Part shown: in pieces, positions 1 through 64,000 of the stretch | Layout: each line of letters starts with the position of its first letter | How positions within the stretch are numbered: the stretch's first letter is position 1 | DNA from: Sphingorhabdus rigui | GTDB taxonomy: Bacteria > Pseudomonadota > Alphaproteobacteria > Sphingomonadales > Sphingomonadaceae | Reading direction: 5' to 3' | DNA length: 64,000 bases | NCBI RefSeq assembly: GCF_014196595.1 | Contig: NZ_JACIEA010000002.1 | Location: forward strand, 136,291-200,290 | Notes under the pieces: generated by a model | Told to the model about the DNA's origin: nothing | Databases searched by the model: none | What the model saw: only the letters and a program-made list of their open reading frames with translations | Program-made: the position numbers and the translations under genes

Positions 1-436
1 CGATAAATTCCACCTTCCCGATAGTGCCATATTCGGGGTTTTTACTATTTGCGTAACAGCCGATATACGGTGCGACAGCAAACCTAGCGTTTTTGCCTCT
101 CATGCCTGCTACAATAGCATTTTCGAAAGCGGTTAGGTCAATTGTACGTTGTGGCAGATAAACCCCCACAACGGGGGAATTATGATCCAAGAGCATTTGA
201 AGAGCTATTGGACCAATGCCAACGTCGTCATCAATGCCTATGAAGGTATCGTAATCACCCTCCAAAAATTCGGCAGCAAGAATGTTCCGAGCCGCTGCTA
301 CCTCCGCATATGAGACCCACGAGAATTTATAGCGGATTGATCGACTGTTTAAAATGGTGGTTAAACGCATCAAAGTTGCAGCGGTTGCACATGATATGGT
401 GGCACGTACTGATGGAATACCAATTAAAACAGACAT
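1..436 (-). CDS. GT-A-like glycosyltransferase family protein (partial, runs off left edge)
   Basis: Open frame of 145 codons from ATG at 436 to the window edge, preceded by a good ribosome binding site (GGTGGGAG, 8 bases before ATG). The N-terminus begins MSVLIGIPSVRA. A later stretch, ARNILAAEFL followed by FIGIDDDVGIGP, resembles the nucleotide-sugar-binding core of GT-A family 2-like transferases, in which an acidic DxD-type motif (here IDDDVG, about residues 72-77) binds metal and nucleotide. Codon use is AT-richer than in the genes to the right, suggesting an acquired surface-polysaccharide or phage-type gene. The acceptor and sugar cannot be inferred, and the C-terminus is outside the window. 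Confidence 0.7.
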   Translation of the reverse strand, partial: MSVLIGIPSVRATISCATAATLMRLTTILNSRSIRYKFSWVSYAEVAAARNILAAEFLEGDYDTFIGIDDDVGIGPIALQMLLDHNSPVVGVYLPQRTIDLTAFENAIVAGMRGKNARFAVAPYIGCYANSKNPEYGTIGKVEFI

Positions 437-558
437 TTATTACTCCCACCTACATGACCGCAATCGTTCGATAATCAATGTGGATGCTAAATATCGAATT
501 TAACCGCCTGTAAATTACATATTGTCAAAATTGTTAACATTCCGAAGTTAAGCTGGAC

Positions 559-586
559 AAAACCAGCCCAAGCGAGGCCGGCTGGG
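559..586 (-). terminator. Probable intrinsic terminator of the valine operon
   Basis: Reading leftward, a stem CCAGCC (rc of 580-585) pairs with GGCTGG (rc of 563-568) and is followed by TTTTG. It lies about 30 bases after the stop of the enoyl-CoA hydratase gene. The stem is short (6 bp) with an 11-base loop. Confidence 0.45.
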
Positions 587-614
587 GAACCTTATCGCCA
601 ATAATCGGATAAAT

Positions 615-1388
615 TTATTTCCCCGTCCAGTTGCCAGGACGCTTTTCGACAAACGCAGCCATGCCTTCCTTCTGATCTTCCGTACCAAACAGTCCATGGA
701 ACAGGCGGCGTTCGAATATAACGCCTTGCTGCAATGTCGTTTCAAACGCGGCGTTGACCATTTCCTTGCAAGCGAGCGCAGCCAGTGGCGCCATCGCAGC
801 GATCGCGGTTGCGGTCTTCATCGCCTCATCCACCAGTTCAGCCGCTGGAACAACCTTCGCGACCAACCCAGAGCGTTCAGCCTCATGTGCGTCCATCATA
901 CGGCCCGTCAGGCACATTTCCATCGCCTTGGCCTTGCCAATCGCACGCGTTAGCCGTTGCGAACCGCCCATGCCGGGGGTGACCGCAAGTTTGATTTCAG
1001 GCTGCCCGAATTTTGCATTGTCGCCGGCAATGATAAAGTCGGCCATCATGGCAAGTTCGCATCCACCACCAAGCGCAAAGCCGTTCACGGCCGCAATCCA
1101 TGGCTTGCGTGTCGCGGTCACGCGATCATAGCCGGCGAAAAAGTTGTGGCCATACATGTCCGCAAAGGACTGGCTTTGCATTTCCTTAATGTCCGCGCCC
1201 GCAGCAAATGCCTTCTCGCTGCCAGTCACCACAGCACAACGTTGGCTGTCGTCGGCATCGAATGCAGCGAGGGCAGCAATGAGGTCCGCCAGAACCTGGC
1301 TGTTCAACGCGTTCAACGCCTGCGGACGATTGAGCGTGATTAAAGTCACCGCACCGCGTTGTTCGACCAATATCGTTTCGTAGCTCAT
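615..1388 (-). CDS. Enoyl-CoA hydratase
   Basis: Crotonase-fold protein of 257 aa. The oxyanion-hole segment AAGADIKEM (about 62-70) and the motifs [13 protein letters not shown] and FGQPEIKL carry both glutamates of classical hydratases (E111 and E131). It hydrates trans-2-enoyl-CoA; its place after an isobutyryl-CoA dehydrogenase and before a 3-hydroxyisobutyryl-CoA hydrolase activity points to methacrylyl-CoA in valine breakdown, though short-chain fatty enoyl-CoAs may also be used. I chose ATG at 1388 because it overlaps the upstream stop as ATGA; an in-frame ATG lies four codons earlier. Last gene of a three-gene operon. Confidence 0.93.
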
Positions 1389-2434
1389 AGCGGCTTCCAT
1401 TCTTCTTGAGCGGGTAATGGGGCAAAGATCGCATCGATGAGTGCGTCCGTAACGCCTTCAGCTGTCGCGGGATCCCATTTAGGGGCATTGTCTTTGTCGA
1501 CGATCACGGCCCGCACGCCTTCAGCGAAGTCAGGGCGCACAATCACGCGGCTGGCGATACGATATTCCATGGCCATGTTATCGGCAAAGTCAGTGAGCTT
1601 CAGGCTCTCCGACAATTGGCGTAATGCAACTTTACAGGTTTGTGGGCTTTTGGTCCGCAAAGTCGCGAGCTCTTTCATGGCCCATTCGCTTTCATCGCCT
1701 TCCAAGCTCGCGAGAATATCCTCTAGCCTATCAGACGCAAAATGGCGGTTGATCTGGACTATTGTCTCGATGATTTTGGAATCGGGCGGCGTTACCGACA
1801 AGGTTCCCAATATGCCGTCAATCCGTTCGACATCCTCGGTCGCGATCCGCGACTTCGCTTCGGCAAGAGCATTGCTCGTCAAATAATGTGTGGCCAGTCC
1901 AAGCGAGAGACAACCGGCCCCTGCGATACGCGATCCAGTTAACGCCAGAAACTGGCCAACACGTCCCTCAAGCCGCGAAAGATACCATCCGCCCCCGACA
2001 TCGGGAAACAAGCCAATGCCCGTTTCAGGCATGGCAAACTTTGTGTTCTCGGTCGCTACACGGAAACGCGCAGGCTGGCTGATGCCAACGCCGCCACCCA
2101 TCGTAATGCCGTCCATGAACGCCACAACAGGCTTGGGATAATTAATCAGCAAATGGTTGAGCTGATATTCGTCGTGGAAGAATTTACGCCCGGATTCGCC
2201 GCCATCATTCATGGCCGAATTGCGCAAAAAGGCGATGTCGCCACCGGCGCAAAAACCGCGCCCGTCGGCATGATCAATAACCACGCACTTCACCGCAGGA
2301 TCGTCCCGCCATTCCAGCAGGGCCGCAGTCATTGCATGCACCATCGGCAATGTCAGCGCGTGGAGCGCCGATGGCCGGTTCAAGCTAATGAAACCGGCAT
2401 GTCCTTCGACTTTTAGCAAAATATCATCGGTCAT
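1385..2434 (-). CDS. 3-hydroxyisobutyryl-CoA hydrolase
   Basis: Crotonase-superfamily protein of 349 aa, longer than a simple hydratase and of HIBCH length. Diagnostic motifs are FCAGGD (61-66), MGGGVGIS (112-119) and [14 protein letters not shown] (135-148), whose E137 and D145 match the thioesterase active site of HIBCH rather than the hydratase Glu pair. It releases 3-hydroxyisobutyrate from its CoA ester, avoiding accumulation of reactive methacrylyl-CoA. Start overlaps the end of the acyl-CoA dehydrogenase by 4 bases and its stop overlaps the hydratase start, so the three genes are translationally coupled. Confidence 0.92.
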
Positions 2435-3576
2435 TGGCGTAACAAATCCCGTCCGATAATCATACGCATGACCTGATTGGTCCCTTCCAAAATCGAATGT
2501 ACCCGCAAGTCGCGCCAGAAGCGCTCAATAGGATAATCGCGCAAATATCCATAGCCGCCGAAAAGCTGCAGCGCCTTGTTCACTATCTCGCTTCCGCTGT
2601 CTGTCGACAGTCGCTTCGCCATCGCGGAAAAGCGCGACTTGTCCGGTGCGTTTGCCGTGACCTTGGCCGCAGCGATGTAGAGCAACGCACGCGCGGCTTC
2701 CAAATCGGTGGCCATGTCGGCGAGCATGAATTGGGTATTCTGAAAATCGGCGACAGGTTGGCCAAATTGCTGACGCTCTTTGGTGTAAGCAATGGCTTCG
2801 TCGAGGCAACGTTGCGCACCGCCAAGCGAGCACGCACCGATGTTCAAGCGCCCGCCGTCCAAGCCCATCATCGCAAAGCGGAAACCATCCCCCTCTGCGC
2901 CCACGCGATTTGCAACCGGCACGCGGCAATCTTCAAATATCACTTGCGCCGTGGGCGAGGCATTCCAGCCAAGCTTTTTCTCTGGCGCGCCGAAGCTTAA
3001 GCCCGGCGTATCCTTATCGACCACAAGGCAGGTGACACCCTTGGTCTTTTCCTCGCCGGTGCGGACCATGACCACATAGACGTCATTATAACCCGCGCCG
3101 GAAATGAACTGCTTCGTGCCGTTTACGATATAATGGTCGCCATCGCGCCGCGCGCTTGTCTTCAGCGCTGCTGCGTCCGAACCGCTGCCGGGTTCCGTCA
3201 GGCAGTAGCTGGCGATTTTCTGCATCGACACAAGGTCGGGCAAATAACGCGCCTTAAGCTCCGCGCCGCCAAAGCAGTCGATCATCCACGCAGCCATATT
3301 ATGGATCGAAATGAAAGCACTTGTGGTGGGGCAGCCATAGGCCATCGCTTCCATGATCAGCGCCGCTTCCAACCGTCCAAGGCCAGTGCCACCCGATTCT
3401 TCGGACACGTAAATGGCGCCAAAGCCAAGTTCGCCCGCCGCTTTCCAGACATCGACCGGATAATGCGACTTTTCGTCCCATTCGGCTGCAAAGGGCGTAA
3501 TCGCGTCCGCGGTGAATTTGCGCGCCATATCTTGGATGGCGATCTGATCGTCCGTCAATTCAAATTGGTTTTGCAT
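2431..3576 (-). CDS. Isobutyryl-CoA dehydrogenase (acyl-CoA dehydrogenase family)
   Basis: Full-length acyl-CoA dehydrogenase of 381 aa. The FAD/acyl-CoA signature CLTEPGSGSDAA occurs near residue 130, and the C-terminal [19 protein letters not shown] contains the catalytic base glutamate (about E364). Family knowledge: alpha,beta-dehydrogenation of short branched acyl-CoA with electrons passed to ETF. The substrate isobutyryl-CoA is inferred from the two overlapping downstream genes, which carry out the next two valine-degradation steps. First gene of the operon; no clear promoter was recognised between it and the divergent tRNA-Arg. Confidence 0.9.
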   Translation of the reverse strand: MQNQFELTDDQIAIQDMARKFTADAITPFAAEWDEKSHYPVDVWKAAGELGFGAIYVSEESGGTGLGRLEAALIMEAMAYGCPTTSAFISIHNMAAWMIDCFGGAELKARYLPDLVSMQKIASYCLTEPGSGSDAAALKTSARRDGDHYIVNGTKQFISGAGYNDVYVVMVRTGEEKTKGVTCLVVDKDTPGLSFGAPEKKLGWNASPTAQVIFEDCRVPVANRVGAEGDGFRFAMMGLDGGRLNIGACSLGGAQRCLDEAIAYTKERQQFGQPVADFQNTQFMLADMATDLEAARALLYIAAAKVTANAPDKSRFSAMAKRLSTDSGSEIVNKALQLFGGYGYLRDYPIERFWRDLRVHSILEGTNQVMRMIIGRDLLRQ

Positions 3577-3771
3577 AACCTCGCCGTAGCATCGCGTTTT
3601 TCAGTTATCCAGCCAATAGCTTCGGGCAGCGCACATATCGCGTCACCGGGCAAATCGAAGGGCGCAGTGATGTGCTCTACCCGCCGTGAAACCGCGCCCT
3701 TCGTAAAAAAGTGGAGCTGCCCAAAAAAAACTTGGCGCGATGCCGCTCCGCCTGCTAACCGCACGCCATAA

Positions 3772-3848
3772 GCACCCATAGCTCAGCTGGATAGAGCGCT
3801 GCCCTCCGAAGGCAGAGGCCAGAGGTTCGAATCCTCTTGGGTGCGCCA
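3772..3848 (+). tRNA. tRNA-Arg (anticodon CCG)
   Basis: A 77-base cloverleaf: acceptor stem GCACCCA/TGGGTGC, D arm GCTC/GAGC, anticodon arm CTGCC-CTCCGAA-GGCAG with anticodon CCG, T arm AGAGG-TTCGAAT-CCTCT, discriminator G and an encoded 3' CCA. It lies at the left border of an AT-richer segment. Confidence 0.97.
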
Positions 3849-4358
3849 TTCAAAACATTGATATATAACAATATTTAAACGAAGCGATGTGCGAATTGCG
3901 GCTTAAATAGCGCATTTTAGCTATGCACAAATCATGCACAAATATCTGTGTTCATTCGCCAACTTCCTGATTAGGCTGAAAAAGTCGGAGGAATGCGGTT
4001 TATGGCTAATACCAAGCCGTGTTGATAGCAACTCACGCGCCCATTTACGTTGGCTGATGCTCAAAATTTTCCAAGGTTGAGGTGTAAATTTTTTCCACAC
4101 CTCACAGGACATGAAACCGCGTATCCTTCGCATTCAATTGCAAAGAACGGTCTATGCTTGGCCGTCTATGACGATCAGAATGGCTGGAAAGTCGCGGAGG
4201 TGTCAGAAATGCCGTTTGAATTGTAAATTCACCCCGATTTTCAGGGGATCGCATATCATGATTTACACGCTCCGCCGATGTAGCGAGGCGTCAAAACTCA
4301 AAGTTGTTTGCACGAATGCTTTGGTTTGATAGTGGCCCCCATCTCGGAGAATTTTTAA
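3849..4358. other. AT-rich intergenic stretch with possible gene remnant
   Basis: About 510 bases between tRNA-Arg and the response regulator gene. I see no convincing intact gene. It holds a direct repeat of ATGCACAAAT (about 3923-3932 and 3934-3943), a 48-codon ORF from 3934 with no recognisable motif, and a start-less open frame 4029-4226 that ends in a protein-like tail (GWKVAEVSEMPFEL). The region looks degenerate, as expected beside a tRNA that may have served as an integration site. No integrase was found. Confidence 0.4.
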
Positions 4359-5240
4359 ATGCCTACAAATAACGTTAACCAGAGTTCTGTTGCCGGTTTG
4401 CCTGACGCTGGTTGGACAGTCCTGGTTGTCGATGATGACCAAGATTGCTTGGACGAATATCGTGAAGCGGTATCTAATCTCGGATACGCTGTGAGATGTG
4501 CCGAAAGCACGCCGGCTGCTTTGTCGCAGATTTCGAAACATCCTGACATTGGTATCGTTTTAACCGACCTGAAAATGCCAGAAATGGATGGAAATACACT
4601 TCTGTCTGAGATTGCGATTAGATTTAAGCCGTATCGCCCAATTGTAACGTTAGTGACAACTGGTCATTCAAGCCTCGATGCCGCCGTTTTAGCGATGCAA
4701 TCACAAGCCTCAGATTTTCTTACAAAGCCTGTTTCAATGCCTGATCTGGCATCCGCTTTGCTTCGCGCCTCGGCAAAGCTGTCGACCGCAACCCCTTCCT
4801 ATCAATTAGCGGAACGTTTGAATAACTCCGCTTCGCGTGAAGATGCAAACCCCATTAGGGCGTCTTTACAGCGTGATGGCAAACCAAGCGAACGCGAGCT
4901 TCGCGCGTTCATCAAGCTGCTGTTCAAATATCACCACAACAAGGCACAGTTCTTCGATCCAGCGACCTTAACAGGGCCTTCATGGGAAATTTTGTTAGAT
5001 CTTGCCGAAGCCAGCCTGCGCGGAGAGCCAGTTCCTGCATCAAGCGCATCCGCGGCAACATTGGTGCCGTTGAGCACGGCATTGCGCCACGTGAACAATT
5101 TGGTTGAAGCAGGCTTGGTGCGCCGCTGGATCGACCCATCAGACAAGCGCAGGACCTTACTGGAACTTGAGCCAGAGGCAAAAGCCGCCATGCAGAGCTA
5201 TCTTGAAACGGCTTGGCAGTTTCAGCCTCAGCCTATCTAA
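4359..5240 (+). CDS. Response regulator with MarR-like winged-helix output domain
   Basis: Protein of 293 aa. The N-terminal receiver domain (about 18-135) has the acidic pair D25/D26, phospho-acceptor D70 in LTDLKMPEMDG, T100/T101 and K123 in FLTKPVS. A C-terminal region (about 165-290) resembles a MarR-type winged helix, with LSTALRHVNNLVEAGLVRR as the recognition-helix area and a DPSDKRRTLLEL wing. MarR-type output on a receiver is uncommon compared with OmpR, NarL or NtrC types. It is convergent with the H-NOX/kinase operon, making it the best candidate partner. RBS CGGAGAA lies just upstream of ATG. The domain call for the C-terminus is by pattern only. Confidence 0.8.
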   Translation: MPTNNVNQSSVAGLPDAGWTVLVVDDDQDCLDEYREAVSNLGYAVRCAESTPAALSQISKHPDIGIVLTDLKMPEMDGNTLLSEIAIRFKPYRPIVTLVTTGHSSLDAAVLAMQSQASDFLTKPVSMPDLASALLRASAKLSTATPSYQLAERLNNSASREDANPIRASLQRDGKPSERELRAFIKLLFKYHHNKAQFFDPATLTGPSWEILLDLAEASLRGEPVPASSASAATLVPLSTALRHVNNLVEAGLVRRWIDPSDKRRTLLELEPEAKAAMQSYLETAWQFQPQPI

Positions 5241-5438
5241 GGTTTCCTTCCATTGGGAGACCGAAGGCAACAGTGAAGACGCCAGCGATGCGATACACCG
5301 CAAAGCCACCGCACTGGCCGGTTTAAAGGCGACCAAGCGCGCGCTAATTGTCGATTTCCAATAACGCCGCCTCAGGCAACTGCAACAATTCAGGCCGCAT
5401 CGGCTTTCATCTAAAACATTCTATAAAAATCATATATT
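5241..5438. other. Convergent intergenic region between response regulator and hybrid kinase
   Basis: About 200 bases without a supported gene. The left half has coding-like base composition but no credible start; the right half is AT-rich. No clear hairpin terminator was identified. Confidence 0.3.
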
Positions 5439-7004
5439 TTACATAAGCTTGTCGATGAGACCAAGGAGTTCTGAGGACGCGAGCGGCTTTCGCATGAACA
5501 TCCAGCCAGGCTGTAACGCTGCCGTTTCCGGCACGTAGCCACTCATTAAGATGACCCGAATACCCGGCTGGGCAATACACGCCTTGCTTGCGAGCTCTGC
5601 TCCATCCTGCTGCGGCATTACAATGTCGGATAAAAGTAGGCGGTAAGAACGCTTTGCGAGCGCTTCGAGCGCCTGTGCGGCGGACAGACAGGGCGTAACA
5701 AAATATCCCTCCATCTCAAGCATTTCGACGAGGGCCTCAAGCGCATAAGGCTCATCTTCTACTAACAAAATGCTCCGCTCGTTTGGAACGGCGTCAACAG
5801 ACGCATCTTCAACAGACGGATCATCTGGACACATCATCGCGTCTAGGGCGATAGGGAAATGCAGAAATACCCTCGTGCCCTCACCAGGCGTTGACTCCAA
5901 CCATACATCGCCCCCCATTTCGACGGCGTACTCGCGCACCGAAGCCAGCCCCAGTCCCGTGCCGTTGGGTTTTGATGAAAAAAGCGGTTCAAAAGCGCGG
6001 GACAAAAGCGCTTCATTCATGCCGCTGCCGGTATCGGCGATTTCTATGGCGATATATTTGCACGGCGATGATTCTGGGGGGTCGTCCGTTTTATTAGCCA
6101 AGCCGTCTCTAACAGTCGTGGCAACGCTAATATGTCCCCCATCGGGCATCGCTTCGCGGGCATTTATCAGTAAGTTAATAATACAATTTAGTAACCCGTT
6201 GTAACTGAGAACGGCTTTGCATGAACCAGAGTGCAGCGTCATGCTTAGACCGACTTTCGAGCCGACAACCGTTTTCAAAAAAGCACTATTTTCGGTAATG
6301 ATATCATCAATTGAAAGCGCAGATAAGGTCTCTGAACTCTGGTGCGATAGAGCCATAAGGGACTGCGAGATTTCAGATCCCCTGGCAGCCGTATCACCAA
6401 TTATTTGTGTAAGATTTGCGATTTTGCCATCGGCACTGGGGGCCCGCGCGAGCCGCTCGGTATTTAAACTAATGATCGACAGAAGATTGTTAAAATCATG
6501 CGCCAAATAACCGGAGACGCGGCTGGTTCGTTCCAGCAGGGCCGAATATCTCTGTCGCTCATATGCCAGCTCTAATGCGGTATCTTGGGCTTCCTCCAAC
6601 ATAGCGCGCTGGACCGCAATCAACATAATTGCCTGTATTTCGGGGTCGGCATAACCGAAATCAGTCAGTTCAAGTTGTTGGCTTGCAAGATATTGACTGG
6701 TGGTAACGTGCCGCAGCGCCAAAAAATATCCATCAGGTTGCTGGCCGGCCAAACCATGCAACCTTAGGTTGCCGCACTTTGACGCAATCTCGATCGGGTG
6801 GTCAGGTCGCTCCTGAATGTCGCAAACCGTTGCAACGTCATTACTGATGACATCGAAATAATCATCAAATGCATGGCCGATTTGTAAACCGGGCAAAAGT
6901 TTGCGGATCGATGGCCCAGAGCCTGCCAAACGGAAGTTTTTGTCTAACAGGAGATATGCCGGAAACAGCTTGCCAAGCTGGGCATCTGTCAGCTGAACGA
7001 ACAT
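5439..7004 (-). CDS. HNOBA-containing hybrid histidine kinase
   Basis: Protein of 521 aa. Residues 1-110 resemble the HNOBA (haem-NO-binding-associated, PAS-like) domain of soluble guanylate cyclases, with FPAYLLLDKNFRLAGSG near the start. A coiled-coil signalling helix (about 123-160) follows, then a DHp helix with H169 in AHDFNNLLSI. The ATPase domain has N-box NLLINAREAM (N281), G1 DTGSGM (324-329), F-box FEPLFSSK and G2 GTGLGL. A C-terminal receiver has D417/E418, D460 in LLSDIVMP and K506. No membrane segment, so cytoplasmic. ATG at 7004 lies 1 base after the H-NOX stop; a longer in-frame start at 7073 overlaps H-NOX and is less likely. It should receive the haem signal from the H-NOX protein and phosphorylate itself or a regulator. 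Confidence 0.85.
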   Translation of the reverse strand: MFVQLTDAQLGKLFPAYLLLDKNFRLAGSGPSIRKLLPGLQIGHAFDDYFDVISNDVATVCDIQERPDHPIEIASKCGNLRLHGLAGQQPDGYFLALRHVTTSQYLASQQLELTDFGYADPEIQAIMLIAVQRAMLEEAQDTALELAYERQRYSALLERTSRVSGYLAHDFNNLLSIISLNTERLARAPSADGKIANLTQIIGDTAARGSEISQSLMALSHQSSETLSALSIDDIITENSAFLKTVVGSKVGLSMTLHSGSCKAVLSYNGLLNCIINLLINAREAMPDGGHISVATTVRDGLANKTDDPPESSPCKYIAIEIADTGSGMNEALLSRAFEPLFSSKPNGTGLGLASVREYAVEMGGDVWLESTPGEGTRVFLHFPIALDAMMCPDDPSVEDASVDAVPNERSILLVEDEPYALEALVEMLEMEGYFVTPCLSAAQALEALAKRSYRLLLSDIVMPQQDGAELASKACIAQPGIRVILMSGYVPETAALQPGWMFMRKPLASSELLGLIDKLM

Positions 7005-7005
7005 C

Positions 7006-7554
7006 TTATGCGTGGCCGTCTTTATAACGGATTTCGAAAACTGCGTTGCACGTAGCACTGTCGGCAATGGCAACTTCGCCGATCAAACCAAATCGCTCAA
7101 TCAGGCCATAAAAAAGCCCAGACACAAAATTTTCCAGTCCCGTCCTCTGGGAATGATATTCGACTTTTAAAAAGCCCGGTTCGCTAAGCACCACATTGAA
7201 ATTGGGTAATCGTGAACCCGGCATAGCCATGCCAACCGATAAATGAAGCCGATCAAGGTTCGAGATGAAGCTTACCAGATCATGCCCGGTTAAATCCATG
7301 GCTGAGGCCAACGAGCCTCGGGATGCATATTCGATCCAGTAGCGGCCAAATTCAAACAAACTCTCACTAGTGGTCAAATTTAGACGGGCCGCCGCTTCCG
7401 AGATAATCGCGATCGTCATCGTATCGTCGTACACCATACCGGTGAGCAACTCCGTCGGGCCGATCCCAATCTTCTGTTCCAATGCGAACCAGGCGTCTTC
7501 GCCCAGCTTGTCCTGTACCATGCTGCGAATGCCGCGGTGAATCATACCATACAT
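7006..7554 (-). CDS. H-NOX (haem nitric oxide/oxygen binding) sensor protein
   Basis: Stand-alone H-NOX domain of 182 aa, the usual length. It starts MYGMIHRGIRSMV, typical of the family. H104 in NLDRLHLSVGM fits the proximal haem ligand, P117 the conserved proline packed on haem, and Y133-H-S135-Q-R137 is the YxSxR motif holding the haem propionates. No tyrosine is evident in the expected distal-pocket position just after this motif, favouring NO over O2 selectivity (inference). The gene lies between a DHp-only protein and an HNOBA-hybrid kinase on the same strand, the classical H-NOX/kinase pairing. Start ATG at 7554 is preceded by GGGAAC. Confidence 0.9.
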   Translation of the reverse strand: MYGMIHRGIRSMVQDKLGEDAWFALEQKIGIGPTELLTGMVYDDTMTIAIISEAAARLNLTTSESLFEFGRYWIEYASRGSLASAMDLTGHDLVSFISNLDRLHLSVGMAMPGSRLPNFNVVLSEPGFLKVEYHSQRTGLENFVSGLFYGLIERFGLIGEVAIADSATCNAVFEIRYKDGHA

Positions 7555-7587
7555 TGATAGTTCCCAAATCTGCGGAGGTGCATCACA

Positions 7588-7803
7588 TCAACCGTTCAAA
7601 CTGCTGCGCAAATCGTCCAACAATGCCGATAACCGATCTACCTGTTCCTCAATTCTGAGGATCTTTTTATCGAGATAGGCCTTGTCACTTTCAACGTCAT
7701 TGAATGGGCGCGCGCGAATATTGCTACAACACAGACGGATAACGTTCATCGGTTGGGCCATGTCATGAAACCGCGTTTGATGGTCGATCGGCGACTTTTG
7801 CAT
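7588..7803 (-). CDS. Stand-alone histidine-kinase dimerisation (DHp/HisKA-like) domain protein
   Basis: Small protein of 71 aa. FHDMAQPMNVIRL (about 12-24) matches an H-box with H13, like the HD/HE-x-x-QP boxes of FixL-type kinases. The second half, ILRIEEQVDRLSALLDDLRSSL, looks like the second DHp helix. There is no catalytic ATPase domain in this frame or after it, so it cannot autophosphorylate alone. ATG at 7803 has RBS GGGGAA; an in-frame start 17 codons earlier is less supported. It heads the operon with H-NOX (33 bases downstream) and hybrid kinase. It may act as phosphotransfer or heterodimer partner, or be a remnant of a second kinase. Confidence 0.65.
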   Translation of the reverse strand: MQKSPIDHQTRFHDMAQPMNVIRLCCSNIRARPFNDVESDKAYLDKKILRIEEQVDRLSALLDDLRSSLNG

Positions 7804-8176
7804 TAGCGTTCCCCAATTTGTAAGCGTTTGCGGCCTTGCTCCATAACACGGCACCGCAAAAGTCCCGCCGGAGACGCACTCTTATAGAGCAGCGGCGACA
7901 GACTATTCAATTGAAAACAAATGTAATATTCTATTTAAAACAAATACTATTTGCCTATTTTATACGCTCTGAATTCGAACAGAACGAAGTTGAGCGCGCG
8001 TTGACCGCACGGCTCGATTGGCTTTTGTAGCGTCGTGTAAAGCGCCAGCCTTATCAACAAGCTGGCGCGCATAAACGATCGGTGCGCGCCATCGAATGGG
8101 CCAAGCGCACTCTCGTCAAACGCCCCTGCTATGCATTGAACAGCGGCAGCAACAATCCCGGGGCAGCCGTTGTAAT
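7804..8176. other. Intergenic region holding the H-NOX operon promoter
   Basis: About 370 bases between two leftward genes. The part at about 7905-7980 is strongly AT-rich and probably contains the promoter of the DHp/H-NOX/kinase operon, but I cannot assign -35/-10 boxes with confidence. A perfect hairpin occurs at 8042-8068. No gene is supported here. Confidence 0.4.
8042..8068 (-). terminator. Hairpin, probable terminator of the acyl-CoA dehydrogenase gene
   Basis: Perfect 8-bp inverted repeat GCGCCAGC (8042-8049) / GCTGGCGC (8061-8068) with an 11-base loop, about 110 bases after the leftward acyl-CoA dehydrogenase stop. The following T-run on the minus strand is weak (CTTTA). Confidence 0.4.
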
Positions 8177-9295
8177 TTACCCGAGCAACAACGGCGCAAG
8201 CTTTGCGCGTTGCCATGCAGCATCGCCGAATTGAGAAGCGTGGAATATCGCGGCACGGCGGTGTAACCCTGCATCGCAATCATGGGTAAAGCCAAAGCCA
8301 CCGTGGAACTGGATCGCGCGGTCGGCAGCAAAGCTGTAGGTCCCATCTGCGGCGGCTTTCGCCATCCGCACGGCGATTTCGCCCATCCCCTGATCGCTAA
8401 AACTGTTCGCGGCGCTGTACAAATGCGACCGCGCTTTTTCATAGTCGACATAAGCGTCCACGGTAGGGTGTTTGAGCGCCTGATACTCACCAATGATTTT
8501 GCCGAATTGTTTGCGCGTTTGCAGATAGCTGACGGTGTAATCGATCACGCTTTGCGCGCCGCCGCACATTTCGGCGCTCTGCAACAGGTTGGCGGCTTGC
8601 TCGACATGCGCCAATGTGGACGCAGCACGCGCGACGTCCAGCAATGCGGTGCTGGGTACCGACAGACCATCGAGTGACACCGCAAAGCTGCGTTTGGTTT
8701 CGTCAATGATGGACTCCCGGCGCAGACGGCCAGCGACATCATCTGCGGTCAAAGCAACAAGCGCTGGTTTTCCGTCCAGCATGACCGATGCGATAATGAC
8801 ATCCGCGCTTTGCGCCCAAAGCACAAACTGCTTTTCACCGGACAACAGGATGCTGTCGCCATCAAACTTGGCCGTCGCGGTGATGTTCAGCAGATCCCAG
8901 TCGCCATGCGCCTCGGATAGCGCGAGCGAACCAATGGCCCCTTCGGCAAGCTTTGGTAGCCATTCCGCGCGCTGCGCGTCTGTGCCGCCAGCGATGAGCG
9001 CCTGCGCAGCCAGCGTGGATGCGACCAACGGCGACGCCATCAAATGCCGCCCCATTTGTTCCACCACCGGCACGACTTCGGCCATGGTCAGTCCGACGCC
9101 ATTATGTGCTTCTGGAATAGCGATTGCCGTCCATCCCAAAGCCGCAACTTCAGCCCAGATGTCGGCGTCATAGCCAAGATCGCTTTCCATCAACTTGCGG
9201 ACGCGATCGATTGGCGATTTGTCACGACAAAAAGTCGTCGCCACATCCAGCAACTCAATCTGCTCTTCGCTATATCCTAAGCCAGGCATCTGCAT
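8177..9295 (-). CDS. Acyl-CoA dehydrogenase family protein
   Basis: Protein of 372 aa with acyl-CoA dehydrogenase architecture: N-terminal helical domain, middle beta domain (LALSEAHGDWD, about 118-128) and C-terminal helices with HGGFGFTHDCDAGLHRRA near the end. It lacks the C-terminal EGT catalytic glutamate seen in the dehydrogenase at 2431-3576, as in FadE-type proteins that work in heteromeric pairs; no partner lies beside it here. Start ATG at 9295 is supported by GAGGAGGG six bases upstream. Substrate unknown; probably a CoA ester of a fatty or steroid-like acid. Confidence 0.85.
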   Translation of the reverse strand: MQMPGLGYSEEQIELLDVATTFCRDKSPIDRVRKLMESDLGYDADIWAEVAALGWTAIAIPEAHNGVGLTMAEVVPVVEQMGRHLMASPLVASTLAAQALIAGGTDAQRAEWLPKLAEGAIGSLALSEAHGDWDLLNITATAKFDGDSILLSGEKQFVLWAQSADVIIASVMLDGKPALVALTADDVAGRLRRESIIDETKRSFAVSLDGLSVPSTALLDVARAASTLAHVEQAANLLQSAEMCGGAQSVIDYTVSYLQTRKQFGKIIGEYQALKHPTVDAYVDYEKARSHLYSAANSFSDQGMGEIAVRMAKAAADGTYSFAADRAIQFHGGFGFTHDCDAGLHRRAAIFHASQFGDAAWQRAKLAPLLLG

Positions 9296-9358
9296 GTCAT
9301 TCCCTCCTCGCGCCGTTACATCCTCTATGGCGCGAGGAGATGGACAAAATCAAGGCGA

Positions 9359-9376
9359 TTTAACCGACCAGTTAAA
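9359..9376. promoter_or_regulatory. Palindrome upstream of acyl-CoA dehydrogenase
   Basis: Inverted repeat with arms TTTAAC and GTTAAA and a 6-base centre CGACCA, located 64 bases before the ATG of the leftward acyl-CoA dehydrogenase and just after the PhoD stop. It has the size and symmetry of a TetR-type operator of acyl-CoA metabolism genes; the regulator is unknown. Confidence 0.35.
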
Positions 9377-9383
9377 CAGCGCC

Positions 9384-11009
9384 TTATGCCTGTTCGAGAA
9401 CTTTGCGGCCTGGGCGGACTTTCATTTTGTGGCCAGCCTTGGTGGCGAGGGACACATCCTTAATCGTCTGCATGAATACCCATTCGTTCGTCGCAGCCTG
9501 TGGCGTCAGCGCCAAGTGCATGTAGCCACGGTTGGATGTGTCCACCCAGCGCAATTCCTGTTTACTGCCTTCGAGCAGTCCGCGCGCCACAGTTGACGGG
9601 TCCGTCCCTTGCGTTGCGCTTTCAAAGCCGGGTGAAGACACGCTGTGGCCGCCAAATTCTACACCAGCGGGCTTGCCACCTTCGGGCAGGTCAAAAGCCC
9701 ATGCATTGTGGCTGTCGCCCGTGATCACGACAAGGTTGGCATCCGCGCGCTGCGCAGCGGTCAATATGCGTGAACGTGCCGCTGGGTATCCGCCCCAATT
9801 GTCGAGATTGTAAGGCAGGCCCGCCTTCGCCGCAGCGATGCCCTGACGCACAAAGTTACGTGTGCGTTCGGGCGCATCTTTCGGGAACCAGTCAATGGCG
9901 GATTCCGGGGTGTAATTATAGCCCATATTGGTACCCGACCCCAGGACAGTCCAGGTCGATGTGTTGCGGCCTATGCTGCGCGAAAGCCATGCTTCCTGTT
10001 CCGATCCAAACATGGTCATCGACGGATCTCGCCATGCGCCATCACGAAACTCGGCAAACGCCTTTGCCGGGTCTGCCGCGCGCATCAGGTCGCCATGAAA
10101 ATAGGGTTTTGAGCGCGCAACCGCTCGCGTGTCGGTGCGGTAATATGTCGCGAGGTCGCCGATGGCATATTCTTTCCACGGCTGTTCGCCGACGGGCAGC
10201 CATTCGCGCCACACCTGCATCGCTGCGTTGCGCCGCGCGCTCCAGTCACCTTCGTCTACGCTGTGGTTCTGCGCGCCGCCTTCCCAGCTGTCATTTGCCG
10301 TTTCATGATCATCGGTGTTCACGATCATCGGGAAATTGGCGTGCAGTGCCTGCAATTGCGGATCAGCCCGATAGCTGGAATAGCGCAAGCGATAATCCGC
10401 CAGCGTCAGGATTTCGTCAGCGGGGAAAAGGCGCGCCGCAAATTTCGCGCCGCCATCATAGCCACCGCGTCCATATTCATAGATATAGTCACCCATGTGC
10501 AGCACAAGGTCGATGTCCCTGCGTGCTGCCGCATGGCCATAAGCGTTGAATTCGCCAAAACCCAAGTTGGAGCATGAAAAAATTGCGATGTTGAAATTCG
10601 ACGTTTTGCCAACGGGCAATGTCTTCGTGCGTCCAACGGGCGATATGCTGCCGTCGGGGGCAATGAAGCGGAACCAGTGCCATTTGCCCGGCGCGAGATT
10701 ATCGACCGTAATCTTCACGGTGTGGTCGCGCCATGGACCTGTCACCATTTGGCCGCCGCCGGCTATCTTCGAAAAATCCTGGCTTTCGGAAATTTCGACG
10801 CGGACTTTGGATGGACCGCCGGTCGGGTTTACATAACGTGTCCACAACAGCACGGAGTCGGGGCCAGGCTCACCGCTGGCAACATTGTGCGTAAAACCGG
10901 TAAGGCCAAGCAGCGTTTGCGCCATGGCGGCTCCGCCCGGCAGCAATAAGCCGCCAATGCCAAAGCCAGCAGTTGCCAACAAATTGCGGCGATTGATAAA
11001 AAATGACAT
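9384..11009 (-). CDS. phoD: PhoD-like alkaline phosphatase/phosphodiesterase, Tat-exported
   Basis: Protein of 541 aa with a twin-arginine signal (NRRNLLATAG at 6-15, hydrophobic stretch, AMAQ cleavage region at about 28-31), so periplasmic or released. The PhoD core is visible: FSCSNLGFG, HMGDYIYEYG, NTDDHETANDSWEGG and ITGDSHNAWAF carry the metal-binding Asp, His and Asn residues. PhoD enzymes hydrolyse phosphomonoesters and diesters using Ca/Fe. RBS GGGGGAG precedes ATG. The neighbouring acyl-CoA dehydrogenase downstream is probably unrelated. No Pho box was recognised. Confidence 0.88.
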   Translation of the reverse strand: MSFFINRRNLLATAGFGIGGLLLPGGAAMAQTLLGLTGFTHNVASGEPGPDSVLLWTRYVNPTGGPSKVRVEISESQDFSKIAGGGQMVTGPWRDHTVKITVDNLAPGKWHWFRFIAPDGSISPVGRTKTLPVGKTSNFNIAIFSCSNLGFGEFNAYGHAAARRDIDLVLHMGDYIYEYGRGGYDGGAKFAARLFPADEILTLADYRLRYSSYRADPQLQALHANFPMIVNTDDHETANDSWEGGAQNHSVDEGDWSARRNAAMQVWREWLPVGEQPWKEYAIGDLATYYRTDTRAVARSKPYFHGDLMRAADPAKAFAEFRDGAWRDPSMTMFGSEQEAWLSRSIGRNTSTWTVLGSGTNMGYNYTPESAIDWFPKDAPERTRNFVRQGIAAAKAGLPYNLDNWGGYPAARSRILTAAQRADANLVVITGDSHNAWAFDLPEGGKPAGVEFGGHSVSSPGFESATQGTDPSTVARGLLEGSKQELRWVDTSNRGYMHLALTPQAATNEWVFMQTIKDVSLATKAGHKMKVRPGRKVLEQA

Positions 11010-11211
11010 CCCGTGCTCCCCCGATTCAATAATGTGTGTATCGCGCTAGACAGTTGCTGTTGCAACCGTGTGACATGAAATCCATTCATGCCCGTTGATG
11101 ATATATGAAGCGGTCACAGTTGCGTGCGCAGCGACCATAATTCGGGAAAGGCGCGCTTGGACACGATGCTGTTCAAATAACTGACACCCGCCATCCCGCA
11201 ACCTTACTGTT

Positions 11212-11808
11212 TCAAATGAAACTATCCACCCACTTTTCGGCCAGTGCCTCGGCTTCAGCAACACTGAACGGCGCGTTGCCCAAACTCAGTTCCAACCACA
11301 AGCCATCGACCAACGCCGTCAGCGCCACAGCGGCCAGCCGTGTATCCTTCGGCGCGTTGGGACAGGCGGATATCAGCCGTTCAATATCTTGCCGGTTTTC
11401 CGCGTACAGCTCATCATGGATTTGTCCGATTATCGGCGTCGTTCGCGACAGGCTCCAAAAGGCGAGCCATGTGGCGAGCAAAGCAGGGTCGGCAATGGGT
11501 TCACGAAAACTGGCGGTGATAAACCCCAGCAATCGCCCTCGCGGATCTGTTTCGGGAACCATAACAACGGCCGCGTGCATCGCTGCGGCAACGCGTGTCC
11601 CCGTCGTCCGATATGTTTCCGCGACGAGCGCATCAATTCCATCGAAATAATGCCGCAGCAATCCCGGTGACACGCCCGCTTCCAAGCAGATCGCACGTAC
11701 TGATACGCCCTGCGCTCCATGCGTTCCCAGACAGCGCGCACAGGCCGCGATTAAGGCGTCTCGGCGGGTATCAGCGCTTTCGCGGGTGAAGGCTTGTCGC
11801 GCGCTCAT
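11212..11808 (-). CDS. TetR/AcrR family regulator, BetI-like
   Basis: About 198 aa from ATG at 11808; an in-frame GTG at 11823 is the alternative and neither has a clear ribosome site. The N-terminal helix-turn-helix contains GAQGVSVRAICLEAGVSPG followed by LLRHYFDGIDALVAETY, typical of TetR. The C-terminal half (FREPIADPALLATWLAFWSL, VDGLWLELSLG) resembles the BetI-type ligand domain. Divergent from the Rieske gene, with a palindrome in the narrow gap, so it probably represses itself and the Rieske/FAD pair. Confidence 0.85.
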   Translation of the reverse strand: MSARQAFTRESADTRRDALIAACARCLGTHGAQGVSVRAICLEAGVSPGLLRHYFDGIDALVAETYRTTGTRVAAAMHAAVVMVPETDPRGRLLGFITASFREPIADPALLATWLAFWSLSRTTPIIGQIHDELYAENRQDIERLISACPNAPKDTRLAAVALTALVDGLWLELSLGNAPFSVAEAEALAEKWVDSFI

Positions 11809-11815
11809 CCAGTTG

Positions 11816-11831
11816 TTATACACTCGTATAA
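11816..11831. promoter_or_regulatory. Candidate TetR operator palindrome
   Basis: Perfect inverted repeat TTATAC-ACTC-GTATAA between the divergent TetR gene and the Rieske gene. It lies 8 bases upstream of the regulator ATG at 11808 and immediately before the Rieske ribosome site. Position and symmetry suit binding by the adjacent TetR dimer, blocking transcription in both directions. Confidence 0.5.
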
Positions 11832-11844
11832 TAAGGAGGGCAAG

Positions 11845-13005
11845 ATGTCCGAATCAGACCTGCACATTGAGCGTGACAATCTGGACGGCTGGAGCCTGCC
11901 AGCATGGACCTATAACGACCCTGAATTTGCAGCACTTGAGGTAGAACGGATTTTCCGTCCCTCATGGCAAGTCGTCTGCCATGTCAGCGATGTCGCAAAC
12001 AGTGGCGACTGGCATAGCCTCGATTATATTGGCGAAAGCGTCATCGTCGTGCGCGGGGCAGATCAGGTGTTGCGCGCCTTTACCAATGTCTGCCGTCACC
12101 GGGGCAGCCGCTTGGTCGATGGTTCGGGCGGATGCGCCAAGAAACTTGTGTGCCCTTATCATGCCTGGACCTATGATCTTGATGGGCGTCTGACGGGTGT
12201 TCCTGACAGCGCGTCCTACCCCACTTTGGACAAGGACAAAGCGGGTCTTGTGCCGGTCGACATGGAAATCTGGCGTGGCTTTGTTTTTGTCCGCCTGGAA
12301 AGCGGCGGCCCGTCGGTCTCCGACATGATGGCGCCCTATGAAGACCAAGTCGCACCGTATCGTTTTGAAGAACTCAGGGCGCTTGGCCGTGTGACGATGC
12401 GACCGCGCGATGTGAACTGGAAAAATGTCGGCGACAATTATTCCGATGGCCTTCACATTCCGGTGGCGCATCCCGGCCTCACGCGGCTGTTCGGCAAAAG
12501 CTACGGCATTGAGGCGGAGCCACATGTCGACCGCATGTGGGGCGACCTTGTTGACCGGCCATCGGCCAACTGGTCAGAGCGCGGGTATCAGAACCTGTTG
12601 CCGCCAGTGCCGCACCTGCCCGCCGCCAACCAGAAACGCTGGTTATATTTCAAACTGTGGCCATCGGTCGCGTTCGACATTTATCCCGATCAAGTCGATT
12701 TCATGCAATGGCTGCCAACTGGCCCCACCAGCTGTGTGATCCGCGAGATTAGCTACGTCTTACCTGATGACCGCCGCGAAATGCGCGCTGCACGCTATCT
12801 CAACTGGCGGATTAACCGCCAAGTAAATGCGGAGGATACCGCCCTCATCACCCGCGTGCAGCACGGCATGGCCAGCCAAAGCTTTTCCATGGGTCCGCTG
12901 TCCGACAAGGAAGTTTGCCTCAAAAGCTTCTGTCGCCAAATTCGCAATATCATTCCCGAAGCGCGCCTCGAACAACGCCCTGCGCAGGGCTGGAGCAAAA
13001 AATGA
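11845..13005 (+). CDS. Rieske aromatic-ring-hydroxylating oxygenase, alpha subunit
   Basis: Protein of 386 aa from ATG at 11845, which follows a strong AAGGAGG. The Rieske cluster ligands are C83, H85, C103 and H106 (CRHRGSRL and CPYHAW), and the mononuclear iron site is in NVGDNYSDGLHIPVAHPG with H204 and H209. Such subunits hydroxylate or demethylate aromatic or quaternary-amine substrates with electrons from a separate reductase. No reductase or beta subunit is adjacent; instead an FAD oxidoreductase gene overlaps by ATGA. Substrate unknown. Confidence 0.9.
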   Translation: MSESDLHIERDNLDGWSLPAWTYNDPEFAALEVERIFRPSWQVVCHVSDVANSGDWHSLDYIGESVIVVRGADQVLRAFTNVCRHRGSRLVDGSGGCAKKLVCPYHAWTYDLDGRLTGVPDSASYPTLDKDKAGLVPVDMEIWRGFVFVRLESGGPSVSDMMAPYEDQVAPYRFEELRALGRVTMRPRDVNWKNVGDNYSDGLHIPVAHPGLTRLFGKSYGIEAEPHVDRMWGDLVDRPSANWSERGYQNLLPPVPHLPAANQKRWLYFKLWPSVAFDIYPDQVDFMQWLPTGPTSCVIREISYVLPDDRREMRAARYLNWRINRQVNAEDTALITRVQHGMASQSFSMGPLSDKEVCLKSFCRQIRNIIPEARLEQRPAQGWSKK

Positions 13006-14621
13006 CACAAAAATATGACGCGCTCATCATTGGCGCTGGCCACAATGGCCTTGTCTGCGCCTTTTATCTGGCACGCGCTGGTCTAAAGGTCCGTATCGTC
13101 GAACGCCGTGATGTTGTGGGCGGCGCAGCCGTCACCGAAGAATTCCACCCCGGTTTCCGCAACTCGGTCGCAAGCTACACCGTCAGCCTGCTTCAGCCGA
13201 AGGTCATTTCGGACATGAAACTGGCCGACCATGGCTACCGTGTCATTGAACGCCCGATATCGAATTTCCTGCCGCAAGAAGATGGCGGCTATTTGAAACT
13301 GGGTGGCGGGCTTGAGCGCACGCAAGCCGAATTTGCGCGCTTTTCAAAACATGACGCCGCAGTCCTTCCCGAATATTATGATATGTTGGAAGGTGTTGCC
13401 GACGTCCTGCGCGATCTTGCGCTGAAATCGCCGCCCAATGTCGGTGACGGGCTGAAAACATTCATCGACGCTGCCGTGCAGGGACGCGGGCTGATGAAGC
13501 TCAACCTGTCGCAGCAACGTGACGTGCTTGAACTGTTCACAAAATCGGCACGCAGCTTCCTCGACAGCTGGTTCGAAAGCGAAGCGGTCAAGGCGGCGTT
13601 CGGTTTCGACGCGGTCGTCGGCAACTATGCCAGCCCGGATACGCCCGGCAGCGCCTATGTTTTGCTCCACCACGTCTTTGGCGAAGTGAACGGCAACAAG
13701 GGCGCATGGGGGCATAGCATTGGCGGCATGGGCGCGATTACGCAAATCATGGCGAAGGTGTGTGTTGCCCTTGGCGTGGAAATCAGCCTTGAAGCGCCTG
13801 TGTCCCGCGTGCTGGTCGATGGCGAAAAAGTGGCTGGCGTCCGCTTGGAAAGTGGCGAGGAAATTGTCGCCGATCGCGTGATCTCCAACGTTGGGCCCAA
13901 GCTGTTGTATGAACGCATGTTCGACGACGCCGACTTAAAACCCGAATTCAAACGCCGCGTAAAAGGGTTCAAGGCGGGCAGCGGTACATTCCGTATGAAT
14001 GTCGCGCTTTCAGAACTGCCCAAGTTTACGTGCTTGCCCGAACCCGGCGAACACCATCAATCGGGTATCATCATTGCGCCCACACTTGATTATATGGACC
14101 GCGCGTTTCTCGATGCAAAGCGCGATGGCTGGTCGCAAAAGCCGATTGTCGAGATGCTCATCCCGTCAATCATCGACGACAGCCTCGCGCCTGCGGGGCA
14201 ACATGTCGCAAGCCTGTTCTGCCAGCAATTTGCGCCAGAGCTTCCGGATAATGCCGATGGTTCCAAACGCGATTGGGATGCCGAAGAGGGCAAGGCAGCC
14301 GATGTCATCATCGACACTGTAGAGGCCTATGCACCGGGTTTCCGCGCATCCGTCCTTGGCCGGCAGATACTGAGCCCCAAGGGCCTCGAACGCAAATTCG
14401 GGCTTGTCGGCGGTGACATCATGCACGGCAATATGAGCCTCGACCAATTGTGGTCAGCACGCCCGATATTGGGCCATGGCGCGTATCGCGGACCGTTGAA
14501 GGGCCTGTATATGTGCGGTGCGGGCAGCCACCCCGGCGGCGGTGTTACCGGCGCTCCGGGCCATAATTGTGCAGCTGAAGTTCTGGCCGACAGAGGCATC
14601 CTGAAACGGATCTTCGGCTAA
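13002..14621 (+). CDS. FAD-dependent oxidoreductase, phytoene-desaturase/PYROXD2-like
   Basis: Protein of 539 aa from ATG at 13002, overlapping the Rieske stop as ATGA. A dinucleotide-binding fold opens it (DALIIGAGHNGLVCAFYLAR, then E and R of the ADP-ribose site, and RRDVVGGAAVTEE). The C-terminus LYMCGAGSHPGGGVTGAPGH is the FAD-binding end typical of phytoene-desaturase-like and PYROXD2-like enzymes. These perform flavin-dependent desaturation or oxidation. Translational coupling with the Rieske protein suggests consecutive steps on one substrate, which I cannot name. A long upstream in-frame extension is inside the Rieske gene and is rejected. Confidence 0.85.
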   Translation: MTQKYDALIIGAGHNGLVCAFYLARAGLKVRIVERRDVVGGAAVTEEFHPGFRNSVASYTVSLLQPKVISDMKLADHGYRVIERPISNFLPQEDGGYLKLGGGLERTQAEFARFSKHDAAVLPEYYDMLEGVADVLRDLALKSPPNVGDGLKTFIDAAVQGRGLMKLNLSQQRDVLELFTKSARSFLDSWFESEAVKAAFGFDAVVGNYASPDTPGSAYVLLHHVFGEVNGNKGAWGHSIGGMGAITQIMAKVCVALGVEISLEAPVSRVLVDGEKVAGVRLESGEEIVADRVISNVGPKLLYERMFDDADLKPEFKRRVKGFKAGSGTFRMNVALSELPKFTCLPEPGEHHQSGIIIAPTLDYMDRAFLDAKRDGWSQKPIVEMLIPSIIDDSLAPAGQHVASLFCQQFAPELPDNADGSKRDWDAEEGKAADVIIDTVEAYAPGFRASVLGRQILSPKGLERKFGLVGGDIMHGNMSLDQLWSARPILGHGAYRGPLKGLYMCGAGSHPGGGVTGAPGHNCAAEVLADRGILKRIFG

Positions 14622-14633
14622 CGCATAATAAAA

Positions 14634-14659
14634 AAGCCGGATCTATGCAGATCCGGCTT
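14634..14659. terminator. Intrinsic terminator between convergent genes
   Basis: Perfect 11-bp stem AAGCCGGATCT / AGATCCGGCTT with loop ATGC. A run of A on the left gives a U-tract for leftward transcription (TonB receptor gene); rightward the hairpin directly follows the FAD oxidoreductase stop by 12 bases. Confidence 0.75.
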
Positions 14660-14717
14660 CTCCCCCCTGTCGCTGTTGGCGACAAACTTTATGTCGTTCA
14701 TTTAATGACGAATTTCA

Positions 14718-14753
14718 GCTTTCTTCCCTACAAATTTTTGCAGGGAAGAAAAG
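14718..14753. terminator. Second inverted repeat near end of TonB receptor gene
   Basis: Stem TTTCTTCCCT (14720-14729) and AGGGAAGAAA (14742-14751) around an AT-rich 12-base loop, 11 bases beyond the TonB receptor stop in the leftward direction. It may be a first terminator or an mRNA 3'-end-protecting hairpin. Confidence 0.45.
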
Positions 14754-14763
14754 CGAACAATTG

Positions 14764-17190
14764 TCAAAAATCGCGTGTTAACTTCACGCCGATCAGCCGT
14801 GGCTTGATCAGTACGTCGTAAAACGCACCGCCAGTTGGCGTCGAAGGCGTCACGTCCGTACCGCAAACCGTTTCAAGGCACTGGACGCCTGTGTTTACGA
14901 CACCGCGTGTGTCGAACAGGTTGGTCGCAAATGCCTCGATTGACCATAGGTCGCTCTTTACGCCAACGGAGAAGTCAGCGGTCGTATAGGCGCCTAAATC
15001 GCCCTTGATTGCATTTTGCGCAGGCCGCAAATCGCTCTTGCGACTTCCAATATGGTTCACGGCAAATTGCACATGACCATCCCAGTCAGCGACGGGGAAT
15101 TCGTAACGCGCGATGGCGTTGCCCTTCAACTTGGCAGTCACAGGTAGGCGCGATCCAGCAGACGCGAGCAAGGAATTGCCCGGTGTCGAACAATCGAAAT
15201 TCGCGTTGGCAATGGCGCAGAAGTCACGGCGAATTTGCGCGTCGTTATAACTGAAGCCAGTGTTGATGCTGAAGCCGCCGGCACGGAAGCCTGCATCCAT
15301 TTCAACACCGCGAATACGCGAAATACCGGCATTGCGGATTTCCGTAAGGCCGTTTGCGCCGAGGAAGGACAGCTGAATATTATTCCAGTCTTCCTGGAAC
15401 ACTGCGCCGTTCCAGCGGAACGCACCGAATGTGGTTTTCCAACCCAATTCATAATTGTCCAACTCGTCCGAGCCATAAGGTGGCAGGGTACCGCGACGGT
15501 TGATGCCGCCTGGGCGGAAACCACGCGACCATGTTGCATAGAGCAGCACGTCGTCGTTGACCTTGTACGTGGCGTTCAGCTTGTGAATGAAGCCAGTGTC
15601 CGAAGTCGACTTGTCAACATTGGTACAAGGGCTGCCATCGACGAGGATCGGCACCGGTGTGCCGCTTGGATTGGCGCGACGTGTTGTGCCATCGGTGTTG
15701 AGGCAGGCGGCTTCACCGGTTCGGCTTGAATAGCCGCTCGAAAATCCAAAGAAGCCCTGCAGCGAGTTATCGAATTTGTAATAACGCAGACCGCCGGTGA
15801 GCGAGAGCTTCTCCGTCAGGTCATAGGTCAATTCGCCAAATGCGGCATAATCGCGGTCAACGCGCTTCTGCATGGTCAACCAGATATTGCTGTCGGTTCC
15901 GGTAACCGTGATGGAATCGGCAATATTGTCGATGATGTAGTTTTGGTCGATAATATGCGACTGGCGCTGTGCAAACAGGCCACCAATGAACCGCACAGGT
16001 GCGTCTGCAGGGCTAGCAACACGCAATTCACCGAAGCTTTTCCTATACGTGTCAACGCCCTCAATATACTGGTTCGGGTTCACGAGGTTCCCGGCATTAT
16101 CGTAGAAATAATTGCCGTACCCAGCGAGCGCGTCATAGAAATAGGCATAATCGGAATAGTCCAATTGCGTTTCTGTCTTACGACGCAAATGTCCACCTGT
16201 TGCGGTCACATCCCAATTGCCGATCTTGCCTTCAACGGTCAGCGCGGCCTGAATCCATTTATCGCGGCTGCCCTCAGGGTTATACTGCACCGTTTGCAGT
16301 TCACCGGTTGTTTGGCCGGAACGTTCCTGTGAATAGCTGCCCTGGGTGTTCTGGACTTGGCCCATAAGCGTTGGCTTGATGGTCCAGTTTTCGTCCAGAT
16401 CAATGCCCAGCGCCAAACGTGCGCCATATGTTTCAGCGTCGTTAAAGTTCTTTTCAACTAACGCGGTATTGCTTTGGCGAATGCCTGAGCTGGCAAAGGT
16501 GCGCGCGCCCTGAATATTGTCGATATAGCCGCCATCATCGCGATACCAGCCGACCAAACGCGCTGCTGCGCCTTCGGCGATTGGCACGTTCACAAAGCCT
16601 TCGTAAATCGAACCGAAATCACCATGCGCAACATTGTTGAGTTCAACGCCTACGCTGCCGTAAAGTCCGGAAGGATCGGGCGCATTTGTTACCAGCTTCA
16701 ATGTACCAGCCATTGAGCTTGCGCCGTACAATGTGCCTTGGGGACCCGCCAGCGCTTCAACACGTGCAAGATCATAGGCGTGCAAATCAAGCGCGCCCTG
16801 AATGGTCGTGATCGGCATTTCGTCGAGATATGTGCCGACGGTCGGCAGCGATGCCGAGTGGTTCGCGTTTTCACCCGACGCTACGCCGCGGAAATACACC
16901 TGCGCAAAACCTGGTCCGCCTTGCTGAATGGTGACCGAAGGCAAAAACTTTACAACATCTTGCAATTCGCTGACCTGAAGCTGATCGAGCTTTTCATTAC
17001 CAATCGCGTTGATGGCAATTGGCACATCCTGCAGATTCTGTTCACGCTTTTGCGCAGTCACGACGATGACATTGCTGTCTGCGTCTGCGTCTGCTGCTTG
17101 CTGCGCCATAGCAGGCGCTGCGAAGGCGGTTGATGTCAACAGCAAGACGAGAGCTGTTCGGACGTTAGACTTCTGACTTTGTAGGCGCAT
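14764..17190 (-). CDS. TonB-dependent outer-membrane receptor
   Basis: About 808 aa from ATG at 17190, preceded by AAGGGAG. A signal peptide ends near AFAAPAMAQ. The plug domain follows (VIVVTAQKREQNLQDVPIAI, VYFRGVAS), then a long beta-barrel with alternating aromatic segments and a C-terminal RDF ending in phenylalanine, as required for outer-membrane insertion. Sphingomonad receptors of this class import poorly soluble organics or iron complexes. It is the last gene after XdhC, MocA-like and TPR sulfotransferase genes, with a 120-base gap that may hold its own promoter. Substrate unknown. Confidence 0.92.
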   Translation of the reverse strand: MRLQSQKSNVRTALVLLLTSTAFAAPAMAQQAADADADSNVIVVTAQKREQNLQDVPIAINAIGNEKLDQLQVSELQDVVKFLPSVTIQQGGPGFAQVYFRGVASGENANHSASLPTVGTYLDEMPITTIQGALDLHAYDLARVEALAGPQGTLYGASSMAGTLKLVTNAPDPSGLYGSVGVELNNVAHGDFGSIYEGFVNVPIAEGAAARLVGWYRDDGGYIDNIQGARTFASSGIRQSNTALVEKNFNDAETYGARLALGIDLDENWTIKPTLMGQVQNTQGSYSQERSGQTTGELQTVQYNPEGSRDKWIQAALTVEGKIGNWDVTATGGHLRRKTETQLDYSDYAYFYDALAGYGNYFYDNAGNLVNPNQYIEGVDTYRKSFGELRVASPADAPVRFIGGLFAQRQSHIIDQNYIIDNIADSITVTGTDSNIWLTMQKRVDRDYAAFGELTYDLTEKLSLTGGLRYYKFDNSLQGFFGFSSGYSSRTGEAACLNTDGTTRRANPSGTPVPILVDGSPCTNVDKSTSDTGFIHKLNATYKVNDDVLLYATWSRGFRPGGINRRGTLPPYGSDELDNYELGWKTTFGAFRWNGAVFQEDWNNIQLSFLGANGLTEIRNAGISRIRGVEMDAGFRAGGFSINTGFSYNDAQIRRDFCAIANANFDCSTPGNSLLASAGSRLPVTAKLKGNAIARYEFPVADWDGHVQFAVNHIGSRKSDLRPAQNAIKGDLGAYTTADFSVGVKSDLWSIEAFATNLFDTRGVVNTGVQCLETVCGTDVTPSTPTGGAFYDVLIKPRLIGVKLTRDF

Positions 17191-17311
17191 GCAGCGACAC
17201 TCCCTTGTTACCCTAAAATAAATAGGCTCCCAATTGCGTCCCCACGCAATATATTTTCGCTCTATCAGCCGTTTGCATACAATTTTCAATCATTGTGTTG
17301 CAACCCGGCAA

Positions 17312-18919
17312 CTATGCTGCGGCGGGATAAATTTCCCACAAATTGCCAAGTGCCCGCTTCAACGGCTCAAGATGCGCCGCATAAGGTTTCCATTGGTCAA
17401 CGCCGTCGCGGTTGATAGGGCGGCGGACCTGCTCGCTCGACGCCGTGCGCACGGCGCGCTTGTTTTCATGGAAATTCAGGCACGCATCTTCAAACGGCAG
17501 CCTGAGATATTCCAAAAGTTTTCGGATTTCCTGCTCCGGATCGTCCAACAATTGTTCGTGAATGACGCGGTGGACATAGCCCGGTGCAACCGCATCAAAA
17601 TGCGCCATAGCCCGCACATAATCCGCATAATATTGGCCCATATGCGCAAGGTCATAACTGAACGCCTGCCCCTTGGCGAAATGCTGGCGATAATTGGAGA
17701 AGCAGCAATCAAGCGGGTGGCGCCGGGCATCGATGATTTTGGCGTTGGGCAAAATCAAACGGATGAACGCCAGATAATTCCAGTTATTGGGCAGCTTATC
17801 GATGAAAAATGGCTTGTCGGTTTTACGCTGGATGCGGGTCCGCTCGATAAACTCTGCGCCAAGCCTTTCGGCATCATCGGCGGATAGCGCCACGGTCGCA
17901 TCAATCCAGTCCGACCCGCGCCCTTCACGCAGTGCCATGGCTGGAATGTCGGGCAATTCCATCGTCCCTTCAACCATGGAATGGCTCGCAAGGATTTGCT
18001 CGATCAACGTCGAGCCCGCACGCGGCATGCCGATGATGAAAATGGGGTCTGGCGCCATATGCCCCTGCCCCGCGCGCGCTTCCCAAAATGGCGTGGTGAA
18101 CTGGGCAATAATCTGATCGACCTGCGTGCTGACGCCTTGCGGATCGTAGCTCAGCTCCGCACTGCGCAGCGCGTTGCCCTTGGCATAATGGGCAAAGGCG
18201 GCTGCGTGATCCGCGCGCTCTTCGCTTGCCTTACCCAGTGCAAAATGCAGGTGAAACGCGTCCTCTGCCACCAATCCGGCCGACGTCAGCGCAATATCCA
18301 TCGCCGCAACATCGTCATCCGAAAACTGGTAGGTTTTTAGATTGGCGAGGCTCCAATACACTTCGCCCAGCGTTGGTTCCACCGATATGGCGTGGCGATA
18401 TGCCGCAACGCTTTCGTCCTGATTGCCAACGGTTTTGAGCATATGGCCATAGCTCATCCACAATTTGGCATGATCGGGGAAACGCGCGGTCAGTTCCTGA
18501 TACAGCGCAATCGCTTCTGCATAGCCCCCAATCCGTCCGAGTGCCGCAGCCTTCAAATTTTGCTGCACCGGATTGTCACCGTCTTCGGCAAGCACGGCGT
18601 TCAAATGCTCAAGCGCCTCTGGAAAGCGGTTCTGTTTATACAGCACCGTTGCCAGATTGGCACGCGCCGCCCCAAAATCAGGCGTCAGCTCAAGCGCGCG
18701 GCGAAGCAATGCCTCGCTATCTTTCAACCGGCCCACACGCGCCGCCAATTCCGCCATCATGCGGATCGCGGCAACATCAGTCGGCGCATCACGCAAATGA
18801 CCGCGCAATAGCGGCTCTGCATCCTCCAACCTGTTTTCGGAAAGCGCGATAGCCGCCGCCATAAGGTTCGGATTGCGCAAAGCAGCTTCGATAGCGGGGC
18901 GGGCAGAAATTTGGTTCAT
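17312..18919 (-). CDS. TPR-repeat sulfotransferase family protein
   Basis: Protein of 535 aa. Residues about 25-250 hold tetratricopeptide repeats (for example PDFGAARANLATVLYKQNRF). From about 290 comes a sulfotransferase domain with PAPS-binding FIIGMPRAGSTLIEQIL, and later DARRHPLDCCFSNYRQ matching the 3'-phosphate loop. No signal peptide, so cytoplasmic. TPR-sulfotransferase fusions are frequent in sphingomonads and Caulobacter and often sit beside TonB receptors, as here; the physiological acceptor is not established. Start overlaps the stop of the MocA-like gene as ATGA. Confidence 0.88.
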   Translation of the reverse strand: MNQISARPAIEAALRNPNLMAAAIALSENRLEDAEPLLRGHLRDAPTDVAAIRMMAELAARVGRLKDSEALLRRALELTPDFGAARANLATVLYKQNRFPEALEHLNAVLAEDGDNPVQQNLKAAALGRIGGYAEAIALYQELTARFPDHAKLWMSYGHMLKTVGNQDESVAAYRHAISVEPTLGEVYWSLANLKTYQFSDDDVAAMDIALTSAGLVAEDAFHLHFALGKASEERADHAAAFAHYAKGNALRSAELSYDPQGVSTQVDQIIAQFTTPFWEARAGQGHMAPDPIFIIGMPRAGSTLIEQILASHSMVEGTMELPDIPAMALREGRGSDWIDATVALSADDAERLGAEFIERTRIQRKTDKPFFIDKLPNNWNYLAFIRLILPNAKIIDARRHPLDCCFSNYRQHFAKGQAFSYDLAHMGQYYADYVRAMAHFDAVAPGYVHRVIHEQLLDDPEQEIRKLLEYLRLPFEDACLNFHENKRAVRTASSEQVRRPINRDGVDQWKPYAAHLEPLKRALGNLWEIYPAAA

Positions 18920-19509
18920 TGCGGACGGTCTATGCGATGAAACGAAACTTTTGAAGCGGCCAAATCATCTGCCGTATCAATGTCGCATAATGTGCCCGCA
19001 GGTGCGGCGATTTTTTCTGCATCGGCCAGAATATGGCGCGCGCCAGCATCCCCCGCTGTCGCCAGCAAATCCGGCCAATGAGATCGCGGAAATATCGCAG
19101 GCGGCATGGGCTGGTGTCCATCAAACGATGCCACCACATTATCGGTGCAAGCCGCAATCAGCGCCTCGACATGGGCAGCCCCCACGAACGGCATATCGGC
19201 CAGCGCGATAAGCAAGGCTTGCGCACTCGTCCGCATCGCAGCCTCAACCGCGAGATGGAGCGAGCCCGATAGCCCAATGCCGGGGTTCGGGTTATCGACA
19301 ATATCAAATCCCAAACGCTTATAATGCGCTGCAATAGGTGTGTCGGGCTGACACACTGCAAAATGCCCTCCCGCTGCGACGCTGGCCAGTGCATGCGCCG
19401 CACGCAACCCGAGTGGCGCTCCTTCAAAATCCGCCATCAGCTTATCAGAACCAAAACGCCGCGCATTGCCCGCCGCCAGCAGGACGATCGCGACGTCCTT
19501 CGCCTGCAT
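18916..19509 (-). CDS. MocA-like molybdenum cofactor nucleotidyltransferase
   Basis: Protein of 197 aa, NTP-transferase fold. LLAAGNARRFGSDKL is the LAAGxxxRxGxxK signature binding the nucleotide, and ALADMPFV the metal-binding DMP motif. MocA-type enzymes add CMP to molybdopterin-Mo for xanthine-oxidase-family enzymes; the divergent IorAB genes encode such an enzyme. ATG at 19509 overlaps the XdhC stop as TGATG; an in-frame TTG one codon upstream is rejected. Followed without gap by the sulfotransferase. Confidence 0.85.
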   Translation of the reverse strand: MQAKDVAIVLLAAGNARRFGSDKLMADFEGAPLGLRAAHALASVAAGGHFAVCQPDTPIAAHYKRLGFDIVDNPNPGIGLSGSLHLAVEAAMRTSAQALLIALADMPFVGAAHVEALIAACTDNVVASFDGHQPMPPAIFPRSHWPDLLATAGDAGARHILADAEKIAAPAGTLCDIDTADDLAASKVSFHRIDRPQ

Positions 19510-20447
19510 CAACGCAACCCTTGGTTAAACGCGCGGATCATGCCGCCCGCGATAGACAGCGCGATTTCGGGCGCGCTGATGGCGTTAATCGCAACGCCCG
19601 CTGGCCCCTCAATACGCGCGCATTGCTCTGCACTGACACCCGCCGCCGAGAGCCGCGCAAGACGTGCCTGATGCGACCGGACGGAACCGAGCGCAGCAAC
19701 ATAGGCCGCAGGGCTCGCCAGCGCCGCCGCCAGCGCAGGGTCGTCGATTTTGGGATCATGGCTAAGCGTCACAATCGCGCTTCGGCTATCGGGCGCAAAG
19801 GCCTTAACCGCGTCGTCGGGCCAACGGTCATCCAACCGGATGCCGGGAAAGCGTTCCGCAGTTAAAAACCGCCCCCGCGGGTCGCACAATGTAACATCCA
19901 CCCCCTGTGATACCGCAATGGCGGCAAGGGCCGATGCAATTTCGACTGCGCCCACAATCAGCAAACGGCGCGGCGGATGGTAGATATTGACGAAGCCAGC
20001 GCTGGCAGCATCGTCCAGCAAGGCACTTCGGCCCGATTCCAAATCCGTCACAACCGAAAGCGCCGCACCGGCCGATCGCGCCTTGATGATATCACCAAAG
20101 AGATGCGCCGGAAAACCATCGGCGGAAACAGGCTGGACCAGCACCTGAATATCCCCGCCACAGGGCAGGCCAACGTCCCACGCCGCATCGTCGGCAACGC
20201 CATATCGGCGCAGCACCGGCGGCGCGCCTGCCAAAACCAATTGCGCGCGTTCAAGAACATCGCCCTCAACACAGCCGCCCGAAACCGAACCCACAAAGCG
20301 CCCGTCCGCATGCACAAGCATATGCGTGCCGACCGGACATGGCGCGGATTTCCAGGTTTCGACCACCGTCGCAATCGCCATAGGCGCGCCTGCCCAGTCA
20401 ATTGCGGCGGCAAGGATACGGTCGTGGTTGGCGCTGCCCATAGTCAT
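19509..20447 (-). CDS. XdhC/CoxI family molybdenum hydroxylase maturation protein
   Basis: Protein of 312 aa. The N-terminal XdhC_CoxI part contains [26 protein letters not shown] (shown in part by GSVSGGCVE), and the C-terminal half has a Rossmann-type [19 protein letters not shown] with DPRGRF. XdhC proteins bind molybdenum cofactor, protect it and hand it, sulfurated, to xanthine-dehydrogenase-family enzymes. It is divergent from iorA by 69 bases and couples into the MocA-like gene. An internal ATG at 20441 is a possible alternative start. Confidence 0.88.
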
Positions 20448-20516
20448 GGCAATGCGCTAGCAAAGAGGGTGAAGCGTTGCTATATGAAACGCAGTTTAGG
20501 GCGGGAGCTTATTTTC

Positions 20517-21008
20517 ATGGCAATTCAGACGTCAATCAATGGCAAGCCAGTCGCGCTTGCGGCGGAACCAGACACCCCGTTGCTATGGGTCATCCGCGAA
20601 GAGCTTGGCCTGACCGGTACGAAATTCGGATGCGGCATTGCGGCCTGCGGGGCTTGCACTGTCCATGTTAATGGCGAACCGACCCGTTCATGCAGCCTTC
20701 CCGTCAGCGAAGTGGCAGGCAAATCGATCACCACCATCGAAGGCCTGAAATCAGCGGACGGTACGCTCCACGCGGTACAGCAAGCATGGATTTCTGCGCA
20801 GGTTCCGCAATGTGGCTATTGCCAGTCGGGGCAAATTATGGCGGCTGTGGCGCTTATCGAAAAAACGGGCAGCCCAAGCGATGCACAAATTGATGAGGCG
20901 ATGACCAACATCTGCCGCTGCGGCACCTATCCGCGCATTCGCAAGGCGATACATGCCGCAACCGGGCAAGCGGCGAAAGCGGCGAAACCTGTAGAAGGAG
21001 GCGCATAA
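20517..21008 (+). CDS. iorA: IorA-like (2Fe-2S) subunit of molybdenum hydroxylase
   Basis: Protein of 163 aa, the normal length for small subunits of isoquinoline 1-oxidoreductase/aldehyde dehydrogenase types. Two [2Fe-2S] clusters: ferredoxin-like [15 protein letters not shown] with downstream Cys, and alpha-helical CGYCQSGQI plus [11 protein letters not shown]. It carries electrons from the molybdenum site to an acceptor. I chose ATG at 20517 after GGGAG; an in-frame ATG at 20484 adds 11 residues. The long upstream extension to 19977 overlaps XdhC and is rejected. Stop overlaps iorB as TAATG. Confidence 0.9.
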
Positions 21009-23251
21009 TGGCTGACACCCCAACAGCAGACATGCAACCAGCCGCGCCTGCAAAGCGCAAGGGCGTCAAGCGCCGTGCCTTCCTCATTGGTGGTGTCGCG
21101 GTCGTCGGTGCCGGCCTGTTCGGTATCTCCATTGCCGACAGCAATGCCGCCAAATCCGCCAAGGCGCTTCTTGAAAGCGACGGCGGTCACATCTTTGCCA
21201 CATGGCTGAAAATTGGTGAGGATGACAGCATCACCATTTATTCGCCGCATACCGACATTGGTCAGGGATCGAACACCGGTCTTGCCCAAATGCTCGCCGA
21301 AGAACTGGATGCTGCGTGGGATCAGGTGCGTGTTGTTTCTGCACCCGCCGAACCGGCGTTCGCCAATGTGGGGCTTGGACGCGCCTTCCTTGCCGATATG
21401 ACGGGACAACCGGCGATCATTAATGGCATTCCGCAATCATTCCTGTCCTTCCTCGCGCGGCAAATGAACCTTCAGATGACCGGCGGCTCAACCGCTTTGC
21501 GCTTCACGGGCCGGGTGACGTTTCAAAATGTCGGTGCGGCGACGCGGCTGGCATTGGTTGAAACCGCTGCCAAGCGTCTGGCCGTTCCAGCGGCGGAACT
21601 GACGACACAGGACAGTCATGTCATCCATGCCAAATCCGGCCGTGCGTTGCGCTATGGCGAACTGGCGGCTGAAGCGGCGACCTTGTCGCTCGACAATGCG
21701 CCAAAGCTGAAGGATCCGTCGCAATATCGCATCATGCGCCAATCGATGCAGCGGCTCGACATTCCAGCGAAGGTCGATGGCAGCGCCCAATATGGCATGG
21801 ACTTTTCGGTCCCCGACATGCGCGTCGCAACGATCATGGCGGCACCCGTTCGTGGCGGCAAATTGACGTCCGTGGACACGGCGCCTGCGTTGGCGGTCAA
21901 AGGCGTCGAGAAAGTCATCAAGCTCGATGATGCGGTTGCTGTGGTGGCGAAAGGCTATTGGCCAGCCATTTCCGGCTTGCGCGCGCTCACCCCTCAGTTT
22001 TCGGACGGCGGCAATGGCGGCATTTCGACCGCGTCCATTTTCAAAGCGCATGATGATCTCATGGCCAAGGGTGAAGCCGATAGCGCAGCCGGCGATGGTG
22101 ATGTGCAGGCTGGTCTTGGGGCACAACCGATTGAAGCGAAATATCAGGTGCCATTTCTGCACCACGCGATGATGGAGCCATTCGCCCTGACCGCCCATTT
22201 TAAGGATGGGAAGCTCAACATTTGGGGCGGCATGCAGGACCCGCTTGCGACCAAGATGATGGCGGTCGAGGTATCCGGTCTCGACGCGGATGATGTGACA
22301 TTCCACCCGATGATGATCGGTGGCAGCTTTGGCCGCCGTTTGCCCATGTATATGGAAATCGTCGGTCAGGTCACAAAGCTTGCGATGCAATTGCCTTATC
22401 CCGTCAAGCTTATCTGGAGCCGCGAGGAAGAAGTCGCCCAAGGCGCATATCGCCCGCAAAGCTCCGCCGCGTTGAAGGCTTCGTTGACCAAAGAAAAGCG
22501 GATAAAGGCATATCGCAACGACTATGCCCAACCCGAAAGCGCCGAGAGCGAAACGGTATTTCCTTATGCCCTGCCAGCCGTGTCGCGTCGGCACTTTGCG
22601 CATGTTTCGAACCAGCAAACCGGCGCATGGCGTTCGGTCAATTCGACACAGCAGGGCTTTTACAATGAAAGCTTCATGGACGAACTGGCCCATGCAGCGG
22701 GCGAAGATCCGGTCGTATTTCGCCGCAATCATTTGAAGGCGGGATCGCGGCATTTACGCGTCTTGGACGAAGTGGCTGCACGCAGCGGTTGGGGCTCCCC
22801 CCTTCCCGCCGGAACCGGTCGCGGTGTTGCCCTGGTCGAAAGTTTCAGAACCATCGTCGCGCATGTGATCGAGGCGTCGGTCGGTGACGACGGCATGCCC
22901 AAAGTACATAAGGTGACAACGGTCGTGGACGCCGGAAGCATTGTTAACCCCGACGCCGCCATGGCACAGATTGAAGGCGGCACCATCATGGGGCTTTCAT
23001 CCGCAATTGGTGAGGCGATTACGCTTGAAAATGGCGCGGTTCAGCAAAGCAACTTGGCCGATTATCCGTTGCTGAAAATGGCAGGCGCGCCCTTGGTGAT
23101 GGATATCCACTTCCTCAACAGCGGTGCGGATATGGGCGGTATTGGCGAACCCGGCGTTCCTCCGGCTGCCCCTGCCTTGGCCAATGCGCTGTTCGCGGCC
23201 ACCGGCAAACGCGTCCGCAATCTGCCCATCCTAACCCAAGCGAAAGCCTAA
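21008..23251 (+). CDS. iorB: IorB-like molybdopterin-binding subunit (xanthine dehydrogenase family)
   Basis: Protein of 747 aa. A Tat-like N-terminus (KGVKRRAFLIGGVAVVGAGLFG, in short KRRAFLIGG) suggests periplasmic export in complex with the small subunit. GSFGRRLPM and GAWRSVNSTQQGF fit the cofactor and substrate region, and GIGEPGVPPAAPAL near the C-terminus contains the conserved catalytic Glu. Family members hydroxylate N-heterocycles or oxidise aldehydes. The large-plus-small subunit layout without a FAD subunit is typical of IorAB-type enzymes that pass electrons to cytochrome c or quinone. Substrate not deducible. Confidence 0.9.
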   Translation: MADTPTADMQPAAPAKRKGVKRRAFLIGGVAVVGAGLFGISIADSNAAKSAKALLESDGGHIFATWLKIGEDDSITIYSPHTDIGQGSNTGLAQMLAEELDAAWDQVRVVSAPAEPAFANVGLGRAFLADMTGQPAIINGIPQSFLSFLARQMNLQMTGGSTALRFTGRVTFQNVGAATRLALVETAAKRLAVPAAELTTQDSHVIHAKSGRALRYGELAAEAATLSLDNAPKLKDPSQYRIMRQSMQRLDIPAKVDGSAQYGMDFSVPDMRVATIMAAPVRGGKLTSVDTAPALAVKGVEKVIKLDDAVAVVAKGYWPAISGLRALTPQFSDGGNGGISTASIFKAHDDLMAKGEADSAAGDGDVQAGLGAQPIEAKYQVPFLHHAMMEPFALTAHFKDGKLNIWGGMQDPLATKMMAVEVSGLDADDVTFHPMMIGGSFGRRLPMYMEIVGQVTKLAMQLPYPVKLIWSREEEVAQGAYRPQSSAALKASLTKEKRIKAYRNDYAQPESAESETVFPYALPAVSRRHFAHVSNQQTGAWRSVNSTQQGFYNESFMDELAHAAGEDPVVFRRNHLKAGSRHLRVLDEVAARSGWGSPLPAGTGRGVALVESFRTIVAHVIEASVGDDGMPKVHKVTTVVDAGSIVNPDAAMAQIEGGTIMGLSSAIGEAITLENGAVQQSNLADYPLLKMAGAPLVMDIHFLNSGADMGGIGEPGVPPAAPALANALFAATGKRVRNLPILTQAKA

Positions 23252-23252
23252 T

Positions 23253-23849
23253 TTGCCGCACGCAAGGTTGTTGAAGCCAACGGACAATCTGGAAATCGCC
23301 GAGACATTGGCGCGCGCGTTCCAGACCGAGACCGGATGGAGCTATGTCATTCCAGACGCAAAGCTGCGCGCACAGCGGCTTACCGGCGTGTTCCATTTGT
23401 TCTTGCGCGATGAACATCGCAAAGGCGCGGTGTATGGAACCGACGGCATTGAAGCCGTCACTTTATGGCGTGGTCCGGGGAATGCGCGCGATAGCATGTT
23501 GGATACCGCGCAGCTGATCGTGCCGTTCGTCCAGCAGCTGCGCTTTTCGATATTTCGCAGTCTTGAAGTCGCAGACCTTATCGAAAAGCATCTGCCAAAA
23601 GAGCCTGTCTGGTATCTACATTATGCGGGATGCGACCCGGCCTATCAGGGCAAAGGCTATGGCGGTGCGGCCATTCGCGCAGGGCTGGAGCGGGCAGATC
23701 AGGATGGATTGCCCGCCTATCTGGAAACCGCAGACGAACATAATATCCCATTATATCAAAGCTTTGGTTTTGCCATCAAGCATAGTTGGCAAGTGCCCGA
23801 AGGACCGCAATTTTGGGGCATGCAACGCCCGGGCAAGACCCGCCACTAG
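23253..23849 (+). CDS. GNAT family N-acetyltransferase
   Basis: Protein of 198 aa with the GNAT acetyl-CoA loop DPAYQGKGYGGAAIRAGL (about 130-147) followed by LPAYLETADEHNIPLYQSFGF, the usual C-terminal strand-turn. It starts with TTG at 23253, one base after the iorB stop; no better start is present, so it is likely co-translated. Substrate unknown. Confidence 0.82.
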   Translation: MPHARLLKPTDNLEIAETLARAFQTETGWSYVIPDAKLRAQRLTGVFHLFLRDEHRKGAVYGTDGIEAVTLWRGPGNARDSMLDTAQLIVPFVQQLRFSIFRSLEVADLIEKHLPKEPVWYLHYAGCDPAYQGKGYGGAAIRAGLERADQDGLPAYLETADEHNIPLYQSFGFAIKHSWQVPEGPQFWGMQRPGKTRH

Positions 23850-23914
23850 ATAACGCCAGCGCCCCTAGCCGCTGAAGCCCTTGCCCTCTGTACAAAAGCG
23901 GCGTAGCCTTTGCG

Positions 23915-24090
23915 CACGCACCAGGTCTGCGCGAGAGCGTGGATAATAGGGAAGCCGGCGGAAATCCGGCGCTGTTCCCGCAACTGTAACCGGCGAGCTT
24001 TTGCTCCAAATGCCACTGGGGAAACGGGTGACCGTGAAACTGGGAAGGCGGGGCAAGAGCATAGACCCGGGAGCCAGGAGACCTGCCTGA
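23915..24090 (+). ncRNA. Cobalamin (adenosylcobalamin) riboswitch
   Basis: Leader of btuB. The closing stem AGGTCT (23923-23928) / AGACCT (24079-24084) encloses the cobalamin core: ATAGGGAAGCCGG, GGAAATCCGG, the TTCCCGCAACTGTAA element, GCCACTGG, ACTGGGAAGGC and the B12-box-like GAGCCAGGAGACCTGCC. Binding of the coenzyme lowers expression of the uptake operon. Confidence 0.95.
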
Positions 24091-24139
24091 TTGCGGTTTG
24101 TCCTTTGTGCTTGCGGGACACTGGCGCAATCGGGGTTTT
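24089..24139 (+). terminator. Riboswitch expression-platform terminator
   Basis: Immediately after the aptamer, GATTGCG (24089-24095) pairs with CGCAATC (24125-24131) and inner TGTCC (24099-24103) with GGACA (24116-24120); TTTT follows at 24136-24139. It overlaps the end of the aptamer by two bases, suiting ligand-dependent transcription termination before btuB. Confidence 0.6.
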
Positions 24140-24188
24140 CCTCCGCGTGACGACATTGTGTTGGACGTCATGCGAAGGAGATACATCC

Positions 24189-26036
24189 ATGACCTTGTTA
24201 AAATATTCGGCTGCGGCGCTTGCGCTGCTGCCGGCGTCTGCAATGGCAGATGAATGGGACGACGTTATTGTTGTTACCGCGAGTGGTTTTGAACAGCCGC
24301 GATCTGAAACCGGACAAGCGATTGATATCGTTGACCGCGAACGGCTCGACCAATTGCAAAGCGCCACCATCGGCGATGCGTTGCAAAGCGTGCCCGGCGT
24401 TACCGTTGCCACCCGCGGCGGCCTTGGCAGTCAGGCGAGCGCGTTTTTGCGCGGCGGCAACAGTTCGCAGACGCTGGTGCTCATCGATGGCGTGCGGATC
24501 AATGATCTCACCAGCCCCAATGGTGCGTTTGACTTTGGCACGCTGATGACCGGCAATATCGGTCAGGTGGAAGTCCTGCGCGGGCCAAATTCGATCATCT
24601 GGGGCAGCCAAGCAATTGGCGGCGTGGTCAATATCCAATCGCTCGCACCGGCCGATGGTTTCGAAGGACGCTTTGGCGCGGAATATGGTGCCGCCGATAC
24701 CAAACGGATGAACGCAAATATCGCCGGAACCAGTGGCTTGTTCGAAGGCAGCTTTGGCGGGTCATATGTCGATGCCCAAGGCATTTCCGCTCTGGCGGGC
24801 GGAACCGAACGCGATGGCTTTGAAAATGTCGCGGGCAATGGTCGGCTGAAGGTCAACATCAGCGATGCCTTCAATCTCGATTTCCGCGGCTATTATAACG
24901 ACGCGACGGTGGAATATGACTCCGCCTTTGGGATTGGCGCGAATGCCCTGCCCGTCACCCGGAACCGGCAATTTGTCGGCTATGTCGGGGCGAATGTCGT
25001 TGCGTTCGACGGCCGCATGCAAAACCGCATTGCCTACACACGAACCGATATCCGGCGGCTCGGCACGGACCCGGTGCTGTTCAGCTTCAACAACTTCATT
25101 GTCCGTGGCAGCATCGACCGCGCGGAATATCACACGGCGTTTGACGTCAACAACGCGCTGACACTGACCGCTGGCTTGGAATATGAACGGTCGTTCGCCA
25201 GCACATCTTTTGAGGGCGCTGCAGCCGATATCGCGCGCAACCATGTCGCCAGCGGCTTTAGCCAGATTATCGTTCGTCCTTTTGCAGGGCTGACGGTGAC
25301 GGGCGGGGTCCGGCATGACCAGTATACGGATTATGGCGGGCAAACGACATTGGGCGGCAACATTGCCTTCACCCCCAATGATGGCCGCACCATGTTGCGC
25401 GCCACCTATGGCGAGGGATTCCGCGCGCCGACGCTCAGCGAAGGTCAGCCACCTTATGGCAATCCCAACCTAAGGCCCGAAACCGCGCGCAATTTCGACC
25501 TTGGTTTCGAACAGCAAATATTGGATGGAAAGGCCCGGCTTTTCGCGACCTATTTCAACCGGCGCAGCACGGATTTGATCGCATTTTCCTTTGCGGCATT
25601 TCAGTCCGAAAACATCGACCGCGTGAAATCAACCGGTGTGGAAGCTGGCTTCAACCTGAACCCCACCGACCGATTGGACATTCGGGCAAGCTACACGCTG
25701 GTCGATGCGGTTAACCGGTCTGCGGGGGCCAATTTTGGCAATCGACTGGCGTTACGTCCGCAACATAGCGGCAGCCTGACGGTCGACTGGCAAACGCCCA
25801 TTGGTCTGTCGGTGGGCAGCAGTGTGTTGTTGATCGGCGATAGCTTTGACGACGCGTCAAACAGCGTAGTACTTGATGGCTATGCATTGGTTGGCCTGCG
25901 GGCATCATTGCCGATCAACGACAGGCTTGAGCTTTATGGCCGCGTCGATAACATCTTCGATATGCAGTATACTGTCGTGGCAGGATATAACAGCTTTGGT
26001 CGCAATGCCGCGGTTGGCGTCAGGGCCAAATTCTGA
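24189..26036 (+). CDS. btuB: TonB-dependent vitamin B12 receptor BtuB
   Basis: Protein of 615 aa from ATG at 24189 with RBS GAAGGAG. Signal peptide ends near ASAMADEWD; the TonB box DVIVVTASGFEQP follows, then a plug domain with VLIDGVRINDL and EVLRGPNSIIWGSQAIGGVVNI. The beta-barrel ends VGVRAKF with terminal phenylalanine. Length matches BtuB. The upstream cobalamin riboswitch and downstream BtuFCD genes give the substrate. The long N-terminal ORF extension runs through the riboswitch and is not coding. Confidence 0.95.
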   Translation: MTLLKYSAAALALLPASAMADEWDDVIVVTASGFEQPRSETGQAIDIVDRERLDQLQSATIGDALQSVPGVTVATRGGLGSQASAFLRGGNSSQTLVLIDGVRINDLTSPNGAFDFGTLMTGNIGQVEVLRGPNSIIWGSQAIGGVVNIQSLAPADGFEGRFGAEYGAADTKRMNANIAGTSGLFEGSFGGSYVDAQGISALAGGTERDGFENVAGNGRLKVNISDAFNLDFRGYYNDATVEYDSAFGIGANALPVTRNRQFVGYVGANVVAFDGRMQNRIAYTRTDIRRLGTDPVLFSFNNFIVRGSIDRAEYHTAFDVNNALTLTAGLEYERSFASTSFEGAAADIARNHVASGFSQIIVRPFAGLTVTGGVRHDQYTDYGGQTTLGGNIAFTPNDGRTMLRATYGEGFRAPTLSEGQPPYGNPNLRPETARNFDLGFEQQILDGKARLFATYFNRRSTDLIAFSFAAFQSENIDRVKSTGVEAGFNLNPTDRLDIRASYTLVDAVNRSAGANFGNRLALRPQHSGSLTVDWQTPIGLSVGSSVLLIGDSFDDASNSVVLDGYALVGLRASLPINDRLELYGRVDNIFDMQYTVVAGYNSFGRNAAVGVRAKF

Positions 26037-26884
26037 TGCGTCGCGGTTGGTGCATTTTGCCTGCATTGGCACTGGCCGGTTGCGCCAACAACGCTGCAAT
26101 TGCGCCCGGCGGGATCGTATCGAATAATCCTTGCATTGACGCCGTGCTGGCCGAAATCGCGTTGCCCGGCCAAGTGACTGCGGTCAGCAAATATTCGCAT
26201 GATCCCGATAGCGCATCTGCGCCTTTGTCATGGTCCATGCAGTATCCCGCCATTGGTGCAAGCGCAGAAGAATTGCTTTTGGCCCGCCCAAAATTGGTAC
26301 TGACGGGCAATTTGGCATCGTCGGGTGCAAATGCCGTGCTGGCGCGCGCAGGGATTAAAACAGTGGCCATTGGTGTCGCGCCGACAATTGCAGAAGACAT
26401 CGGGCAAATCCGCACGCTGGCGAAAGCCATCGGCAGGGTGGAGGCGGGTGAAAAACTGGTTGCGCGCGTAGAAAATGCCTTGCCAAAACCCGCCAATCCC
26501 CAGCCGCCAGTTTCAGCAGTCATCTGGCAAAATGGCGGGTTCGTTGCCGGCAAAGGCACGTTGCAAGACGAGCTGTTACAGCGCCACGGATTTCGCAATG
26601 CCAGCGCCGAATATGGGCTGGCGTCATGGGGTATATTGCCGCTGGAAACCCTGATGCGTAATCCACCGACGGTCATCTTCATGCCCACCAGTGCGCAGGG
26701 CGAAGATGCCCGAGCGCTTACCGCGCGGCAAAGGCTATTGCGGCATTTGGGCGACAAAACGCAAATCGTCGATTTTCCCGACAAGATGCTATTCTGCGGC
26801 GGTCCCACAATCGTGAAAGTATCCGCGATCTTGTCCAAGACGCGGGCATCACTCAATGCGCGCGCAAATGGAGGTGGCCAATGA
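26036..26884 (+). CDS. btuF: BtuF-like cobalamin-binding ABC transporter lipoprotein
   Basis: Protein of 282 aa, substrate-binding protein of helical-backbone type. LALAGC at about 11-16 is a lipobox, so it is membrane-anchored or lipid-modified in the periplasm. The motif SNNPCIDAVLAE and the later ARPKLVLTG resemble BtuF/FhuD N-lobes. TGATG overlap with btuB and ATGA overlap with btuC show co-translation. It should carry B12 from BtuB to BtuCD. Confidence 0.88.
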   Translation: MRRGWCILPALALAGCANNAAIAPGGIVSNNPCIDAVLAEIALPGQVTAVSKYSHDPDSASAPLSWSMQYPAIGASAEELLLARPKLVLTGNLASSGANAVLARAGIKTVAIGVAPTIAEDIGQIRTLAKAIGRVEAGEKLVARVENALPKPANPQPPVSAVIWQNGGFVAGKGTLQDELLQRHGFRNASAEYGLASWGILPLETLMRNPPTVIFMPTSAQGEDARALTARQRLLRHLGDKTQIVDFPDKMLFCGGPTIVKVSAILSKTRASLNARANGGGQ

Positions 26885-27846
26885 CGTCGCGTTTCATGAC
26901 GGGTCTTTTGCTTTGCCTCACGCTGGCGGCGTTTCTGCTTTCGCTAATGGCGGGGAAGGTCTGGATTTGGCCGATGTCGTGGGCGGCTGATAATGCCGAC
27001 GGCTGGATTTTCCTTGAGCTTCGCCTGCCCCGCGCGCTTCTTGGGCTTTGCGTTGGCGCCGTCCTTGGGCTGTCGGGCGCCGTGCTGCAGGGTTATTTGC
27101 GCAATCCACTTGCTGACCCAACGGTGCTGGGGGTTTCAGCCAGCGCGGCTCTGGGCGGCGTTCTGGCGATCTTCTTGGGCATCAACCTTGTGCCCTTTGG
27201 CCTATTCGGGTGCGCGATGATCGGCGCGGGCGCCAGCATCCTTTTGCTGTTGGCAATCGGCCGCGGTGGCGGGCCAATCGGGTTCATATTGGGCGGCATG
27301 GTGTTGTCCACGCTGGCGGGTGCATTAACGGCCTTTGTCATCAGCATCGCGCCGAACCCATTTGCCGCCAGTGAAATCATTAACTGGCTGATGGGTGCGC
27401 TGACCGACCGGCTGATGGAGGATGTGCTGACCGCGCTGCCGTTCATGGCGATTGGCGTTTTGTTGTTGCTGACCACAGGCCGCGCGCTGGATGCGCTGAC
27501 CCTCGGCGAAAATGGCGCCAAAAGCCTTGGTATCGACCTGTTCCGTTTGCAGTGGCTGATCGTCCTTGGCGTTGGCCTTTCGGTTGGCGCATCGGTCGCC
27601 GTATCGGGTGTGGTCGGCTTTGTCGGGCTAATCGTCCCGCACCTCATACGCAGCTTTTATGGTGAGCAGCCGTCCCGCATTTTGGTGCCTTCTGCCTTGG
27701 GTGGCGCGATTTTAACGCTCACGGCAGACAGTCTTGTGCGCCTCATCCCCGGCCCCGGTGAAATGCGGCTTGGCATTGCCATGGCAGTGCTTGGCGCGCC
27801 ATTCTTCCTGCTGCTGCTCTTACGCTATCGCAAGGGTGCCGCATGA
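26881..27846 (+). CDS. btuC: BtuC-like cobalamin ABC transporter permease (FecCD family)
   Basis: Protein of 321 aa, very hydrophobic with about nine to ten membrane segments. The FecCD/BtuC signatures LRLPRALLGLCVGAVLGLSG (shown to 20), QGYLRNPLADPTVLG and GVVGFVGLIVPHLIR are present, the last being the cytoplasmic coupling region. Dimerises with itself and with BtuD. Overlaps both neighbours by 4 bases. Confidence 0.93.
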   Translation: MTSRFMTGLLLCLTLAAFLLSLMAGKVWIWPMSWAADNADGWIFLELRLPRALLGLCVGAVLGLSGAVLQGYLRNPLADPTVLGVSASAALGGVLAIFLGINLVPFGLFGCAMIGAGASILLLLAIGRGGGPIGFILGGMVLSTLAGALTAFVISIAPNPFAASEIINWLMGALTDRLMEDVLTALPFMAIGVLLLLTTGRALDALTLGENGAKSLGIDLFRLQWLIVLGVGLSVGASVAVSGVVGFVGLIVPHLIRSFYGEQPSRILVPSALGGAILTLTADSLVRLIPGPGEMRLGIAMAVLGAPFFLLLLLRYRKGAA

Positions 27847-28619
27847 ACCTGAATGTCCAAAATCTCGGCTTCGCGCATGGCAGCACAGCGACGCTTGAGG
27901 GGATCAATGCCTCGTTTGAAGCGGGTAGGCTGAGCGTCATCCTTGGTCCCAATGGTGCAGGCAAATCGACATTGCTGGCCTGCCTTGCGGGTCTGCGAAT
28001 GCCAAATAGCGGCGCAGCAAAGCTTGGCGACGAAGACATTGCGGCAATGCCCGCACCGACGCGGGCCAAGCGCATCGGACTGCTGCCGCAAGGCGCAGAA
28101 ACGCATTGGGCGATCACGTCCGAAGCGTTGGTTGCGCTTGGCCGCATACCGCATTTGCGCGGCGCAGGGGCGTCGGCCGATGACCGCAGGGCCATTGCCG
28201 CCGCGATGCACGCAACCGCAACCGATGGCTTTGCGCACCATCCGATTACCCAGTTGTCGGGCGGCGAACGTGCGCGCGTATTGCTGGCGCGTGTGTTGGC
28301 GGGAGAGCCTGAATGGATATTGGCCGACGAACCCTTGGCCAACCTCGACCCCGGCTATCAACTCGACATCCTTGATCTGTTGCGGCAGCAGGCGCGCGGC
28401 GGCAAAGGTGTCGTCGCCGTACTACACGATTTGCACCACGCAGTGCGCTTTGCGGACCATGTCGTGCTTCTGCATCAAGGTTCCGTTTTTGCGCAAGGTG
28501 CGGTTGATGATGTCATCACCGCGCCAAACCTCGCGACCGTATACGGGATTGACGCGCTGCTTTCCAAAGACGAGGAAGGGGCAACCCAATTGTTGATTAA
28601 AGGCAAGATGCGCTCATGA
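27843..28619 (+). CDS. btuD: BtuD-like cobalamin ABC transporter ATP-binding protein
   Basis: Protein of 258 aa. Walker A GPNGAGKST (35-43), signature LSGGERARV, Walker B WILADEP and the switch histidine in VVAVLHDLHHA are all intact. FecE/BtuD subfamily by order and partners. It powers B12 import across the inner membrane. Stop overlaps the following PhoD-like gene as ATGA. Confidence 0.93.
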   Translation: MNLNVQNLGFAHGSTATLEGINASFEAGRLSVILGPNGAGKSTLLACLAGLRMPNSGAAKLGDEDIAAMPAPTRAKRIGLLPQGAETHWAITSEALVALGRIPHLRGAGASADDRRAIAAAMHATATDGFAHHPITQLSGGERARVLLARVLAGEPEWILADEPLANLDPGYQLDILDLLRQQARGGKGVVAVLHDLHHAVRFADHVVLLHQGSVFAQGAVDDVITAPNLATVYGIDALLSKDEEGATQLLIKGKMRS

Positions 28620-29761
28620 AATATGCCCTCCCCATATTCGCCCTGCTTCTTTCGGGATGCGCCAGCACGGTCACCCCGCCGCAGGCCGCACCAACAAGCG
28701 CGCAGGACGCATTGCGCCCTTATTATGCCGCGCTGGACGTCAAACTGCCCAAGGCACCGGCCAATCCAGCGCTTTCTGCCGATACCGTAATTACACGTTT
28801 TGCATTTGGCAGTTGCGTCAACGAAAACCGCGACATGAAATTCTGGGACGTGATTGCCGCGCAAAATCCGCAGGCGTTTTTGTTGATCGGCGACAATGTC
28901 TATGGCGATACACGGCCAACAAATGGGGCGGACATCCCGACGCTGGCCGCGAGCTATAAGAAACTAAACAGCCGCGTTGAATTTGACCGATTCCGGCGCA
29001 GCATCCCCATGATGACCACATGGGATGACCATGATTATGGCGCCAATGACGCCGGCGGTTCCTTTGCGTTCAAGGAATGGGCCGAAAAAGCCTATGAGAC
29101 CTATTGGGGTGCATCCAACGAAGTGCGCGCCCGCCCCGGTGTATATGAAAGCCGGATCGTCGGTCCGCAGGGCAAGCGGGTTCAGTTCATCATCCTCGAT
29201 GCGCGCTTTTTCCGATCCGACCTCGCCTCCATGACCTATCGCGATCCAGCACCGGCGCTTGGCTGGTACATTCCCAACATGGATCCCAAAGCGACGGTGC
29301 TGGGCAGTGCGCAATGGGAATGGTTGGCACAGGAACTGGATAAGCCCGCCGACGTGCGTTTCATCATTTCGTCAACGCAGGTGATAACCGACGCGCATAA
29401 TTTCGAAGGCTGGACCAATTTCCCCAAAGAGCGCGACCGCCTTTATGCATTATTGAGCCAAAAGCGGGTCAATAATGCGATATTCCTGAGCGGCGACCGG
29501 CATTCCGGTGGCTTTTACAAGACCAATGCGCCGGGCCTTTCCAAACCGCTGTGGGACTTCACATCCAGCTCGCTTAACCTTGCCTTTGGCAAAGGCGACG
29601 GCGGTGACCGCGAACCCGATCCAAGCCGGACAGGTGGTTTCTGGGGCATAGCAAATTTTGGTCAAATCGACATTGATTGGGCATCGAAAAAGGTGGTCAT
29701 GACCTTGCGCAAGGATGATGGCAGCGTGATTGAAACGCAGGTTGCTAATGCGATTGATTAG
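28616..29761 (+). CDS. PhoD-like phosphatase/phosphodiesterase lipoprotein in B12 operon
   Basis: Protein of 381 aa. LLLSGC near residue 15 is a lipobox, so it is a periplasm-facing lipoprotein. PhoD-type metal motifs: FAFGSCVNENRD, LLIGDNVYGD, TWDDHDYGANDAGG and FLSGDRHSGGF. It is shorter than the Tat-PhoD at 9384-11009 and lacks its N-terminal domain. ATGA overlap with btuD places it in the cobalamin operon, so it is probably under riboswitch control. A role on a phosphodiester-containing corrinoid, nucleotide-loop fragment or phosphorylated precursor is possible but untested. Confidence 0.85.
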   Translation: MKYALPIFALLLSGCASTVTPPQAAPTSAQDALRPYYAALDVKLPKAPANPALSADTVITRFAFGSCVNENRDMKFWDVIAAQNPQAFLLIGDNVYGDTRPTNGADIPTLAASYKKLNSRVEFDRFRRSIPMMTTWDDHDYGANDAGGSFAFKEWAEKAYETYWGASNEVRARPGVYESRIVGPQGKRVQFIILDARFFRSDLASMTYRDPAPALGWYIPNMDPKATVLGSAQWEWLAQELDKPADVRFIISSTQVITDAHNFEGWTNFPKERDRLYALLSQKRVNNAIFLSGDRHSGGFYKTNAPGLSKPLWDFTSSSLNLAFGKGDGGDREPDPSRTGGFWGIANFGQIDIDWASKKVVMTLRKDDGSVIETQVANAID

Positions 29762-29763
29762 GG

Positions 29764-31305
29764 TCAGGACCTAATCGCTGAATAATCGACGGCAGCCACC
29801 TTTTCCATCACGGCATCGCGGATAGCGACAGCAGTCGCGAGCGGCAGCGCGATCATCTCCATCGTCCCGCCAGCAATGCCGAACCGAAGCGATGCCAGCC
29901 CCTGCCGCCGCGATAATGGACCTTGCGCAATTTCAACGCTCTGCACCCTCAGCTGAGGTGCAATCGTCATCTGTTGCCGCCACCAGCCCCGCCTCACATA
30001 CAGCTGATGGTCATCCAGCCCGAAACGGTACTGCCGCCAGTCCAGCCAGAAAAAAGCGCCGGGAAGAAGCAATAACAACAGCAACAATGTCGTGCGGCCA
30101 ATGGGGGCATCCGCGAAAATCACCAGCGCAGCCATGGCGGTCAACAGCACGGGCACGATAAACACAAGCTGCGTCAGCCAATATGTGGCAACGCCTTTCT
30201 GCAGCCGTTCGTCACCATCGGGCGCAACGATTGCGGCGGCTTGGGCGATGCGCCAGACTTCGTCCAGTGTCGCAAAGGGTGCGGCGACATAGTTGGCCTC
30301 TTGCTTGCTGTCCTGCGCGAGGCTGACAAATTTCAGGCTGTGCCAGCCACGGCGTTTCCGGAATGGCCCCGTTTGCACGATCGCCGCCTGCACCCGGTGC
30401 GTGGGCATGATAACGTCCGTCAGCGTAAACAGACCGCGCCGACGGCGGAACCCCTTGGCAGTCTGGTCCAGCCGGAAACCATGCTCGCGTAAAATCGTGC
30501 GCACCACGCCCGTCGCAAAGCCAATGAAAATCAGGCTGGTAATGGCTCCGAAGGCCAAGATCAGCTGCGCGAACAAACCAACGCCGTTGATCTGGCTCAC
30601 GCTCACGCCGCGCTCTTCGGCCAAACCGATCCAATGTTTGACGTCCCAAAAATCAAAAGGCAGCAGGAAATCAAATTGCTGCGCAAGACCGCCGAGCACC
30701 GCAAAAATCACGAGTGAAAAGGAATAGAGGCCAAAGACGAACACGCGCTTGCCATCCATCGCAAATATCGGGCGCGTGTCTTCTTCAACACGCTCTGGCG
30801 CGTCTGCCGGAGCGGCAACCGCAACCCCAGCCTTACGCGACCGGATGAGCGCGCGCAGGCGGTTCGCTTCCTCCAATGTGACGAAACTCAGTTTCGCGTC
30901 GTCGCCATCGCCGCCGCCGGTTTCAAACTTGACCTCACCCAAACCCATCATGCGGGCGAGCGGTTTTTGTTCGATGCTGACATCCTGAATACGCGCATAG
31001 GGGATGGAGCGCGCCGTCCGGTTCAAAATCCCTTTCTCGACACGAATGTCATGTTCGCCAACGAAATATTGAAACCGCAGCCATGCCAACCAGCGAAAGA
31101 ACAGGCTGAATAACAGAACAAGCGCGATGACGATGGGAATGAGAACCGGATTGTCGGCTTTGCGAACACCGAAGATCGCGGCGACCATCGGAAACACCAA
31201 CTGCGGAAGCCCGGAGACAAAACCCACCAGCAAGCCGCTAATATGCAGCCGTTCGCCATCGACTGCGGGCGTCAGATCCTCCGCCGCATCCACGGTTTCG
31301 TTCAC
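29764..31305 (-). CDS. Bacterial PH-domain membrane protein (YdbT-like)
   Basis: Protein of 513 aa with several hydrophobic pairs of membrane helices (for example near 25-70, 195-260 and 370-410), each followed by a soluble bPH2 domain containing motifs such as IRVEKGILNRTARSIPYARI and DHQLYVRRGWW. YdbT-type proteins act together with a smaller YdbS-like PH protein, encoded just upstream with ATGA overlap. Function in envelope homeostasis or bacteriocin resistance is suggested in other bacteria but not proven here. Confidence 0.82.
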   Translation of the reverse strand: MNETVDAAEDLTPAVDGERLHISGLLVGFVSGLPQLVFPMVAAIFGVRKADNPVLIPIVIALVLLFSLFFRWLAWLRFQYFVGEHDIRVEKGILNRTARSIPYARIQDVSIEQKPLARMMGLGEVKFETGGGDGDDAKLSFVTLEEANRLRALIRSRKAGVAVAAPADAPERVEEDTRPIFAMDGKRVFVFGLYSFSLVIFAVLGGLAQQFDFLLPFDFWDVKHWIGLAEERGVSVSQINGVGLFAQLILAFGAITSLIFIGFATGVVRTILREHGFRLDQTAKGFRRRRGLFTLTDVIMPTHRVQAAIVQTGPFRKRRGWHSLKFVSLAQDSKQEANYVAAPFATLDEVWRIAQAAAIVAPDGDERLQKGVATYWLTQLVFIVPVLLTAMAALVIFADAPIGRTTLLLLLLLLPGAFFWLDWRQYRFGLDDHQLYVRRGWWRQQMTIAPQLRVQSVEIAQGPLSRRQGLASLRFGIAGGTMEMIALPLATAVAIRDAVMEKVAAVDYSAIRS

Positions 31306-31775
31306 AAGCTGTCCTGCCGGATCGCGGCGCGAATGGCCTCGCGCATCGCCAGCGCGTCGGCGTTTGCTAGGCCAGGCAAGGCGACTTTGCTGTTGTGGTT
31401 GCCCGCCGTATGTACCGTCAGCGTGGCGAGGCCGTAGCGCCGGTCAATTGGCCCTTGGTCAACATCGATATGCTGGATGCGCCCGAACGGGACGATGGTA
31501 TCGCGATAAAACATGTAACCGCGCACAATGCGCAGCCGGTCGGTGCCCATATCATAGCCCCAATGCCGATATTTGCGCGCCGGAACGGTGAATGCGACAA
31601 AGACATAGAACAAAAGCATCGGCACGATGAAGCTGCCCGGAGGGACGGCTTGCGCAACCTCAAGCACGCCTGCACCAATGACAAAGGGCAGCAATCCAAT
31701 CGCTGTCGCAATGCGTGTCGTGGTCACGAATGCGGGGTCGAGCGGGGTGAGTTCCGTCGCGATATTTTCAGTCAT
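31302..31775 (-). CDS. Bacterial PH-domain membrane protein (YdbS-like)
   Basis: About 157 aa from ATG at 31775. Two membrane segments (about 20-60) precede a bPH2 domain with DRLRIVRGYMFYRDTIVPFGRIQHIDV (key residues RIVRGYMFYRDT, RIQHID). Pairing with the larger three-domain protein downstream is the usual ydbS-ydbT order. A longer in-frame start at 31976 runs into the nitronate monooxygenase gene and is rejected. No strong ribosome site seen. Confidence 0.82.
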   Translation of the reverse strand: MTENIATELTPLDPAFVTTTRIATAIGLLPFVIGAGVLEVAQAVPPGSFIVPMLLFYVFVAFTVPARKYRHWGYDMGTDRLRIVRGYMFYRDTIVPFGRIQHIDVDQGPIDRRYGLATLTVHTAGNHNSKVALPGLANADALAMREAIRAAIRQDSL

Positions 31776-31848
31776 CGCACAGATATGCGCACGCTGTGTT
31801 GCGTTGGCAAGACGGTTAACGATATCCCCTATAGGGAAAGTTGCAGAC

Positions 31849-32847
31849 CTAGCGCGCCAGCGCGGTGTTCGCTTCGTCCACCAGCTTGGCGATGATATCG
31901 ACCACGGGCCGCTCGACATGGACCATGCCAACCGACTGGCCGGCCATGACCGAGCCATATTCAACATCGCCGTCAATCACCGCGCGGCGCAATGCCCCTG
32001 CCCAATATTTCTCAATCTCAAGCTGCGCCGTTTCCATGTCGATTTCGCCGCGATCAAGCATCGCGGCAACTTCGACCTGTTTCTTGGTGAACTCCTCAGT
32101 GCCCTTATTCTTCAATGCGCGGACAGGAATGACCGGCAAACGCGGGTCAATCTGGACACTGGCCACAGCATCGCGGGCATTGGCGCGCAGGAACGCCGCC
32201 TTGAAATTCGGATGGGCAATGCTTTCATGCGCGCAGACGAACCGCGTGCCCAACTGCACACCCGCCGCGCCCATTTCGAGATAGCTTGCAATCGCACCGC
32301 CACGGGCAATGCCGCCAGCAACGAAAATCGGCAGTTGTTCGCCCAGCTCAGGGAGGATTTCCTGCGCCAAGACGCTCGTCGCCACTGGGCCGATATGCCC
32401 GCCTGCCTCGCTGCCTTCAATGACCAGCGCATCCACGCCAGAGCGCGCAAATTTCTTCGCGAGCGTCAGCGCTGGGGCAAAGCAGATAACCTTCGCGCCG
32501 AACGCCTTGATCGCCTCAATGCTGCCCTTGGGCGGCAATCCGCCCGCAAGAACAACATGGCTCACGTCATATTTCGCGCACACATCAATCAGTTCCATGA
32601 TTTGCGGATGCATGGTGATCAGGTTCACGCCGAATGGCTTGGACGTCAGCGCCTTGGTTGCGGCAATTTCCGTATCGAGCAATTCGGGCGTCATCGCCCC
32701 GCACGCGATCACGCCAAACCCGCCGGCGTTGGAAATAGCCGACACAAGGTTCCGTTCCGAAACCCAGGACATAGCGCCACACATAATGGCGACGTCGCAG
32801 CCAAGGAATTCCGTGCCGCGTTGCATGAGGTGTTGAAGTTTGGTCAT
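31849..32847 (-). CDS. Nitronate monooxygenase (2-nitropropane dioxygenase family)
   Basis: Protein of 332 aa, FMN-dependent TIM-barrel. Recognised by GAMSWVSERNLVSAISNAGGFGV near the N-terminus (short form SNAGGFG), EGSEAGGHIGPVATS with the catalytic-site histidine, and FVAGGIARGGAIASYLEMGA with GVQLGTRF for phosphate binding. Oxidises alkyl nitronates such as propionate-3-nitronate; some homologues are enoyl reductases. Stands alone between the PH-domain genes and lysC. Confidence 0.9.
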   Translation of the reverse strand: MTKLQHLMQRGTEFLGCDVAIMCGAMSWVSERNLVSAISNAGGFGVIACGAMTPELLDTEIAATKALTSKPFGVNLITMHPQIMELIDVCAKYDVSHVVLAGGLPPKGSIEAIKAFGAKVICFAPALTLAKKFARSGVDALVIEGSEAGGHIGPVATSVLAQEILPELGEQLPIFVAGGIARGGAIASYLEMGAAGVQLGTRFVCAHESIAHPNFKAAFLRANARDAVASVQIDPRLPVIPVRALKNKGTEEFTKKQVEVAAMLDRGEIDMETAQLEIEKYWAGALRRAVIDGDVEYGSVMAGQSVGMVHVERPVVDIIAKLVDEANTALAR

Positions 32848-32887
32848 AGCGGTCTCTTATCGGTCGCTAGTTGGCAATGAAAGCGGT

Positions 32888-34144
32888 TTACTCCGCATCC
32901 AACCCATAAGCGGTGTGCAGCACGCGCACGGCCAGCTCGGTTTCGTCCTCGTCAATCAAAACCGAAACCTTGATTTCGGAGGTCGAGATCGCCTGAATGT
33001 TGATCTTGCGGTCGGCCAAGGAGCTGAACATGGTCGACGCGACACCTGCATGGCTTTTCATGCCGACGCCGACGACGGAAATCTTGGTCACCTTTGTATC
33101 GGGGATCAGGCGGTTGTAGCCAATCGCATCGCGGCGGTTTTCCAAGATATCGGTGCAGCGCACAAGGTCGGCCTGCGGGCAGGTAAAGGTCACGTCGGTC
33201 TCGCCTTTGTCGCGGCCGACGTTTTGAATGATCATGTCGACGTTGATGTTCGCGTCGGCAAGCGGCGAAAAGATGTTCGCCACCGCACCAGGACGGTCGG
33301 GCACGCGCGTGAGGGTGATCTTCGCCTCATTCTTGTCGGCGGCAATTCCGGTGATCAGTTGGCGTTCCACTTGATACTTCTCCAATTCTGCGTCGGTCAC
33401 AATCATCGTGCCGGGGATACTGTCAGCGTCTGGCGCGCTTTCATCAACAAATGACGACAGCACTTGCACGCGCACGCCCTCCTTCATTGCAAGGCTGACC
33501 GAGCGGGTCTGCAAAACCTTTGACCCGACCGATGCCAGTTCCAGCATTTCTTCGTAGGTCACGGCCTTCAGCTTACGTGCGCGGGCCACGATGCGCGGGT
33601 CCGTGGTGTAAACGCCATCAACATCGGTGTAGATATCGCAGCGGTCGGCCTTCACCGCAGCGGCCACGGCAACAGCTGAGGTGTCCGAACCCCCGCGGCC
33701 CAAGGTGGTGATGCGGTTGTCGTCAGTTAAGCCCTGAAATCCGGGAATGACGGCGATGTTGCCCGCCTTCATCGACGCCAGCAATTCATCGGTATCGATG
33801 GAACCAATGCGCGCCTTGGCATGGGCGCTGTCGGTATGGATCGGCATTTGCCAGCCCAACCAGCTGCGCGCTTCGCAACCGAGCGCCTGCAAGGTTATCG
33901 CAAGCAAACCCGCGGTAATCTGTTCACCTGCAGCGACCACCACGTCATATTCGGCAGGATCGTACAGCGCGTTCGCCTCGCGGCAGAAGTTGACGAGCCG
34001 GTCGGTATCGCCCGCCATAGCGGAGACAACGACGGCAACTTCGTCACCGCGTTCGGCCTGACGCTTCACCAATTGCGCGACACGGCGGATACGTTCCGTT
34101 CCGGCCATAGACGTGCCGCCAAATTTCATTACAATGCGGGCCAT
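32888..34144 (-). CDS. lysC: Aspartate kinase
   Basis: Protein of 418 aa, the monofunctional LysC length. N-terminal kinase domain with VMKFGGTSMAG, GRGGSDTSAVAVAAA and the aspartate-binding region DVDGVYTTDPRI. Two ACT domains follow (about 265-410; GIAADKNEAKITLTRVPDRPG, KISVVGVGMKSHAGV), which mediate feedback by lysine and threonine. First step of lysine, threonine and methionine synthesis in the cytoplasm. Divergent from ubiG. Confidence 0.96.
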   Translation of the reverse strand: MARIVMKFGGTSMAGTERIRRVAQLVKRQAERGDEVAVVVSAMAGDTDRLVNFCREANALYDPAEYDVVVAAGEQITAGLLAITLQALGCEARSWLGWQMPIHTDSAHAKARIGSIDTDELLASMKAGNIAVIPGFQGLTDDNRITTLGRGGSDTSAVAVAAAVKADRCDIYTDVDGVYTTDPRIVARARKLKAVTYEEMLELASVGSKVLQTRSVSLAMKEGVRVQVLSSFVDESAPDADSIPGTMIVTDAELEKYQVERQLITGIAADKNEAKITLTRVPDRPGAVANIFSPLADANINVDMIIQNVGRDKGETDVTFTCPQADLVRCTDILENRRDAIGYNRLIPDTKVTKISVVGVGMKSHAGVASTMFSSLADRKINIQAISTSEIKVSVLIDEDETELAVRVLHTAYGLDAE

Positions 34145-34198
34145 GAAAACCTTGAAAAGTCGCTATATTACAATTGAGGGCCCTGATAGGGACAGGAT

Positions 34199-34936
34199 AT
34201 GACAAACGCAAGCTCAGCAACGACAATAAACGCTACGGAAGCGGCCCATTTTGGTGGATTGGCTGCCGAATGGTGGGACCCAAAGGGTTCAAGCGCCATG
34301 CTGCACAAGTTGAATCCCGTGCGGCTTGGCTTCATTCGATCCGCTGTCGATGCGCATTTTGGCGGTGATGGCAAGGCGCGTTATCCGCTGTTGGGTAAGT
34401 CTGCGCTTGATGTCGGCTGCGGTGCGGGGCTGCTGTGTGAGCCACTGGCGCGCATGGGGGCGGAGGTAACGGGCGTTGATGCCGCGCCGGAAAATATCGA
34501 CGCCGCAACCGCACATGCGGCGCTGTCGGGACTATCAATCACCTATCGCGCGGGCGAAATCGCTGCCCAAGGACTTGGCCAGTTTGATATCGTCTCGTCG
34601 ATGGAAGTCATTGAGCATGTGAATGATCCAGCCGTGTTCATTGGCGAGTTGAAACGCCACATGAAGCCCGATGGCTTGCTGTTGCTATCGACGCCAAACC
34701 GCACCCCTGCCTCGCGTATCTTCCTCGTGGAGGCCGCGGAGCGGCTTGGACAAGTCCCGCGCGGCACGCATGATTGGGACAAGTTCCTGACCCCCGATGA
34801 ATTGACGGCACTGCTCAATGATGCGGGAATTGAGATACTCGACATGCAGGGTATTGCGTTTTCGCCAATGTCCGGTCTGCATTTAAGCAGCAACATGGCG
34901 TTGAATTACATATTGTCCGCGCGGTTGCGGGGTTAA
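34199..34936 (+). CDS. ubiG: Ubiquinone biosynthesis O-methyltransferase UbiG
   Basis: Protein of 245 aa. Motif I ALDVGCGAGLLCEPLARMGA binds S-adenosylmethionine; AEWWDPKGSSAMLHKLNPVR and the VSSMEVIEHV motif are UbiG-specific. Methylates 2-polyprenyl-hydroxy-phenols twice in ubiquinone synthesis. RBS overlaps the gap (GGGACAGG). Ends 10 bases from the convergent dnaB stop. Confidence 0.94.
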   Translation: MTNASSATTINATEAAHFGGLAAEWWDPKGSSAMLHKLNPVRLGFIRSAVDAHFGGDGKARYPLLGKSALDVGCGAGLLCEPLARMGAEVTGVDAAPENIDAATAHAALSGLSITYRAGEIAAQGLGQFDIVSSMEVIEHVNDPAVFIGELKRHMKPDGLLLLSTPNRTPASRIFLVEAAERLGQVPRGTHDWDKFLTPDELTALLNDAGIEILDMQGIAFSPMSGLHLSSNMALNYILSARLRG

Positions 34937-34945
34937 CGCAACGCC

Positions 34946-36433
34946 TCAATCATAGCCCGCATCGGCATATTGGTCGTCGGCCAGGTCGGTGAAGCGGGTG
35001 ATCTTCGCTTCGAACTTCATCCGGACGCGGCCCGTTGAACCGTGGCGCTGCTTGGCAACGATGAGTTCGGCGACGCCAAAGATGCGCTCCATCTTTTCCT
35101 TCCACGCATCATGCGCGGCTTCGTTGACGGGGTCAGGCTGCTTTGCCGCTTCGTAATAATCTTCGCGATACACGAACCAGACCATATCGGCGTCCTGCTC
35201 GATCGAACCCGATTCGCGAAGGTCGGACAGCATCGGACGCTTGTCCTCGCGCTGTTCAACCGCACGGCTGAGCTGCGAAAGCGCAATCACAGGCAGGCCC
35301 AGTTCCTTGGCCAAGGTTTTCAAACCACGGCTAATCTCGGAAATTTCATTAACGCGGTTGTCGCCGGAACGGCTTGAGCCCTGAAGCAACTGCAAATAGT
35401 CAACGACGATCAGCCCGATGCCATGCCGACGTTGCAAGCGCCGTGCGCGGGTACGCAATGCAGCGATGGTCAGCGCGGGCGTGTCGTCAATATAGAGCGG
35501 CAATTCCTGCAGCTCGCGGCTCGCGCGCGACAATTCCCGGAAATCTTCGCGACTGATTTTTCCCATACGCAGCAGTTCGGAACTGATGCCCGATTGTTCG
35601 GCCAAGATACGCGTCGCCAGCTGGTCCGCCGACATTTCGAGGCTGAAGAAAGCGACCTTGGCACCAGCGCCCTTGGATTCTTCAATGCCGTCTTCACGCT
35701 CACGGATCCACCGCCGCGCAGCGTTGAAGGCGATGTTGGTGGCAAGCGATGTCTTGCCCATGCCTGGGCGACCCGCGAGGATGATAAGGTCGGAATTGTG
35801 CAGGCCGCCGCATTTGGCGTTAATGCTATCCAGGCCCGTGGTCACACCGGACAGACTACCGCCCGATTGCAACGCTTTTTCAACATTGCGGATCGCTTCG
35901 GTCGATGCGGCAAGGAAGCTTTTCATCGAGCCGGTTTCGCCTTCGCCTTCGGCGACTTTGTACAAAGCGCTTTCAGCAGCTTCGATCTGGCCTTTGGGGT
36001 CAACGCTCTCGCTTGTGTCGAGCGCATTGTCGACCAACGTGCGGCCCACCGTTACCAATTCACGCAGCAACGCGAGGTCATAAATCTGCTGCGCAAAGTC
36101 ACGCGCGCCGATCAAGCCCGCGCCATCTGCCGTCAGCTTAATCAAATAGCCAGGGCCCCCAAGCTCACGCATGGATTCGTCGGCCTCAAAAAATGGCTTC
36201 AGCGTGACCGGCGTCACCAGCATGTTCCGGTCGATCAGACGCAATATCTGTTCGTAAATGCGGCCGTGCAGTGGTTCAAAGAAATGGTCAGGCTGCAGTT
36301 TGATCGACACATCTTCGATCACCCGGTTATCAATCAGAATTGCGCCAAGAAACGCGGCCTCCGCCTCAATATTGCGGGGAAGGCGTTGGGGTTCAGCTTC
36401 ATTCGCTGCTGCAAGTCTGATAAGTTCGGCCAT
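34946..36433 (-). CDS. dnaB: Replicative DNA helicase DnaB
   Basis: Protein of 495 aa: N-terminal DnaB domain (PRNIEAEAAFLGAILIDN, primase-interacting), linker, and RecA-like C-domain with Walker A LAGRPGMGKTSLA, FSLEMSADQL, Walker B LIVVDYLQLL and the arginine-finger region LSQLSRAVEQREDKRP. No intein interrupts the motor. Unwinds DNA at the replication fork as a hexamer. A long antisense frame covers this gene and is not considered real. Confidence 0.97.
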   Translation of the reverse strand: MAELIRLAAANEAEPQRLPRNIEAEAAFLGAILIDNRVIEDVSIKLQPDHFFEPLHGRIYEQILRLIDRNMLVTPVTLKPFFEADESMRELGGPGYLIKLTADGAGLIGARDFAQQIYDLALLRELVTVGRTLVDNALDTSESVDPKGQIEAAESALYKVAEGEGETGSMKSFLAASTEAIRNVEKALQSGGSLSGVTTGLDSINAKCGGLHNSDLIILAGRPGMGKTSLATNIAFNAARRWIREREDGIEESKGAGAKVAFFSLEMSADQLATRILAEQSGISSELLRMGKISREDFRELSRASRELQELPLYIDDTPALTIAALRTRARRLQRRHGIGLIVVDYLQLLQGSSRSGDNRVNEISEISRGLKTLAKELGLPVIALSQLSRAVEQREDKRPMLSDLRESGSIEQDADMVWFVYREDYYEAAKQPDPVNEAAHDAWKEKMERIFGVAELIVAKQRHGSTGRVRMKFEAKITRFTDLADDQYADAGYD

Positions 36434-36579
36434 GGCTCCCTATCCTTTAGCATGTTCGGCTTCGCAAGGGGGCATAAAAAGAAGTGCGGGGATATGGCTG
36501 TGGACAACAATCGGACAACAAGATGTTCCACAAACGGGATAGCGCTTGCCCCAAAAATATCTCAAGCTAACACAGCAGC

Positions 36580-37062
36580 ATGAGCGACCCGCGCATCATT
36601 AAAGTTGATCTGGACGAAGCAACGATACTTCGGCGCAATGCCGATATCGAACAGGAGCGGCGCGTTGCGATCTTCGATCTGATCGAAGACAACTTTTTCA
36701 AGCCGCTGCGCGATATGGGCGATGGCTATGCCGGGCCATATCATCTGAGCATCAGCGTCGCCGACGGCCGCCTCATCCTCGATATCCGCCGGCCCGATAA
36801 TGCGCCACATGAAATGCTCATCCTCAGCTTGGGCCGTTTCCGCCGGGTGGTGAAAGACTATTTCGCCATTTGCGACAGCTACTATCAGGCCATTCGCAAG
36901 GCGAGCGCTGCCGAAATCGAAACCATCGATATGGCGCGGCGCGGCGTGCACAATGAAGCAGCCGAGTTGTTGATGGAACGCCTTGAGGGCAAAGTTGAGG
37001 TTGATTTTGCCACGGCCCGCCGGCTGTTCACGCTCATTTGTGTGTTGCACATCAAAAGCTGA
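36580..37062 (+). CDS. UPF0262 family protein
   Basis: Protein of 160 aa, alphaproteobacterial UPF0262 family: MSDPRIIKVDLDEATILRRNADIEQER start (short: VDLDEATI), LEDNFFKPL-like EDNFFKPL, and RRGVHNEAAELLMERL with LFTLICVLHIKS at the C-terminus. Cytoplasmic, function unknown. Full family length. Confidence 0.9.
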   Translation: MSDPRIIKVDLDEATILRRNADIEQERRVAIFDLIEDNFFKPLRDMGDGYAGPYHLSISVADGRLILDIRRPDNAPHEMLILSLGRFRRVVKDYFAICDSYYQAIRKASAAEIETIDMARRGVHNEAAELLMERLEGKVEVDFATARRLFTLICVLHIKS

Positions 37063-37175
37063 GCGCCGCGCAGCGTAAAATCTTGTGCATTCGGACGGCC
37101 ATTGCGTAACGGCTATCGACTTCCCGCGGCGGTAACGCCTAGAGGGGCGAATCACATGCTTGAACAGAGGGTCGC

Positions 37176-37862
37176 ATGACTGGGGGTAAACGCCAATTCG
37201 TCCGGTGGGGCATTATCATGCTCGGCATCGCGCTCGCGGTCTATGCGGGCTGGCGTTATGTGACCGCTTGGGCACCGTCGCGCGCTGAATATCCGGTACA
37301 AGGCATTGTTGTCACCCAAAGCAATGGCCGTCCCAATTGGGCGGAGCTTGGCGCAACGGGCGTCGATTTCGCCTATATCACTGCGGTCGAAGGTGCGCGC
37401 ACGCGTGACGCAGAATTCCAAGCCAATTTGGCAGGTGCGCAAAACGCCGGCATCCGCTTTGGTGCGCTCCACCATTTTGACATTTGCCGGCTGGCATCTG
37501 ACCAAGCGACGATGTTCATTACCAGCGTTCCGCGCAACGAGAGCGCGCTGCCCCCTGCGGTCCAGCTCGATTTTTCCGATACGTGCAAAGGGCGTCCGAA
37601 CCGCGCGCTGATATTGTCCGAACTCGCGACATTTCTGAACCAGATAGAGGCGCATAGCGGCACACCCGCAATCCTGCTACTCACCCGGGAGTTTGAGAAG
37701 GAGTATCAAGTGAGCAAGTCCATTGATCGTACTGTTTGGCTGGAGGGCAATTGGTTGATTCCCGATTATTCCGCGCGGCCATGGGTTATGTGGACGGCCA
37801 ATTTGCATCGTCGCATTGACGGCGTTGACGGCCCTGTGCGCTGGGTTGTGGTGCGCAAATGA
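37176..37862 (+). CDS. GH25-type lysozyme-like protein, membrane-anchored
   Basis: Protein of 228 aa. A single N-terminal membrane segment (about 10-27, WGIIMLGIALAVYAGW) places the rest in the periplasm. The core GIVVTQSNGRPNWAELGATGVDFAYITAVEG is GH25-like: VDFAYI and the acidic E of VEG correspond to barrel strand ends, and HHFDIC follows. The first catalytic Asp of classical GH25 (D.S..Q) appears as TQSNG here, so activity is uncertain. Stop overlaps cdd as ATGA. RBS AGAGGG. Confidence 0.75.
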   Translation: MTGGKRQFVRWGIIMLGIALAVYAGWRYVTAWAPSRAEYPVQGIVVTQSNGRPNWAELGATGVDFAYITAVEGARTRDAEFQANLAGAQNAGIRFGALHHFDICRLASDQATMFITSVPRNESALPPAVQLDFSDTCKGRPNRALILSELATFLNQIEAHSGTPAILLLTREFEKEYQVSKSIDRTVWLEGNWLIPDYSARPWVMWTANLHRRIDGVDGPVRWVVVRK

Positions 37863-38290
37863 CCGACAGCACCCAAAAGCTTGTTCAGCTTGCCATTGAA
37901 GCAGCGCAAACCGCTTATGCGCCTTATTCAAACTTTCATGTCGGCACGGCCTTGCTGCTTGATACAGGCGAAATCATCACGGGCAGCAATTTTGAAAACG
38001 CCAGCTATGGCATGACATTGTGCGCCGAAACAGTTGCGATCGCCAAAGCCAATAGTGACGGCAAATTGCGCGCCATTCGCGAAATCGCGGTGGCAGGTGG
38101 CTTGGCAGGGCATGTGGGTAAAGCAGCCGACCCCATTACGCCGTGCGGCCGATGCCGCCAGATTATCAAGGAAGTGGCGGACCTGACGGACACCGACATT
38201 CCGGTGCATTGCGCACACGCAACGGGATATGAAACATTCCGGCTGTCGGAATTGCTGCCGCATGGCTTTGGCCCCGCAAATTTGAAATAA
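37859..38290 (+). CDS. cdd: Cytidine deaminase
   Basis: Protein of 143 aa, homotetrameric-type length. Zinc site: CAETVAIAKA (Cys and catalytic Glu) and TPCGRCRQ (two Cys); substrate motifs YSNFHVGTAL and GSNFENASYG. Deaminates cytidine and deoxycytidine to uridines. The third cysteine identifies the C-C-C type. Confidence 0.95.
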   Translation: MTDSTQKLVQLAIEAAQTAYAPYSNFHVGTALLLDTGEIITGSNFENASYGMTLCAETVAIAKANSDGKLRAIREIAVAGGLAGHVGKAADPITPCGRCRQIIKEVADLTDTDIPVHCAHATGYETFRLSELLPHGFGPANLK

Positions 38291-38384
38291 AGCCGACGGC
38301 GCGTCTTGCGCACGATAATTTCTACGCCGCCACTTGCGCTCACACCGTAAATTGGCAAAAGCGATCCCATAACAGGGAGTGATT

Positions 38385-38939
38385 ATGTCCATATTGTCCG
38401 ACATCTGGATCCGCGAGCAAGCCCATGCGACCGGCATGATTGAACCGTTTGTCGAAGCACAACGCCGCGATGGCTGCATCAGCTACGGCCTGTCCTCTTA
38501 TGGCTATGACGCCCGCGTGGCCGATGAATTCAAGATTTTCACCAATGTCGACAGCTCCATCGTCGACCCCAAGGAATTCGATCCCAAAAGCTTTGTCGAC
38601 CGCAAGACCGACGTGTGCATCATCCCCCCGAACAGTTTCGCGTTGGCGCGCACTGTCGAATATTTCCGCATACCCCGCGACGTGTTGGTCATCTGTCTCG
38701 GCAAATCGACCTATGCCCGCTGCGGCATCATTGTGAATGTGACCCCGCTTGAGCCAGGTTGGGAAGGTCATGTTACGCTGGAGTTCAGCAATACAACCCC
38801 GCTGCCCGCCAAGATTTACGCCAATGAAGGTGCGTGCCAGTTCCTGTTCCTAAAGGGCGAACAGCCCTGCGAGACCAGCTATGCCGAACGCGCCGGTAAA
38901 TATATGGGCCAACGCGGCGTCACTTTGCCCAAGCTGTAA
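38385..38939 (+). CDS. dcd: dCTP deaminase
   Basis: Protein of 184 aa from ATG at 38385 (RBS GGGAG); an in-frame GTG two codons earlier is less likely. Motifs [26 protein letters not shown] and [19 protein letters not shown] (with the catalytic Glu in the last) are those of Dcd. Produces dUTP from dCTP for thymidylate synthesis. Near cdd, forming a pyrimidine pair. Confidence 0.96.
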
Positions 38940-39134
38940 TCTGTCTAAATCTTAGGTGGTGGTTCGTATGGGCCGGTCGCGCATCACCCTTGCGAACGGG
39001 TTTTCGGCATTCGCCTGCTAAACGTTTTTAGCAACCATCCCGCAGCTGGTGCCAACTAAAACCATCTCTCCCTTTTGACATTGCCGCCCGCGCAGCCCAT
39101 CACGTTGGGCAACAGAATCACGGGAGAGAGCAGA

Positions 39135-40295
39135 ATGTCAGACGCACGCGAGTTCGATATCATTGTCTATGGCGCCACCGGATATACCGGACGACTGGTT
39201 GCGGAATATCTGAAATCCAAAACGGGTCTCACATGGGCAATGGCTGGGCGCAGTGCGACTAAGCTGGCAGAAGTACGCGACCTCATTGGCGCAGCTGCTG
39301 ACACGCCGTTAATCGTCGCCGACGCGTCTGATCCCGCTTCGCTGGACGCTATGGTGAAGCGCACCAAAGTCGTTTTGACCACCGTTGGACCTTATCAGTT
39401 GTATGGCAATGAACTGGTCGAAGCCTGCGTTGCCAATGGCACCGACTATACCGATTTGTGCGGCGAGCCTGCATGGATGCGCCAAAAAATCGACCAGCAT
39501 GAAGAAGCTGCAAAAGCATCGGGTGCGCGCATTGTTTTTTCCGCAGGATTCGATTCCATCCCCTTCGATCTTGGCGTGTTGATGCTGCAAAAGCATTGCG
39601 TTGAAACCTTTGGCGCGCCTGCGCCACGCGTAAAGGGCCGCGTCCGTGCGATGAAGGGTACATTCTCCGGCGGCACAGCGGCCAGCCTGAAGGCAACGAT
39701 GGCTGCGGCTTCAAAAGATCCTGCAGTGATCGGATATCTCACCAATCCGTTCAGTCTTGCCGGCGGATTTGAAGGTCCGGCGCAACCAGCCGGCAACAAG
39801 CCCGAATATGACGAAAGCCTCGGCAGCTGGGCCACAAGCTTCGTCATGGCCCCCATAAACACCAAAAATGTCCACCGCACCAACGCCTTGCTTGGTCAGG
39901 CCTTTGGCGCGGATTTTGTCTATGACGAAATGATGCTGACCGGTCCCGGCGAACAGGGCGAGGCGATGGCCAAGCATGTCGCGTCGACGCCGATGATGGG
40001 CGGCGACAATGATCCCAAGCCCGGCGAAGGCCCCAGCAAAGAAGAACGCGACACCGGCTTTTACGATGTGCTGTTCATCGCGGAATATCCCGATGGCCGC
40101 ACCGCAAAGCTGAGCGTGAAGGGCGACCGTGACCCGGGCTATGGTTCAACCAGCAAGATGATCAGCGAAACCGCGATTGCCTTGAGCGAAAATCAGGGTG
40201 CAGGCGGCGTCACCACGCCGGGCGCGGCGCTGGGTGAAACGCTGGTTGACCGGTTGCAGAAATATGCCGGATTAAGCTTTGCCGTTGAGGGCTGA
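39135..40295 (+). CDS. Saccharopine-dehydrogenase-like NAD(P)-binding oxidoreductase
   Basis: Protein of 386 aa from ATG at 39135 after GGGAGAG. N-terminal Rossmann motif IIVYGATGYTGRLVAEYL, then AGRSATKL and TVGPYQLYG, typical of the saccharopine-dehydrogenase-like/trans-acting enoyl reductase family. True lysine metabolism is unlikely; homologues reduce lipids or are uncharacterised. A 20-codon upstream extension is possible in frame but lacks a ribosome site. Confidence 0.85.
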   Translation: MSDAREFDIIVYGATGYTGRLVAEYLKSKTGLTWAMAGRSATKLAEVRDLIGAAADTPLIVADASDPASLDAMVKRTKVVLTTVGPYQLYGNELVEACVANGTDYTDLCGEPAWMRQKIDQHEEAAKASGARIVFSAGFDSIPFDLGVLMLQKHCVETFGAPAPRVKGRVRAMKGTFSGGTAASLKATMAAASKDPAVIGYLTNPFSLAGGFEGPAQPAGNKPEYDESLGSWATSFVMAPINTKNVHRTNALLGQAFGADFVYDEMMLTGPGEQGEAMAKHVASTPMMGGDNDPKPGEGPSKEERDTGFYDVLFIAEYPDGRTAKLSVKGDRDPGYGSTSKMISETAIALSENQGAGGVTTPGAALGETLVDRLQKYAGLSFAVEG

Positions 40296-40325
40296 CCCCT
40301 TCCAAAACGGTCAGCACGGCTATAT

Positions 40326-41102
40326 ATGGCGCACGCCATGTTAAGTCGCCTTTTCAAGAAAACTGCCGCGCCGCGGCCCATCGATACTGCCCGCGTGCCG
40401 GACGGTATGCGCATCTATGCCATTGGAGATATCCATGGCCGTGATGACCTGCTGAACGCTTTGTTGACGAAGATCGAGGCGGATGACCGTGCGCGCGGGG
40501 CGGCCGATACGCAGATTATCTTCTTGGGCGATCTTGTGGACCGGGGACCCGGCAGTGCTGCGGTGGTCGAAACCGCATTGGCGCTCAAAAATTCGGGCCG
40601 CAACGTCCGCTTCCTTATGGGCAACCACGAAGAAGTGTTCGTCAGCGCTTGCCGAAAAAGCGACCCCAAAGTTACCCGCTTTTTCCTGCGCATTGGCGGC
40701 GAGGCAACTGTGCTGTCTTATCCCATCACCCGCGCTGAATATATGACGCTGGATATGGAGCAGTTGACCGAGCGGTTGGACACGCTCGTGCCGCGCGAAC
40801 ATGTGGAATTCATCGAAAGCTTTGAAGACCAAATCATCGTTGGCGACTATGTTTTCGTGCATGCCGGTATTCGCCCGGGCGTCCCGCTCAGCGACCAGAA
40901 ACCCAGCGACATGCGCTGGATTCGCGAAGAATTTATCGACCAACGCGGCGATTTGGAAAAGGTCGTGGTGTACGGACATACGATTTACGAAGAGGTCGAG
41001 GAACGCGGCTCACGCATTGGTATCGACACCGGCGCGTATGACTCCGGCAAGCTGACGGCATTGGCACTTGAAGGCGGCGAACGCTGGTTTCTCCAAACAT
41101 GA
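40326..41102 (+). CDS. Metallophosphoesterase (serine/threonine protein phosphatase-like)
   Basis: Protein of 258 aa. Complete calcineurin-like metal motifs: GDIHG, GDLVDRG, GNHE, then VHAG and GHT. Similar to small PPP-family/ApaH-like phosphatases; the substrate may be protein phosphoserine or a dinucleotide. ATG at 40326; a second in-frame ATG at 40338 is possible. Stop overlaps the start region of the M28 peptidase gene. Confidence 0.88.
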   Translation: MAHAMLSRLFKKTAAPRPIDTARVPDGMRIYAIGDIHGRDDLLNALLTKIEADDRARGAADTQIIFLGDLVDRGPGSAAVVETALALKNSGRNVRFLMGNHEEVFVSACRKSDPKVTRFFLRIGGEATVLSYPITRAEYMTLDMEQLTERLDTLVPREHVEFIESFEDQIIVGDYVFVHAGIRPGVPLSDQKPSDMRWIREEFIDQRGDLEKVVVYGHTIYEEVEERGSRIGIDTGAYDSGKLTALALEGGERWFLQT

Positions 41103-41116
41103 CGGGAATATCATCC

Positions 41117-42430
41117 ATGAAAAAAATACCTTTATTGGCCAGTTTGCTTGCGCTCAGCATCGCTGCGCCAGCCGCTGCGCATGATGGTCCAAGCCCGGAA
41201 CGCCTGAAGGCGGATGTTGAAAAACTGGTGAGCTTCGGCACACGGCACACATTGTCATCAGCTACCGATCCAAAGCGCGGCATTGGCGCGGCACGGCGCT
41301 GGGCACAAAGCGAGTTTGAGAAGATCTCCAAAGCTTGCAAAGGCTGCCTGACGACCGAGTTGCTTGAACGGAATATGTCCGGCCCACGCGTTCCCAATGG
41401 CGTGAACATTGTTGATGTCCTTGCGATCAAGCCCGGTAAAATGGGCTGGGACCATGTCATCATCATCGCTGGCCATATCGATAGCCGCGTGTCCGATGTG
41501 ATGGACTTCACCAAAGACGCACCCGGCGCCAACGACGACGGATCGGGCAGCGCGCTCGTTATCGAAGCCGCACGATTGATGTCGAAAGAACCCCAAGGCG
41601 ATGCGACCATCGTGTTTGCGCTTCTCTCGGGCGAAGAGCAGGGTCTGATGGGTGGGCGTTTGCTTGCGGAAACGGCCAAAGAACGCGGCTGGAAAGTCAG
41701 CGCGATGCTCAACAATGATATCGTCGGCGGCACGCTTGGCACCGACGGTCGTATTGTCAAAAATGTCGTGCGGGTGTTCAGCGAAGGCATCCGTGCATCG
41801 GAAGATTTATCCGGCCAGATGGCACGCCGCAATAGCGGCGGCGAAGATGACGGCCCAAGCCGTTCGTTGATGCGCTATGCCGACAATATCGGTGCAAAGG
41901 TATATCCCGATGTGACACTGGACGTATTCGGCGTCCGTCGCCCCGACCGCTTTGCGCGCGGCGGCGATCACCTGCCCTCGCTGGATCTGGGTTTCCCCGC
42001 AATCCGCTTCACCGTTGGGGTCGAAAATTATCACCACCAGCATCAGGATTTGCGTACCGAAAACGGCATCGAATATGGTGACACCGTCGATAAGATGGAC
42101 TTCGACTATCTGGCCAAGGTCACGATGCTGAACGTCTTTACCGCAAAGGCGCTTTCGGTCGCGCCCCCTGCGCCCGCTTCGGCGACTTTGGGCGGTGCAG
42201 TAACATCCGACACGACGGTCAAATGGGACGCAGCGCCGGGTGCACAGCTTTATCGCATTTACCAACGCCGTGCAGACGCGCAGGATTGGGTTTTCGTCCG
42301 CGACGTACAAGGCACCGAAACTGTGCTTGAAGGGTTGATCGTGGACGATCATTTCGTCGGCGTCAGTTCGGTCAGCGGGTCCGGTGGCGAAAGCATCATC
42401 ACCTTTGCCGGATTGCCACCCCGCCGGTAA
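41117..42430 (+). CDS. Secreted M28 family zinc peptidase
   Basis: About 437 aa from ATG at 41117 (an in-frame ATG at 41099 adds six residues). A signal peptide ends at about AAPAAAHDG. Two-zinc aminopeptidase residues: AGHIDSR (His, Asp), APGANDDGSGS (bridging Asp), LSGEEQGLMG (Glu-Glu), NNDIVGG (Asp) and a late His in the ENYHHQHQD area. A C-terminal fibronectin-like region (about 355-437) follows. Likely a periplasmic or secreted aminopeptidase. Confidence 0.9.
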   Translation: MKKIPLLASLLALSIAAPAAAHDGPSPERLKADVEKLVSFGTRHTLSSATDPKRGIGAARRWAQSEFEKISKACKGCLTTELLERNMSGPRVPNGVNIVDVLAIKPGKMGWDHVIIIAGHIDSRVSDVMDFTKDAPGANDDGSGSALVIEAARLMSKEPQGDATIVFALLSGEEQGLMGGRLLAETAKERGWKVSAMLNNDIVGGTLGTDGRIVKNVVRVFSEGIRASEDLSGQMARRNSGGEDDGPSRSLMRYADNIGAKVYPDVTLDVFGVRRPDRFARGGDHLPSLDLGFPAIRFTVGVENYHHQHQDLRTENGIEYGDTVDKMDFDYLAKVTMLNVFTAKALSVAPPAPASATLGGAVTSDTTVKWDAAPGAQLYRIYQRRADAQDWVFVRDVQGTETVLEGLIVDDHFVGVSSVSGSGGESIITFAGLPPRR

Positions 42431-42445
42431 GCCTATCTGCAAAAC

Positions 42446-42479
42446 AAAAGGGCGCGACCTTTATGATCGCGCCCTTTTT
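42446..42479 (+). terminator. Intrinsic terminator after M28 peptidase
   Basis: Perfect 12-bp stem AAAAGGGCGCGA (42446-42457) / TCGCGCCCTTTT (42467-42478) with 9-base loop and T-run. The symmetrical A and T runs let it serve the convergent ctrA gene as well, whose stop is at 42507. Confidence 0.85.
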
Positions 42480-42506
42480 ATTGTCTGGGTGTCATATGAG
42501 CGAGAT

Positions 42507-43208
42507 TCAGGCGACGAGCTGCTCTTCCATTTCGTCGAGATCGCGCAGCACATAGCCACGGCCCCAAACCGTTTCGATGTAATTTTCGCCGCCACATGCG
42601 AGCGCAAGTTTCTTACGCAGCTTGCAGATGAAAACGTCGATAATCTTGAGTTCGGGTTCGTCCATACCGCCATAAAGGTGGTTCAGGAACATTTCCTTAG
42701 TCAGCGTGGTACCCTTGCGCAGCGAAAGCAGCTCAAGCATCGCATATTCTTTACCGGTCAGGTGCACGCGGCTGCCGTCGACTTCAACCGTCTTGCCATC
42801 AAGGTTAACCGCAAGCTTGCCCGTGCGGATAACCGACTGCGAATGGCCCTTTGAACGGCGCACGACGGCGTGAATACGGGCGACAAGTTCGTCGCGATGG
42901 AATGGCTTGGTCACATAATCATCGGCACCAAAGCCGAACGAGCGAACTTTTGAATCCATTTCGCTGATGCCGGAAAGGATTAGTACAGGTGTCTGCACCT
43001 TGGCCACGCGCAGCTTCTTCAGAACGTCATATCCATGCATATCGGGCAGGTTAAGGTCGAGCAATATGATGTCATAATCATACAACTTACCCAGATCGAG
43101 GCCCTCTTCGCCCAAATCGGTAGTGTAGACATTGAACCCTTCGGTCGCGAGCATCATCTCAATGGCCTTGGCCGTGGTCGGTTCATCTTCAATCAAAAGC
43201 ACACGCAT
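42507..43208 (-). CDS. ctrA: Cell-cycle master response regulator CtrA
   Basis: Protein of 233 aa from ATG at 43208. Receiver domain [20 protein letters not shown] with phospho-acceptor D51 in [13 protein letters not shown] and K101 in VTKPF; OmpR-type winged helix at about 125-225 with [17 protein letters not shown] and [16 protein letters not shown]. Length and sequence fit alphaproteobacterial CtrA, which controls replication initiation, division and motility and binds TTAA-N7-TTAA. Such a site lies upstream, fitting autoregulation. The longer in-frame start at 43253 is less likely. Confidence 0.95.
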
Positions 43209-43575
43209 TGGGCAAACCCCTCTTTGAAACCCTTGCATCCCCCGAAGCAGCACTGGCGAACCGGGTGATGCGACGGACTTTATTAACCATAAGAGGAATG
43301 AACGGGAAAGGTTAATTTGGCGTTAATGCTGGGGTTTCAGGCAATTGTGGAAAGTTTAGTTCACAAATAATGACGTTTTCTGCGGGTTTGGGAATGATGA
43401 GACCATGCAAAAATAATTTGTAAAATTTCGTCAAAATTGCCCTTCGGATGACCAAAAGCGCAAAATCATGCATGAAAGGACGTTAATTTTGACGTGATAC
43501 GGCTTCGTATTTTAAGCATTGCCCTTTAGTAGTGCCGGCATAAGTTACGCGGAAGAGCATTGGGGGGCGCAGTTC
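43209..43575. other. ctrA upstream regulatory region
   Basis: About 370 bases between divergent ctrA and the M20 peptidase gene without a supported ORF. It contains the CtrA box (43312-43326), a TTAACCAT half-site (43283-43290), and a 10-bp inverted repeat CGTCAAAATT (43429-43438) / AATTTTGACG (43485-43494). AT-rich throughout, as expected for a multi-promoter control region. Confidence 0.55.
43312..43326. promoter_or_regulatory. CtrA binding box
   Basis: Exact TTAA-N7-TTAA (TTAA TTTGGCG TTAA), the CtrA full site, 104 bases upstream of the ctrA start codon. A further TTAACCAT half-site lies nearer the gene at 43283-43290. Indicates autoregulation. Confidence 0.75.
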
Positions 43576-44979
43576 ATGAAGACGTTTACATCGATTTTTT
43601 TGGCATCCGGACTATTGGCGCAGGGCGTCGCCGCGATGCCAAATCCACGTCCTGACCAATTGGCGTTTCGCGAATTGTACAAGGAACTGGTTGAGACAAA
43701 TACGACGCTATCGTCGGGCAGCTGTACATTGGCGGCGGAGCGTATGGCGGCGCGTATGAAATCTGCGGGTTTTGCCGACAGCCAGCTGACTGTGTTTGCA
43801 ACCCCCCAAAACCCAAAAGAAGGTGGCTTGGTTGCCGTCTATCCCGGCACGTCCAAAACGGCGAAGCCCATATTGCTTATCGCGCATATTGATGTCGTTG
43901 AAGCCAAGCGCGCCGATTGGGAGCGTGACCCATTTGTGATGGTTGAAGAAAACGGCTATTTTTATGGTCGCGGAACGGCGGATAACAAAGCGCAGGCGGC
44001 GGTCTGGGTCGACACACTGATCCGGTTCAAGCAGCAGGGCTATAAGCCCAAACGCACGGTCAAAGTCGCGCTTACCTGTGGTGAGGAGACCAACGGTGCA
44101 TTTAACGGCGCGCAATGGCTGGCGGAAAACCGGCGCGATCTCATCGATGCCGAATTCGCATTAAATGAAGGTGGCGGCGGTGACAGTGACGGCAAAGGAA
44201 AGGTCATTGGCCAATCGGTTCAGGTCGGCGAAAAGACTTTTGCGAACTTCCGCCTCGAAACGCGCAACCCCGGCGGACATAGTTCAGCGCCCGTGCGCGA
44301 TAATGCCATTTACCAGCTTTCGCGGGCGCTGACCAAAATCGACGAATATCAGTTCCCGACCGAAATGACCGACGTGACGCGACGCTATTTTGCTTTGGCT
44401 GGCAAGGGCCGCGGCGATGCAACAGGTGATGCCATGGTCCGGCTGGCGACCAATCTGAATGACAAAGAAGCCGAAGCTATCGTCAATAAAGAGCGGTTTC
44501 TAAACAGCAATCTGCGCACAACCTGCGTTGCGACCTTGCTCGATGGCGGGCACGCGCCCAACGCCCTGCCCCAGCGCGCAGGTGCCAACATCAATTGCCG
44601 CATCTTCCCCGGCCACAGTATTGAATCGATACGGCACGAACTTTCGCGGGTCATCGGCGACACGGGCGTTACGGTTTCAACCCTGCCGCCTGCGCGGCCA
44701 TCGCCACCCGCACCCACGCTCGATCCGAAGATAATTGGCCCGATGGAAAAGCTATCGGCAAAATATTGGCCCGGAATACCGGTCATCCCGTCCATGGCTA
44801 ATGGCTATACCGACGCGACATTTCTGGGTGCCGTTGGAATCCCGACGTACGGCATTCCCGGCATGTGGGGCGATTCTGACGGCAATGGCGCCCATGGCCT
44901 GAACGAACGCATGGAAGTTGCGTCAGTCTATGTCGGGCGCGATTATATGTACGATCTTGTGAAGGCCTATGCGGATTAA
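43576..44979 (+). CDS. Secreted M20 family metallopeptidase
   Basis: Protein of 467 aa from ATG at 43576, after GGGGGG. Signal peptide ends near GVAAMPNPR. M20 zinc ligands: IAHIDVVEA (His, Asp), GRGTADNKAQ (bridging Asp), TCGEETNGAF (catalytic Glu and ligand Glu), NEGGGG, and a C-terminal GAHGLNERM His. A dimerisation domain lies at about 215-345. Probably a periplasmic carboxypeptidase or dipeptidase. No relation to ctrA is implied. Confidence 0.9.
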   Translation: MKTFTSIFLASGLLAQGVAAMPNPRPDQLAFRELYKELVETNTTLSSGSCTLAAERMAARMKSAGFADSQLTVFATPQNPKEGGLVAVYPGTSKTAKPILLIAHIDVVEAKRADWERDPFVMVEENGYFYGRGTADNKAQAAVWVDTLIRFKQQGYKPKRTVKVALTCGEETNGAFNGAQWLAENRRDLIDAEFALNEGGGGDSDGKGKVIGQSVQVGEKTFANFRLETRNPGGHSSAPVRDNAIYQLSRALTKIDEYQFPTEMTDVTRRYFALAGKGRGDATGDAMVRLATNLNDKEAEAIVNKERFLNSNLRTTCVATLLDGGHAPNALPQRAGANINCRIFPGHSIESIRHELSRVIGDTGVTVSTLPPARPSPPAPTLDPKIIGPMEKLSAKYWPGIPVIPSMANGYTDATFLGAVGIPTYGIPGMWGDSDGNGAHGLNERMEVASVYVGRDYMYDLVKAYAD

Positions 44980-45060
44980 GGAATCCTTGAACCCGCACGC
45001 ATCGACATTATCTCTCACATATTCCGGCGGTTCATTTCCCCGCCGATGCGGGTATTTTGC

Positions 45061-45786
45061 ATGACTGACACAAGCGTATCCAACGGCCTCCATATCGAGG
45101 CGCGTCCTTTTGCGTCGCTGGGCAAGCGCGACCATGGCTGGCTGAAGCCCAATTTTCATTTCAGCTTTTCGGATTATTACGACCCCGCACGGATGAGCTG
45201 GGGTGCCATTCGCGTGTGGAACGATGACGAGATCGCCGCGCAATCCGGCTTTGCCCCGCATGCGCATGACAATATGGAAATCATCACCTACGTCCGCGAA
45301 GGCGCGATCACGCACAAGGACAGCATGGGCAATGTTGGCCGGACCGAGGCTGGCGACGTGCAAGTCATGTCCGCCGGAACGGGCGTCACGCACAGCGAAT
45401 ATAATCTGGAGGACAGTCTGTGCCGTCTGTTCCAGATTTGGGTCCTGCCCCGCGACCGCAATGTCCCGCCCGCGTGGGACCAGAGGCAATTTCCCAAAGG
45501 GGATCGTTCGGGCGCATTCAATGTGCTGGCCAGCGGCTATGGCGAAGACGGCGCGCTGGTCATTAACGCCGACGCCCGCGTGCTTGGCGCGACCGTCAGT
45601 GCGGGGGCAACGGCGGAATATGCATTGACCGAAGGCAACCACGCCTATCTGGTTCCGGCAACGGGCCGCATCCGCATTGCCGGCGTCGAATATGGTGCAC
45701 GCGACGGTATCGCGATCAAAGGCGCTGGTGTGCTTCATATCGAAGCCATCGAAGATGCCGAACTGGTGATGGTCGACAGCGCATAG
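45061..45786 (+). CDS. Pirin family protein
   Basis: Protein of 241 aa from ATG at 45061. Double cupin with pirin motifs: FAPHAHDNMEIITYVREGAI (shown to 20; metal His pair and Glu), HKDSMGN and MSAGTGVTHSEYN. Bacterial pirins bind iron and some are quercetin 2,3-dioxygenases; the role here is unknown. A short in-frame extension to 45046 is possible. Confidence 0.92.
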   Translation: MTDTSVSNGLHIEARPFASLGKRDHGWLKPNFHFSFSDYYDPARMSWGAIRVWNDDEIAAQSGFAPHAHDNMEIITYVREGAITHKDSMGNVGRTEAGDVQVMSAGTGVTHSEYNLEDSLCRLFQIWVLPRDRNVPPAWDQRQFPKGDRSGAFNVLASGYGEDGALVINADARVLGATVSAGATAEYALTEGNHAYLVPATGRIRIAGVEYGARDGIAIKGAGVLHIEAIEDAELVMVDSA

Positions 45787-45808
45787 CCTCACGCGCTATG
45801 GGCGGGTC

Positions 45809-46210
45809 ATGGCCTTTGACCTTCCCGAAGACTTGCTTGAAGAAACCTTCCTGGCCTCCACCGGGCCGGGCGGGCAGAATGTCAACAAAGTCGCAACCGC
45901 GTGCCAGTTGCGGGTCGATGTCTTTGGGCTGGGTTTGCAGCCTTATGCATTCCGGCAGTTGAAGATACTGGCGGGCAGCAAGATGACGATGAACGGTGAG
46001 TTGATTGTCACCGCCCGCAGCCACAGAACCCGCGAAGCCAACCGCGCCGATGCCCGCGCCCGCGTCATCGAACTCATCGACCGCGCGCACATAAGGCAGG
46101 CACGCCGCGTCGCCACCAAACCCAGCAAGGCCGCCAAGGCACGCCGCGTGGATGCCAAAAAGGGCCGGTCAACGGTCAAGAAAAACCGTGGCAAGGTCAG
46201 CTTCGACTGA
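45809..46210 (+). CDS. arfB: Peptidyl-tRNA hydrolase ArfB (ribosome rescue)
   Basis: Protein of 133 aa. Release-factor-like domain with STGPGGQNVNKVAT (GGQ at 21-23) that hydrolyses peptidyl-tRNA on stalled ribosomes, and a basic tail (RRVDAKKGRSTVKKNRGKV) that enters the empty mRNA channel. Length fits ArfB/YaeJ rather than full release factors. Confidence 0.94.
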   Translation: MAFDLPEDLLEETFLASTGPGGQNVNKVATACQLRVDVFGLGLQPYAFRQLKILAGSKMTMNGELIVTARSHRTREANRADARARVIELIDRAHIRQARRVATKPSKAAKARRVDAKKGRSTVKKNRGKVSFD

Positions 46211-46222
46211 TAGGATGCATAT

Positions 46223-46705
46223 ATGTACGAATTTGCCATTGATACGAACGCCCCGAAATCGGACATGTACCGCGAACTGGTTAAGTCCGCCGATGCATTG
46301 ACCAGTGGAGAGAGTGACGGCGTTGCCAATATGTCGAATATCGCAGCTCTGTTGTGGGAATTCCTGCCTGATGTGAATTGGACCGGCTTTTACCGCGTGG
46401 TGGACGGAGAGCTCGTTCTTGGCCCGTTTCAGGGCAAGGCAGCCTGTATCCGCATTCCCTTTGGCCGCGGCGTATGCGGCGCTGCGGCGCAAACGGGCGA
46501 GACGCAATTGGTCGAAGATGTGCACGCCTTTCCCGGGCATATCGCATGCGACGCCAACAGCGCGTCCGAACTTGTTGTGCCCGTGATGCGCGATGGCCAA
46601 GTGATCGCCGTGGTTGACCTCGACAGCCCGTCGCGCGGCCGGTTCGACCATGATGATGCGCTGGGGATAGAATCACTCGTCGCTGTTATCGCGGACCGCA
46701 TTTGA
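46223..46705 (+). CDS. msrC: Free methionine-(R)-sulfoxide reductase (GAF domain)
   Basis: Protein of 160 aa, a single GAF domain. The three cysteines C75 (KAACIRIPF), C85 (GRGVCG) and C109 (GHIACD) have the spacing of E. coli fRMsr, with E/D residues for the substrate pocket. Reduces free methionine-R-sulfoxide with thioredoxin. Start ATG at 46223, 12 bases after arfB. Confidence 0.92.
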   Translation: MYEFAIDTNAPKSDMYRELVKSADALTSGESDGVANMSNIAALLWEFLPDVNWTGFYRVVDGELVLGPFQGKAACIRIPFGRGVCGAAAQTGETQLVEDVHAFPGHIACDANSASELVVPVMRDGQVIAVVDLDSPSRGRFDHDDALGIESLVAVIADRI

Positions 46706-46821
46706 ACGCGGTGCCGCATTAAACGTCATCGATGGGAACAGGGTCGGCGAAATGGTCCGCGCCTCAAACCTTAATGGATAACGACATAGACTCGATCTGA
46801 AGGATATTTTACGAGACTGCG

Positions 46822-48201
46822 ATGGACACACTCGACATCGCCTTTGCTGAAGCACGCCGTTATTTGGCGTCTCTTGATACTCGACCAGTGGCGTCGCGCG
46901 GAACGCCCGCGGACATGCGCTTGCCTCTACCCGCACAGTTCCCTGATCGCGGAATTCCAGCAAATGATGTGGTTCGCGCGATTGCAGCCGCCGCAGACCC
47001 AGGGTTAACAGGCAATGCCGGCGGGCGCTTTTTCGCATGGGTAAAAGGCGGCGCGCTGCCGGCCGCGCTTGCAACCGACATCATGTGTTCTGCATGGGAC
47101 CAAAATGCGGTGCTTGCGTCCACCAGTCCCGCCGGTGCTGTTCTTGAGGAGGTAGCGGGCCGATTTCTTCTAGACGCTCTGCGTCTGCCCGCCGATGCCA
47201 GCTACGCCTTTGTCACGGGATGCCAGATGGCACATACGACGGCGCTGGCTGCCGCGCGTCATGGCGTGCTCGCGCAAAAAGGCTGGGATGTCGAAGCGAA
47301 GGGGCTTCAGGGCGCGCCGGTGATCCGCGTGCTCGCGAACAGCCATCACCATGCGTCGGTTACGCGGGCGTTGCGTCTGCTCGGGCTGGGCAGCGATTGC
47401 ATCGTGCCGTTGGGCGGAGACAAGCCAGGTCTGGTGTCGCCAGAGGTACTACGCGCGGCGCTCGCACAAGCAGCTGACGCGCCGACAATCGTGGTCCTCA
47501 ATGCGGGTGATCTCAACATCGGCGCTTGCGATGATTTCGCAACTTTATGCCCCATTGCGCAAGCCGCAGGGGCTTGGGTTCATGTCGACGGTGCCTTCGG
47601 TCTTTGGGCCAATGCCAGCCCGCGTCTGGCGCCGCTCGTAGCCGGAGTGGAGATGGCGGACAGCTGGGCCACCGATGGTCATAAATGGCTGAACACACCC
47701 TATGACTGCGGCATGGCAATTACGCGCCATCCAAACGCGCACAGTGCAGCGATGCGCATGACGGCGGCCTATCTGACCAGTGGCGGCGACGTACGCGATC
47801 CTATGGACTTCACGCCGGAATGGTCGCGTCGCGCCCGGGCTTTGCCAGCGTTGGCAGCGTTAATGGAACTCGGTCGTGACGGCCTATCGGAGATGATCGA
47901 ACGATGCTGCGACCATGCCGCCGCCATCTATGACGGGATCGTGGGCTTACAAGGCGCCACGGGCATCGCGCGCCCTACGATGAATCAGGGCCTGATACGG
48001 TTCGACGCAAAAGACGGTTCGAATATCAGCGACGCGGTGATCGCCGCGATCAATGCCAGTGGCGAAGCTTTCCTGAGCGGTGGCAGCTGGGACGGCGAAC
48101 GTGTTATGCGGATCAGCGTCTGTGGCTGGAATACGAGCGCCGATGACGTCGCAAGGACCGTGGCCGCAGCAGGTGAGGCCCTATCTAGGGTCAGGACTTA
48201 G
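46822..48201 (+). CDS. PLP-dependent decarboxylase (group II)
   Basis: Protein of 459 aa. PLP lysine in SWATDGHKWLNTPYDCG (about residue 290), PLP-phosphate and ring contacts in VTGCQMAHTTALAAARHG, and the aspartate in WVHVDGAFG. Family: aromatic-L-amino-acid/glutamate-type decarboxylases. The substrate cannot be assigned; acts in the cytosol. The Shine-Dalgarno GAAGGA is unusually far (about 18 bases) from ATG, so the start could be wrong or leaderless. Confidence 0.88.
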   Translation: MDTLDIAFAEARRYLASLDTRPVASRGTPADMRLPLPAQFPDRGIPANDVVRAIAAAADPGLTGNAGGRFFAWVKGGALPAALATDIMCSAWDQNAVLASTSPAGAVLEEVAGRFLLDALRLPADASYAFVTGCQMAHTTALAAARHGVLAQKGWDVEAKGLQGAPVIRVLANSHHHASVTRALRLLGLGSDCIVPLGGDKPGLVSPEVLRAALAQAADAPTIVVLNAGDLNIGACDDFATLCPIAQAAGAWVHVDGAFGLWANASPRLAPLVAGVEMADSWATDGHKWLNTPYDCGMAITRHPNAHSAAMRMTAAYLTSGGDVRDPMDFTPEWSRRARALPALAALMELGRDGLSEMIERCCDHAAAIYDGIVGLQGATGIARPTMNQGLIRFDAKDGSNISDAVIAAINASGEAFLSGGSWDGERVMRISVCGWNTSADDVARTVAAAGEALSRVRT

Positions 48202-48218
48202 CCTTCGGTAACTATTTT

Positions 48219-48965
48219 TCAGCCTTCCGCGTCCGGATCAAACAATTCCCAGCCGTCCGGGCCAAGGCGTTCTAATGGCCGGTAGCGCGTTTTATACTGC
48301 ATCCGTGCGGCGCCATTTACCCAATAGCCAAGATACACATACGGCAGTCCAGCCGCCTTTGCGCGCAGGATGTGGTCCATAATGATGAAGGTGCCAAGGC
48401 CGCCGCGTTCTTCGATGTCGGGATTGTAAAAGCTGTAGATCATCGACACGCCGTCGCTTTGCTGATCGGTCAGGCACGCACCCACCAATTCGCCGAGCCG
48501 GCCAAAAGTTGTGGGTGTGCGATATTCCACCACATGGCTTTGAACCGGGGATTGTTCGACCATGTCGGCATAATCCATGTCGTCCATATTCGCCATGCCG
48601 CCTTCTGGGTGGCGGGTTGTCAGATAGCGGCGGAGCAGGTCATATTGTTCGGATGTCGACCACGGACGGCACGCGCTGACCACCAGATCGGCATTGCGCC
48701 GCAATATTTTGCGCTGCGTCGCGTTGGGCCGGAATTCATCGGTGCGCACGCGAACCGATACACAGGCCTTACAATCAAGGCAGCTCGGGCGATATGCAAC
48801 ATTCTGGCTGCGGCGAAATCCGATGCGGCCCAGCGCTTCGTTCAATTCGTTGGCGTGGTTGCCGTTCAGCTCGGTAAATACCTTGCGCTCCGTCTTACCC
48901 GGCAAATATGGACAAGGCCCCGGGGTGGTTACAAAAAACCGGGGAAAACGGACTGGTGCGCTCAT
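48219..48965 (-). CDS. bpt: Leucyltransferase Bpt (aspartate/glutamate leucyl-tRNA-protein transferase)
   Basis: Protein of 248 aa with [40 protein letters not shown] and [23 protein letters not shown], the ATE/Bpt family pattern with its cysteine cluster. Bpt attaches leucine to N-terminal Asp or Glu, marking proteins for ClpAP via ClpS. Stand-alone gene convergent with the PLP decarboxylase. Confidence 0.94.
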
Positions 48966-49069
48966 ATTCTCTCCGCTCTTGTGTTGGGGCTGTTAAGACG
49001 TTCTTTACCTTTTATGCACAGGTCCCCAGCCGCTGAAAAGCGAATTTACCATGATTCTTTCGTTCCGGA

Positions 49070-50290
49070 CTATTTGTTGAGCTCGACCCGTTCCACCTTG
49101 TAACCGGCGGCATCCAGACCATCGACAAGACCCTGCAACTGCTCCGCATCGCGGGCTTCGCATTCGATGTCGGTGATCAGACCCTTGGCCGGAAGCGTCG
49201 TAAAAATACGCTGGTGATAAATTTCAATGATGTTGACATTATGCTCGTTGAACAAGCGCATGACTTTAAACAACGCACCAGGACGATCCTGAAGCGTCAG
49301 GCGCAAGCGCGCAAGGCGTCCGGAGCGCGCAAGGTCACGCAACAGGACGTTGGCCAGCAGGCGCGTGTCGATATTACCGCCACACAACACGATCCCCACA
49401 TTCTTGCCCTTGAAAATCTCCGGATGGGCCATGACGGCGGCAAGACCCGCCGCGCCAGCACCTTCGACCACAGTTTTTTCAATCTGCAGCAGCAAGCTGA
49501 CGGCAGTTTCCAGTTGCGCCTCGCTGACCAAGACGATTTCGTCGACCAGACCGCGAATGACTTCGCTGGTGAACGATCCGGGGATTTTCACCGCAATGCC
49601 TTCCGCCAGCGTGTCGCCTTCGCATGGCATCTGCATGTTGTTGAGCAGCGCGTACATTGACGGATATAGCTCCGCCTGCACACCGATAAGGCCGATGTCC
49701 GGCTTCAATGCGCGCGCCGCAGTGCCCATGCCTGACAGCAAGCCGCCGCCGCCAATGGGCACGACAAGCATATCCAGCGACGGAATGCTCTCGAGCATTT
49801 CCAGCGCAACGGTCCCCTGCCCTGCGGCGACATCAGGATCATCGAACGGATGGACGAATGTCAGGCCCTGTTCCGCCTCAAGCAAGCGGGCATGTTTGTA
49901 GGCATCATCGAATGTCTCGCCATGCAGCACGACTTTGCCGCCAACGCTTTCGGTCTGCATCACCTTCACCGTAGGGGTCGGCACGGGCATGACAATGGTC
50001 ACAGGAATGCCCAGACGCGTGCCATGATAGCTCAAACCTTGCGCATGGTTCCCGGCCGATGCCGCGATCACGCCTTTGCTGCGCTGTTCTTCGGTGAGCA
50101 GCAGGATCGCGTTTAGCGCACCGCGTTCCTTGTACGCCGCCGTGAACTGATGATTTTCGAACTTCAGATAAATATTTGCCCCTGTCAGCTTGGACAAAGT
50201 CTGGCTGTGCAGCGTCGGCGTTGCCACGATGGAGTCACGGATCCGGGCATGGGCCGCGCGGACATGTTCAAGGGTCAGTTGGTCAGACAT
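49070..50290 (-). CDS. ilvA: Threonine ammonia-lyase
   Basis: Protein of 406 aa from ATG at 50290. PLP lysine in FTAAYKERGALNA, phosphate loop in PIGGGGLLSG, and ASAGNHAQGLSY. A single C-terminal ACT-like domain (about 325-406) marks the short form, whose feedback by isoleucine is expected but differs from the two-domain enzyme. First step from threonine to isoleucine. Divergent from mmsB across 56 bases. An in-frame start at 50344 overlaps the promoter region and is rejected. Confidence 0.93.
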   Translation of the reverse strand: MSDQLTLEHVRAAHARIRDSIVATPTLHSQTLSKLTGANIYLKFENHQFTAAYKERGALNAILLLTEEQRSKGVIAASAGNHAQGLSYHGTRLGIPVTIVMPVPTPTVKVMQTESVGGKVVLHGETFDDAYKHARLLEAEQGLTFVHPFDDPDVAAGQGTVALEMLESIPSLDMLVVPIGGGGLLSGMGTAARALKPDIGLIGVQAELYPSMYALLNNMQMPCEGDTLAEGIAVKIPGSFTSEVIRGLVDEIVLVSEAQLETAVSLLLQIEKTVVEGAGAAGLAAVMAHPEIFKGKNVGIVLCGGNIDTRLLANVLLRDLARSGRLARLRLTLQDRPGALFKVMRLFNEHNVNIIEIYHQRIFTTLPAKGLITDIECEARDAEQLQGLVDGLDAAGYKVERVELNK

Positions 50291-50302
50291 AGAAAGCGCC
50301 CC

Positions 50303-50319
50303 TAACGCATCTGGCGTTA
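50303..50319. promoter_or_regulatory. Inverted repeat in ilvA-mmsB divergent promoter region
   Basis: TAACGC (50303-50308) and GCGTTA (50314-50319) around 5 bases, centred in the 56-base gap between the two start codons. Suitable for a dimeric regulator acting on both genes; no regulator is adjacent. Confidence 0.35.
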
Positions 50320-50346
50320 AGTGAAAACAAACATTAAGACCCACCT

Positions 50347-51216
50347 ATGACTAGAATAGCTTTTATCGGACTGGGCGTCATGGGCGGCCCAATGGCGCGG
50401 CATCTTAAACAGGCAGGACATGAGCTGACGGTGTACAACCGTTCGCGGGCCAAGGCCGAAAACTGGGTTGCGACCTATGGCGGAACGCTGGCGCTGTCGC
50501 CCGCGGATGCCGCCAAGGATGCAGAGGTTGTCATCAGCTGCGTTGGCACGGACGATGACCTGGCGGGCGTCACGCTTGGACGCGATGGTGCATTTGCCGC
50601 GATGGCGAAGGGTAGCCTGTATATCGACCATACGACCGTCTCCGCACGGATAGCCCGTCAGCTTGGCGTAGAGGCCAAGTCACGCGGCCTGTTGGTCGTC
50701 GATGCGCCCGTGACCGGCGGACAGGCCGGCGCCGAAAACGGAACCCTGTCGATCATGTGCGGCGGCAGCGAAGCAGCGGTTGAGGCCGCGCGGCCAATCA
50801 TGGCACCTTATGCCAAGCGCGTTGTCCATGTTGGCGGCCCCGGTACGGGTCAGATCACCAAAATGTGCAACCAAATCGCCTTTGCGGGCATCATCCAGTC
50901 GCTGTCGGAAGCGATGCGTTTCGCGCAATCGGCGGAACTTGACGTTGAAAAAGTCTATGAAGCAATATCGGGCGGCGCGGCGCAAAGCTGGCAAATGGAC
51001 AATCGGTGGGCCACGATGGCTGAGGACAAGTTCGACTTTGGCTTTGCCGTTGACTGGATGCGCAAGGATTTGGGCCTTGCGTTCGAAGAGGCGCGTGCCG
51101 TTGGCGCGACCTTGCCAATTACCGCGATCATCGATCAATTTTATGCCGATGTGCAACATATGGGCGGCGGCCGTCTGGACACCAGTGCGATTGTGAAAAG
51201 GCTGCCCAAGGGATGA
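50347..51216 (+). CDS. mmsB: 3-hydroxyisobutyrate dehydrogenase
   Basis: Protein of 289 aa. Rossmann motif IAFIGLGVMGGPMARHL, substrate-binding APVTGGQAGAENGTLSIM (short: APVTGGQAGAENG), and catalytic lysine in GTGQITKMCNQI. Oxidises 3-hydroxyisobutyrate to methylmalonate semialdehyde with NAD. It completes the valine branch begun by the genes at 615-3576. Glyoxylate-reductase-like homologues share the fold, so the substrate rests on the pathway context. Confidence 0.88.
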   Translation: MTRIAFIGLGVMGGPMARHLKQAGHELTVYNRSRAKAENWVATYGGTLALSPADAAKDAEVVISCVGTDDDLAGVTLGRDGAFAAMAKGSLYIDHTTVSARIARQLGVEAKSRGLLVVDAPVTGGQAGAENGTLSIMCGGSEAAVEAARPIMAPYAKRVVHVGGPGTGQITKMCNQIAFAGIIQSLSEAMRFAQSAELDVEKVYEAISGGAAQSWQMDNRWATMAEDKFDFGFAVDWMRKDLGLAFEEARAVGATLPITAIIDQFYADVQHMGGGRLDTSAIVKRLPKG

Positions 51217-52895
51217 AGACGTTTTTTGCGTTAGCCTTACTCGCCCTTGCGACCCCTGCATGTGCCGACGGACTGGTCGAGAATGTAAATGGCATAACGC
51301 TTGATCGAGACGGCAAGGTCATCCGGTTCAACGCAATGCTGGTGGGCACGGATGGCAAAGTCACGGAGCTGCTGACCAAGAAAGAAAAGCTTCCCAAGCA
51401 ACTCGATTTCCGCCTCGATGGGCGCGGCGCAACCTTGTTGCCCGGCCTGATTGATGCGCATGGCCATGTCATGGGCCTTGGCTTTCAATTGCTGACGCTC
51501 GATTTGTCTGAAACCAATAGCCTTGCTGAAGCGCAAGCCGCGATAAAGGCCTATGCGGCGAAATATCCCGAACGCCGCTGGATTATCGGTCGGGGTTGGA
51601 ATCAGGAAAAATGGGGCCTTGGCCGTTTCCCGACCGCGCAAGATTTAGACGCCGCCGTTGGCGATCGGCCCGTATGGCTGGAGCGCGTCGACGGGCACGC
51701 CGGATGGGCCAACAGCAAAGCGATGGAAATCGCCGGCGTCACCGCTGCATCCAAATCACCGCCGGGCGGGCGTATCGAGCTGGCTGGCGGAAAGCCCAGC
51801 GGTATCTTTGTTGACTCCGCTGCCGATCTGGTTGGCAAATTCGTGCCCGCACCCAAACCGCTGGAACGCGATGTTGCCTTGGGCGAAGCGCAAAAGAAAC
51901 TGCACAGTCTGGGCATCACATCGATTGCCGACATGGGCACGTCGATGGACGATTGGCAAAGCTATCGCCGTGCAGGCGATGCGGGCTGGCTGACCGTCCG
52001 GATCTTTGCCTATGCTGGTGGCATTGACAATATGGTCGCGATTGCTGGCCCTGCGCCAAGCCCGTGGTTGTACAACGACAAATTGCGGCTGGGCGGCGTG
52101 AAGCTGTATCTTGATGGCGCTTTGGGCAGCCGGGGTGCTTGGCTGAAGAAACCTTATGCCGACGCGCCCGGACAGACCGGCCTTCAGTTTTTGGCAAGCG
52201 CAGAAATCCGCAACCTGATGGTGCGGGCATCGATGGACGGGTTTCAGACCGCGGTGCACGCCATTGGCGATGCGGCAAATGCCGAAGTTATCGGCGCGAT
52301 CGAGGAACTGTCCGAAACATATACAGGCGATATGCGCTGGCGGATTGAACATGTGCAAATTGTCGACCCCGCTGATCTGCAAAAGCTTGGCAAGCATGGC
52401 ATCATTTCGTCGATGCAGCCGATGCACCAAACATCCGACCGGCAGATGGCCGAGGCGCGACTTGGCCAAGAGCGGCTGAACGGCGCTTATGCGTGGCAAT
52501 CGATCGCGCGCGCTGGCGGCAAGCTGGCGTTCGGTTCTGACGTGCCCGTTGAATCCGCCGATCCCTTCGCCGGATTGGCAGCGGCCATGACGCGCGAAGA
52601 TGCGGCTGGCCAACCCTTTGGCGGATGGCGGCCCGAAGAGCGCGTGTCGCGCGAACAGGCGCTTGCCGGCTTTACCACCGGCGCTGCTTACGCAGCCTTT
52701 GCGGAAGGCAAGTTTGGTTCGTTAACCCCGGGGCATTATGCCGACTTCATATTGATTGATGTCGATCCGTTGCTTGCAAGCCCGCGCGAACTGCGTAATG
52801 CCATAGTAAAAGAAACATGGGTCGGCGGTCGGCCCGTATATAAAAATGCTGCAGCAAATGCTGCGGAAGCAAACAACAATGGAGAGACAAGATAA
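51213..52895 (+). CDS. Exported YtcJ-like amidohydrolase
   Basis: Protein of 560 aa. Signal peptide to about TPACADG. Amidohydrolase metal motif LIDAHGHVMG, then GAWLKKPYAD, HAIGDAAN, RIEHVQIV and FGSDVPVESADP with the conserved metal-binding His and Asp residues. YtcJ-type proteins hydrolyse N-acyl or cyclic amide substrates; the natural one is unknown. Overlaps mmsB by ATGA and the next gene by TAATG. Confidence 0.88.
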   Translation: MKTFFALALLALATPACADGLVENVNGITLDRDGKVIRFNAMLVGTDGKVTELLTKKEKLPKQLDFRLDGRGATLLPGLIDAHGHVMGLGFQLLTLDLSETNSLAEAQAAIKAYAAKYPERRWIIGRGWNQEKWGLGRFPTAQDLDAAVGDRPVWLERVDGHAGWANSKAMEIAGVTAASKSPPGGRIELAGGKPSGIFVDSAADLVGKFVPAPKPLERDVALGEAQKKLHSLGITSIADMGTSMDDWQSYRRAGDAGWLTVRIFAYAGGIDNMVAIAGPAPSPWLYNDKLRLGGVKLYLDGALGSRGAWLKKPYADAPGQTGLQFLASAEIRNLMVRASMDGFQTAVHAIGDAANAEVIGAIEELSETYTGDMRWRIEHVQIVDPADLQKLGKHGIISSMQPMHQTSDRQMAEARLGQERLNGAYAWQSIARAGGKLAFGSDVPVESADPFAGLAAAMTREDAAGQPFGGWRPEERVSREQALAGFTTGAAYAAFAEGKFGSLTPGHYADFILIDVDPLLASPRELRNAIVKETWVGGRPVYKNAAANAAEANNNGETR

Positions 52896-53911
52896 TGCGT
52901 GCATGGACCTTAGCTAGCCGCCCTGCCGGGCTTCCAAATGACAGCAATTTTGCGATGATCGAAGCACCCGATGCACCATTGGGCCCGAACGAGTTCCGCG
53001 TTGCGAACAGCTGGTTGTCCGTTGACCCTTATATGCGCGGCCGCATGAACGATGCGAAAAGCTATGCCGATCCATTCATGCTTGGCGAACCCATGACCGG
53101 CGGTGCAGTCGGCACGGTAACCGAAAGCAACAATGCCGATTTTCCGGTCGGCGCGAAGGTTCTCCATATGGCTGGCTGGCGCGACAGCGCCGTATTCGGC
53201 GGTGATAAGACGCCACCTGCTGGCATGCCGCCGGTTAAACTGCCCGATCTGGGCGTTCCCGATCAACATTGGCTCAGCATCATTGGTATGCCCGGCGGCA
53301 CCGCGTGGTTCGGCTTGCTCAAGGTTGCCGAAGCAAAGGCTGGCGAAGTCATTTTCGTATCTGCCGCCGCAGGTGCCGTTGGTTCGACCGTCACGCAAAT
53401 TGCCAAGGCCAAGGGCATGAAAGTCATTGGTTCAGCCGGTGGCGCAGAAAAATGTGCCTGGGTCAAAGAACTCGGTGCCGATGCCGTTATCGACTATAAA
53501 TCCGGCAAGGTGCTGCCGCAGTTGATGGCCGCGCTAAAAGACATGGGCGAAAGCGGCATTGATGTCTATTTTGACAACGTCGGGGGCGAACATTTTGATG
53601 CGGCACTTGCCACGTCCAATGAATGGGCCCGCTTTGCGATTTGCGGCATGATTGACGTGTATAACGACTTCAAAGCCCAACCGATGCAGTATCTTCCAAT
53701 GATTATCGGCAAGCGCATCATGATCAAGGGCTTCCTCTACCCCGACTTCTATGCACAGGTTCCGGAATTCAACGCCGATATGGCTGGCCTGATCCAGTCT
53801 GGCGCAGTCAAGGGCCGCGAAACGGTTAAAGACGGGCTGGAGAAAACACCAGAAGCCTTCATCGGCCTGTTCAGTGGCGAAAACACCGGCAAGATGCTTG
53901 TAAAACTATAA
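52895..53911 (+). CDS. NADP-dependent oxidoreductase (MDR family, CurA/prostaglandin-reductase-like)
   Basis: Protein of 338 aa, medium-chain dehydrogenase/reductase lacking zinc ligands. VDPYMRGRM is the substrate-loop motif, VSAAAGAVGSTVTQIAKAKGM (short: AAAGAVGSTV) the NADP Rossmann site, and YFDNVGGEHFDAAL is typical of leukotriene/prostaglandin reductase relatives. Reduces alkenals and enones. ATG at 52895 is TAATG-overlapped with the amidohydrolase stop. Confidence 0.88.
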   Translation: MRAWTLASRPAGLPNDSNFAMIEAPDAPLGPNEFRVANSWLSVDPYMRGRMNDAKSYADPFMLGEPMTGGAVGTVTESNNADFPVGAKVLHMAGWRDSAVFGGDKTPPAGMPPVKLPDLGVPDQHWLSIIGMPGGTAWFGLLKVAEAKAGEVIFVSAAAGAVGSTVTQIAKAKGMKVIGSAGGAEKCAWVKELGADAVIDYKSGKVLPQLMAALKDMGESGIDVYFDNVGGEHFDAALATSNEWARFAICGMIDVYNDFKAQPMQYLPMIIGKRIMIKGFLYPDFYAQVPEFNADMAGLIQSGAVKGRETVKDGLEKTPEAFIGLFSGENTGKMLVKL

Positions 53912-53940
53912 GCAAATTGCTGCGCAGCATTGCTTGATAT

Positions 53941-53982
53941 GTTACGGAAAAGTCTGTTCAAACTGAACAGTCTTTCCGTAAC
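53941..53982. repeat. Long near-perfect inverted repeat
   Basis: Left arm 53941-53960 and right arm 53964-53982 are inverse complements but for one extra base, with loop AAC. Outer core GTTACGGAAA / TTTCCGTAAC and inner CTGTTCA / TGAACAG are both perfect. No U-run follows, so it is either a rho-independent-like processing hairpin for the oxidoreductase gene or an operator for the receptor. Confidence 0.6.
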
Positions 53983-53991
53983 GTCAAAAAT

Positions 53992-54011
53992 GTCAATGTT
54001 GCAATATTGAC
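53992..54011. promoter_or_regulatory. Palindrome upstream of TonB receptor
   Basis: 20-bp palindrome with one mismatched pair (outer arms GTCAAT and ATTGAC, centre TTGCAA). It lies 102 bases before the receptor ATG and 10 bases after the long inverted repeat. Candidate operator site. Confidence 0.45.
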
Positions 54012-54112
54012 GCACAGAATGAATTTCAGGAGAACCGCAGTAAACGCCGATGACATTGCCATTTCCTTTCGTTAGATTGTGACAAAATGATTTCAACACA
54101 GGAGAGAAGCAT

Positions 54113-56896
54113 ATGTTACGACGTGACAAATCCCTCAGCCATGCATTGAGACTATCGGCCGCTTGCCTTGCGCTTTCCGTGCCAAGCCTTGCATTTGCGC
54201 AGGAGGCCCCTCAGGCCGACGATACTGCGGACGAAGAAATCGTTGTAACCGCGCAAGGCCGCAGCCAGCTATTGTCTGACGTGCCAGTCGCGATTTCCGC
54301 CGTTAACGCCGAAACACTCCAAAATAGCGGTGCGAACGACATTCGCCAGCTGAACCAGGTTGCACCATCATTGCTCGTGTCTTCTACGGGTTCGGAAGCC
54401 AACGGCTCGGCCCGTATTCGCGGTATCGGTACCGTCGGTGACAATCCCGGCCTTGAAAGCTCGGTCCCTGTTTTCATCGACGGCGTATACCGTTCGCGTT
54501 CGGGCATTGGTCTGAACGAACTCGGTGAGATCGACCGCGTTGAAGTGCAGCGTGGGCCTCAGGGCACATTGGGCGGACGTAACTCGTCGGCGGGCCTCAT
54601 CAGCATCTATTCCAAAAAGCCAAGCTTCACCTTTGGTGCCAACGGCGAGCTGACCTACGGCAATTATGACTTCATGCGCGCTGCAACCAGCATCACTGGC
54701 CCACTCTCGGACCAGGTCGCGTTCCGCGTCGATGGCGTTTATGTAAAACGTGACGGTTTCTACCGCGACGACCAAAATGGCCACGACGTCAACAATCGTA
54801 ACCGCTACTTCCTGCGTGGCCAGTTGTTGTTCCAACCAACCGATGCGCTGTCGGTACGTCTGATTGCAGACTATACCTCGCGTAACGAAGAATGCTGCGC
54901 AGCAACCTATGTCGACGGTTCCGTCAATCAATTCATTGGCGACCTAAACAACCCAAGCACGACCGGCGTGGCGTCAACAGCGACATCCAACAACATCATC
55001 AACGTATTGCGTGACCTTGGCCAGCCATTAGCTGCGTTCAACCAAGGCTATGGCCGTAACATCTCGGTTAGTGCAAACCGCGTTTTCAGCGGCGAAACCA
55101 AGGATTATGGTTTCTCTGGCCAAATCGATTATGATTTCGGCGGCGCAACTTTGACGTCGATTACGGCATATCGCCAATATCGTTCCGGTCAGGCATCCGA
55201 CACCGATTATGGTGAAGTCGACATTCTGTACCGTGCACCAAGCGATGATGCCTATCGTCAATTCCACACCTTTACGCAGGAACTGCGCCTACAGGGTGAA
55301 GCATTCGGCGGAAAGCTGGATTGGCTCGTCGGCGGATTCTTCTCGAACGAGAAGCTGACCGTCCGCGACAATCTGCGTTTCGGCAACCAATATGGTCGCT
55401 TTGCAACATGCCGCATCATTTCGGGTGGCGGTTTGGCCGGGCTATATTCGCCCACCAGCCCATCATGCGTCATCCCTGGCGTCGGCACCGCAACGATCGG
55501 TGGCGCTTCGGGGCTGTCGGGTCCGGATATTCTGGCGGCGTTCACGGCGCTCGATAACCTTAATGATCTAGGCACCACCAACGACCGTTATTTCCAGAAC
55601 GGCACGAACTTCGCGGCGTTCACGCACAACATCGTGCACATCACAGATGCGCTCGATCTGACGCTTGGCCTTCGCTACACAAGCGACAAGAAGAAGTTCA
55701 ACGCCACCTTTGGCAATGACAACACCGTTTGTACGGCAGTCCAAGGCCTTGTGACCGATGACTTGGTGAACCCGCTGACAACGGCAACGGCGCGTGCACT
55801 TGCGGGTTCGTTGATTGGTCTGTCTTGTCAGGGCAACTCGACAGCGGAATTGAATGGCGTGTCTATCAACGACAAGCGCAGTGAAGATGAATTCACCGGC
55901 ACCGCAATCCTGTCATGGAAAGCAACCGACGACCTGTTGGTCTATAGCAGCTTCGCCCGTGGGTATAAGGCTGGTGGTTTCAACCTTGACCGTTCCGCAC
56001 TGAAGTCACCAATCGGTACCTTTGCAGCATCGGGCGGCGCGCAGGCGTTGACGGGCAGATTGCAATTCGACCCCGAACTGGTCGACAGCTATGAAATCGG
56101 TGCGAAATTCTCAAATGGTCCACTCAGCCTGAGCGTTTCTGCGTTCCGTTCGGACTTCAGCAATTTCCAGCTGAATACGTTCAATGGCACTGTGTTCCTT
56201 GTGCAGTCGATCAACGGTTGTAGCGCGGATTTGGCCGGTGCCGACCGTGACCAGAGCTTGTCATCAGCAGGATCCAACTACAACGCAGCAGCGGCAACAA
56301 CCGGAGCCTGTGCGGCAAGCGACGTAGGCTACGGCGTGCGCGCAGAAGGTGTCGAGTTGGAAGCATCCTTGGTGCCAGTACGCAACTTCCGCGTGGCGGC
56401 AGGTTTGACATATGCAAACACCAGCTATCGTGAAAATCTGGTCGGCAGCAAAACCGGCGCACCACTTGACCCCGCACTGCGTAAGTTGCCCGGTGACAAT
56501 CTGTCCAACGCGCCAGAACTGGTTGCAACGTCAAGCGTCACATGGACGCCGGATATCGGCAGCAATGGCATGAGCGGCCTTGTGTATATCGACGGTCGTA
56601 TGACCAGCGATTACAACACCGGTTCCGACCTGTTCCCGCAGAAAGAGCAAGATGGTTTCGCGGTATTTAACGCGCGTGTCGGTCTTCGCGGTCCTGACGA
56701 AGCCTGGAGCATTGAACTTTGGGGTCAGAACATCTTCAATCAAGATTATGCGCAAGTCGCGTTCAACTCGCCATTCCAGGCGGGTGCAACCTCGGCACCA
56801 TTTGTGGATGGGCAATATCCCGGTGGTCGCCAGCTGATGTCGCAGTTCCTTGCTGAGCCTCGGACATATGGCATCACAGTGCGCGGTAAGTTCTAA
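54113..56896 (+). CDS. TonB-dependent outer-membrane receptor
   Basis: Protein of 927 aa. Signal peptide ends near SLAFAQEAP; TonB box EEIVVTAQGRSQ; plug domain with SARIRGIGTVGDN and EVQRGPQGTLGGRNSSAGLI; large beta-barrel ending in YGITVRGKF with terminal phenylalanine. The size is typical of sphingomonad receptors for aromatic or lipid-like substrates. RBS CAGGAGAG. The upstream palindromes suggest specific regulation. Substrate not deducible. Confidence 0.92.
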   Translation: MLRRDKSLSHALRLSAACLALSVPSLAFAQEAPQADDTADEEIVVTAQGRSQLLSDVPVAISAVNAETLQNSGANDIRQLNQVAPSLLVSSTGSEANGSARIRGIGTVGDNPGLESSVPVFIDGVYRSRSGIGLNELGEIDRVEVQRGPQGTLGGRNSSAGLISIYSKKPSFTFGANGELTYGNYDFMRAATSITGPLSDQVAFRVDGVYVKRDGFYRDDQNGHDVNNRNRYFLRGQLLFQPTDALSVRLIADYTSRNEECCAATYVDGSVNQFIGDLNNPSTTGVASTATSNNIINVLRDLGQPLAAFNQGYGRNISVSANRVFSGETKDYGFSGQIDYDFGGATLTSITAYRQYRSGQASDTDYGEVDILYRAPSDDAYRQFHTFTQELRLQGEAFGGKLDWLVGGFFSNEKLTVRDNLRFGNQYGRFATCRIISGGGLAGLYSPTSPSCVIPGVGTATIGGASGLSGPDILAAFTALDNLNDLGTTNDRYFQNGTNFAAFTHNIVHITDALDLTLGLRYTSDKKKFNATFGNDNTVCTAVQGLVTDDLVNPLTTATARALAGSLIGLSCQGNSTAELNGVSINDKRSEDEFTGTAILSWKATDDLLVYSSFARGYKAGGFNLDRSALKSPIGTFAASGGAQALTGRLQFDPELVDSYEIGAKFSNGPLSLSVSAFRSDFSNFQLNTFNGTVFLVQSINGCSADLAGADRDQSLSSAGSNYNAAAATTGACAASDVGYGVRAEGVELEASLVPVRNFRVAAGLTYANTSYRENLVGSKTGAPLDPALRKLPGDNLSNAPELVATSSVTWTPDIGSNGMSGLVYIDGRMTSDYNTGSDLFPQKEQDGFAVFNARVGLRGPDEAWSIELWGQNIFNQDYAQVAFNSPFQAGATSAPFVDGQYPGGRQLMSQFLAEPRTYGITVRGKF

Positions 56897-56917
56897 GAAC
56901 TTCGCGAACCTAAACGG

Positions 56918-56947
56918 AAAAGGGCCTGCAGCGATGCGGGCCCTTTT
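56918..56947 (+). terminator. Intrinsic terminator of TonB receptor gene
   Basis: Stem AAAAGGGCCTGCA / TGCGGGCCCTTTT with one G-T wobble, loop GCGA and T-run (TTTTTT). 22 bases after the receptor stop. Confidence 0.85.
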
Positions 56948-57030
56948 TTGTTGGATGGTAATTGGGATTGGCGTTGGACCAATCGTCACCCTGAATTTGT
57001 TTCAGGGCGACGGCATTAGCAATAACGGCT

Positions 57031-58416
57031 TTAAGACGTCCCAAATCCAACGCCCAGGAAGCCGGGCATTGGACCGTTCCATCCGTCATCGCCCGCTGGC
57101 GCTGCGCTTGACTTGTCTGTTGGCTTAGCTTCACCCGTTGGCGCTGCCTTTTCACGGGCGGGCTTGGCCGCAGCTTTTTCACGTGCGGGCTTTGGTTCCG
57201 CTGGTGCCGCCGCTTCGGCGGGTGCGGCCTTGGCTTTGGGCTCCGCTGCCTTACGGCCGCGCTTTGCGGGTGCGCGCTCTTCGGGTTCACCCGATGGCGC
57301 TTCGATCTTACCCAGACGTTCGATCTTGGTGCCGATCAGCTTTTCGATGTTTTCAATGGCTTCTTCATCGGCCTTGGTGACAAAGGTAAATGCCTTGCCC
57401 TTGGCACCGGCGCGGCCTGTCCGGCCAATGCGGTGGACGTAATCATCGGGGTGCCATGGCGCGTCAAAGTTGAACACATGGCTGACGCCCTTAACGTCCA
57501 GGCCGCGTGCGGCCACGTCGGATGCGACGAGCAGATTGATGTCGCCGTTTTTGAACGCTTCCAATTGCTTCTGGCGTGACGCCTGATCAATGTCGCCGTG
57601 AATTTCGCCCGAACGCATTCCATGGCGCTGCAGACTCGTGTTCAATTCGCGCACCGTCGTCTTGCGGTTGCAGAAGATAATCGCGTTGGACACATCTTCT
57701 GTGCGCAAAAGATCACGCAACACATCGCGCTTTTTCATGGGTGATACGTTCACCAAAAACTGCTCGATATTGACATTGGCGGTCGCGGGACGCGCGACTT
57801 CGATATATTTCGGGTTCGACAGAAACTTGTCAGCCAGCTTTTTAATCGGCGGCGGCATCGTTGCCGAAAACAGCAATGTCTGGCGCGTCGCCGGCAACTT
57901 GGTGCAGATATGTTCGATGTCGGGAATGAAGCCCATGTCCAACATACGGTCTGCTTCGTCGATGACGAGCATTTCGCAGCCCGTCAGCAATATCTTCCCG
58001 CGTTCGAACAAATCCATCAGCCGTCCGGGCGTTGCGATCAAAACATCAACGCCCTTTTCAAGCGCTTTCACTTGGTCGCCCATTTGAACACCGCCGATAA
58101 GCAGCGCCATCGATAGCTTGTGATATTTGCCGTATTTCTCAAAATTCTCCGCAACCTGCGCCGCGAGTTCGCGCGTCGGTTCGAGAATGAGGCTGCGTGG
58201 CATGCGCGCACGCGCACGGCCATTGGCGAGCACATCGATCATCGGAAGGACGAAGCTCGCGGTTTTACCCGTGCCCGTCTGTGCGATTGCGATGATGTCA
58301 CGCATCATCTGTACCTGCGGGATAGCAGCGGCCTGAATTGGGGTTGGCTCGTCATAGCCAGCCTCACTTAAGGCTCTCAATAATTCATCAGACAAGCCGA
58401 TATCGGCAAAACGCAT
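57031..58416 (-). CDS. DEAD-box RNA helicase (RhlE-like)
   Basis: Protein of 461 aa. Q motif YDEPTPIQAAAIP, Walker A AQTGTGKTASF, PTRELAAQV, DEADRMLDMGF, SAT, and helicase C motifs VASDVAARGLDVK and HRIGRTGRAG. The C-terminal tail from about 385 is Ala/Lys/Pro/Glu-rich and probably disordered and RNA-binding. Role in ribosome assembly or RNA decay, and cold response, is known for relatives. Confidence 0.94.
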   Translation of the reverse strand: MRFADIGLSDELLRALSEAGYDEPTPIQAAAIPQVQMMRDIIAIAQTGTGKTASFVLPMIDVLANGRARARMPRSLILEPTRELAAQVAENFEKYGKYHKLSMALLIGGVQMGDQVKALEKGVDVLIATPGRLMDLFERGKILLTGCEMLVIDEADRMLDMGFIPDIEHICTKLPATRQTLLFSATMPPPIKKLADKFLSNPKYIEVARPATANVNIEQFLVNVSPMKKRDVLRDLLRTEDVSNAIIFCNRKTTVRELNTSLQRHGMRSGEIHGDIDQASRQKQLEAFKNGDINLLVASDVAARGLDVKGVSHVFNFDAPWHPDDYVHRIGRTGRAGAKGKAFTFVTKADEEAIENIEKLIGTKIERLGKIEAPSGEPEERAPAKRGRKAAEPKAKAAPAEAAAPAEPKPAREKAAAKPAREKAAPTGEAKPTDKSSAAPAGDDGWNGPMPGFLGVGFGTS

Positions 58417-58530
58417 ATGTTGTTCCGGAAAAAAGATGCTGTGCCACCGGTGCCAAAGCCATAGCGACGAGCGTCGCCATTGGTCTCTATGGCTGGAAAT
58501 GTCAAGGTAATTGGCCGAATGCGCCCGGCG

Positions 58531-59034
58531 CTATCGCGGTATCAGCAATCGGAACTTATCGATCTCGCATTTTGCCCCGGTGCGGGCATGCAACACATCC
58601 CGATCCACGCACAACTTACCATCAAATGACCGCTCCATATAAGCGCCCGCATAAAACTCTCGTGCCAGACAACCGTCCCCCAAATAGGCGCGGATAAGGA
58701 TGCCATCGCGCGTCAAAAGGTCGAGCGTGCGGTCGGGTCCGGGACGCGATCCGCCCAGCCTGTCGACCCAAAGGCATTTGCCGATTTTCTTTTCTTTATA
58801 TTGCAGCTTTGCGACGGATTGCCGCTGTGCGCCCACGGCGACCGGTGCGGACGCAGGGCTTGGCAAACGAATGATGATGCGTTGGTCCACACGCACTTGG
58901 CCAAATTCGGTATTCAACCTGACGAACGGCGCGAACGGATTGCCCGCCATGTCGACATTAAAATCGGCCCAAGCCTTTTGCGACACGGTCGTCAGACCTG
59001 CCGCAAGCAGGATTATGGCAAAAACTATGCGCAA
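58531..59034 (-). CDS. Exported hypothetical protein
   Basis: Protein of 167 aa with a signal peptide (FAIILLAAGLTT, cleavage near AWADFN). Four cysteines (about 92, 121, 142 and 156) may form disulfides in the periplasm. A segment DLLTRDGILIRAYLGDGCLAREFYAGAY is characteristic but I do not recognise a family. It begins with TTG at 59034 (weak CGGAA upstream). Stands alone between the helicase and the FAD oxidase. Confidence 0.65.
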   Translation of the reverse strand: MRIVFAIILLAAGLTTVSQKAWADFNVDMAGNPFAPFVRLNTEFGQVRVDQRIIIRLPSPASAPVAVGAQRQSVAKLQYKEKKIGKCLWVDRLGGSRPGPDRTLDLLTRDGILIRAYLGDGCLAREFYAGAYMERSFDGKLCVDRDVLHARTGAKCEIDKFRLLIPR

Positions 59035-59125
59035 GAAACATTCCGGTATGAAGTTGAAGTTCTGCCGACTTTACCCGATAGGGTTGAACGTATCATGAAT
59101 TAAATGCCCTGAACCTTTGCACCTA

Positions 59126-60565
59126 ATGGGAAATACCGTGCCAGATGTAAACGCCTTATCCGAACTTCGCTCTATTTTAGGACCAAAGGGCTATTCGGAT
59201 GATCAGGACGTCATATACCCATGGCTGACCGATTGGCGTGGCCGTTTTACGGGCGCCGCAGCTGCATTGCTTTCACCGGCCACCACACAAGAAGTTGCCG
59301 CAATTGTTCGGGTTGCCGCGACGTATAGGCTGTCACTGGTTCCACAGGGCGGCAATAGCGGGATGGTCGCCGGGGCCACCCCAAATAGCAGCGGCGATCA
59401 ACTCATCCTTTCGATGCGGCGGATGAACAATATCACTGCGATCGACGCAGACACCGGCCTGATAAGCTGTGAAGCCGGCGTCATCTTGCAGAACCTGCAT
59501 GAAGCCGCCGCGCAGGCCGGGCGGCGCTTTCCACTCACGCTTGGGGGCAAGGGATCGGCAACCGTTGGCGGCCTGATTTCAACCAACGCGGGCGGCACGC
59601 AAGTGCTGCGGCATGGCACCATGCGTTTGCTCGTGGCAGGTCTTGAGGCTGTGCTGCCCGATGGCTCGATTTATGACGCGATGGCGCCGTTGAAAAAAGA
59701 CAATCGCGGCTATGACCTGAAACAACTGCTGATCGGCGGCGAAGGCACGATTGGCGTGGTGACCAAGGCCGTGCTGCAAACCGTGCCCGCGCTCATTGAC
59801 CGTTGCGTCGTGTGGGCAGGCGTCGATAGCCCGCAACAGGCGTATGAACTTTTGCTGTTCATGCAGAAACATGGGCGCGACCGTTTGGAGGGATTTGAAA
59901 TCCTGCCCCAGCGCGCGCTCAATGCCGTGCTCACGCATATTTCGGGCACACGGCCCCCGCTCGACACCACACACCGCTGGCATGCATTGATGGAATTTGT
60001 GCAGGACGACCCTGCCCAGTCGAGCCCGGGAGAACTGGCCATGCATCTGCTTGAAGATGCCATCGCCGATAATTTGCTCGAAAACGCGACCATCGCGCGC
60101 AGCGACGTGCAGGCAGAAGCTTTTTGGAAAATTCGCGATTCGATTGCGGAGGCCGAACGTGCCGCCGGCGCCGCGCTGCAACATGATATCAGCGTTCCGG
60201 TCGCGGCCATGGCGCGCTTCATTGAACAAGAATCGCCCCGTATCGAGGCCGATTATCCCGGCACCAAGACCGTGGCCTTTGGACATTTGGGCGATGGCAA
60301 CATCCATTTCCACGTAAAAGCCCCCGAAGGCGTCGATATCGCGGGTTGGTACGCCGGAGATGGCAAGGCGATCACGTCGCACGTCTACGATCGCGTGCGC
60401 GCCTATGGCGGTTCATTGTCGGCTGAACATGGCATTGGCCAATCGAAAATCGACGAATTCGCGCGGCTTGGCGAGCCTGCCCGGCTTTCGGCGTTACGTG
60501 CCATTAAAAACGCGTTCGATCCGCTGGGCATTATGAACCCGGGCAAGCTTGTTCCACTTGCGTAA
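59126..60565 (+). CDS. FAD-linked oxidase (D-2-hydroxyglutarate/D-lactate dehydrogenase type)
   Basis: About 479 aa from ATG at 59126; a GTG at 59138 with GGGAA just upstream is an alternative. PCMH-type FAD domain with PQGGNSGMVAGA and GSATVGGLISTNAGGTQVL (short: GLISTNAGG). C-terminal metal-site motif HLGDGNIHFHV and SAEHGIGQSKI. Relatives oxidise D-2-hydroxy acids with electrons to the respiratory chain. Confidence 0.9.
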   Translation: MGNTVPDVNALSELRSILGPKGYSDDQDVIYPWLTDWRGRFTGAAAALLSPATTQEVAAIVRVAATYRLSLVPQGGNSGMVAGATPNSSGDQLILSMRRMNNITAIDADTGLISCEAGVILQNLHEAAAQAGRRFPLTLGGKGSATVGGLISTNAGGTQVLRHGTMRLLVAGLEAVLPDGSIYDAMAPLKKDNRGYDLKQLLIGGEGTIGVVTKAVLQTVPALIDRCVVWAGVDSPQQAYELLLFMQKHGRDRLEGFEILPQRALNAVLTHISGTRPPLDTTHRWHALMEFVQDDPAQSSPGELAMHLLEDAIADNLLENATIARSDVQAEAFWKIRDSIAEAERAAGAALQHDISVPVAAMARFIEQESPRIEADYPGTKTVAFGHLGDGNIHFHVKAPEGVDIAGWYAGDGKAITSHVYDRVRAYGGSLSAEHGIGQSKIDEFARLGEPARLSALRAIKNAFDPLGIMNPGKLVPLA

Positions 60566-60628
60566 CGGCTGCTGCCCGACTAAAGCGCCCCATTAAATTT
60601 TTGCCAACAACAAGCACTGGAGTTTCAC

Positions 60629-61408
60629 ATGGCCACAGCGCCCCAAGCCGCAAATTTGCCACTTCTTTATAAAGACCTCATTCCGCTCAACAGCAACGAT
60701 CACGTCACGTGGAAATCGCGCCTGTTGGAGAATGCAAAGTTCCTTGAAGGACAGCATGCAATTCCGTTGACGATCGAAGAATTCGTCCCTGCATCACGCA
60801 CCTATCCCATCATTTTTTCCGCAACAGACAATCCTGTTCCGCTGGTCCTGATGGGCATGAACGAAGGTGTGAACACTTTCATGAACGAGGAAGGCTTTTT
60901 CGAGCGCCCCGTTTACGTCCCTGCATATGTCCGCCGCTATCCATTCCTTTTGGCCAAGCTGCGTCCCGACACTGAAGAGCTGTCCTTGTGCTTTGACCCC
61001 ACATCGGGCGCCGTTGGTGAATTCGAAGAAGGCACGCCATTGTTCGAAGATGGCAAGCCAAGCGAAAACACACAGGCTATTTTGAAATTCTGTGAAGAAT
61101 TCGAAAATGCCGGTTCGCAGACGCATGCATTTGTTGAAGAACTGCAAAAGCTTGACCTGTTGATCGACGGCGAAGTGTCGATCCAGCAAGAAGGACAGGA
61201 ACAGCCATTCATCTACCGTGGTTTCAAAATGATCGACGAAGCGAAATTGCGCGAATTGCGTGGCGACGCCGTCCGCAAGCTGAACCAGAACGGTATCCTT
61301 GCACTCATCCACGCACATCTGTTTTCGTTGCAGCTGATGCGGGAAATATTTGCCGTTCAGGTTGCACAAGGTAAGGTACCGCAAGTGACGGAACTGCCTT
61401 CGACCTAA
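60629..61408 (+). CDS. SapC family protein
   Basis: Protein of 259 aa with the SapC pattern: PLNSNDHVTW, VPASRTYPIIFS, VPAYVRRYPFLL and a HAHLFSLQLMREIF C-terminus. Common in sphingomonads and Caulobacter, where it accompanies S-layer or TonB-related loci; biochemical function unknown. No signal peptide is apparent. Confidence 0.88.
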   Translation: MATAPQAANLPLLYKDLIPLNSNDHVTWKSRLLENAKFLEGQHAIPLTIEEFVPASRTYPIIFSATDNPVPLVLMGMNEGVNTFMNEEGFFERPVYVPAYVRRYPFLLAKLRPDTEELSLCFDPTSGAVGEFEEGTPLFEDGKPSENTQAILKFCEEFENAGSQTHAFVEELQKLDLLIDGEVSIQQEGQEQPFIYRGFKMIDEAKLRELRGDAVRKLNQNGILALIHAHLFSLQLMREIFAVQVAQGKVPQVTELPST

Positions 61409-61424
61409 TCAGGCCAAATGCTTT

Positions 61425-61459
61425 ATGCCGTCACTGTCCATCAAGGGAAGTGACGGCAT
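61425..61459 (+). repeat. Inverted repeat covering start of cytochrome b561 gene
   Basis: Perfect 11-bp stem ATGCCGTCACT (61425-61435) / AGTGACGGCAT (61449-61459). The right arm includes the first two bases of the cytochrome start codon at 61458 and the loop and arm cover its ribosome site. Could sequester translation start, or end SapC transcription. Confidence 0.5.
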
Positions 61460-61982
61460 GGCAAAATACAGTAAAATCGCGATCCTTTTTCACTGGCTAA
61501 TTGCCATATTGATCGGTGCCAACATCTTGTTGGCAAATCTGGCCGAAGATCTGCCCCGCGCCGCACGCGCTGCCTATATGAGTCCGCACAAGGCCATTGG
61601 CATTTCCATTTTGATACTCACCGTTGGCCGCATTTTATGGCGCCTTACCCACCGTCCGCCTGCGCTGCCTGACAAGATTACGGGTTGGCAGGCCAAAGCT
61701 GGCCATAGCGTCCATATTTTATTCTACGTCCTCATGATCGTAATGCCACTCACTGGTTGGCTGATGATCGGCGCCAATGGCAAAGCAGCACCCGTTGATT
61801 TCTTTGGCCTGTTCACGCTCGATATGGCGGTTGGCAAAAACGCGATGCTGGCGGACCTCGGGCATGAGGGGCATGAGATATTGGCCACCCCGCTTCTTGT
61901 TCTCATTGGCTTACATGTTTTGGGCGCTTTGAAGCATCAGTTCATCGACAAGATGCCATTTGTGCAACGGATGTGGCCATAA
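61458..61982 (+). CDS. Cytochrome b561
   Basis: Protein of 174 aa, ATG at 61458 with AAGGGAAG upstream. Four membrane segments with histidine ligands in ILFHWLIAIL, SPHKAIGIS, HSVHILFYVLM and LIGLHVLGALKHQF. This is the bacterial CybB-type di-haem quinol-oxidising cytochrome. A longer in-frame start at 61425 would begin in the hairpin and is unlikely. Confidence 0.9.
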   Translation: MAKYSKIAILFHWLIAILIGANILLANLAEDLPRAARAAYMSPHKAIGISILILTVGRILWRLTHRPPALPDKITGWQAKAGHSVHILFYVLMIVMPLTGWLMIGANGKAAPVDFFGLFTLDMAVGKNAMLADLGHEGHEILATPLLVLIGLHVLGALKHQFIDKMPFVQRMWP

Positions 61983-62103
61983 GCCCCCGTTAACGGCGTC
62001 ACCGCGCTATCAACATAGCCAGTACCGGCCATTGCCCGTGCCCATGCCTCGCCTCAACCACTTTGGGGGCAGAATGTTTTTGTCCTGACTTGAAAATGCA
62101 ATG

Positions 62104-62223
62104 CCAAGAGCCCATTCTTGGATCTGGACAGAAACATCCCCTCCCGTTTCTGTCCGATGATGCCCTAACCGGCATCAGCTCCCTGAACCTCGGCCACCCC
62201 GGAGCATTCCGGGGTGGTTTTTT
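62104..62223 (+). ncRNA. Candidate structured small RNA ending in a terminator
   Basis: Four hairpins follow each other: CCAAGA/TCTTGG (62104-62121), GGACAGAAAC/GTTTCTGTCC (62126-62155), TGATGCC/GGCATCA (about 62158-62177), and the terminator at 62194-62223. No ORF is supported. It could be a stand-alone sRNA or the structured 3' end of the cytochrome b561 mRNA. No Rfam family recognised. Confidence 0.45.
62194..62223 (+). terminator. Strong intrinsic terminator
   Basis: Perfect 10-bp stem CCACCCCGGA / TCCGGGGTGG, loop GCAT, followed by six T. Confidence 0.88.
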
Positions 62224-62240
62224 ATGCAAACCTTGCGGCT

Positions 62241-63110
62241 TTATTCCGCGGCAATCAACGCAGACGAACCAAGCGCCTCGTCCGCCAATGCCTCTACTAG
62301 CCCGGCTATCAACAACTTCAGCGGTTCAACGCCAACCCCAGGCTGCCGCAAATCAGCATCAAGATAGAGCGACCGGTCCACTTCCAATTGGATCGCATGG
62401 ATATTGGCACGCGGCTTGGCATGGCGGCGCAGGATATAATCCCCAGCATAGGGGTGGTTGAGCGCAGCGGTAAATCCGTGCCCCTGCAAACGGGACATCA
62501 GCAGTTCGGCATATTGCGAGGCGGCACTTTTGCCGAACCGGTCGCCAATCACAAATTGCGGCCCCGCGCCTGTTGCCGGGTTGTGGAGCGGTGGCATGCT
62601 GTGTACATCAAGCAGGATCGCGACCCCGAACTTTCGCCGCATATTTTCAAGCACCTGAGATACGGCCTGATGATAGGGGCGGTGCAGCGCCGCAATGCGG
62701 TCATTGATGTCGTCTAAAGTGAACTGGCGCTTCCACAAATCGCCTTCGCCCGACAATCGGCGCGGCACAAGGCCAAGTCCGCCGCGCTGCTTCACGCCGG
62801 GCGCGGGATAATCCGCGCGCTGTGCGCCGTGGACCATCTCAACGTCGATATCCTCTTCATCGCGGTTCAGGTCGATCCAGGCCCGTGCGCGGTGGGCGAT
62901 GATGACCGGATGGCCGAACTGTACCGAACGGCGCACCAATAGATCGGCATAGCGATCCTCAAGCCGGACCAGCGATGCCGGCGGCACGCGCAGCGCGTCA
63001 ATGACAGCGGCGGGATAATCGCGTCCCGCGTGCGGCACAGACAGCAGCACAGGCACGGACATATTTTCCGTTCCCCACATTGCAAATCCGGATGCCGATA
63101 TGTCCAACAC
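62241..63110 (-). CDS. N-formylglutamate amidohydrolase
   Basis: About 289 aa. Metal and substrate motifs LLSVPHAGRDYP, EDRYADLLV, ARAWIDLNRDEEDID and LLDVHSMP. Releases formate from N-formylglutamate, usually in histidine degradation, but here without hut genes. The start is uncertain: GTG at 63110 (chosen), TTG at 63107, ATG at 63062 with GGGGAACGG, or an in-frame start at 63185. Divergent from cpdR, an order seen in other alphaproteobacteria. Confidence 0.88.
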   Translation of the reverse strand: MLDISASGFAMWGTENMSVPVLLSVPHAGRDYPAAVIDALRVPPASLVRLEDRYADLLVRRSVQFGHPVIIAHRARAWIDLNRDEEDIDVEMVHGAQRADYPAPGVKQRGGLGLVPRRLSGEGDLWKRQFTLDDINDRIAALHRPYHQAVSQVLENMRRKFGVAILLDVHSMPPLHNPATGAGPQFVIGDRFGKSAASQYAELLMSRLQGHGFTAALNHPYAGDYILRRHAKPRANIHAIQLEVDRSLYLDADLRQPGVGVEPLKLLIAGLVEALADEALGSSALIAAE

Positions 63111-63238
63111 GCCCTCTTCATTAAAAGAAAATATGTTGTTGGCAGGTTTTGCGCAAAATGGTGCAAAAAAATTAAGCCTCTGCAATTATAGATACAGCCG
63201 GCGCCGCACTTTAGCGCCCCAAAGTTGATTGAGGACCA

Positions 63239-63619
63239 ATGATGACCCGAATTCTGCTCGCCGAAGATGAACAGGCCATGCGCGAATATCTCGCGCGCGC
63301 TCTGGAACGGTCGGGCTATGACGTGGTCGCGGTCGACCGGGGTACCGCGGCAGCGCCGTTGCTGGAACAAGAGCATTTCGATCTGCTGCTCACCGATATT
63401 GTGATGCCGGAAATGGACGGCATTGAACTCGCACGCCACTGTAACCGCGTGTCACCGGGCACGGAGGTCATGTTTATCACGGGCTTTTCGGGCGTCGCAC
63501 TGCGCGCGAGCGCATCCATGCCAAGCGCCAAAATACTGTCCAAACCCTTCCATCTGAAAGACCTTGTCCTTGAAGTCGAACGCCTGTTTTCCAAGGAAAG
63601 TTTTGGCGAGCTGAAATAG
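63239..63619 (+). CDS. cpdR: Single-domain response regulator CpdR
   Basis: Protein of 126 aa, receiver only, starting MMTRILLAEDEQAMREYLAR; phospho-acceptor D53 in LLTDIVMPEMDG and KPFHLKDLVLEV near the end match CpdR. Unphosphorylated CpdR brings substrates including CtrA to the ClpXP protease in Caulobacter. ctrA lies 20 kb to the left. A second in-frame ATG immediately follows the first. Confidence 0.9.
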   Translation: MMTRILLAEDEQAMREYLARALERSGYDVVAVDRGTAAAPLLEQEHFDLLLTDIVMPEMDGIELARHCNRVSPGTEVMFITGFSGVALRASASMPSAKILSKPFHLKDLVLEVERLFSKESFGELK

Positions 63620-63662
63620 GCTTGAATGATAGCAAAAGCCCAGCTAGAGGCTGCGGCATAAT

Positions 63663-63737
63663 GGGCGTATAGCTCAGCGGTAGAGCACTGCATTGACATT
63701 GCAGGGGTCGCAAGTTCAAACCTTGCTACGCCCACCA
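63663..63737 (+). tRNA. tRNA-Val (anticodon GAC)
   Basis: 75-base cloverleaf: acceptor GGGCGTA/TACGCCC, D arm GCTC/GAGC, anticodon arm CTGCA-TTGACAT-TGCAG with anticodon GAC, T arm GCAAG-TTCAAAC-CTTGC, encoded ACCA end. Confidence 0.97.
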
Positions 63738-63740
63738 TTT

Positions 63741-63778
63741 AAAAACCCCGCCGTCCGAATGGAACGGCGGGGTTTTTT
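63741..63778 (+). terminator. Intrinsic terminator of tRNA-Val
   Basis: CCCCGCCGT (63746-63754) pairs with ACGGCGGGG (63764-63772), flanked by A5 and T6 runs. Confidence 0.9.
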
Positions 63779-64000
63779 ATTTGCGCATGAGCCGGGGGGC
63801 AAAACTCTCGCCAAACCCGCCATTTTCATCGTTACGATGCTATGTCGTGGGTGCCGTAATAATTCTCTCGCCGCTTCTCGTTTGTGCTGACATTTTTCAT
63901 TTCGCGGCGTCGCGTGTAAGCACAGGCGGCTATGGTGGATGTGATCAATCCAAAATCTGCGGAGACCTCAGTCTGCCTTACCGCAGCAGCCTCCGTCGGG
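63779..64000. other. Right-edge region, possible start of a gene
   Basis: No complete gene. An open frame begins with ATG at 63932 (MVDVINPKSAETSVCLTAAA) and continues off the window; a minus-strand frame is also open to the edge. With only 23 codons and weak ribosome site, I cannot assign either. Confidence 0.25.

Follow-up and report, generated by a model that had tools for sequence, protein, structure and literature searches.

A hybrid histidine kinase that ends in a receiver and carries no Hpt domain normally needs a phosphotransferase, and the locus described here raises the question of which protein could take this part. The window (the whole analysed stretch of DNA from a Sphingomonadaceae bacterium, 64 000 nt) contains at positions 4359–7803 an operon coding for a DHp-only protein, an H-NOX protein and a hybrid kinase, in this order, and a convergent gene for a receiver-MarR-like regulator (Table 1). 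All four genes were found where a preliminary description of this DNA had placed them, with the small DHp-only reading frame heading the operon and the regulator gene facing the kinase gene. The spacers are 33 bases (DHp-only stop to H-NOX start), 1 base (H-NOX stop to kinase start, again as described earlier) and 198 bases (between the convergent kinase and regulator genes). We consider it somewhat probable that the locus encodes an H-NOX-controlled four-step phosphorelay in which the DHp-only protein is the histidine phosphotransferase between the kinase receiver and the receiver-MarR regulator.

Table 1. Features of the locus, in coordinates of the window
Feature	Position	Strand	Evidence or remark
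Receiver-MarR-like response regulator, 293 aa	4359..5240	+	Predicted phospho-Asp D70 (codon 4566-4568); K123
Hybrid histidine kinase, 521 aa from its ATG	5439..7004	-	HNOBA-like PAS, long helix, DHp, ATPase, receiver
D460 codon; predicted phospho-Asp in the kinase receiver	5625..5627	-	Orthologue alignment
Codon of H169, predicted autophosphorylated kinase His (H-D-F-N-N box)	6498..6500	-	Orthologue alignment
Long helix of kinase residues 121-159, a probable coiled coil	6528..6644	-	Helix in model; coiled coil inferred
PAS domain of HNOBA-like (H-NOXA-like) type, kinase residues ~1-120	6645..7004	-	Model and Foldseek; Pfam below cut-off
H-NOX (HNOB) haem protein, 182 aa	7006..7554	-	HNOB 1.5e-32; H104 codon 7243-7245; Y133-x-S-x-R
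DHp-only protein, 71 aa from its ATG	7588..7803	-	Predicted phospho-His H13, codon 7765-7767; H-D-x-x-Q-P box

The H-NOX protein, earlier recognized by H104 and the YxSxR motif, was confirmed as such: both motifs were located, and the HNOB profile score was 113.2 bits against a curated Pfam cut-off of 25.5. HNOB and HNOBA were reportedly defined in a 2003 paper. In a PDB search the protein matched Alr2278 (E-value 3.1e-28), with H104 aligned to the His of the LHARVG stretch, which we take to be the haem ligand of Alr2278; H104 is presumably the proximal haem histidine, and Y-x-S-x-R we assume to be the hallmark residues of H-NOX. The fifth and sixth positions after the Arg of YxSxR are occupied by Asn and Phe and not by Tyr; such residues in place of Tyr would, going by structural work, argue for NO over O2. 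A search of a plasmid collection with the H-NOX protein gave one remote match (22% identity), and nothing in this collection pointed to carriage on plasmids.

The kinase has the parts of a hybrid kinase: a DHp with a predicted phospho-His, an HATPase domain (Pfam match 2.3e-20) and a receiver (1.1e-13) with Asp and Lys (D460, K506). Its kinase motifs begin at N277, D324 and G348; its HisKA score of 20.1 bits is under the cut-off of 26.9, with the H-D-F-N-N box present at H169, and no Hpt match was found in it by Pfam. Since the HNOBA score (12.6 bits for the whole kinase, 17.1 bits for residues 1–160) does not reach the Pfam cut-off of 23.4, we name the N-terminus HNOBA-like only. HNOBA was matched at E≤1 by six of the 13 aligned members, the best at 4e-4 (alignment A2, 13 of 18 rows; omitted were L031 with a frame error, the near-duplicates L033 and L056, the truncated L049 and the frameshifted L058). 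In a PDB profile search the best match of the N-terminus had E-value 0.016, weak by itself; the five matches in all at E≤10 were to guanylate-cyclase beta-1 (three) and the histidine-kinase PAS domain 2P04/2P08 (two). In the model of residues 1–160 (mean pLDDT 77) the N-terminus has a PAS-like fold whose nearest counterparts are sGC and STHK H-NOXA, and the long helix comes after it; all 22 Foldseek matches at E≤1e-3 were sGC or Nostoc STHK H-NOXA chains. HNOBA similarity, on which the preliminary description had made its reading depend, thus withstood the comparison; of the HNOBA-like domain and coiled coil claimed there, the fold and the helix at 121–159 were recovered, while the coiled coil itself is a probable reading of that helix.

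The order of modules described earlier, like that of sGC with a kinase as output, was borne out by these matches to sGC. In sGC beta-1, too, the H-NOX domain is followed by the HNOBA/PAS domain, after which comes a coiled coil; here, by contrast, the modules are spread over two polypeptides, and a hybrid kinase takes the place of the cyclase as output. Among solved folds other than cyclases, the PAS (H-NOXA) domain of Nostoc punctiforme STHK (PDB 2P04/2P08) comes nearest to the kinase N-terminus, the likeness being one of the PAS domain only. On a Hyphomonadaceae contig we observed an H-NOX gene followed by a gene for a kinase with HNOBA above the cut-off; this kinase has no receiver, and no DHp-only match was found in the 12.5-kb locus, which speaks in favour of the relay proposed here. 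With the Nostoc domain solved and such a pair on the Hyphomonadaceae contig, H-NOX with an HNOBA kinase is a known arrangement and not a new one (parts of PMC1592074 and PMC8846402 deal with HNOBA). What looks new is the DHp-only protein; the other parts are of known kinds.

The regulator matches Response_reg at 9.8e-21. Of the receiver-MarR protein described earlier, the receiver therefore stands, while MarR-type matches stay below Pfam cut-offs in the window protein; on its C-terminus MarR_2 scores 22.0 bits (cut-off 27), and HTH_20 scores as well. Still, all 12 aligned C-termini (alignment A3; L033, L056 and later-found rows omitted) matched MarR_2 and MarR at E≤0.01, and a PDB search with the C-terminal profile gave 15 matches at this threshold, every one a named transcriptional or MarR-type regulator and most of them MarR. 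A shared operator was sought as 5-base inverted repeats in 38 upstream stretches; the best motif occurred in five of them, from close relatives, and we claim no site.

The DHp-only reading frame would extend to position 7854 with an upstream GTG start. The HisKA score of the window protein, 22.3 bits, is under the cut-off of 26.9; in alignment A1 (built from 17 of 18 distinct rows, leaving out the near-identical L033) 16 of 17 members matched HisKA at E≤1, with the best value 6.9e-8, and neither the window protein nor any of the 17 matched a Pfam Hpt family at E≤1. A helical hairpin (residues 8–31 and 38–70, mean pLDDT 88) is predicted, and the sequence stops after its second helix, with no degenerate ATPase-like domain. 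Foldseek with the hairpin gave no match at E≤1e-3, and a PDB profile search ranked designed coiled coils above kinases. The predicted phospho-His is kept in 21 of 22 copies, and all 22 have Gln at H+4 and Pro at H+5. The exception is the copy in genome G006, with Gln (CAA) for His, where H-NOX, kinase and regulator are all kept. An acid at H+1 is expected for ATP-driven phosphorylation; two copies lack it (Ala in G020, Gln in G030), which would suit a histidine fed by a receiver.

One could take the His-to-Gln change in G006 and the low HisKA score in the window as signs of a decaying remnant, with the kinase signalling directly to the receiver-MarR regulator. We find this very improbable, as dN/dS is 0.06–0.39 in 17 chosen pairs (silent sites are close to saturated in two), 14 columns are invariant among the 17 aligned sequences, and the gene is present where the neighbouring kinase is absent. 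The DHp-only protein is under purifying selection.

In the relay that we favour, H-NOX, a separate protein, would bind NO, dock on the HNOBA-like domain of the kinase and set kinase activity accordingly; if it behaves like the H-NOX/kinase pairs studied so far, the kinase is most likely turned off by NO. The kinase would phosphorylate its own H169 and, in a second step, the receiver residue D460; from there the phosphate would go to H13 of the DHp-only protein, which presumably forms a dimer of hairpins, and on to D70 of the regulator, changing transcription of its putative targets, among which RTX peroxidase and type I secretion genes are the first candidates in genomes that have them. An NO-responsive phosphorelay, as suggested in the preliminary description, fits the locus: three proteins would carry its four phosphosites, and we infer phosphotransfer between them.

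Spo0B keeps a degenerate ATPase-like domain. According to PMC5898713, Spo0B, ChpT and PhyT are phosphotransferases derived from kinases that have degenerated; their DHp picks up phosphate from a receiver and delivers it to a response regulator, and PhyT keeps a degenerate ATPase-like domain; ChpT resembles a kinase (in a part of PMC3433190), and parts of PMC9981736 also cover such proteins. The DHp-only protein shares with them a hairpin, here a modelled one, with a phosphorylatable His in nearly every copy, and may fill the same role; yet they retain the degenerate ATPase-like domain, whereas the window protein is the 71-aa hairpin alone. Because of the missing domain we do not class it as a member of this group, only as a protein that would work like one. 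Such a tiny carrier looks unusual: in the literature searched we found no stand-alone DHp proteins or DHp-only phosphotransferases, and we do not claim their absence from print. If the protein is a natural DHp-only carrier, the hairpin alone suffices for relay and specificity.

HnoX/HnoK are H-NOX/histidine-kinase pairs of Shewanella and Vibrio, and LuxU is an Hpt protein. In Vibrio, LuxU receives phosphate from HqsK, and the SypF phosphotransferase domain probably receives it from HahK (PMC8738867). These pairs (HnoX/HnoK, HqsK-LuxU, HahK-SypF) have a stand-alone H-NOX beside the kinase, as here; however, the carrier in the Vibrio relays is LuxU or the SypF domain, while here the H-NOX operon itself codes for the candidate carrier, a DHp hairpin. 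Unlike in those relays, the kinase here has an HNOBA-like N-terminus and the output is a receiver-MarR protein.

The gene order is conserved in 17 of 45 genomes of the genus (the window's own included) and in two other lineages, which supports the co-occurrence that the preliminary description had offered as a test. As the order recurs in this way and the small ORF shows the dN/dS values given above, a chance arrangement is excluded. Each of the 17 H-NOX genes of the window's type in the genus has the DHp-only gene immediately upstream; we counted as carriers G027 (kinase split in two ORFs) and G028 (H-NOX with an internal stop), and the kinase of G044 runs off its contig. DHp-only was detected at E<1e-30 in 19 of the 45 genomes and receiver-MarR also in 19 (in one of them as a fragment), with 18 genomes having both; the genomes are related, and the counts are not independent observations. 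In favour of the relay, G035 has no DHp-only gene and a fragment of receiver-MarR; G034 has the other three genes, but no receiver-MarR was found there.

Two genus genomes, G007 and G024, have DHp-only convergent with receiver-MarR (33 and 10 bp apart, respectively), with no HNOB match genome-wide and no H-NOX-linked kinase. G230, from another genus, keeps the two genes about 8 kb apart, again with no HNOB match in the genome and no such kinase. Because these three genomes keep the pair without an HNOB match, the tie of DHp-only to receiver-MarR is no looser than its tie to H-NOX. The linkage of the two genes speaks for the relay; the lack of an H-NOX-linked kinase in the three genomes counts against it, as DHp-only would there have to be fed by a different donor or do something else. 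So do the His-to-Gln copy in G006, the absence of a receiver-MarR match in G034 and some close longer relatives without receiver-MarR. Our main alternative draws on the same genomes: the protein would be a dedicated phosphatase or phosphate sink of the regulator, which the hybrid kinase or others would phosphorylate directly. Phosphatase activity can persist in a DHp domain on its own, EnvZ being an example, and the G006 copy could still bind the receiver. This role would leave unexplained the nearly constant His and a receiver-ended kinase that has no Hpt and no other phosphotransferase candidate in the cassette, and we hold it to be unlikely. For a broader form of the phosphotransferase reading we see even chances: the 71-aa protein would be a minimal single-domain histidine phosphotransferase, a lasting partner of receiver-MarR pluggable into different upstream receivers. 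Jointly with it, and just as evenly balanced, these receivers would be the H-NOX hybrid kinase in most carriers and lone receivers in G230.

A long protein with a similar DHp (E≤1e-6) was found in eight of 19 genus genomes with DHp-only and in none of 26 without it (Fisher 3.5e-4), an association that could also stem from common descent or from where the threshold was set. It could also point to DHp-only as a kinase-binding partner, pairing with the DHp of another kinase in the way of RetS-GacS or blocking a kinase in the way of Sda-KinA (Sda and KipI are kinase inhibitors, as stated in a part of PMC12189002). The RetS-GacS DHp complex was among the Foldseek matches, but with E-values of just 2.6 and 3.2; the DHp of the cassette kinase is of another subtype (H-D-F-N-N versus H-x-x-x-Q-P), and a conserved His would be unnecessary for such binding. 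Given the other possible origins of the association as well, we regard this role as quite improbable.

As for the origin of the phosphotransferase that we prefer, we propose that a full kinase acting on receiver-MarR gave rise to it by losing all domains but the DHp. Among 20 neighbourhoods of longer proteins with a DHp-only-like DHp (L100–L103 and the 16 loci L141–L156; L100 and L103 hold orthologues of one gene), four (G117, G347, G249 and G719) contain a receiver-MarR gene in the stretch examined, near a full kinase with a related DHp. Some of the closest longer relatives, in G640, G808, G855 and G589, have no receiver-MarR in that stretch. The kinase G000:C1:719865 has the most similar DHp in the window's own genome (36.8 bits); it was rejected as the source, as the relatives in G347 (52.2 bits, regulator-linked) and G640 (53.4 bits) score higher. 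Related genomes seem to preserve possible steps: a full kinase beside the regulator (G117, G347, G249), a stripped DHp near the regulator (G230), a stripped DHp inside the H-NOX cassette (the window), and cassettes minus sensor and kinase (G007, G024). Were this order right, a receiver-MarR output would be added to H-NOX signalling, and build-up and take-down of a phosphorelay would be directly testable with small proteins. In the regulator tree, the regulators of G007 and G024 fall in different supported clades among the cassette carriers.

All four genes claimed at 4359-7803 in the preliminary description, which had read the region as a split H-NOX signalling locus, were found at their places; their coordinates are collected in the table. 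The G+C content of the set is 0.48-0.51, below the 0.56 of the window. A tRNA-Arg (ccg) gene lies at 3772-3848, ~0.5 kb from the regulator gene. Elsewhere in the window (26036-28619), genes resembling a cobalamin-type ABC uptake system were seen by eye after a TonB receptor.

Features of the H-NOX locus, peroxidase loci of other genomes and long kinases with a DHp like that of the DHp-only protein
Feature	Position	Strand	Remark
DHp-only	7588-7803	minus	first gene of operon-like run
H-NOX	7006-7554	minus	second gene of operon-like run
Hybrid kinase	5439-7004	minus	third gene of operon-like run
Receiver-MarR-like regulator	4359-5240	plus	convergent with operon-like run
RTX/animal-type haem peroxidase loci (G040, G001, G044, G243)	L031:1-5163, L047:1-5596, L137:1-4563, L140, L165		
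G117 kinase, 408 aa			adjacent to receiver-MarR
G347 kinase, 376 aa			receiver-MarR in neighbourhood
G249 kinase, 790 aa			convergent with regulator; H-NOX and short hybrid kinase nearby
G719 kinase, 932 aa			receiver-MarR in neighbourhood

The H-NOX protein, with H104 and the YxSxR motif present as described, clears its profile cut-off of 25.5 bits with a score of 113. In the kinase the ATPase motifs are recognisable and the receiver carries D460 and K506. Its N-terminus had been described as HNOBA-like; the Pfam HNOBA score remained below the cut-off (17.1 versus 23.4 bits), and 6 of 13 kinase members matched this family at E ≤ 1, but comparisons with known structures supported the claim. 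A profile of 13 orthologues searched against 177,635 PDB sequences gave five matches at E ≤ 10 (best E 0.016), three to guanylate-cyclase beta-1 and two to a histidine-kinase PAS domain (2P04/2P08). The AlphaFold model (mean pLDDT 77) matched 22 chains at E ≤ 1e-3, all of them guanylate cyclase or the Nostoc domain (2P04/2P08), with ordinary PAS domains ranking next. Judged by profile and predicted fold, we name this domain HNOBA-like. The arrangement of H-NOX with an HNOBA kinase is not new; it is already known in Nostoc and is present on a Hyphomonadaceae contig (L038), where H-NOX is followed by HNOBA-HisKA-HATPase (HNOBA 27.8 bits), with no receiver match in the kinase and no DHp-only match at the locus.

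Among 45 genomes of the genus, the window's own counted, 22 contained 24 HNOB matches. Seventeen of these were of the window type (phmmer E < 1e-30 to the window's H-NOX), and each of the 17 stands between DHp-only, immediately upstream, and the kinase, immediately downstream; the other seven had no DHp-only match within the fetched stretch. With whole cassettes found outside the genus as well (G190 and contig L037), the claimed co-occurrence of the genes was borne out. DHp-only (E < 1e-30) and receiver-MarR each occur in 19 of the 45 genomes, together in 18; G034 has DHp-only without receiver-MarR, and G035 a fragment of receiver-MarR alone. The two genes lie within 10 kb of each other in 15 of the 19 DHp-only genomes, ~15-16 kb apart on the same contig in G001 and G044, and on different contigs in G040. 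The regulator is divergent in G030, G190 and L037. Fisher tests gave about 2e-10 for DHp-only versus receiver-MarR and versus H-NOX, values inflated by relatedness. Receiver-MarR is rare at E ≤ 1e-30 (10 of 196 order genomes, four of them in the genus). The DHp profile was run on sampled genomes (296 of the order at a limit of 1e-3, 397 of the family at 1e-7 and 289 of the class at 1e-6); besides the genus, G190 and G230, it matched only open frames of at least 256 aa. The G230 DHp-only is small, within a 163-aa frame.

In 10 of the 19 genus genomes that have DHp-only, this gene is preceded by one for a second MarR-like protein, which lacks a receiver and is homologous to the C-terminal part of the regulator (L032, L033, L034, L035, L036, L041, L056, L058, L161, L162); the G021 contig ends where it would lie, and window positions 1-14000 gave no match to it. 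Receiver-sigma54 regulators adjoin other H-NOX genes found in the genus or family (L065 and L071 by Pfam; L066, L067 and L068 by matching N-termini), and a further genus type is followed by a GGDEF-EAL protein (L051 by Pfam; L057 and L062 by position and length).

DHp-only is associated with receiver-MarR and not with H-NOX alone, since three genomes (G007, G024 and G230) keep both without an HNOB match anywhere in the genome. In G007 and G024 the two genes are convergent, 33 and 10 bp apart, respectively; in G230, from another genus, DHp-only stands beside two lone receivers, ~8 kb from receiver-MarR. As G007 and G024 fall in different supported clades of cassette carriers in the regulator tree (G024 with G008 and G015, support 99/97; G007 in the other clade, which also holds G035 and has some open forks), H-NOX and kinase were likely lost twice.

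HisKA was the sole family matched by most DHp-only members (16 of 17, best 6.9e-8). The predicted structure (mean pLDDT 88) folds residues 8-31 and 38-70 into a helical hairpin. No Foldseek match reached E ≤ 1e-3, the top ones being two light-sensor/FixL kinase chimeras; in the PDB profile search coiled-coil constructs ranked first, as may happen with a short hairpin. For 17 chosen pairs dN/dS was 0.06-0.39. Of 22 copies, 21 retain the predicted phospho-His (those of G190, G230, L037 and all but one of the 19 genus genomes). Position H+1 holds Asp or Glu in 20 of the 22 (Ala in G020, Gln in G030), and Gln at H+4 and Pro at H+5 are invariant (22/22). The exception, G006 (L036:5752-5985), has CAA, Gln, at this position and keeps the rest of the cassette; the relay model leaves this copy unexplained.

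Around longer proteins with a similar DHp, 20 neighbourhoods were fetched, four of which hold a receiver-MarR gene (table); the short hybrid kinase of G249 had no HNOBA match. G117 and G230 share a dCache kinase and receiver pair near the regulator, and in this setting G117 has a full kinase and G230 DHp-only. The simplest history, though not proved, would be that DHp-only is a regulator-specific kinase stripped of all but its DHp. Against such descent, some of the nearest relatives (G640, G808, G855, G589) show no linkage to the regulator. Eight of the 19 genomes that have DHp-only, and none of the 26 that lack it, encode a long protein with a similar DHp (E ≤ 1e-6); such kinases may be partners of DHp-only or merely share its ancestry. 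The window's own genome has one, a PAS kinase beside a lone receiver (G000:C1:719865; L100:3461-6579).

The possible NO-responsive phosphorelay is supported overall, with phosphate steps that we infer. H-NOX would sense NO and dock on the HNOBA-like domain of the kinase, and phosphate would pass through the cassette proteins. NO is expected to lower receiver-MarR phosphorylation, because Vibrio parahaemolyticus HqsK is described as a kinase when NO is absent (PMC8738867). PhyT, Spo0B and ChpT are cited as precedents for kinase-derived phosphotransferases (PMC5898713), and hybrid-kinase receivers are described as relaying phosphate from one DHp or Hpt partner to another (PMC9981736). Sensor and kinase are of a known kind; what is new is the putative phosphate carrier, reduced to a DHp, together with its tie to receiver-MarR.

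Animal-type haem peroxidase matches were found in 6 of 52 searched genomes, a sample with seven added for their interest here; five of the six have receiver-MarR. Within the genus alone (3 of 19 carriers versus 1 of 26 others) there is no association by itself. An RTX-peroxidase ORF is divergent from DHp-only in G001 and G040 (~0.4-0.6 kb between); the match in G044, a near relative of G001, is 1.2 kb off, that in G243 adjoins receiver-MarR and that in G249 is about 24 kb distant. HlyD, ABC and outer-membrane genes separate peroxidase and receiver-MarR in G001, with the same ORFs in G044; G243 has an ABC exporter gene close by, and the L037 cassette has an outer-membrane efflux gene in its vicinity. 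These loci suggest the RTX peroxidase as a target of the signalling system, at most an ancestral one, since the window's genome has no animal-type haem peroxidase match. In G040, multicopper oxidase and SCO1-like genes (L164:614-3496; Pfam) precede the regulator, and look-alike ORFs follow the kinase in G001 (L047:9461-12342).
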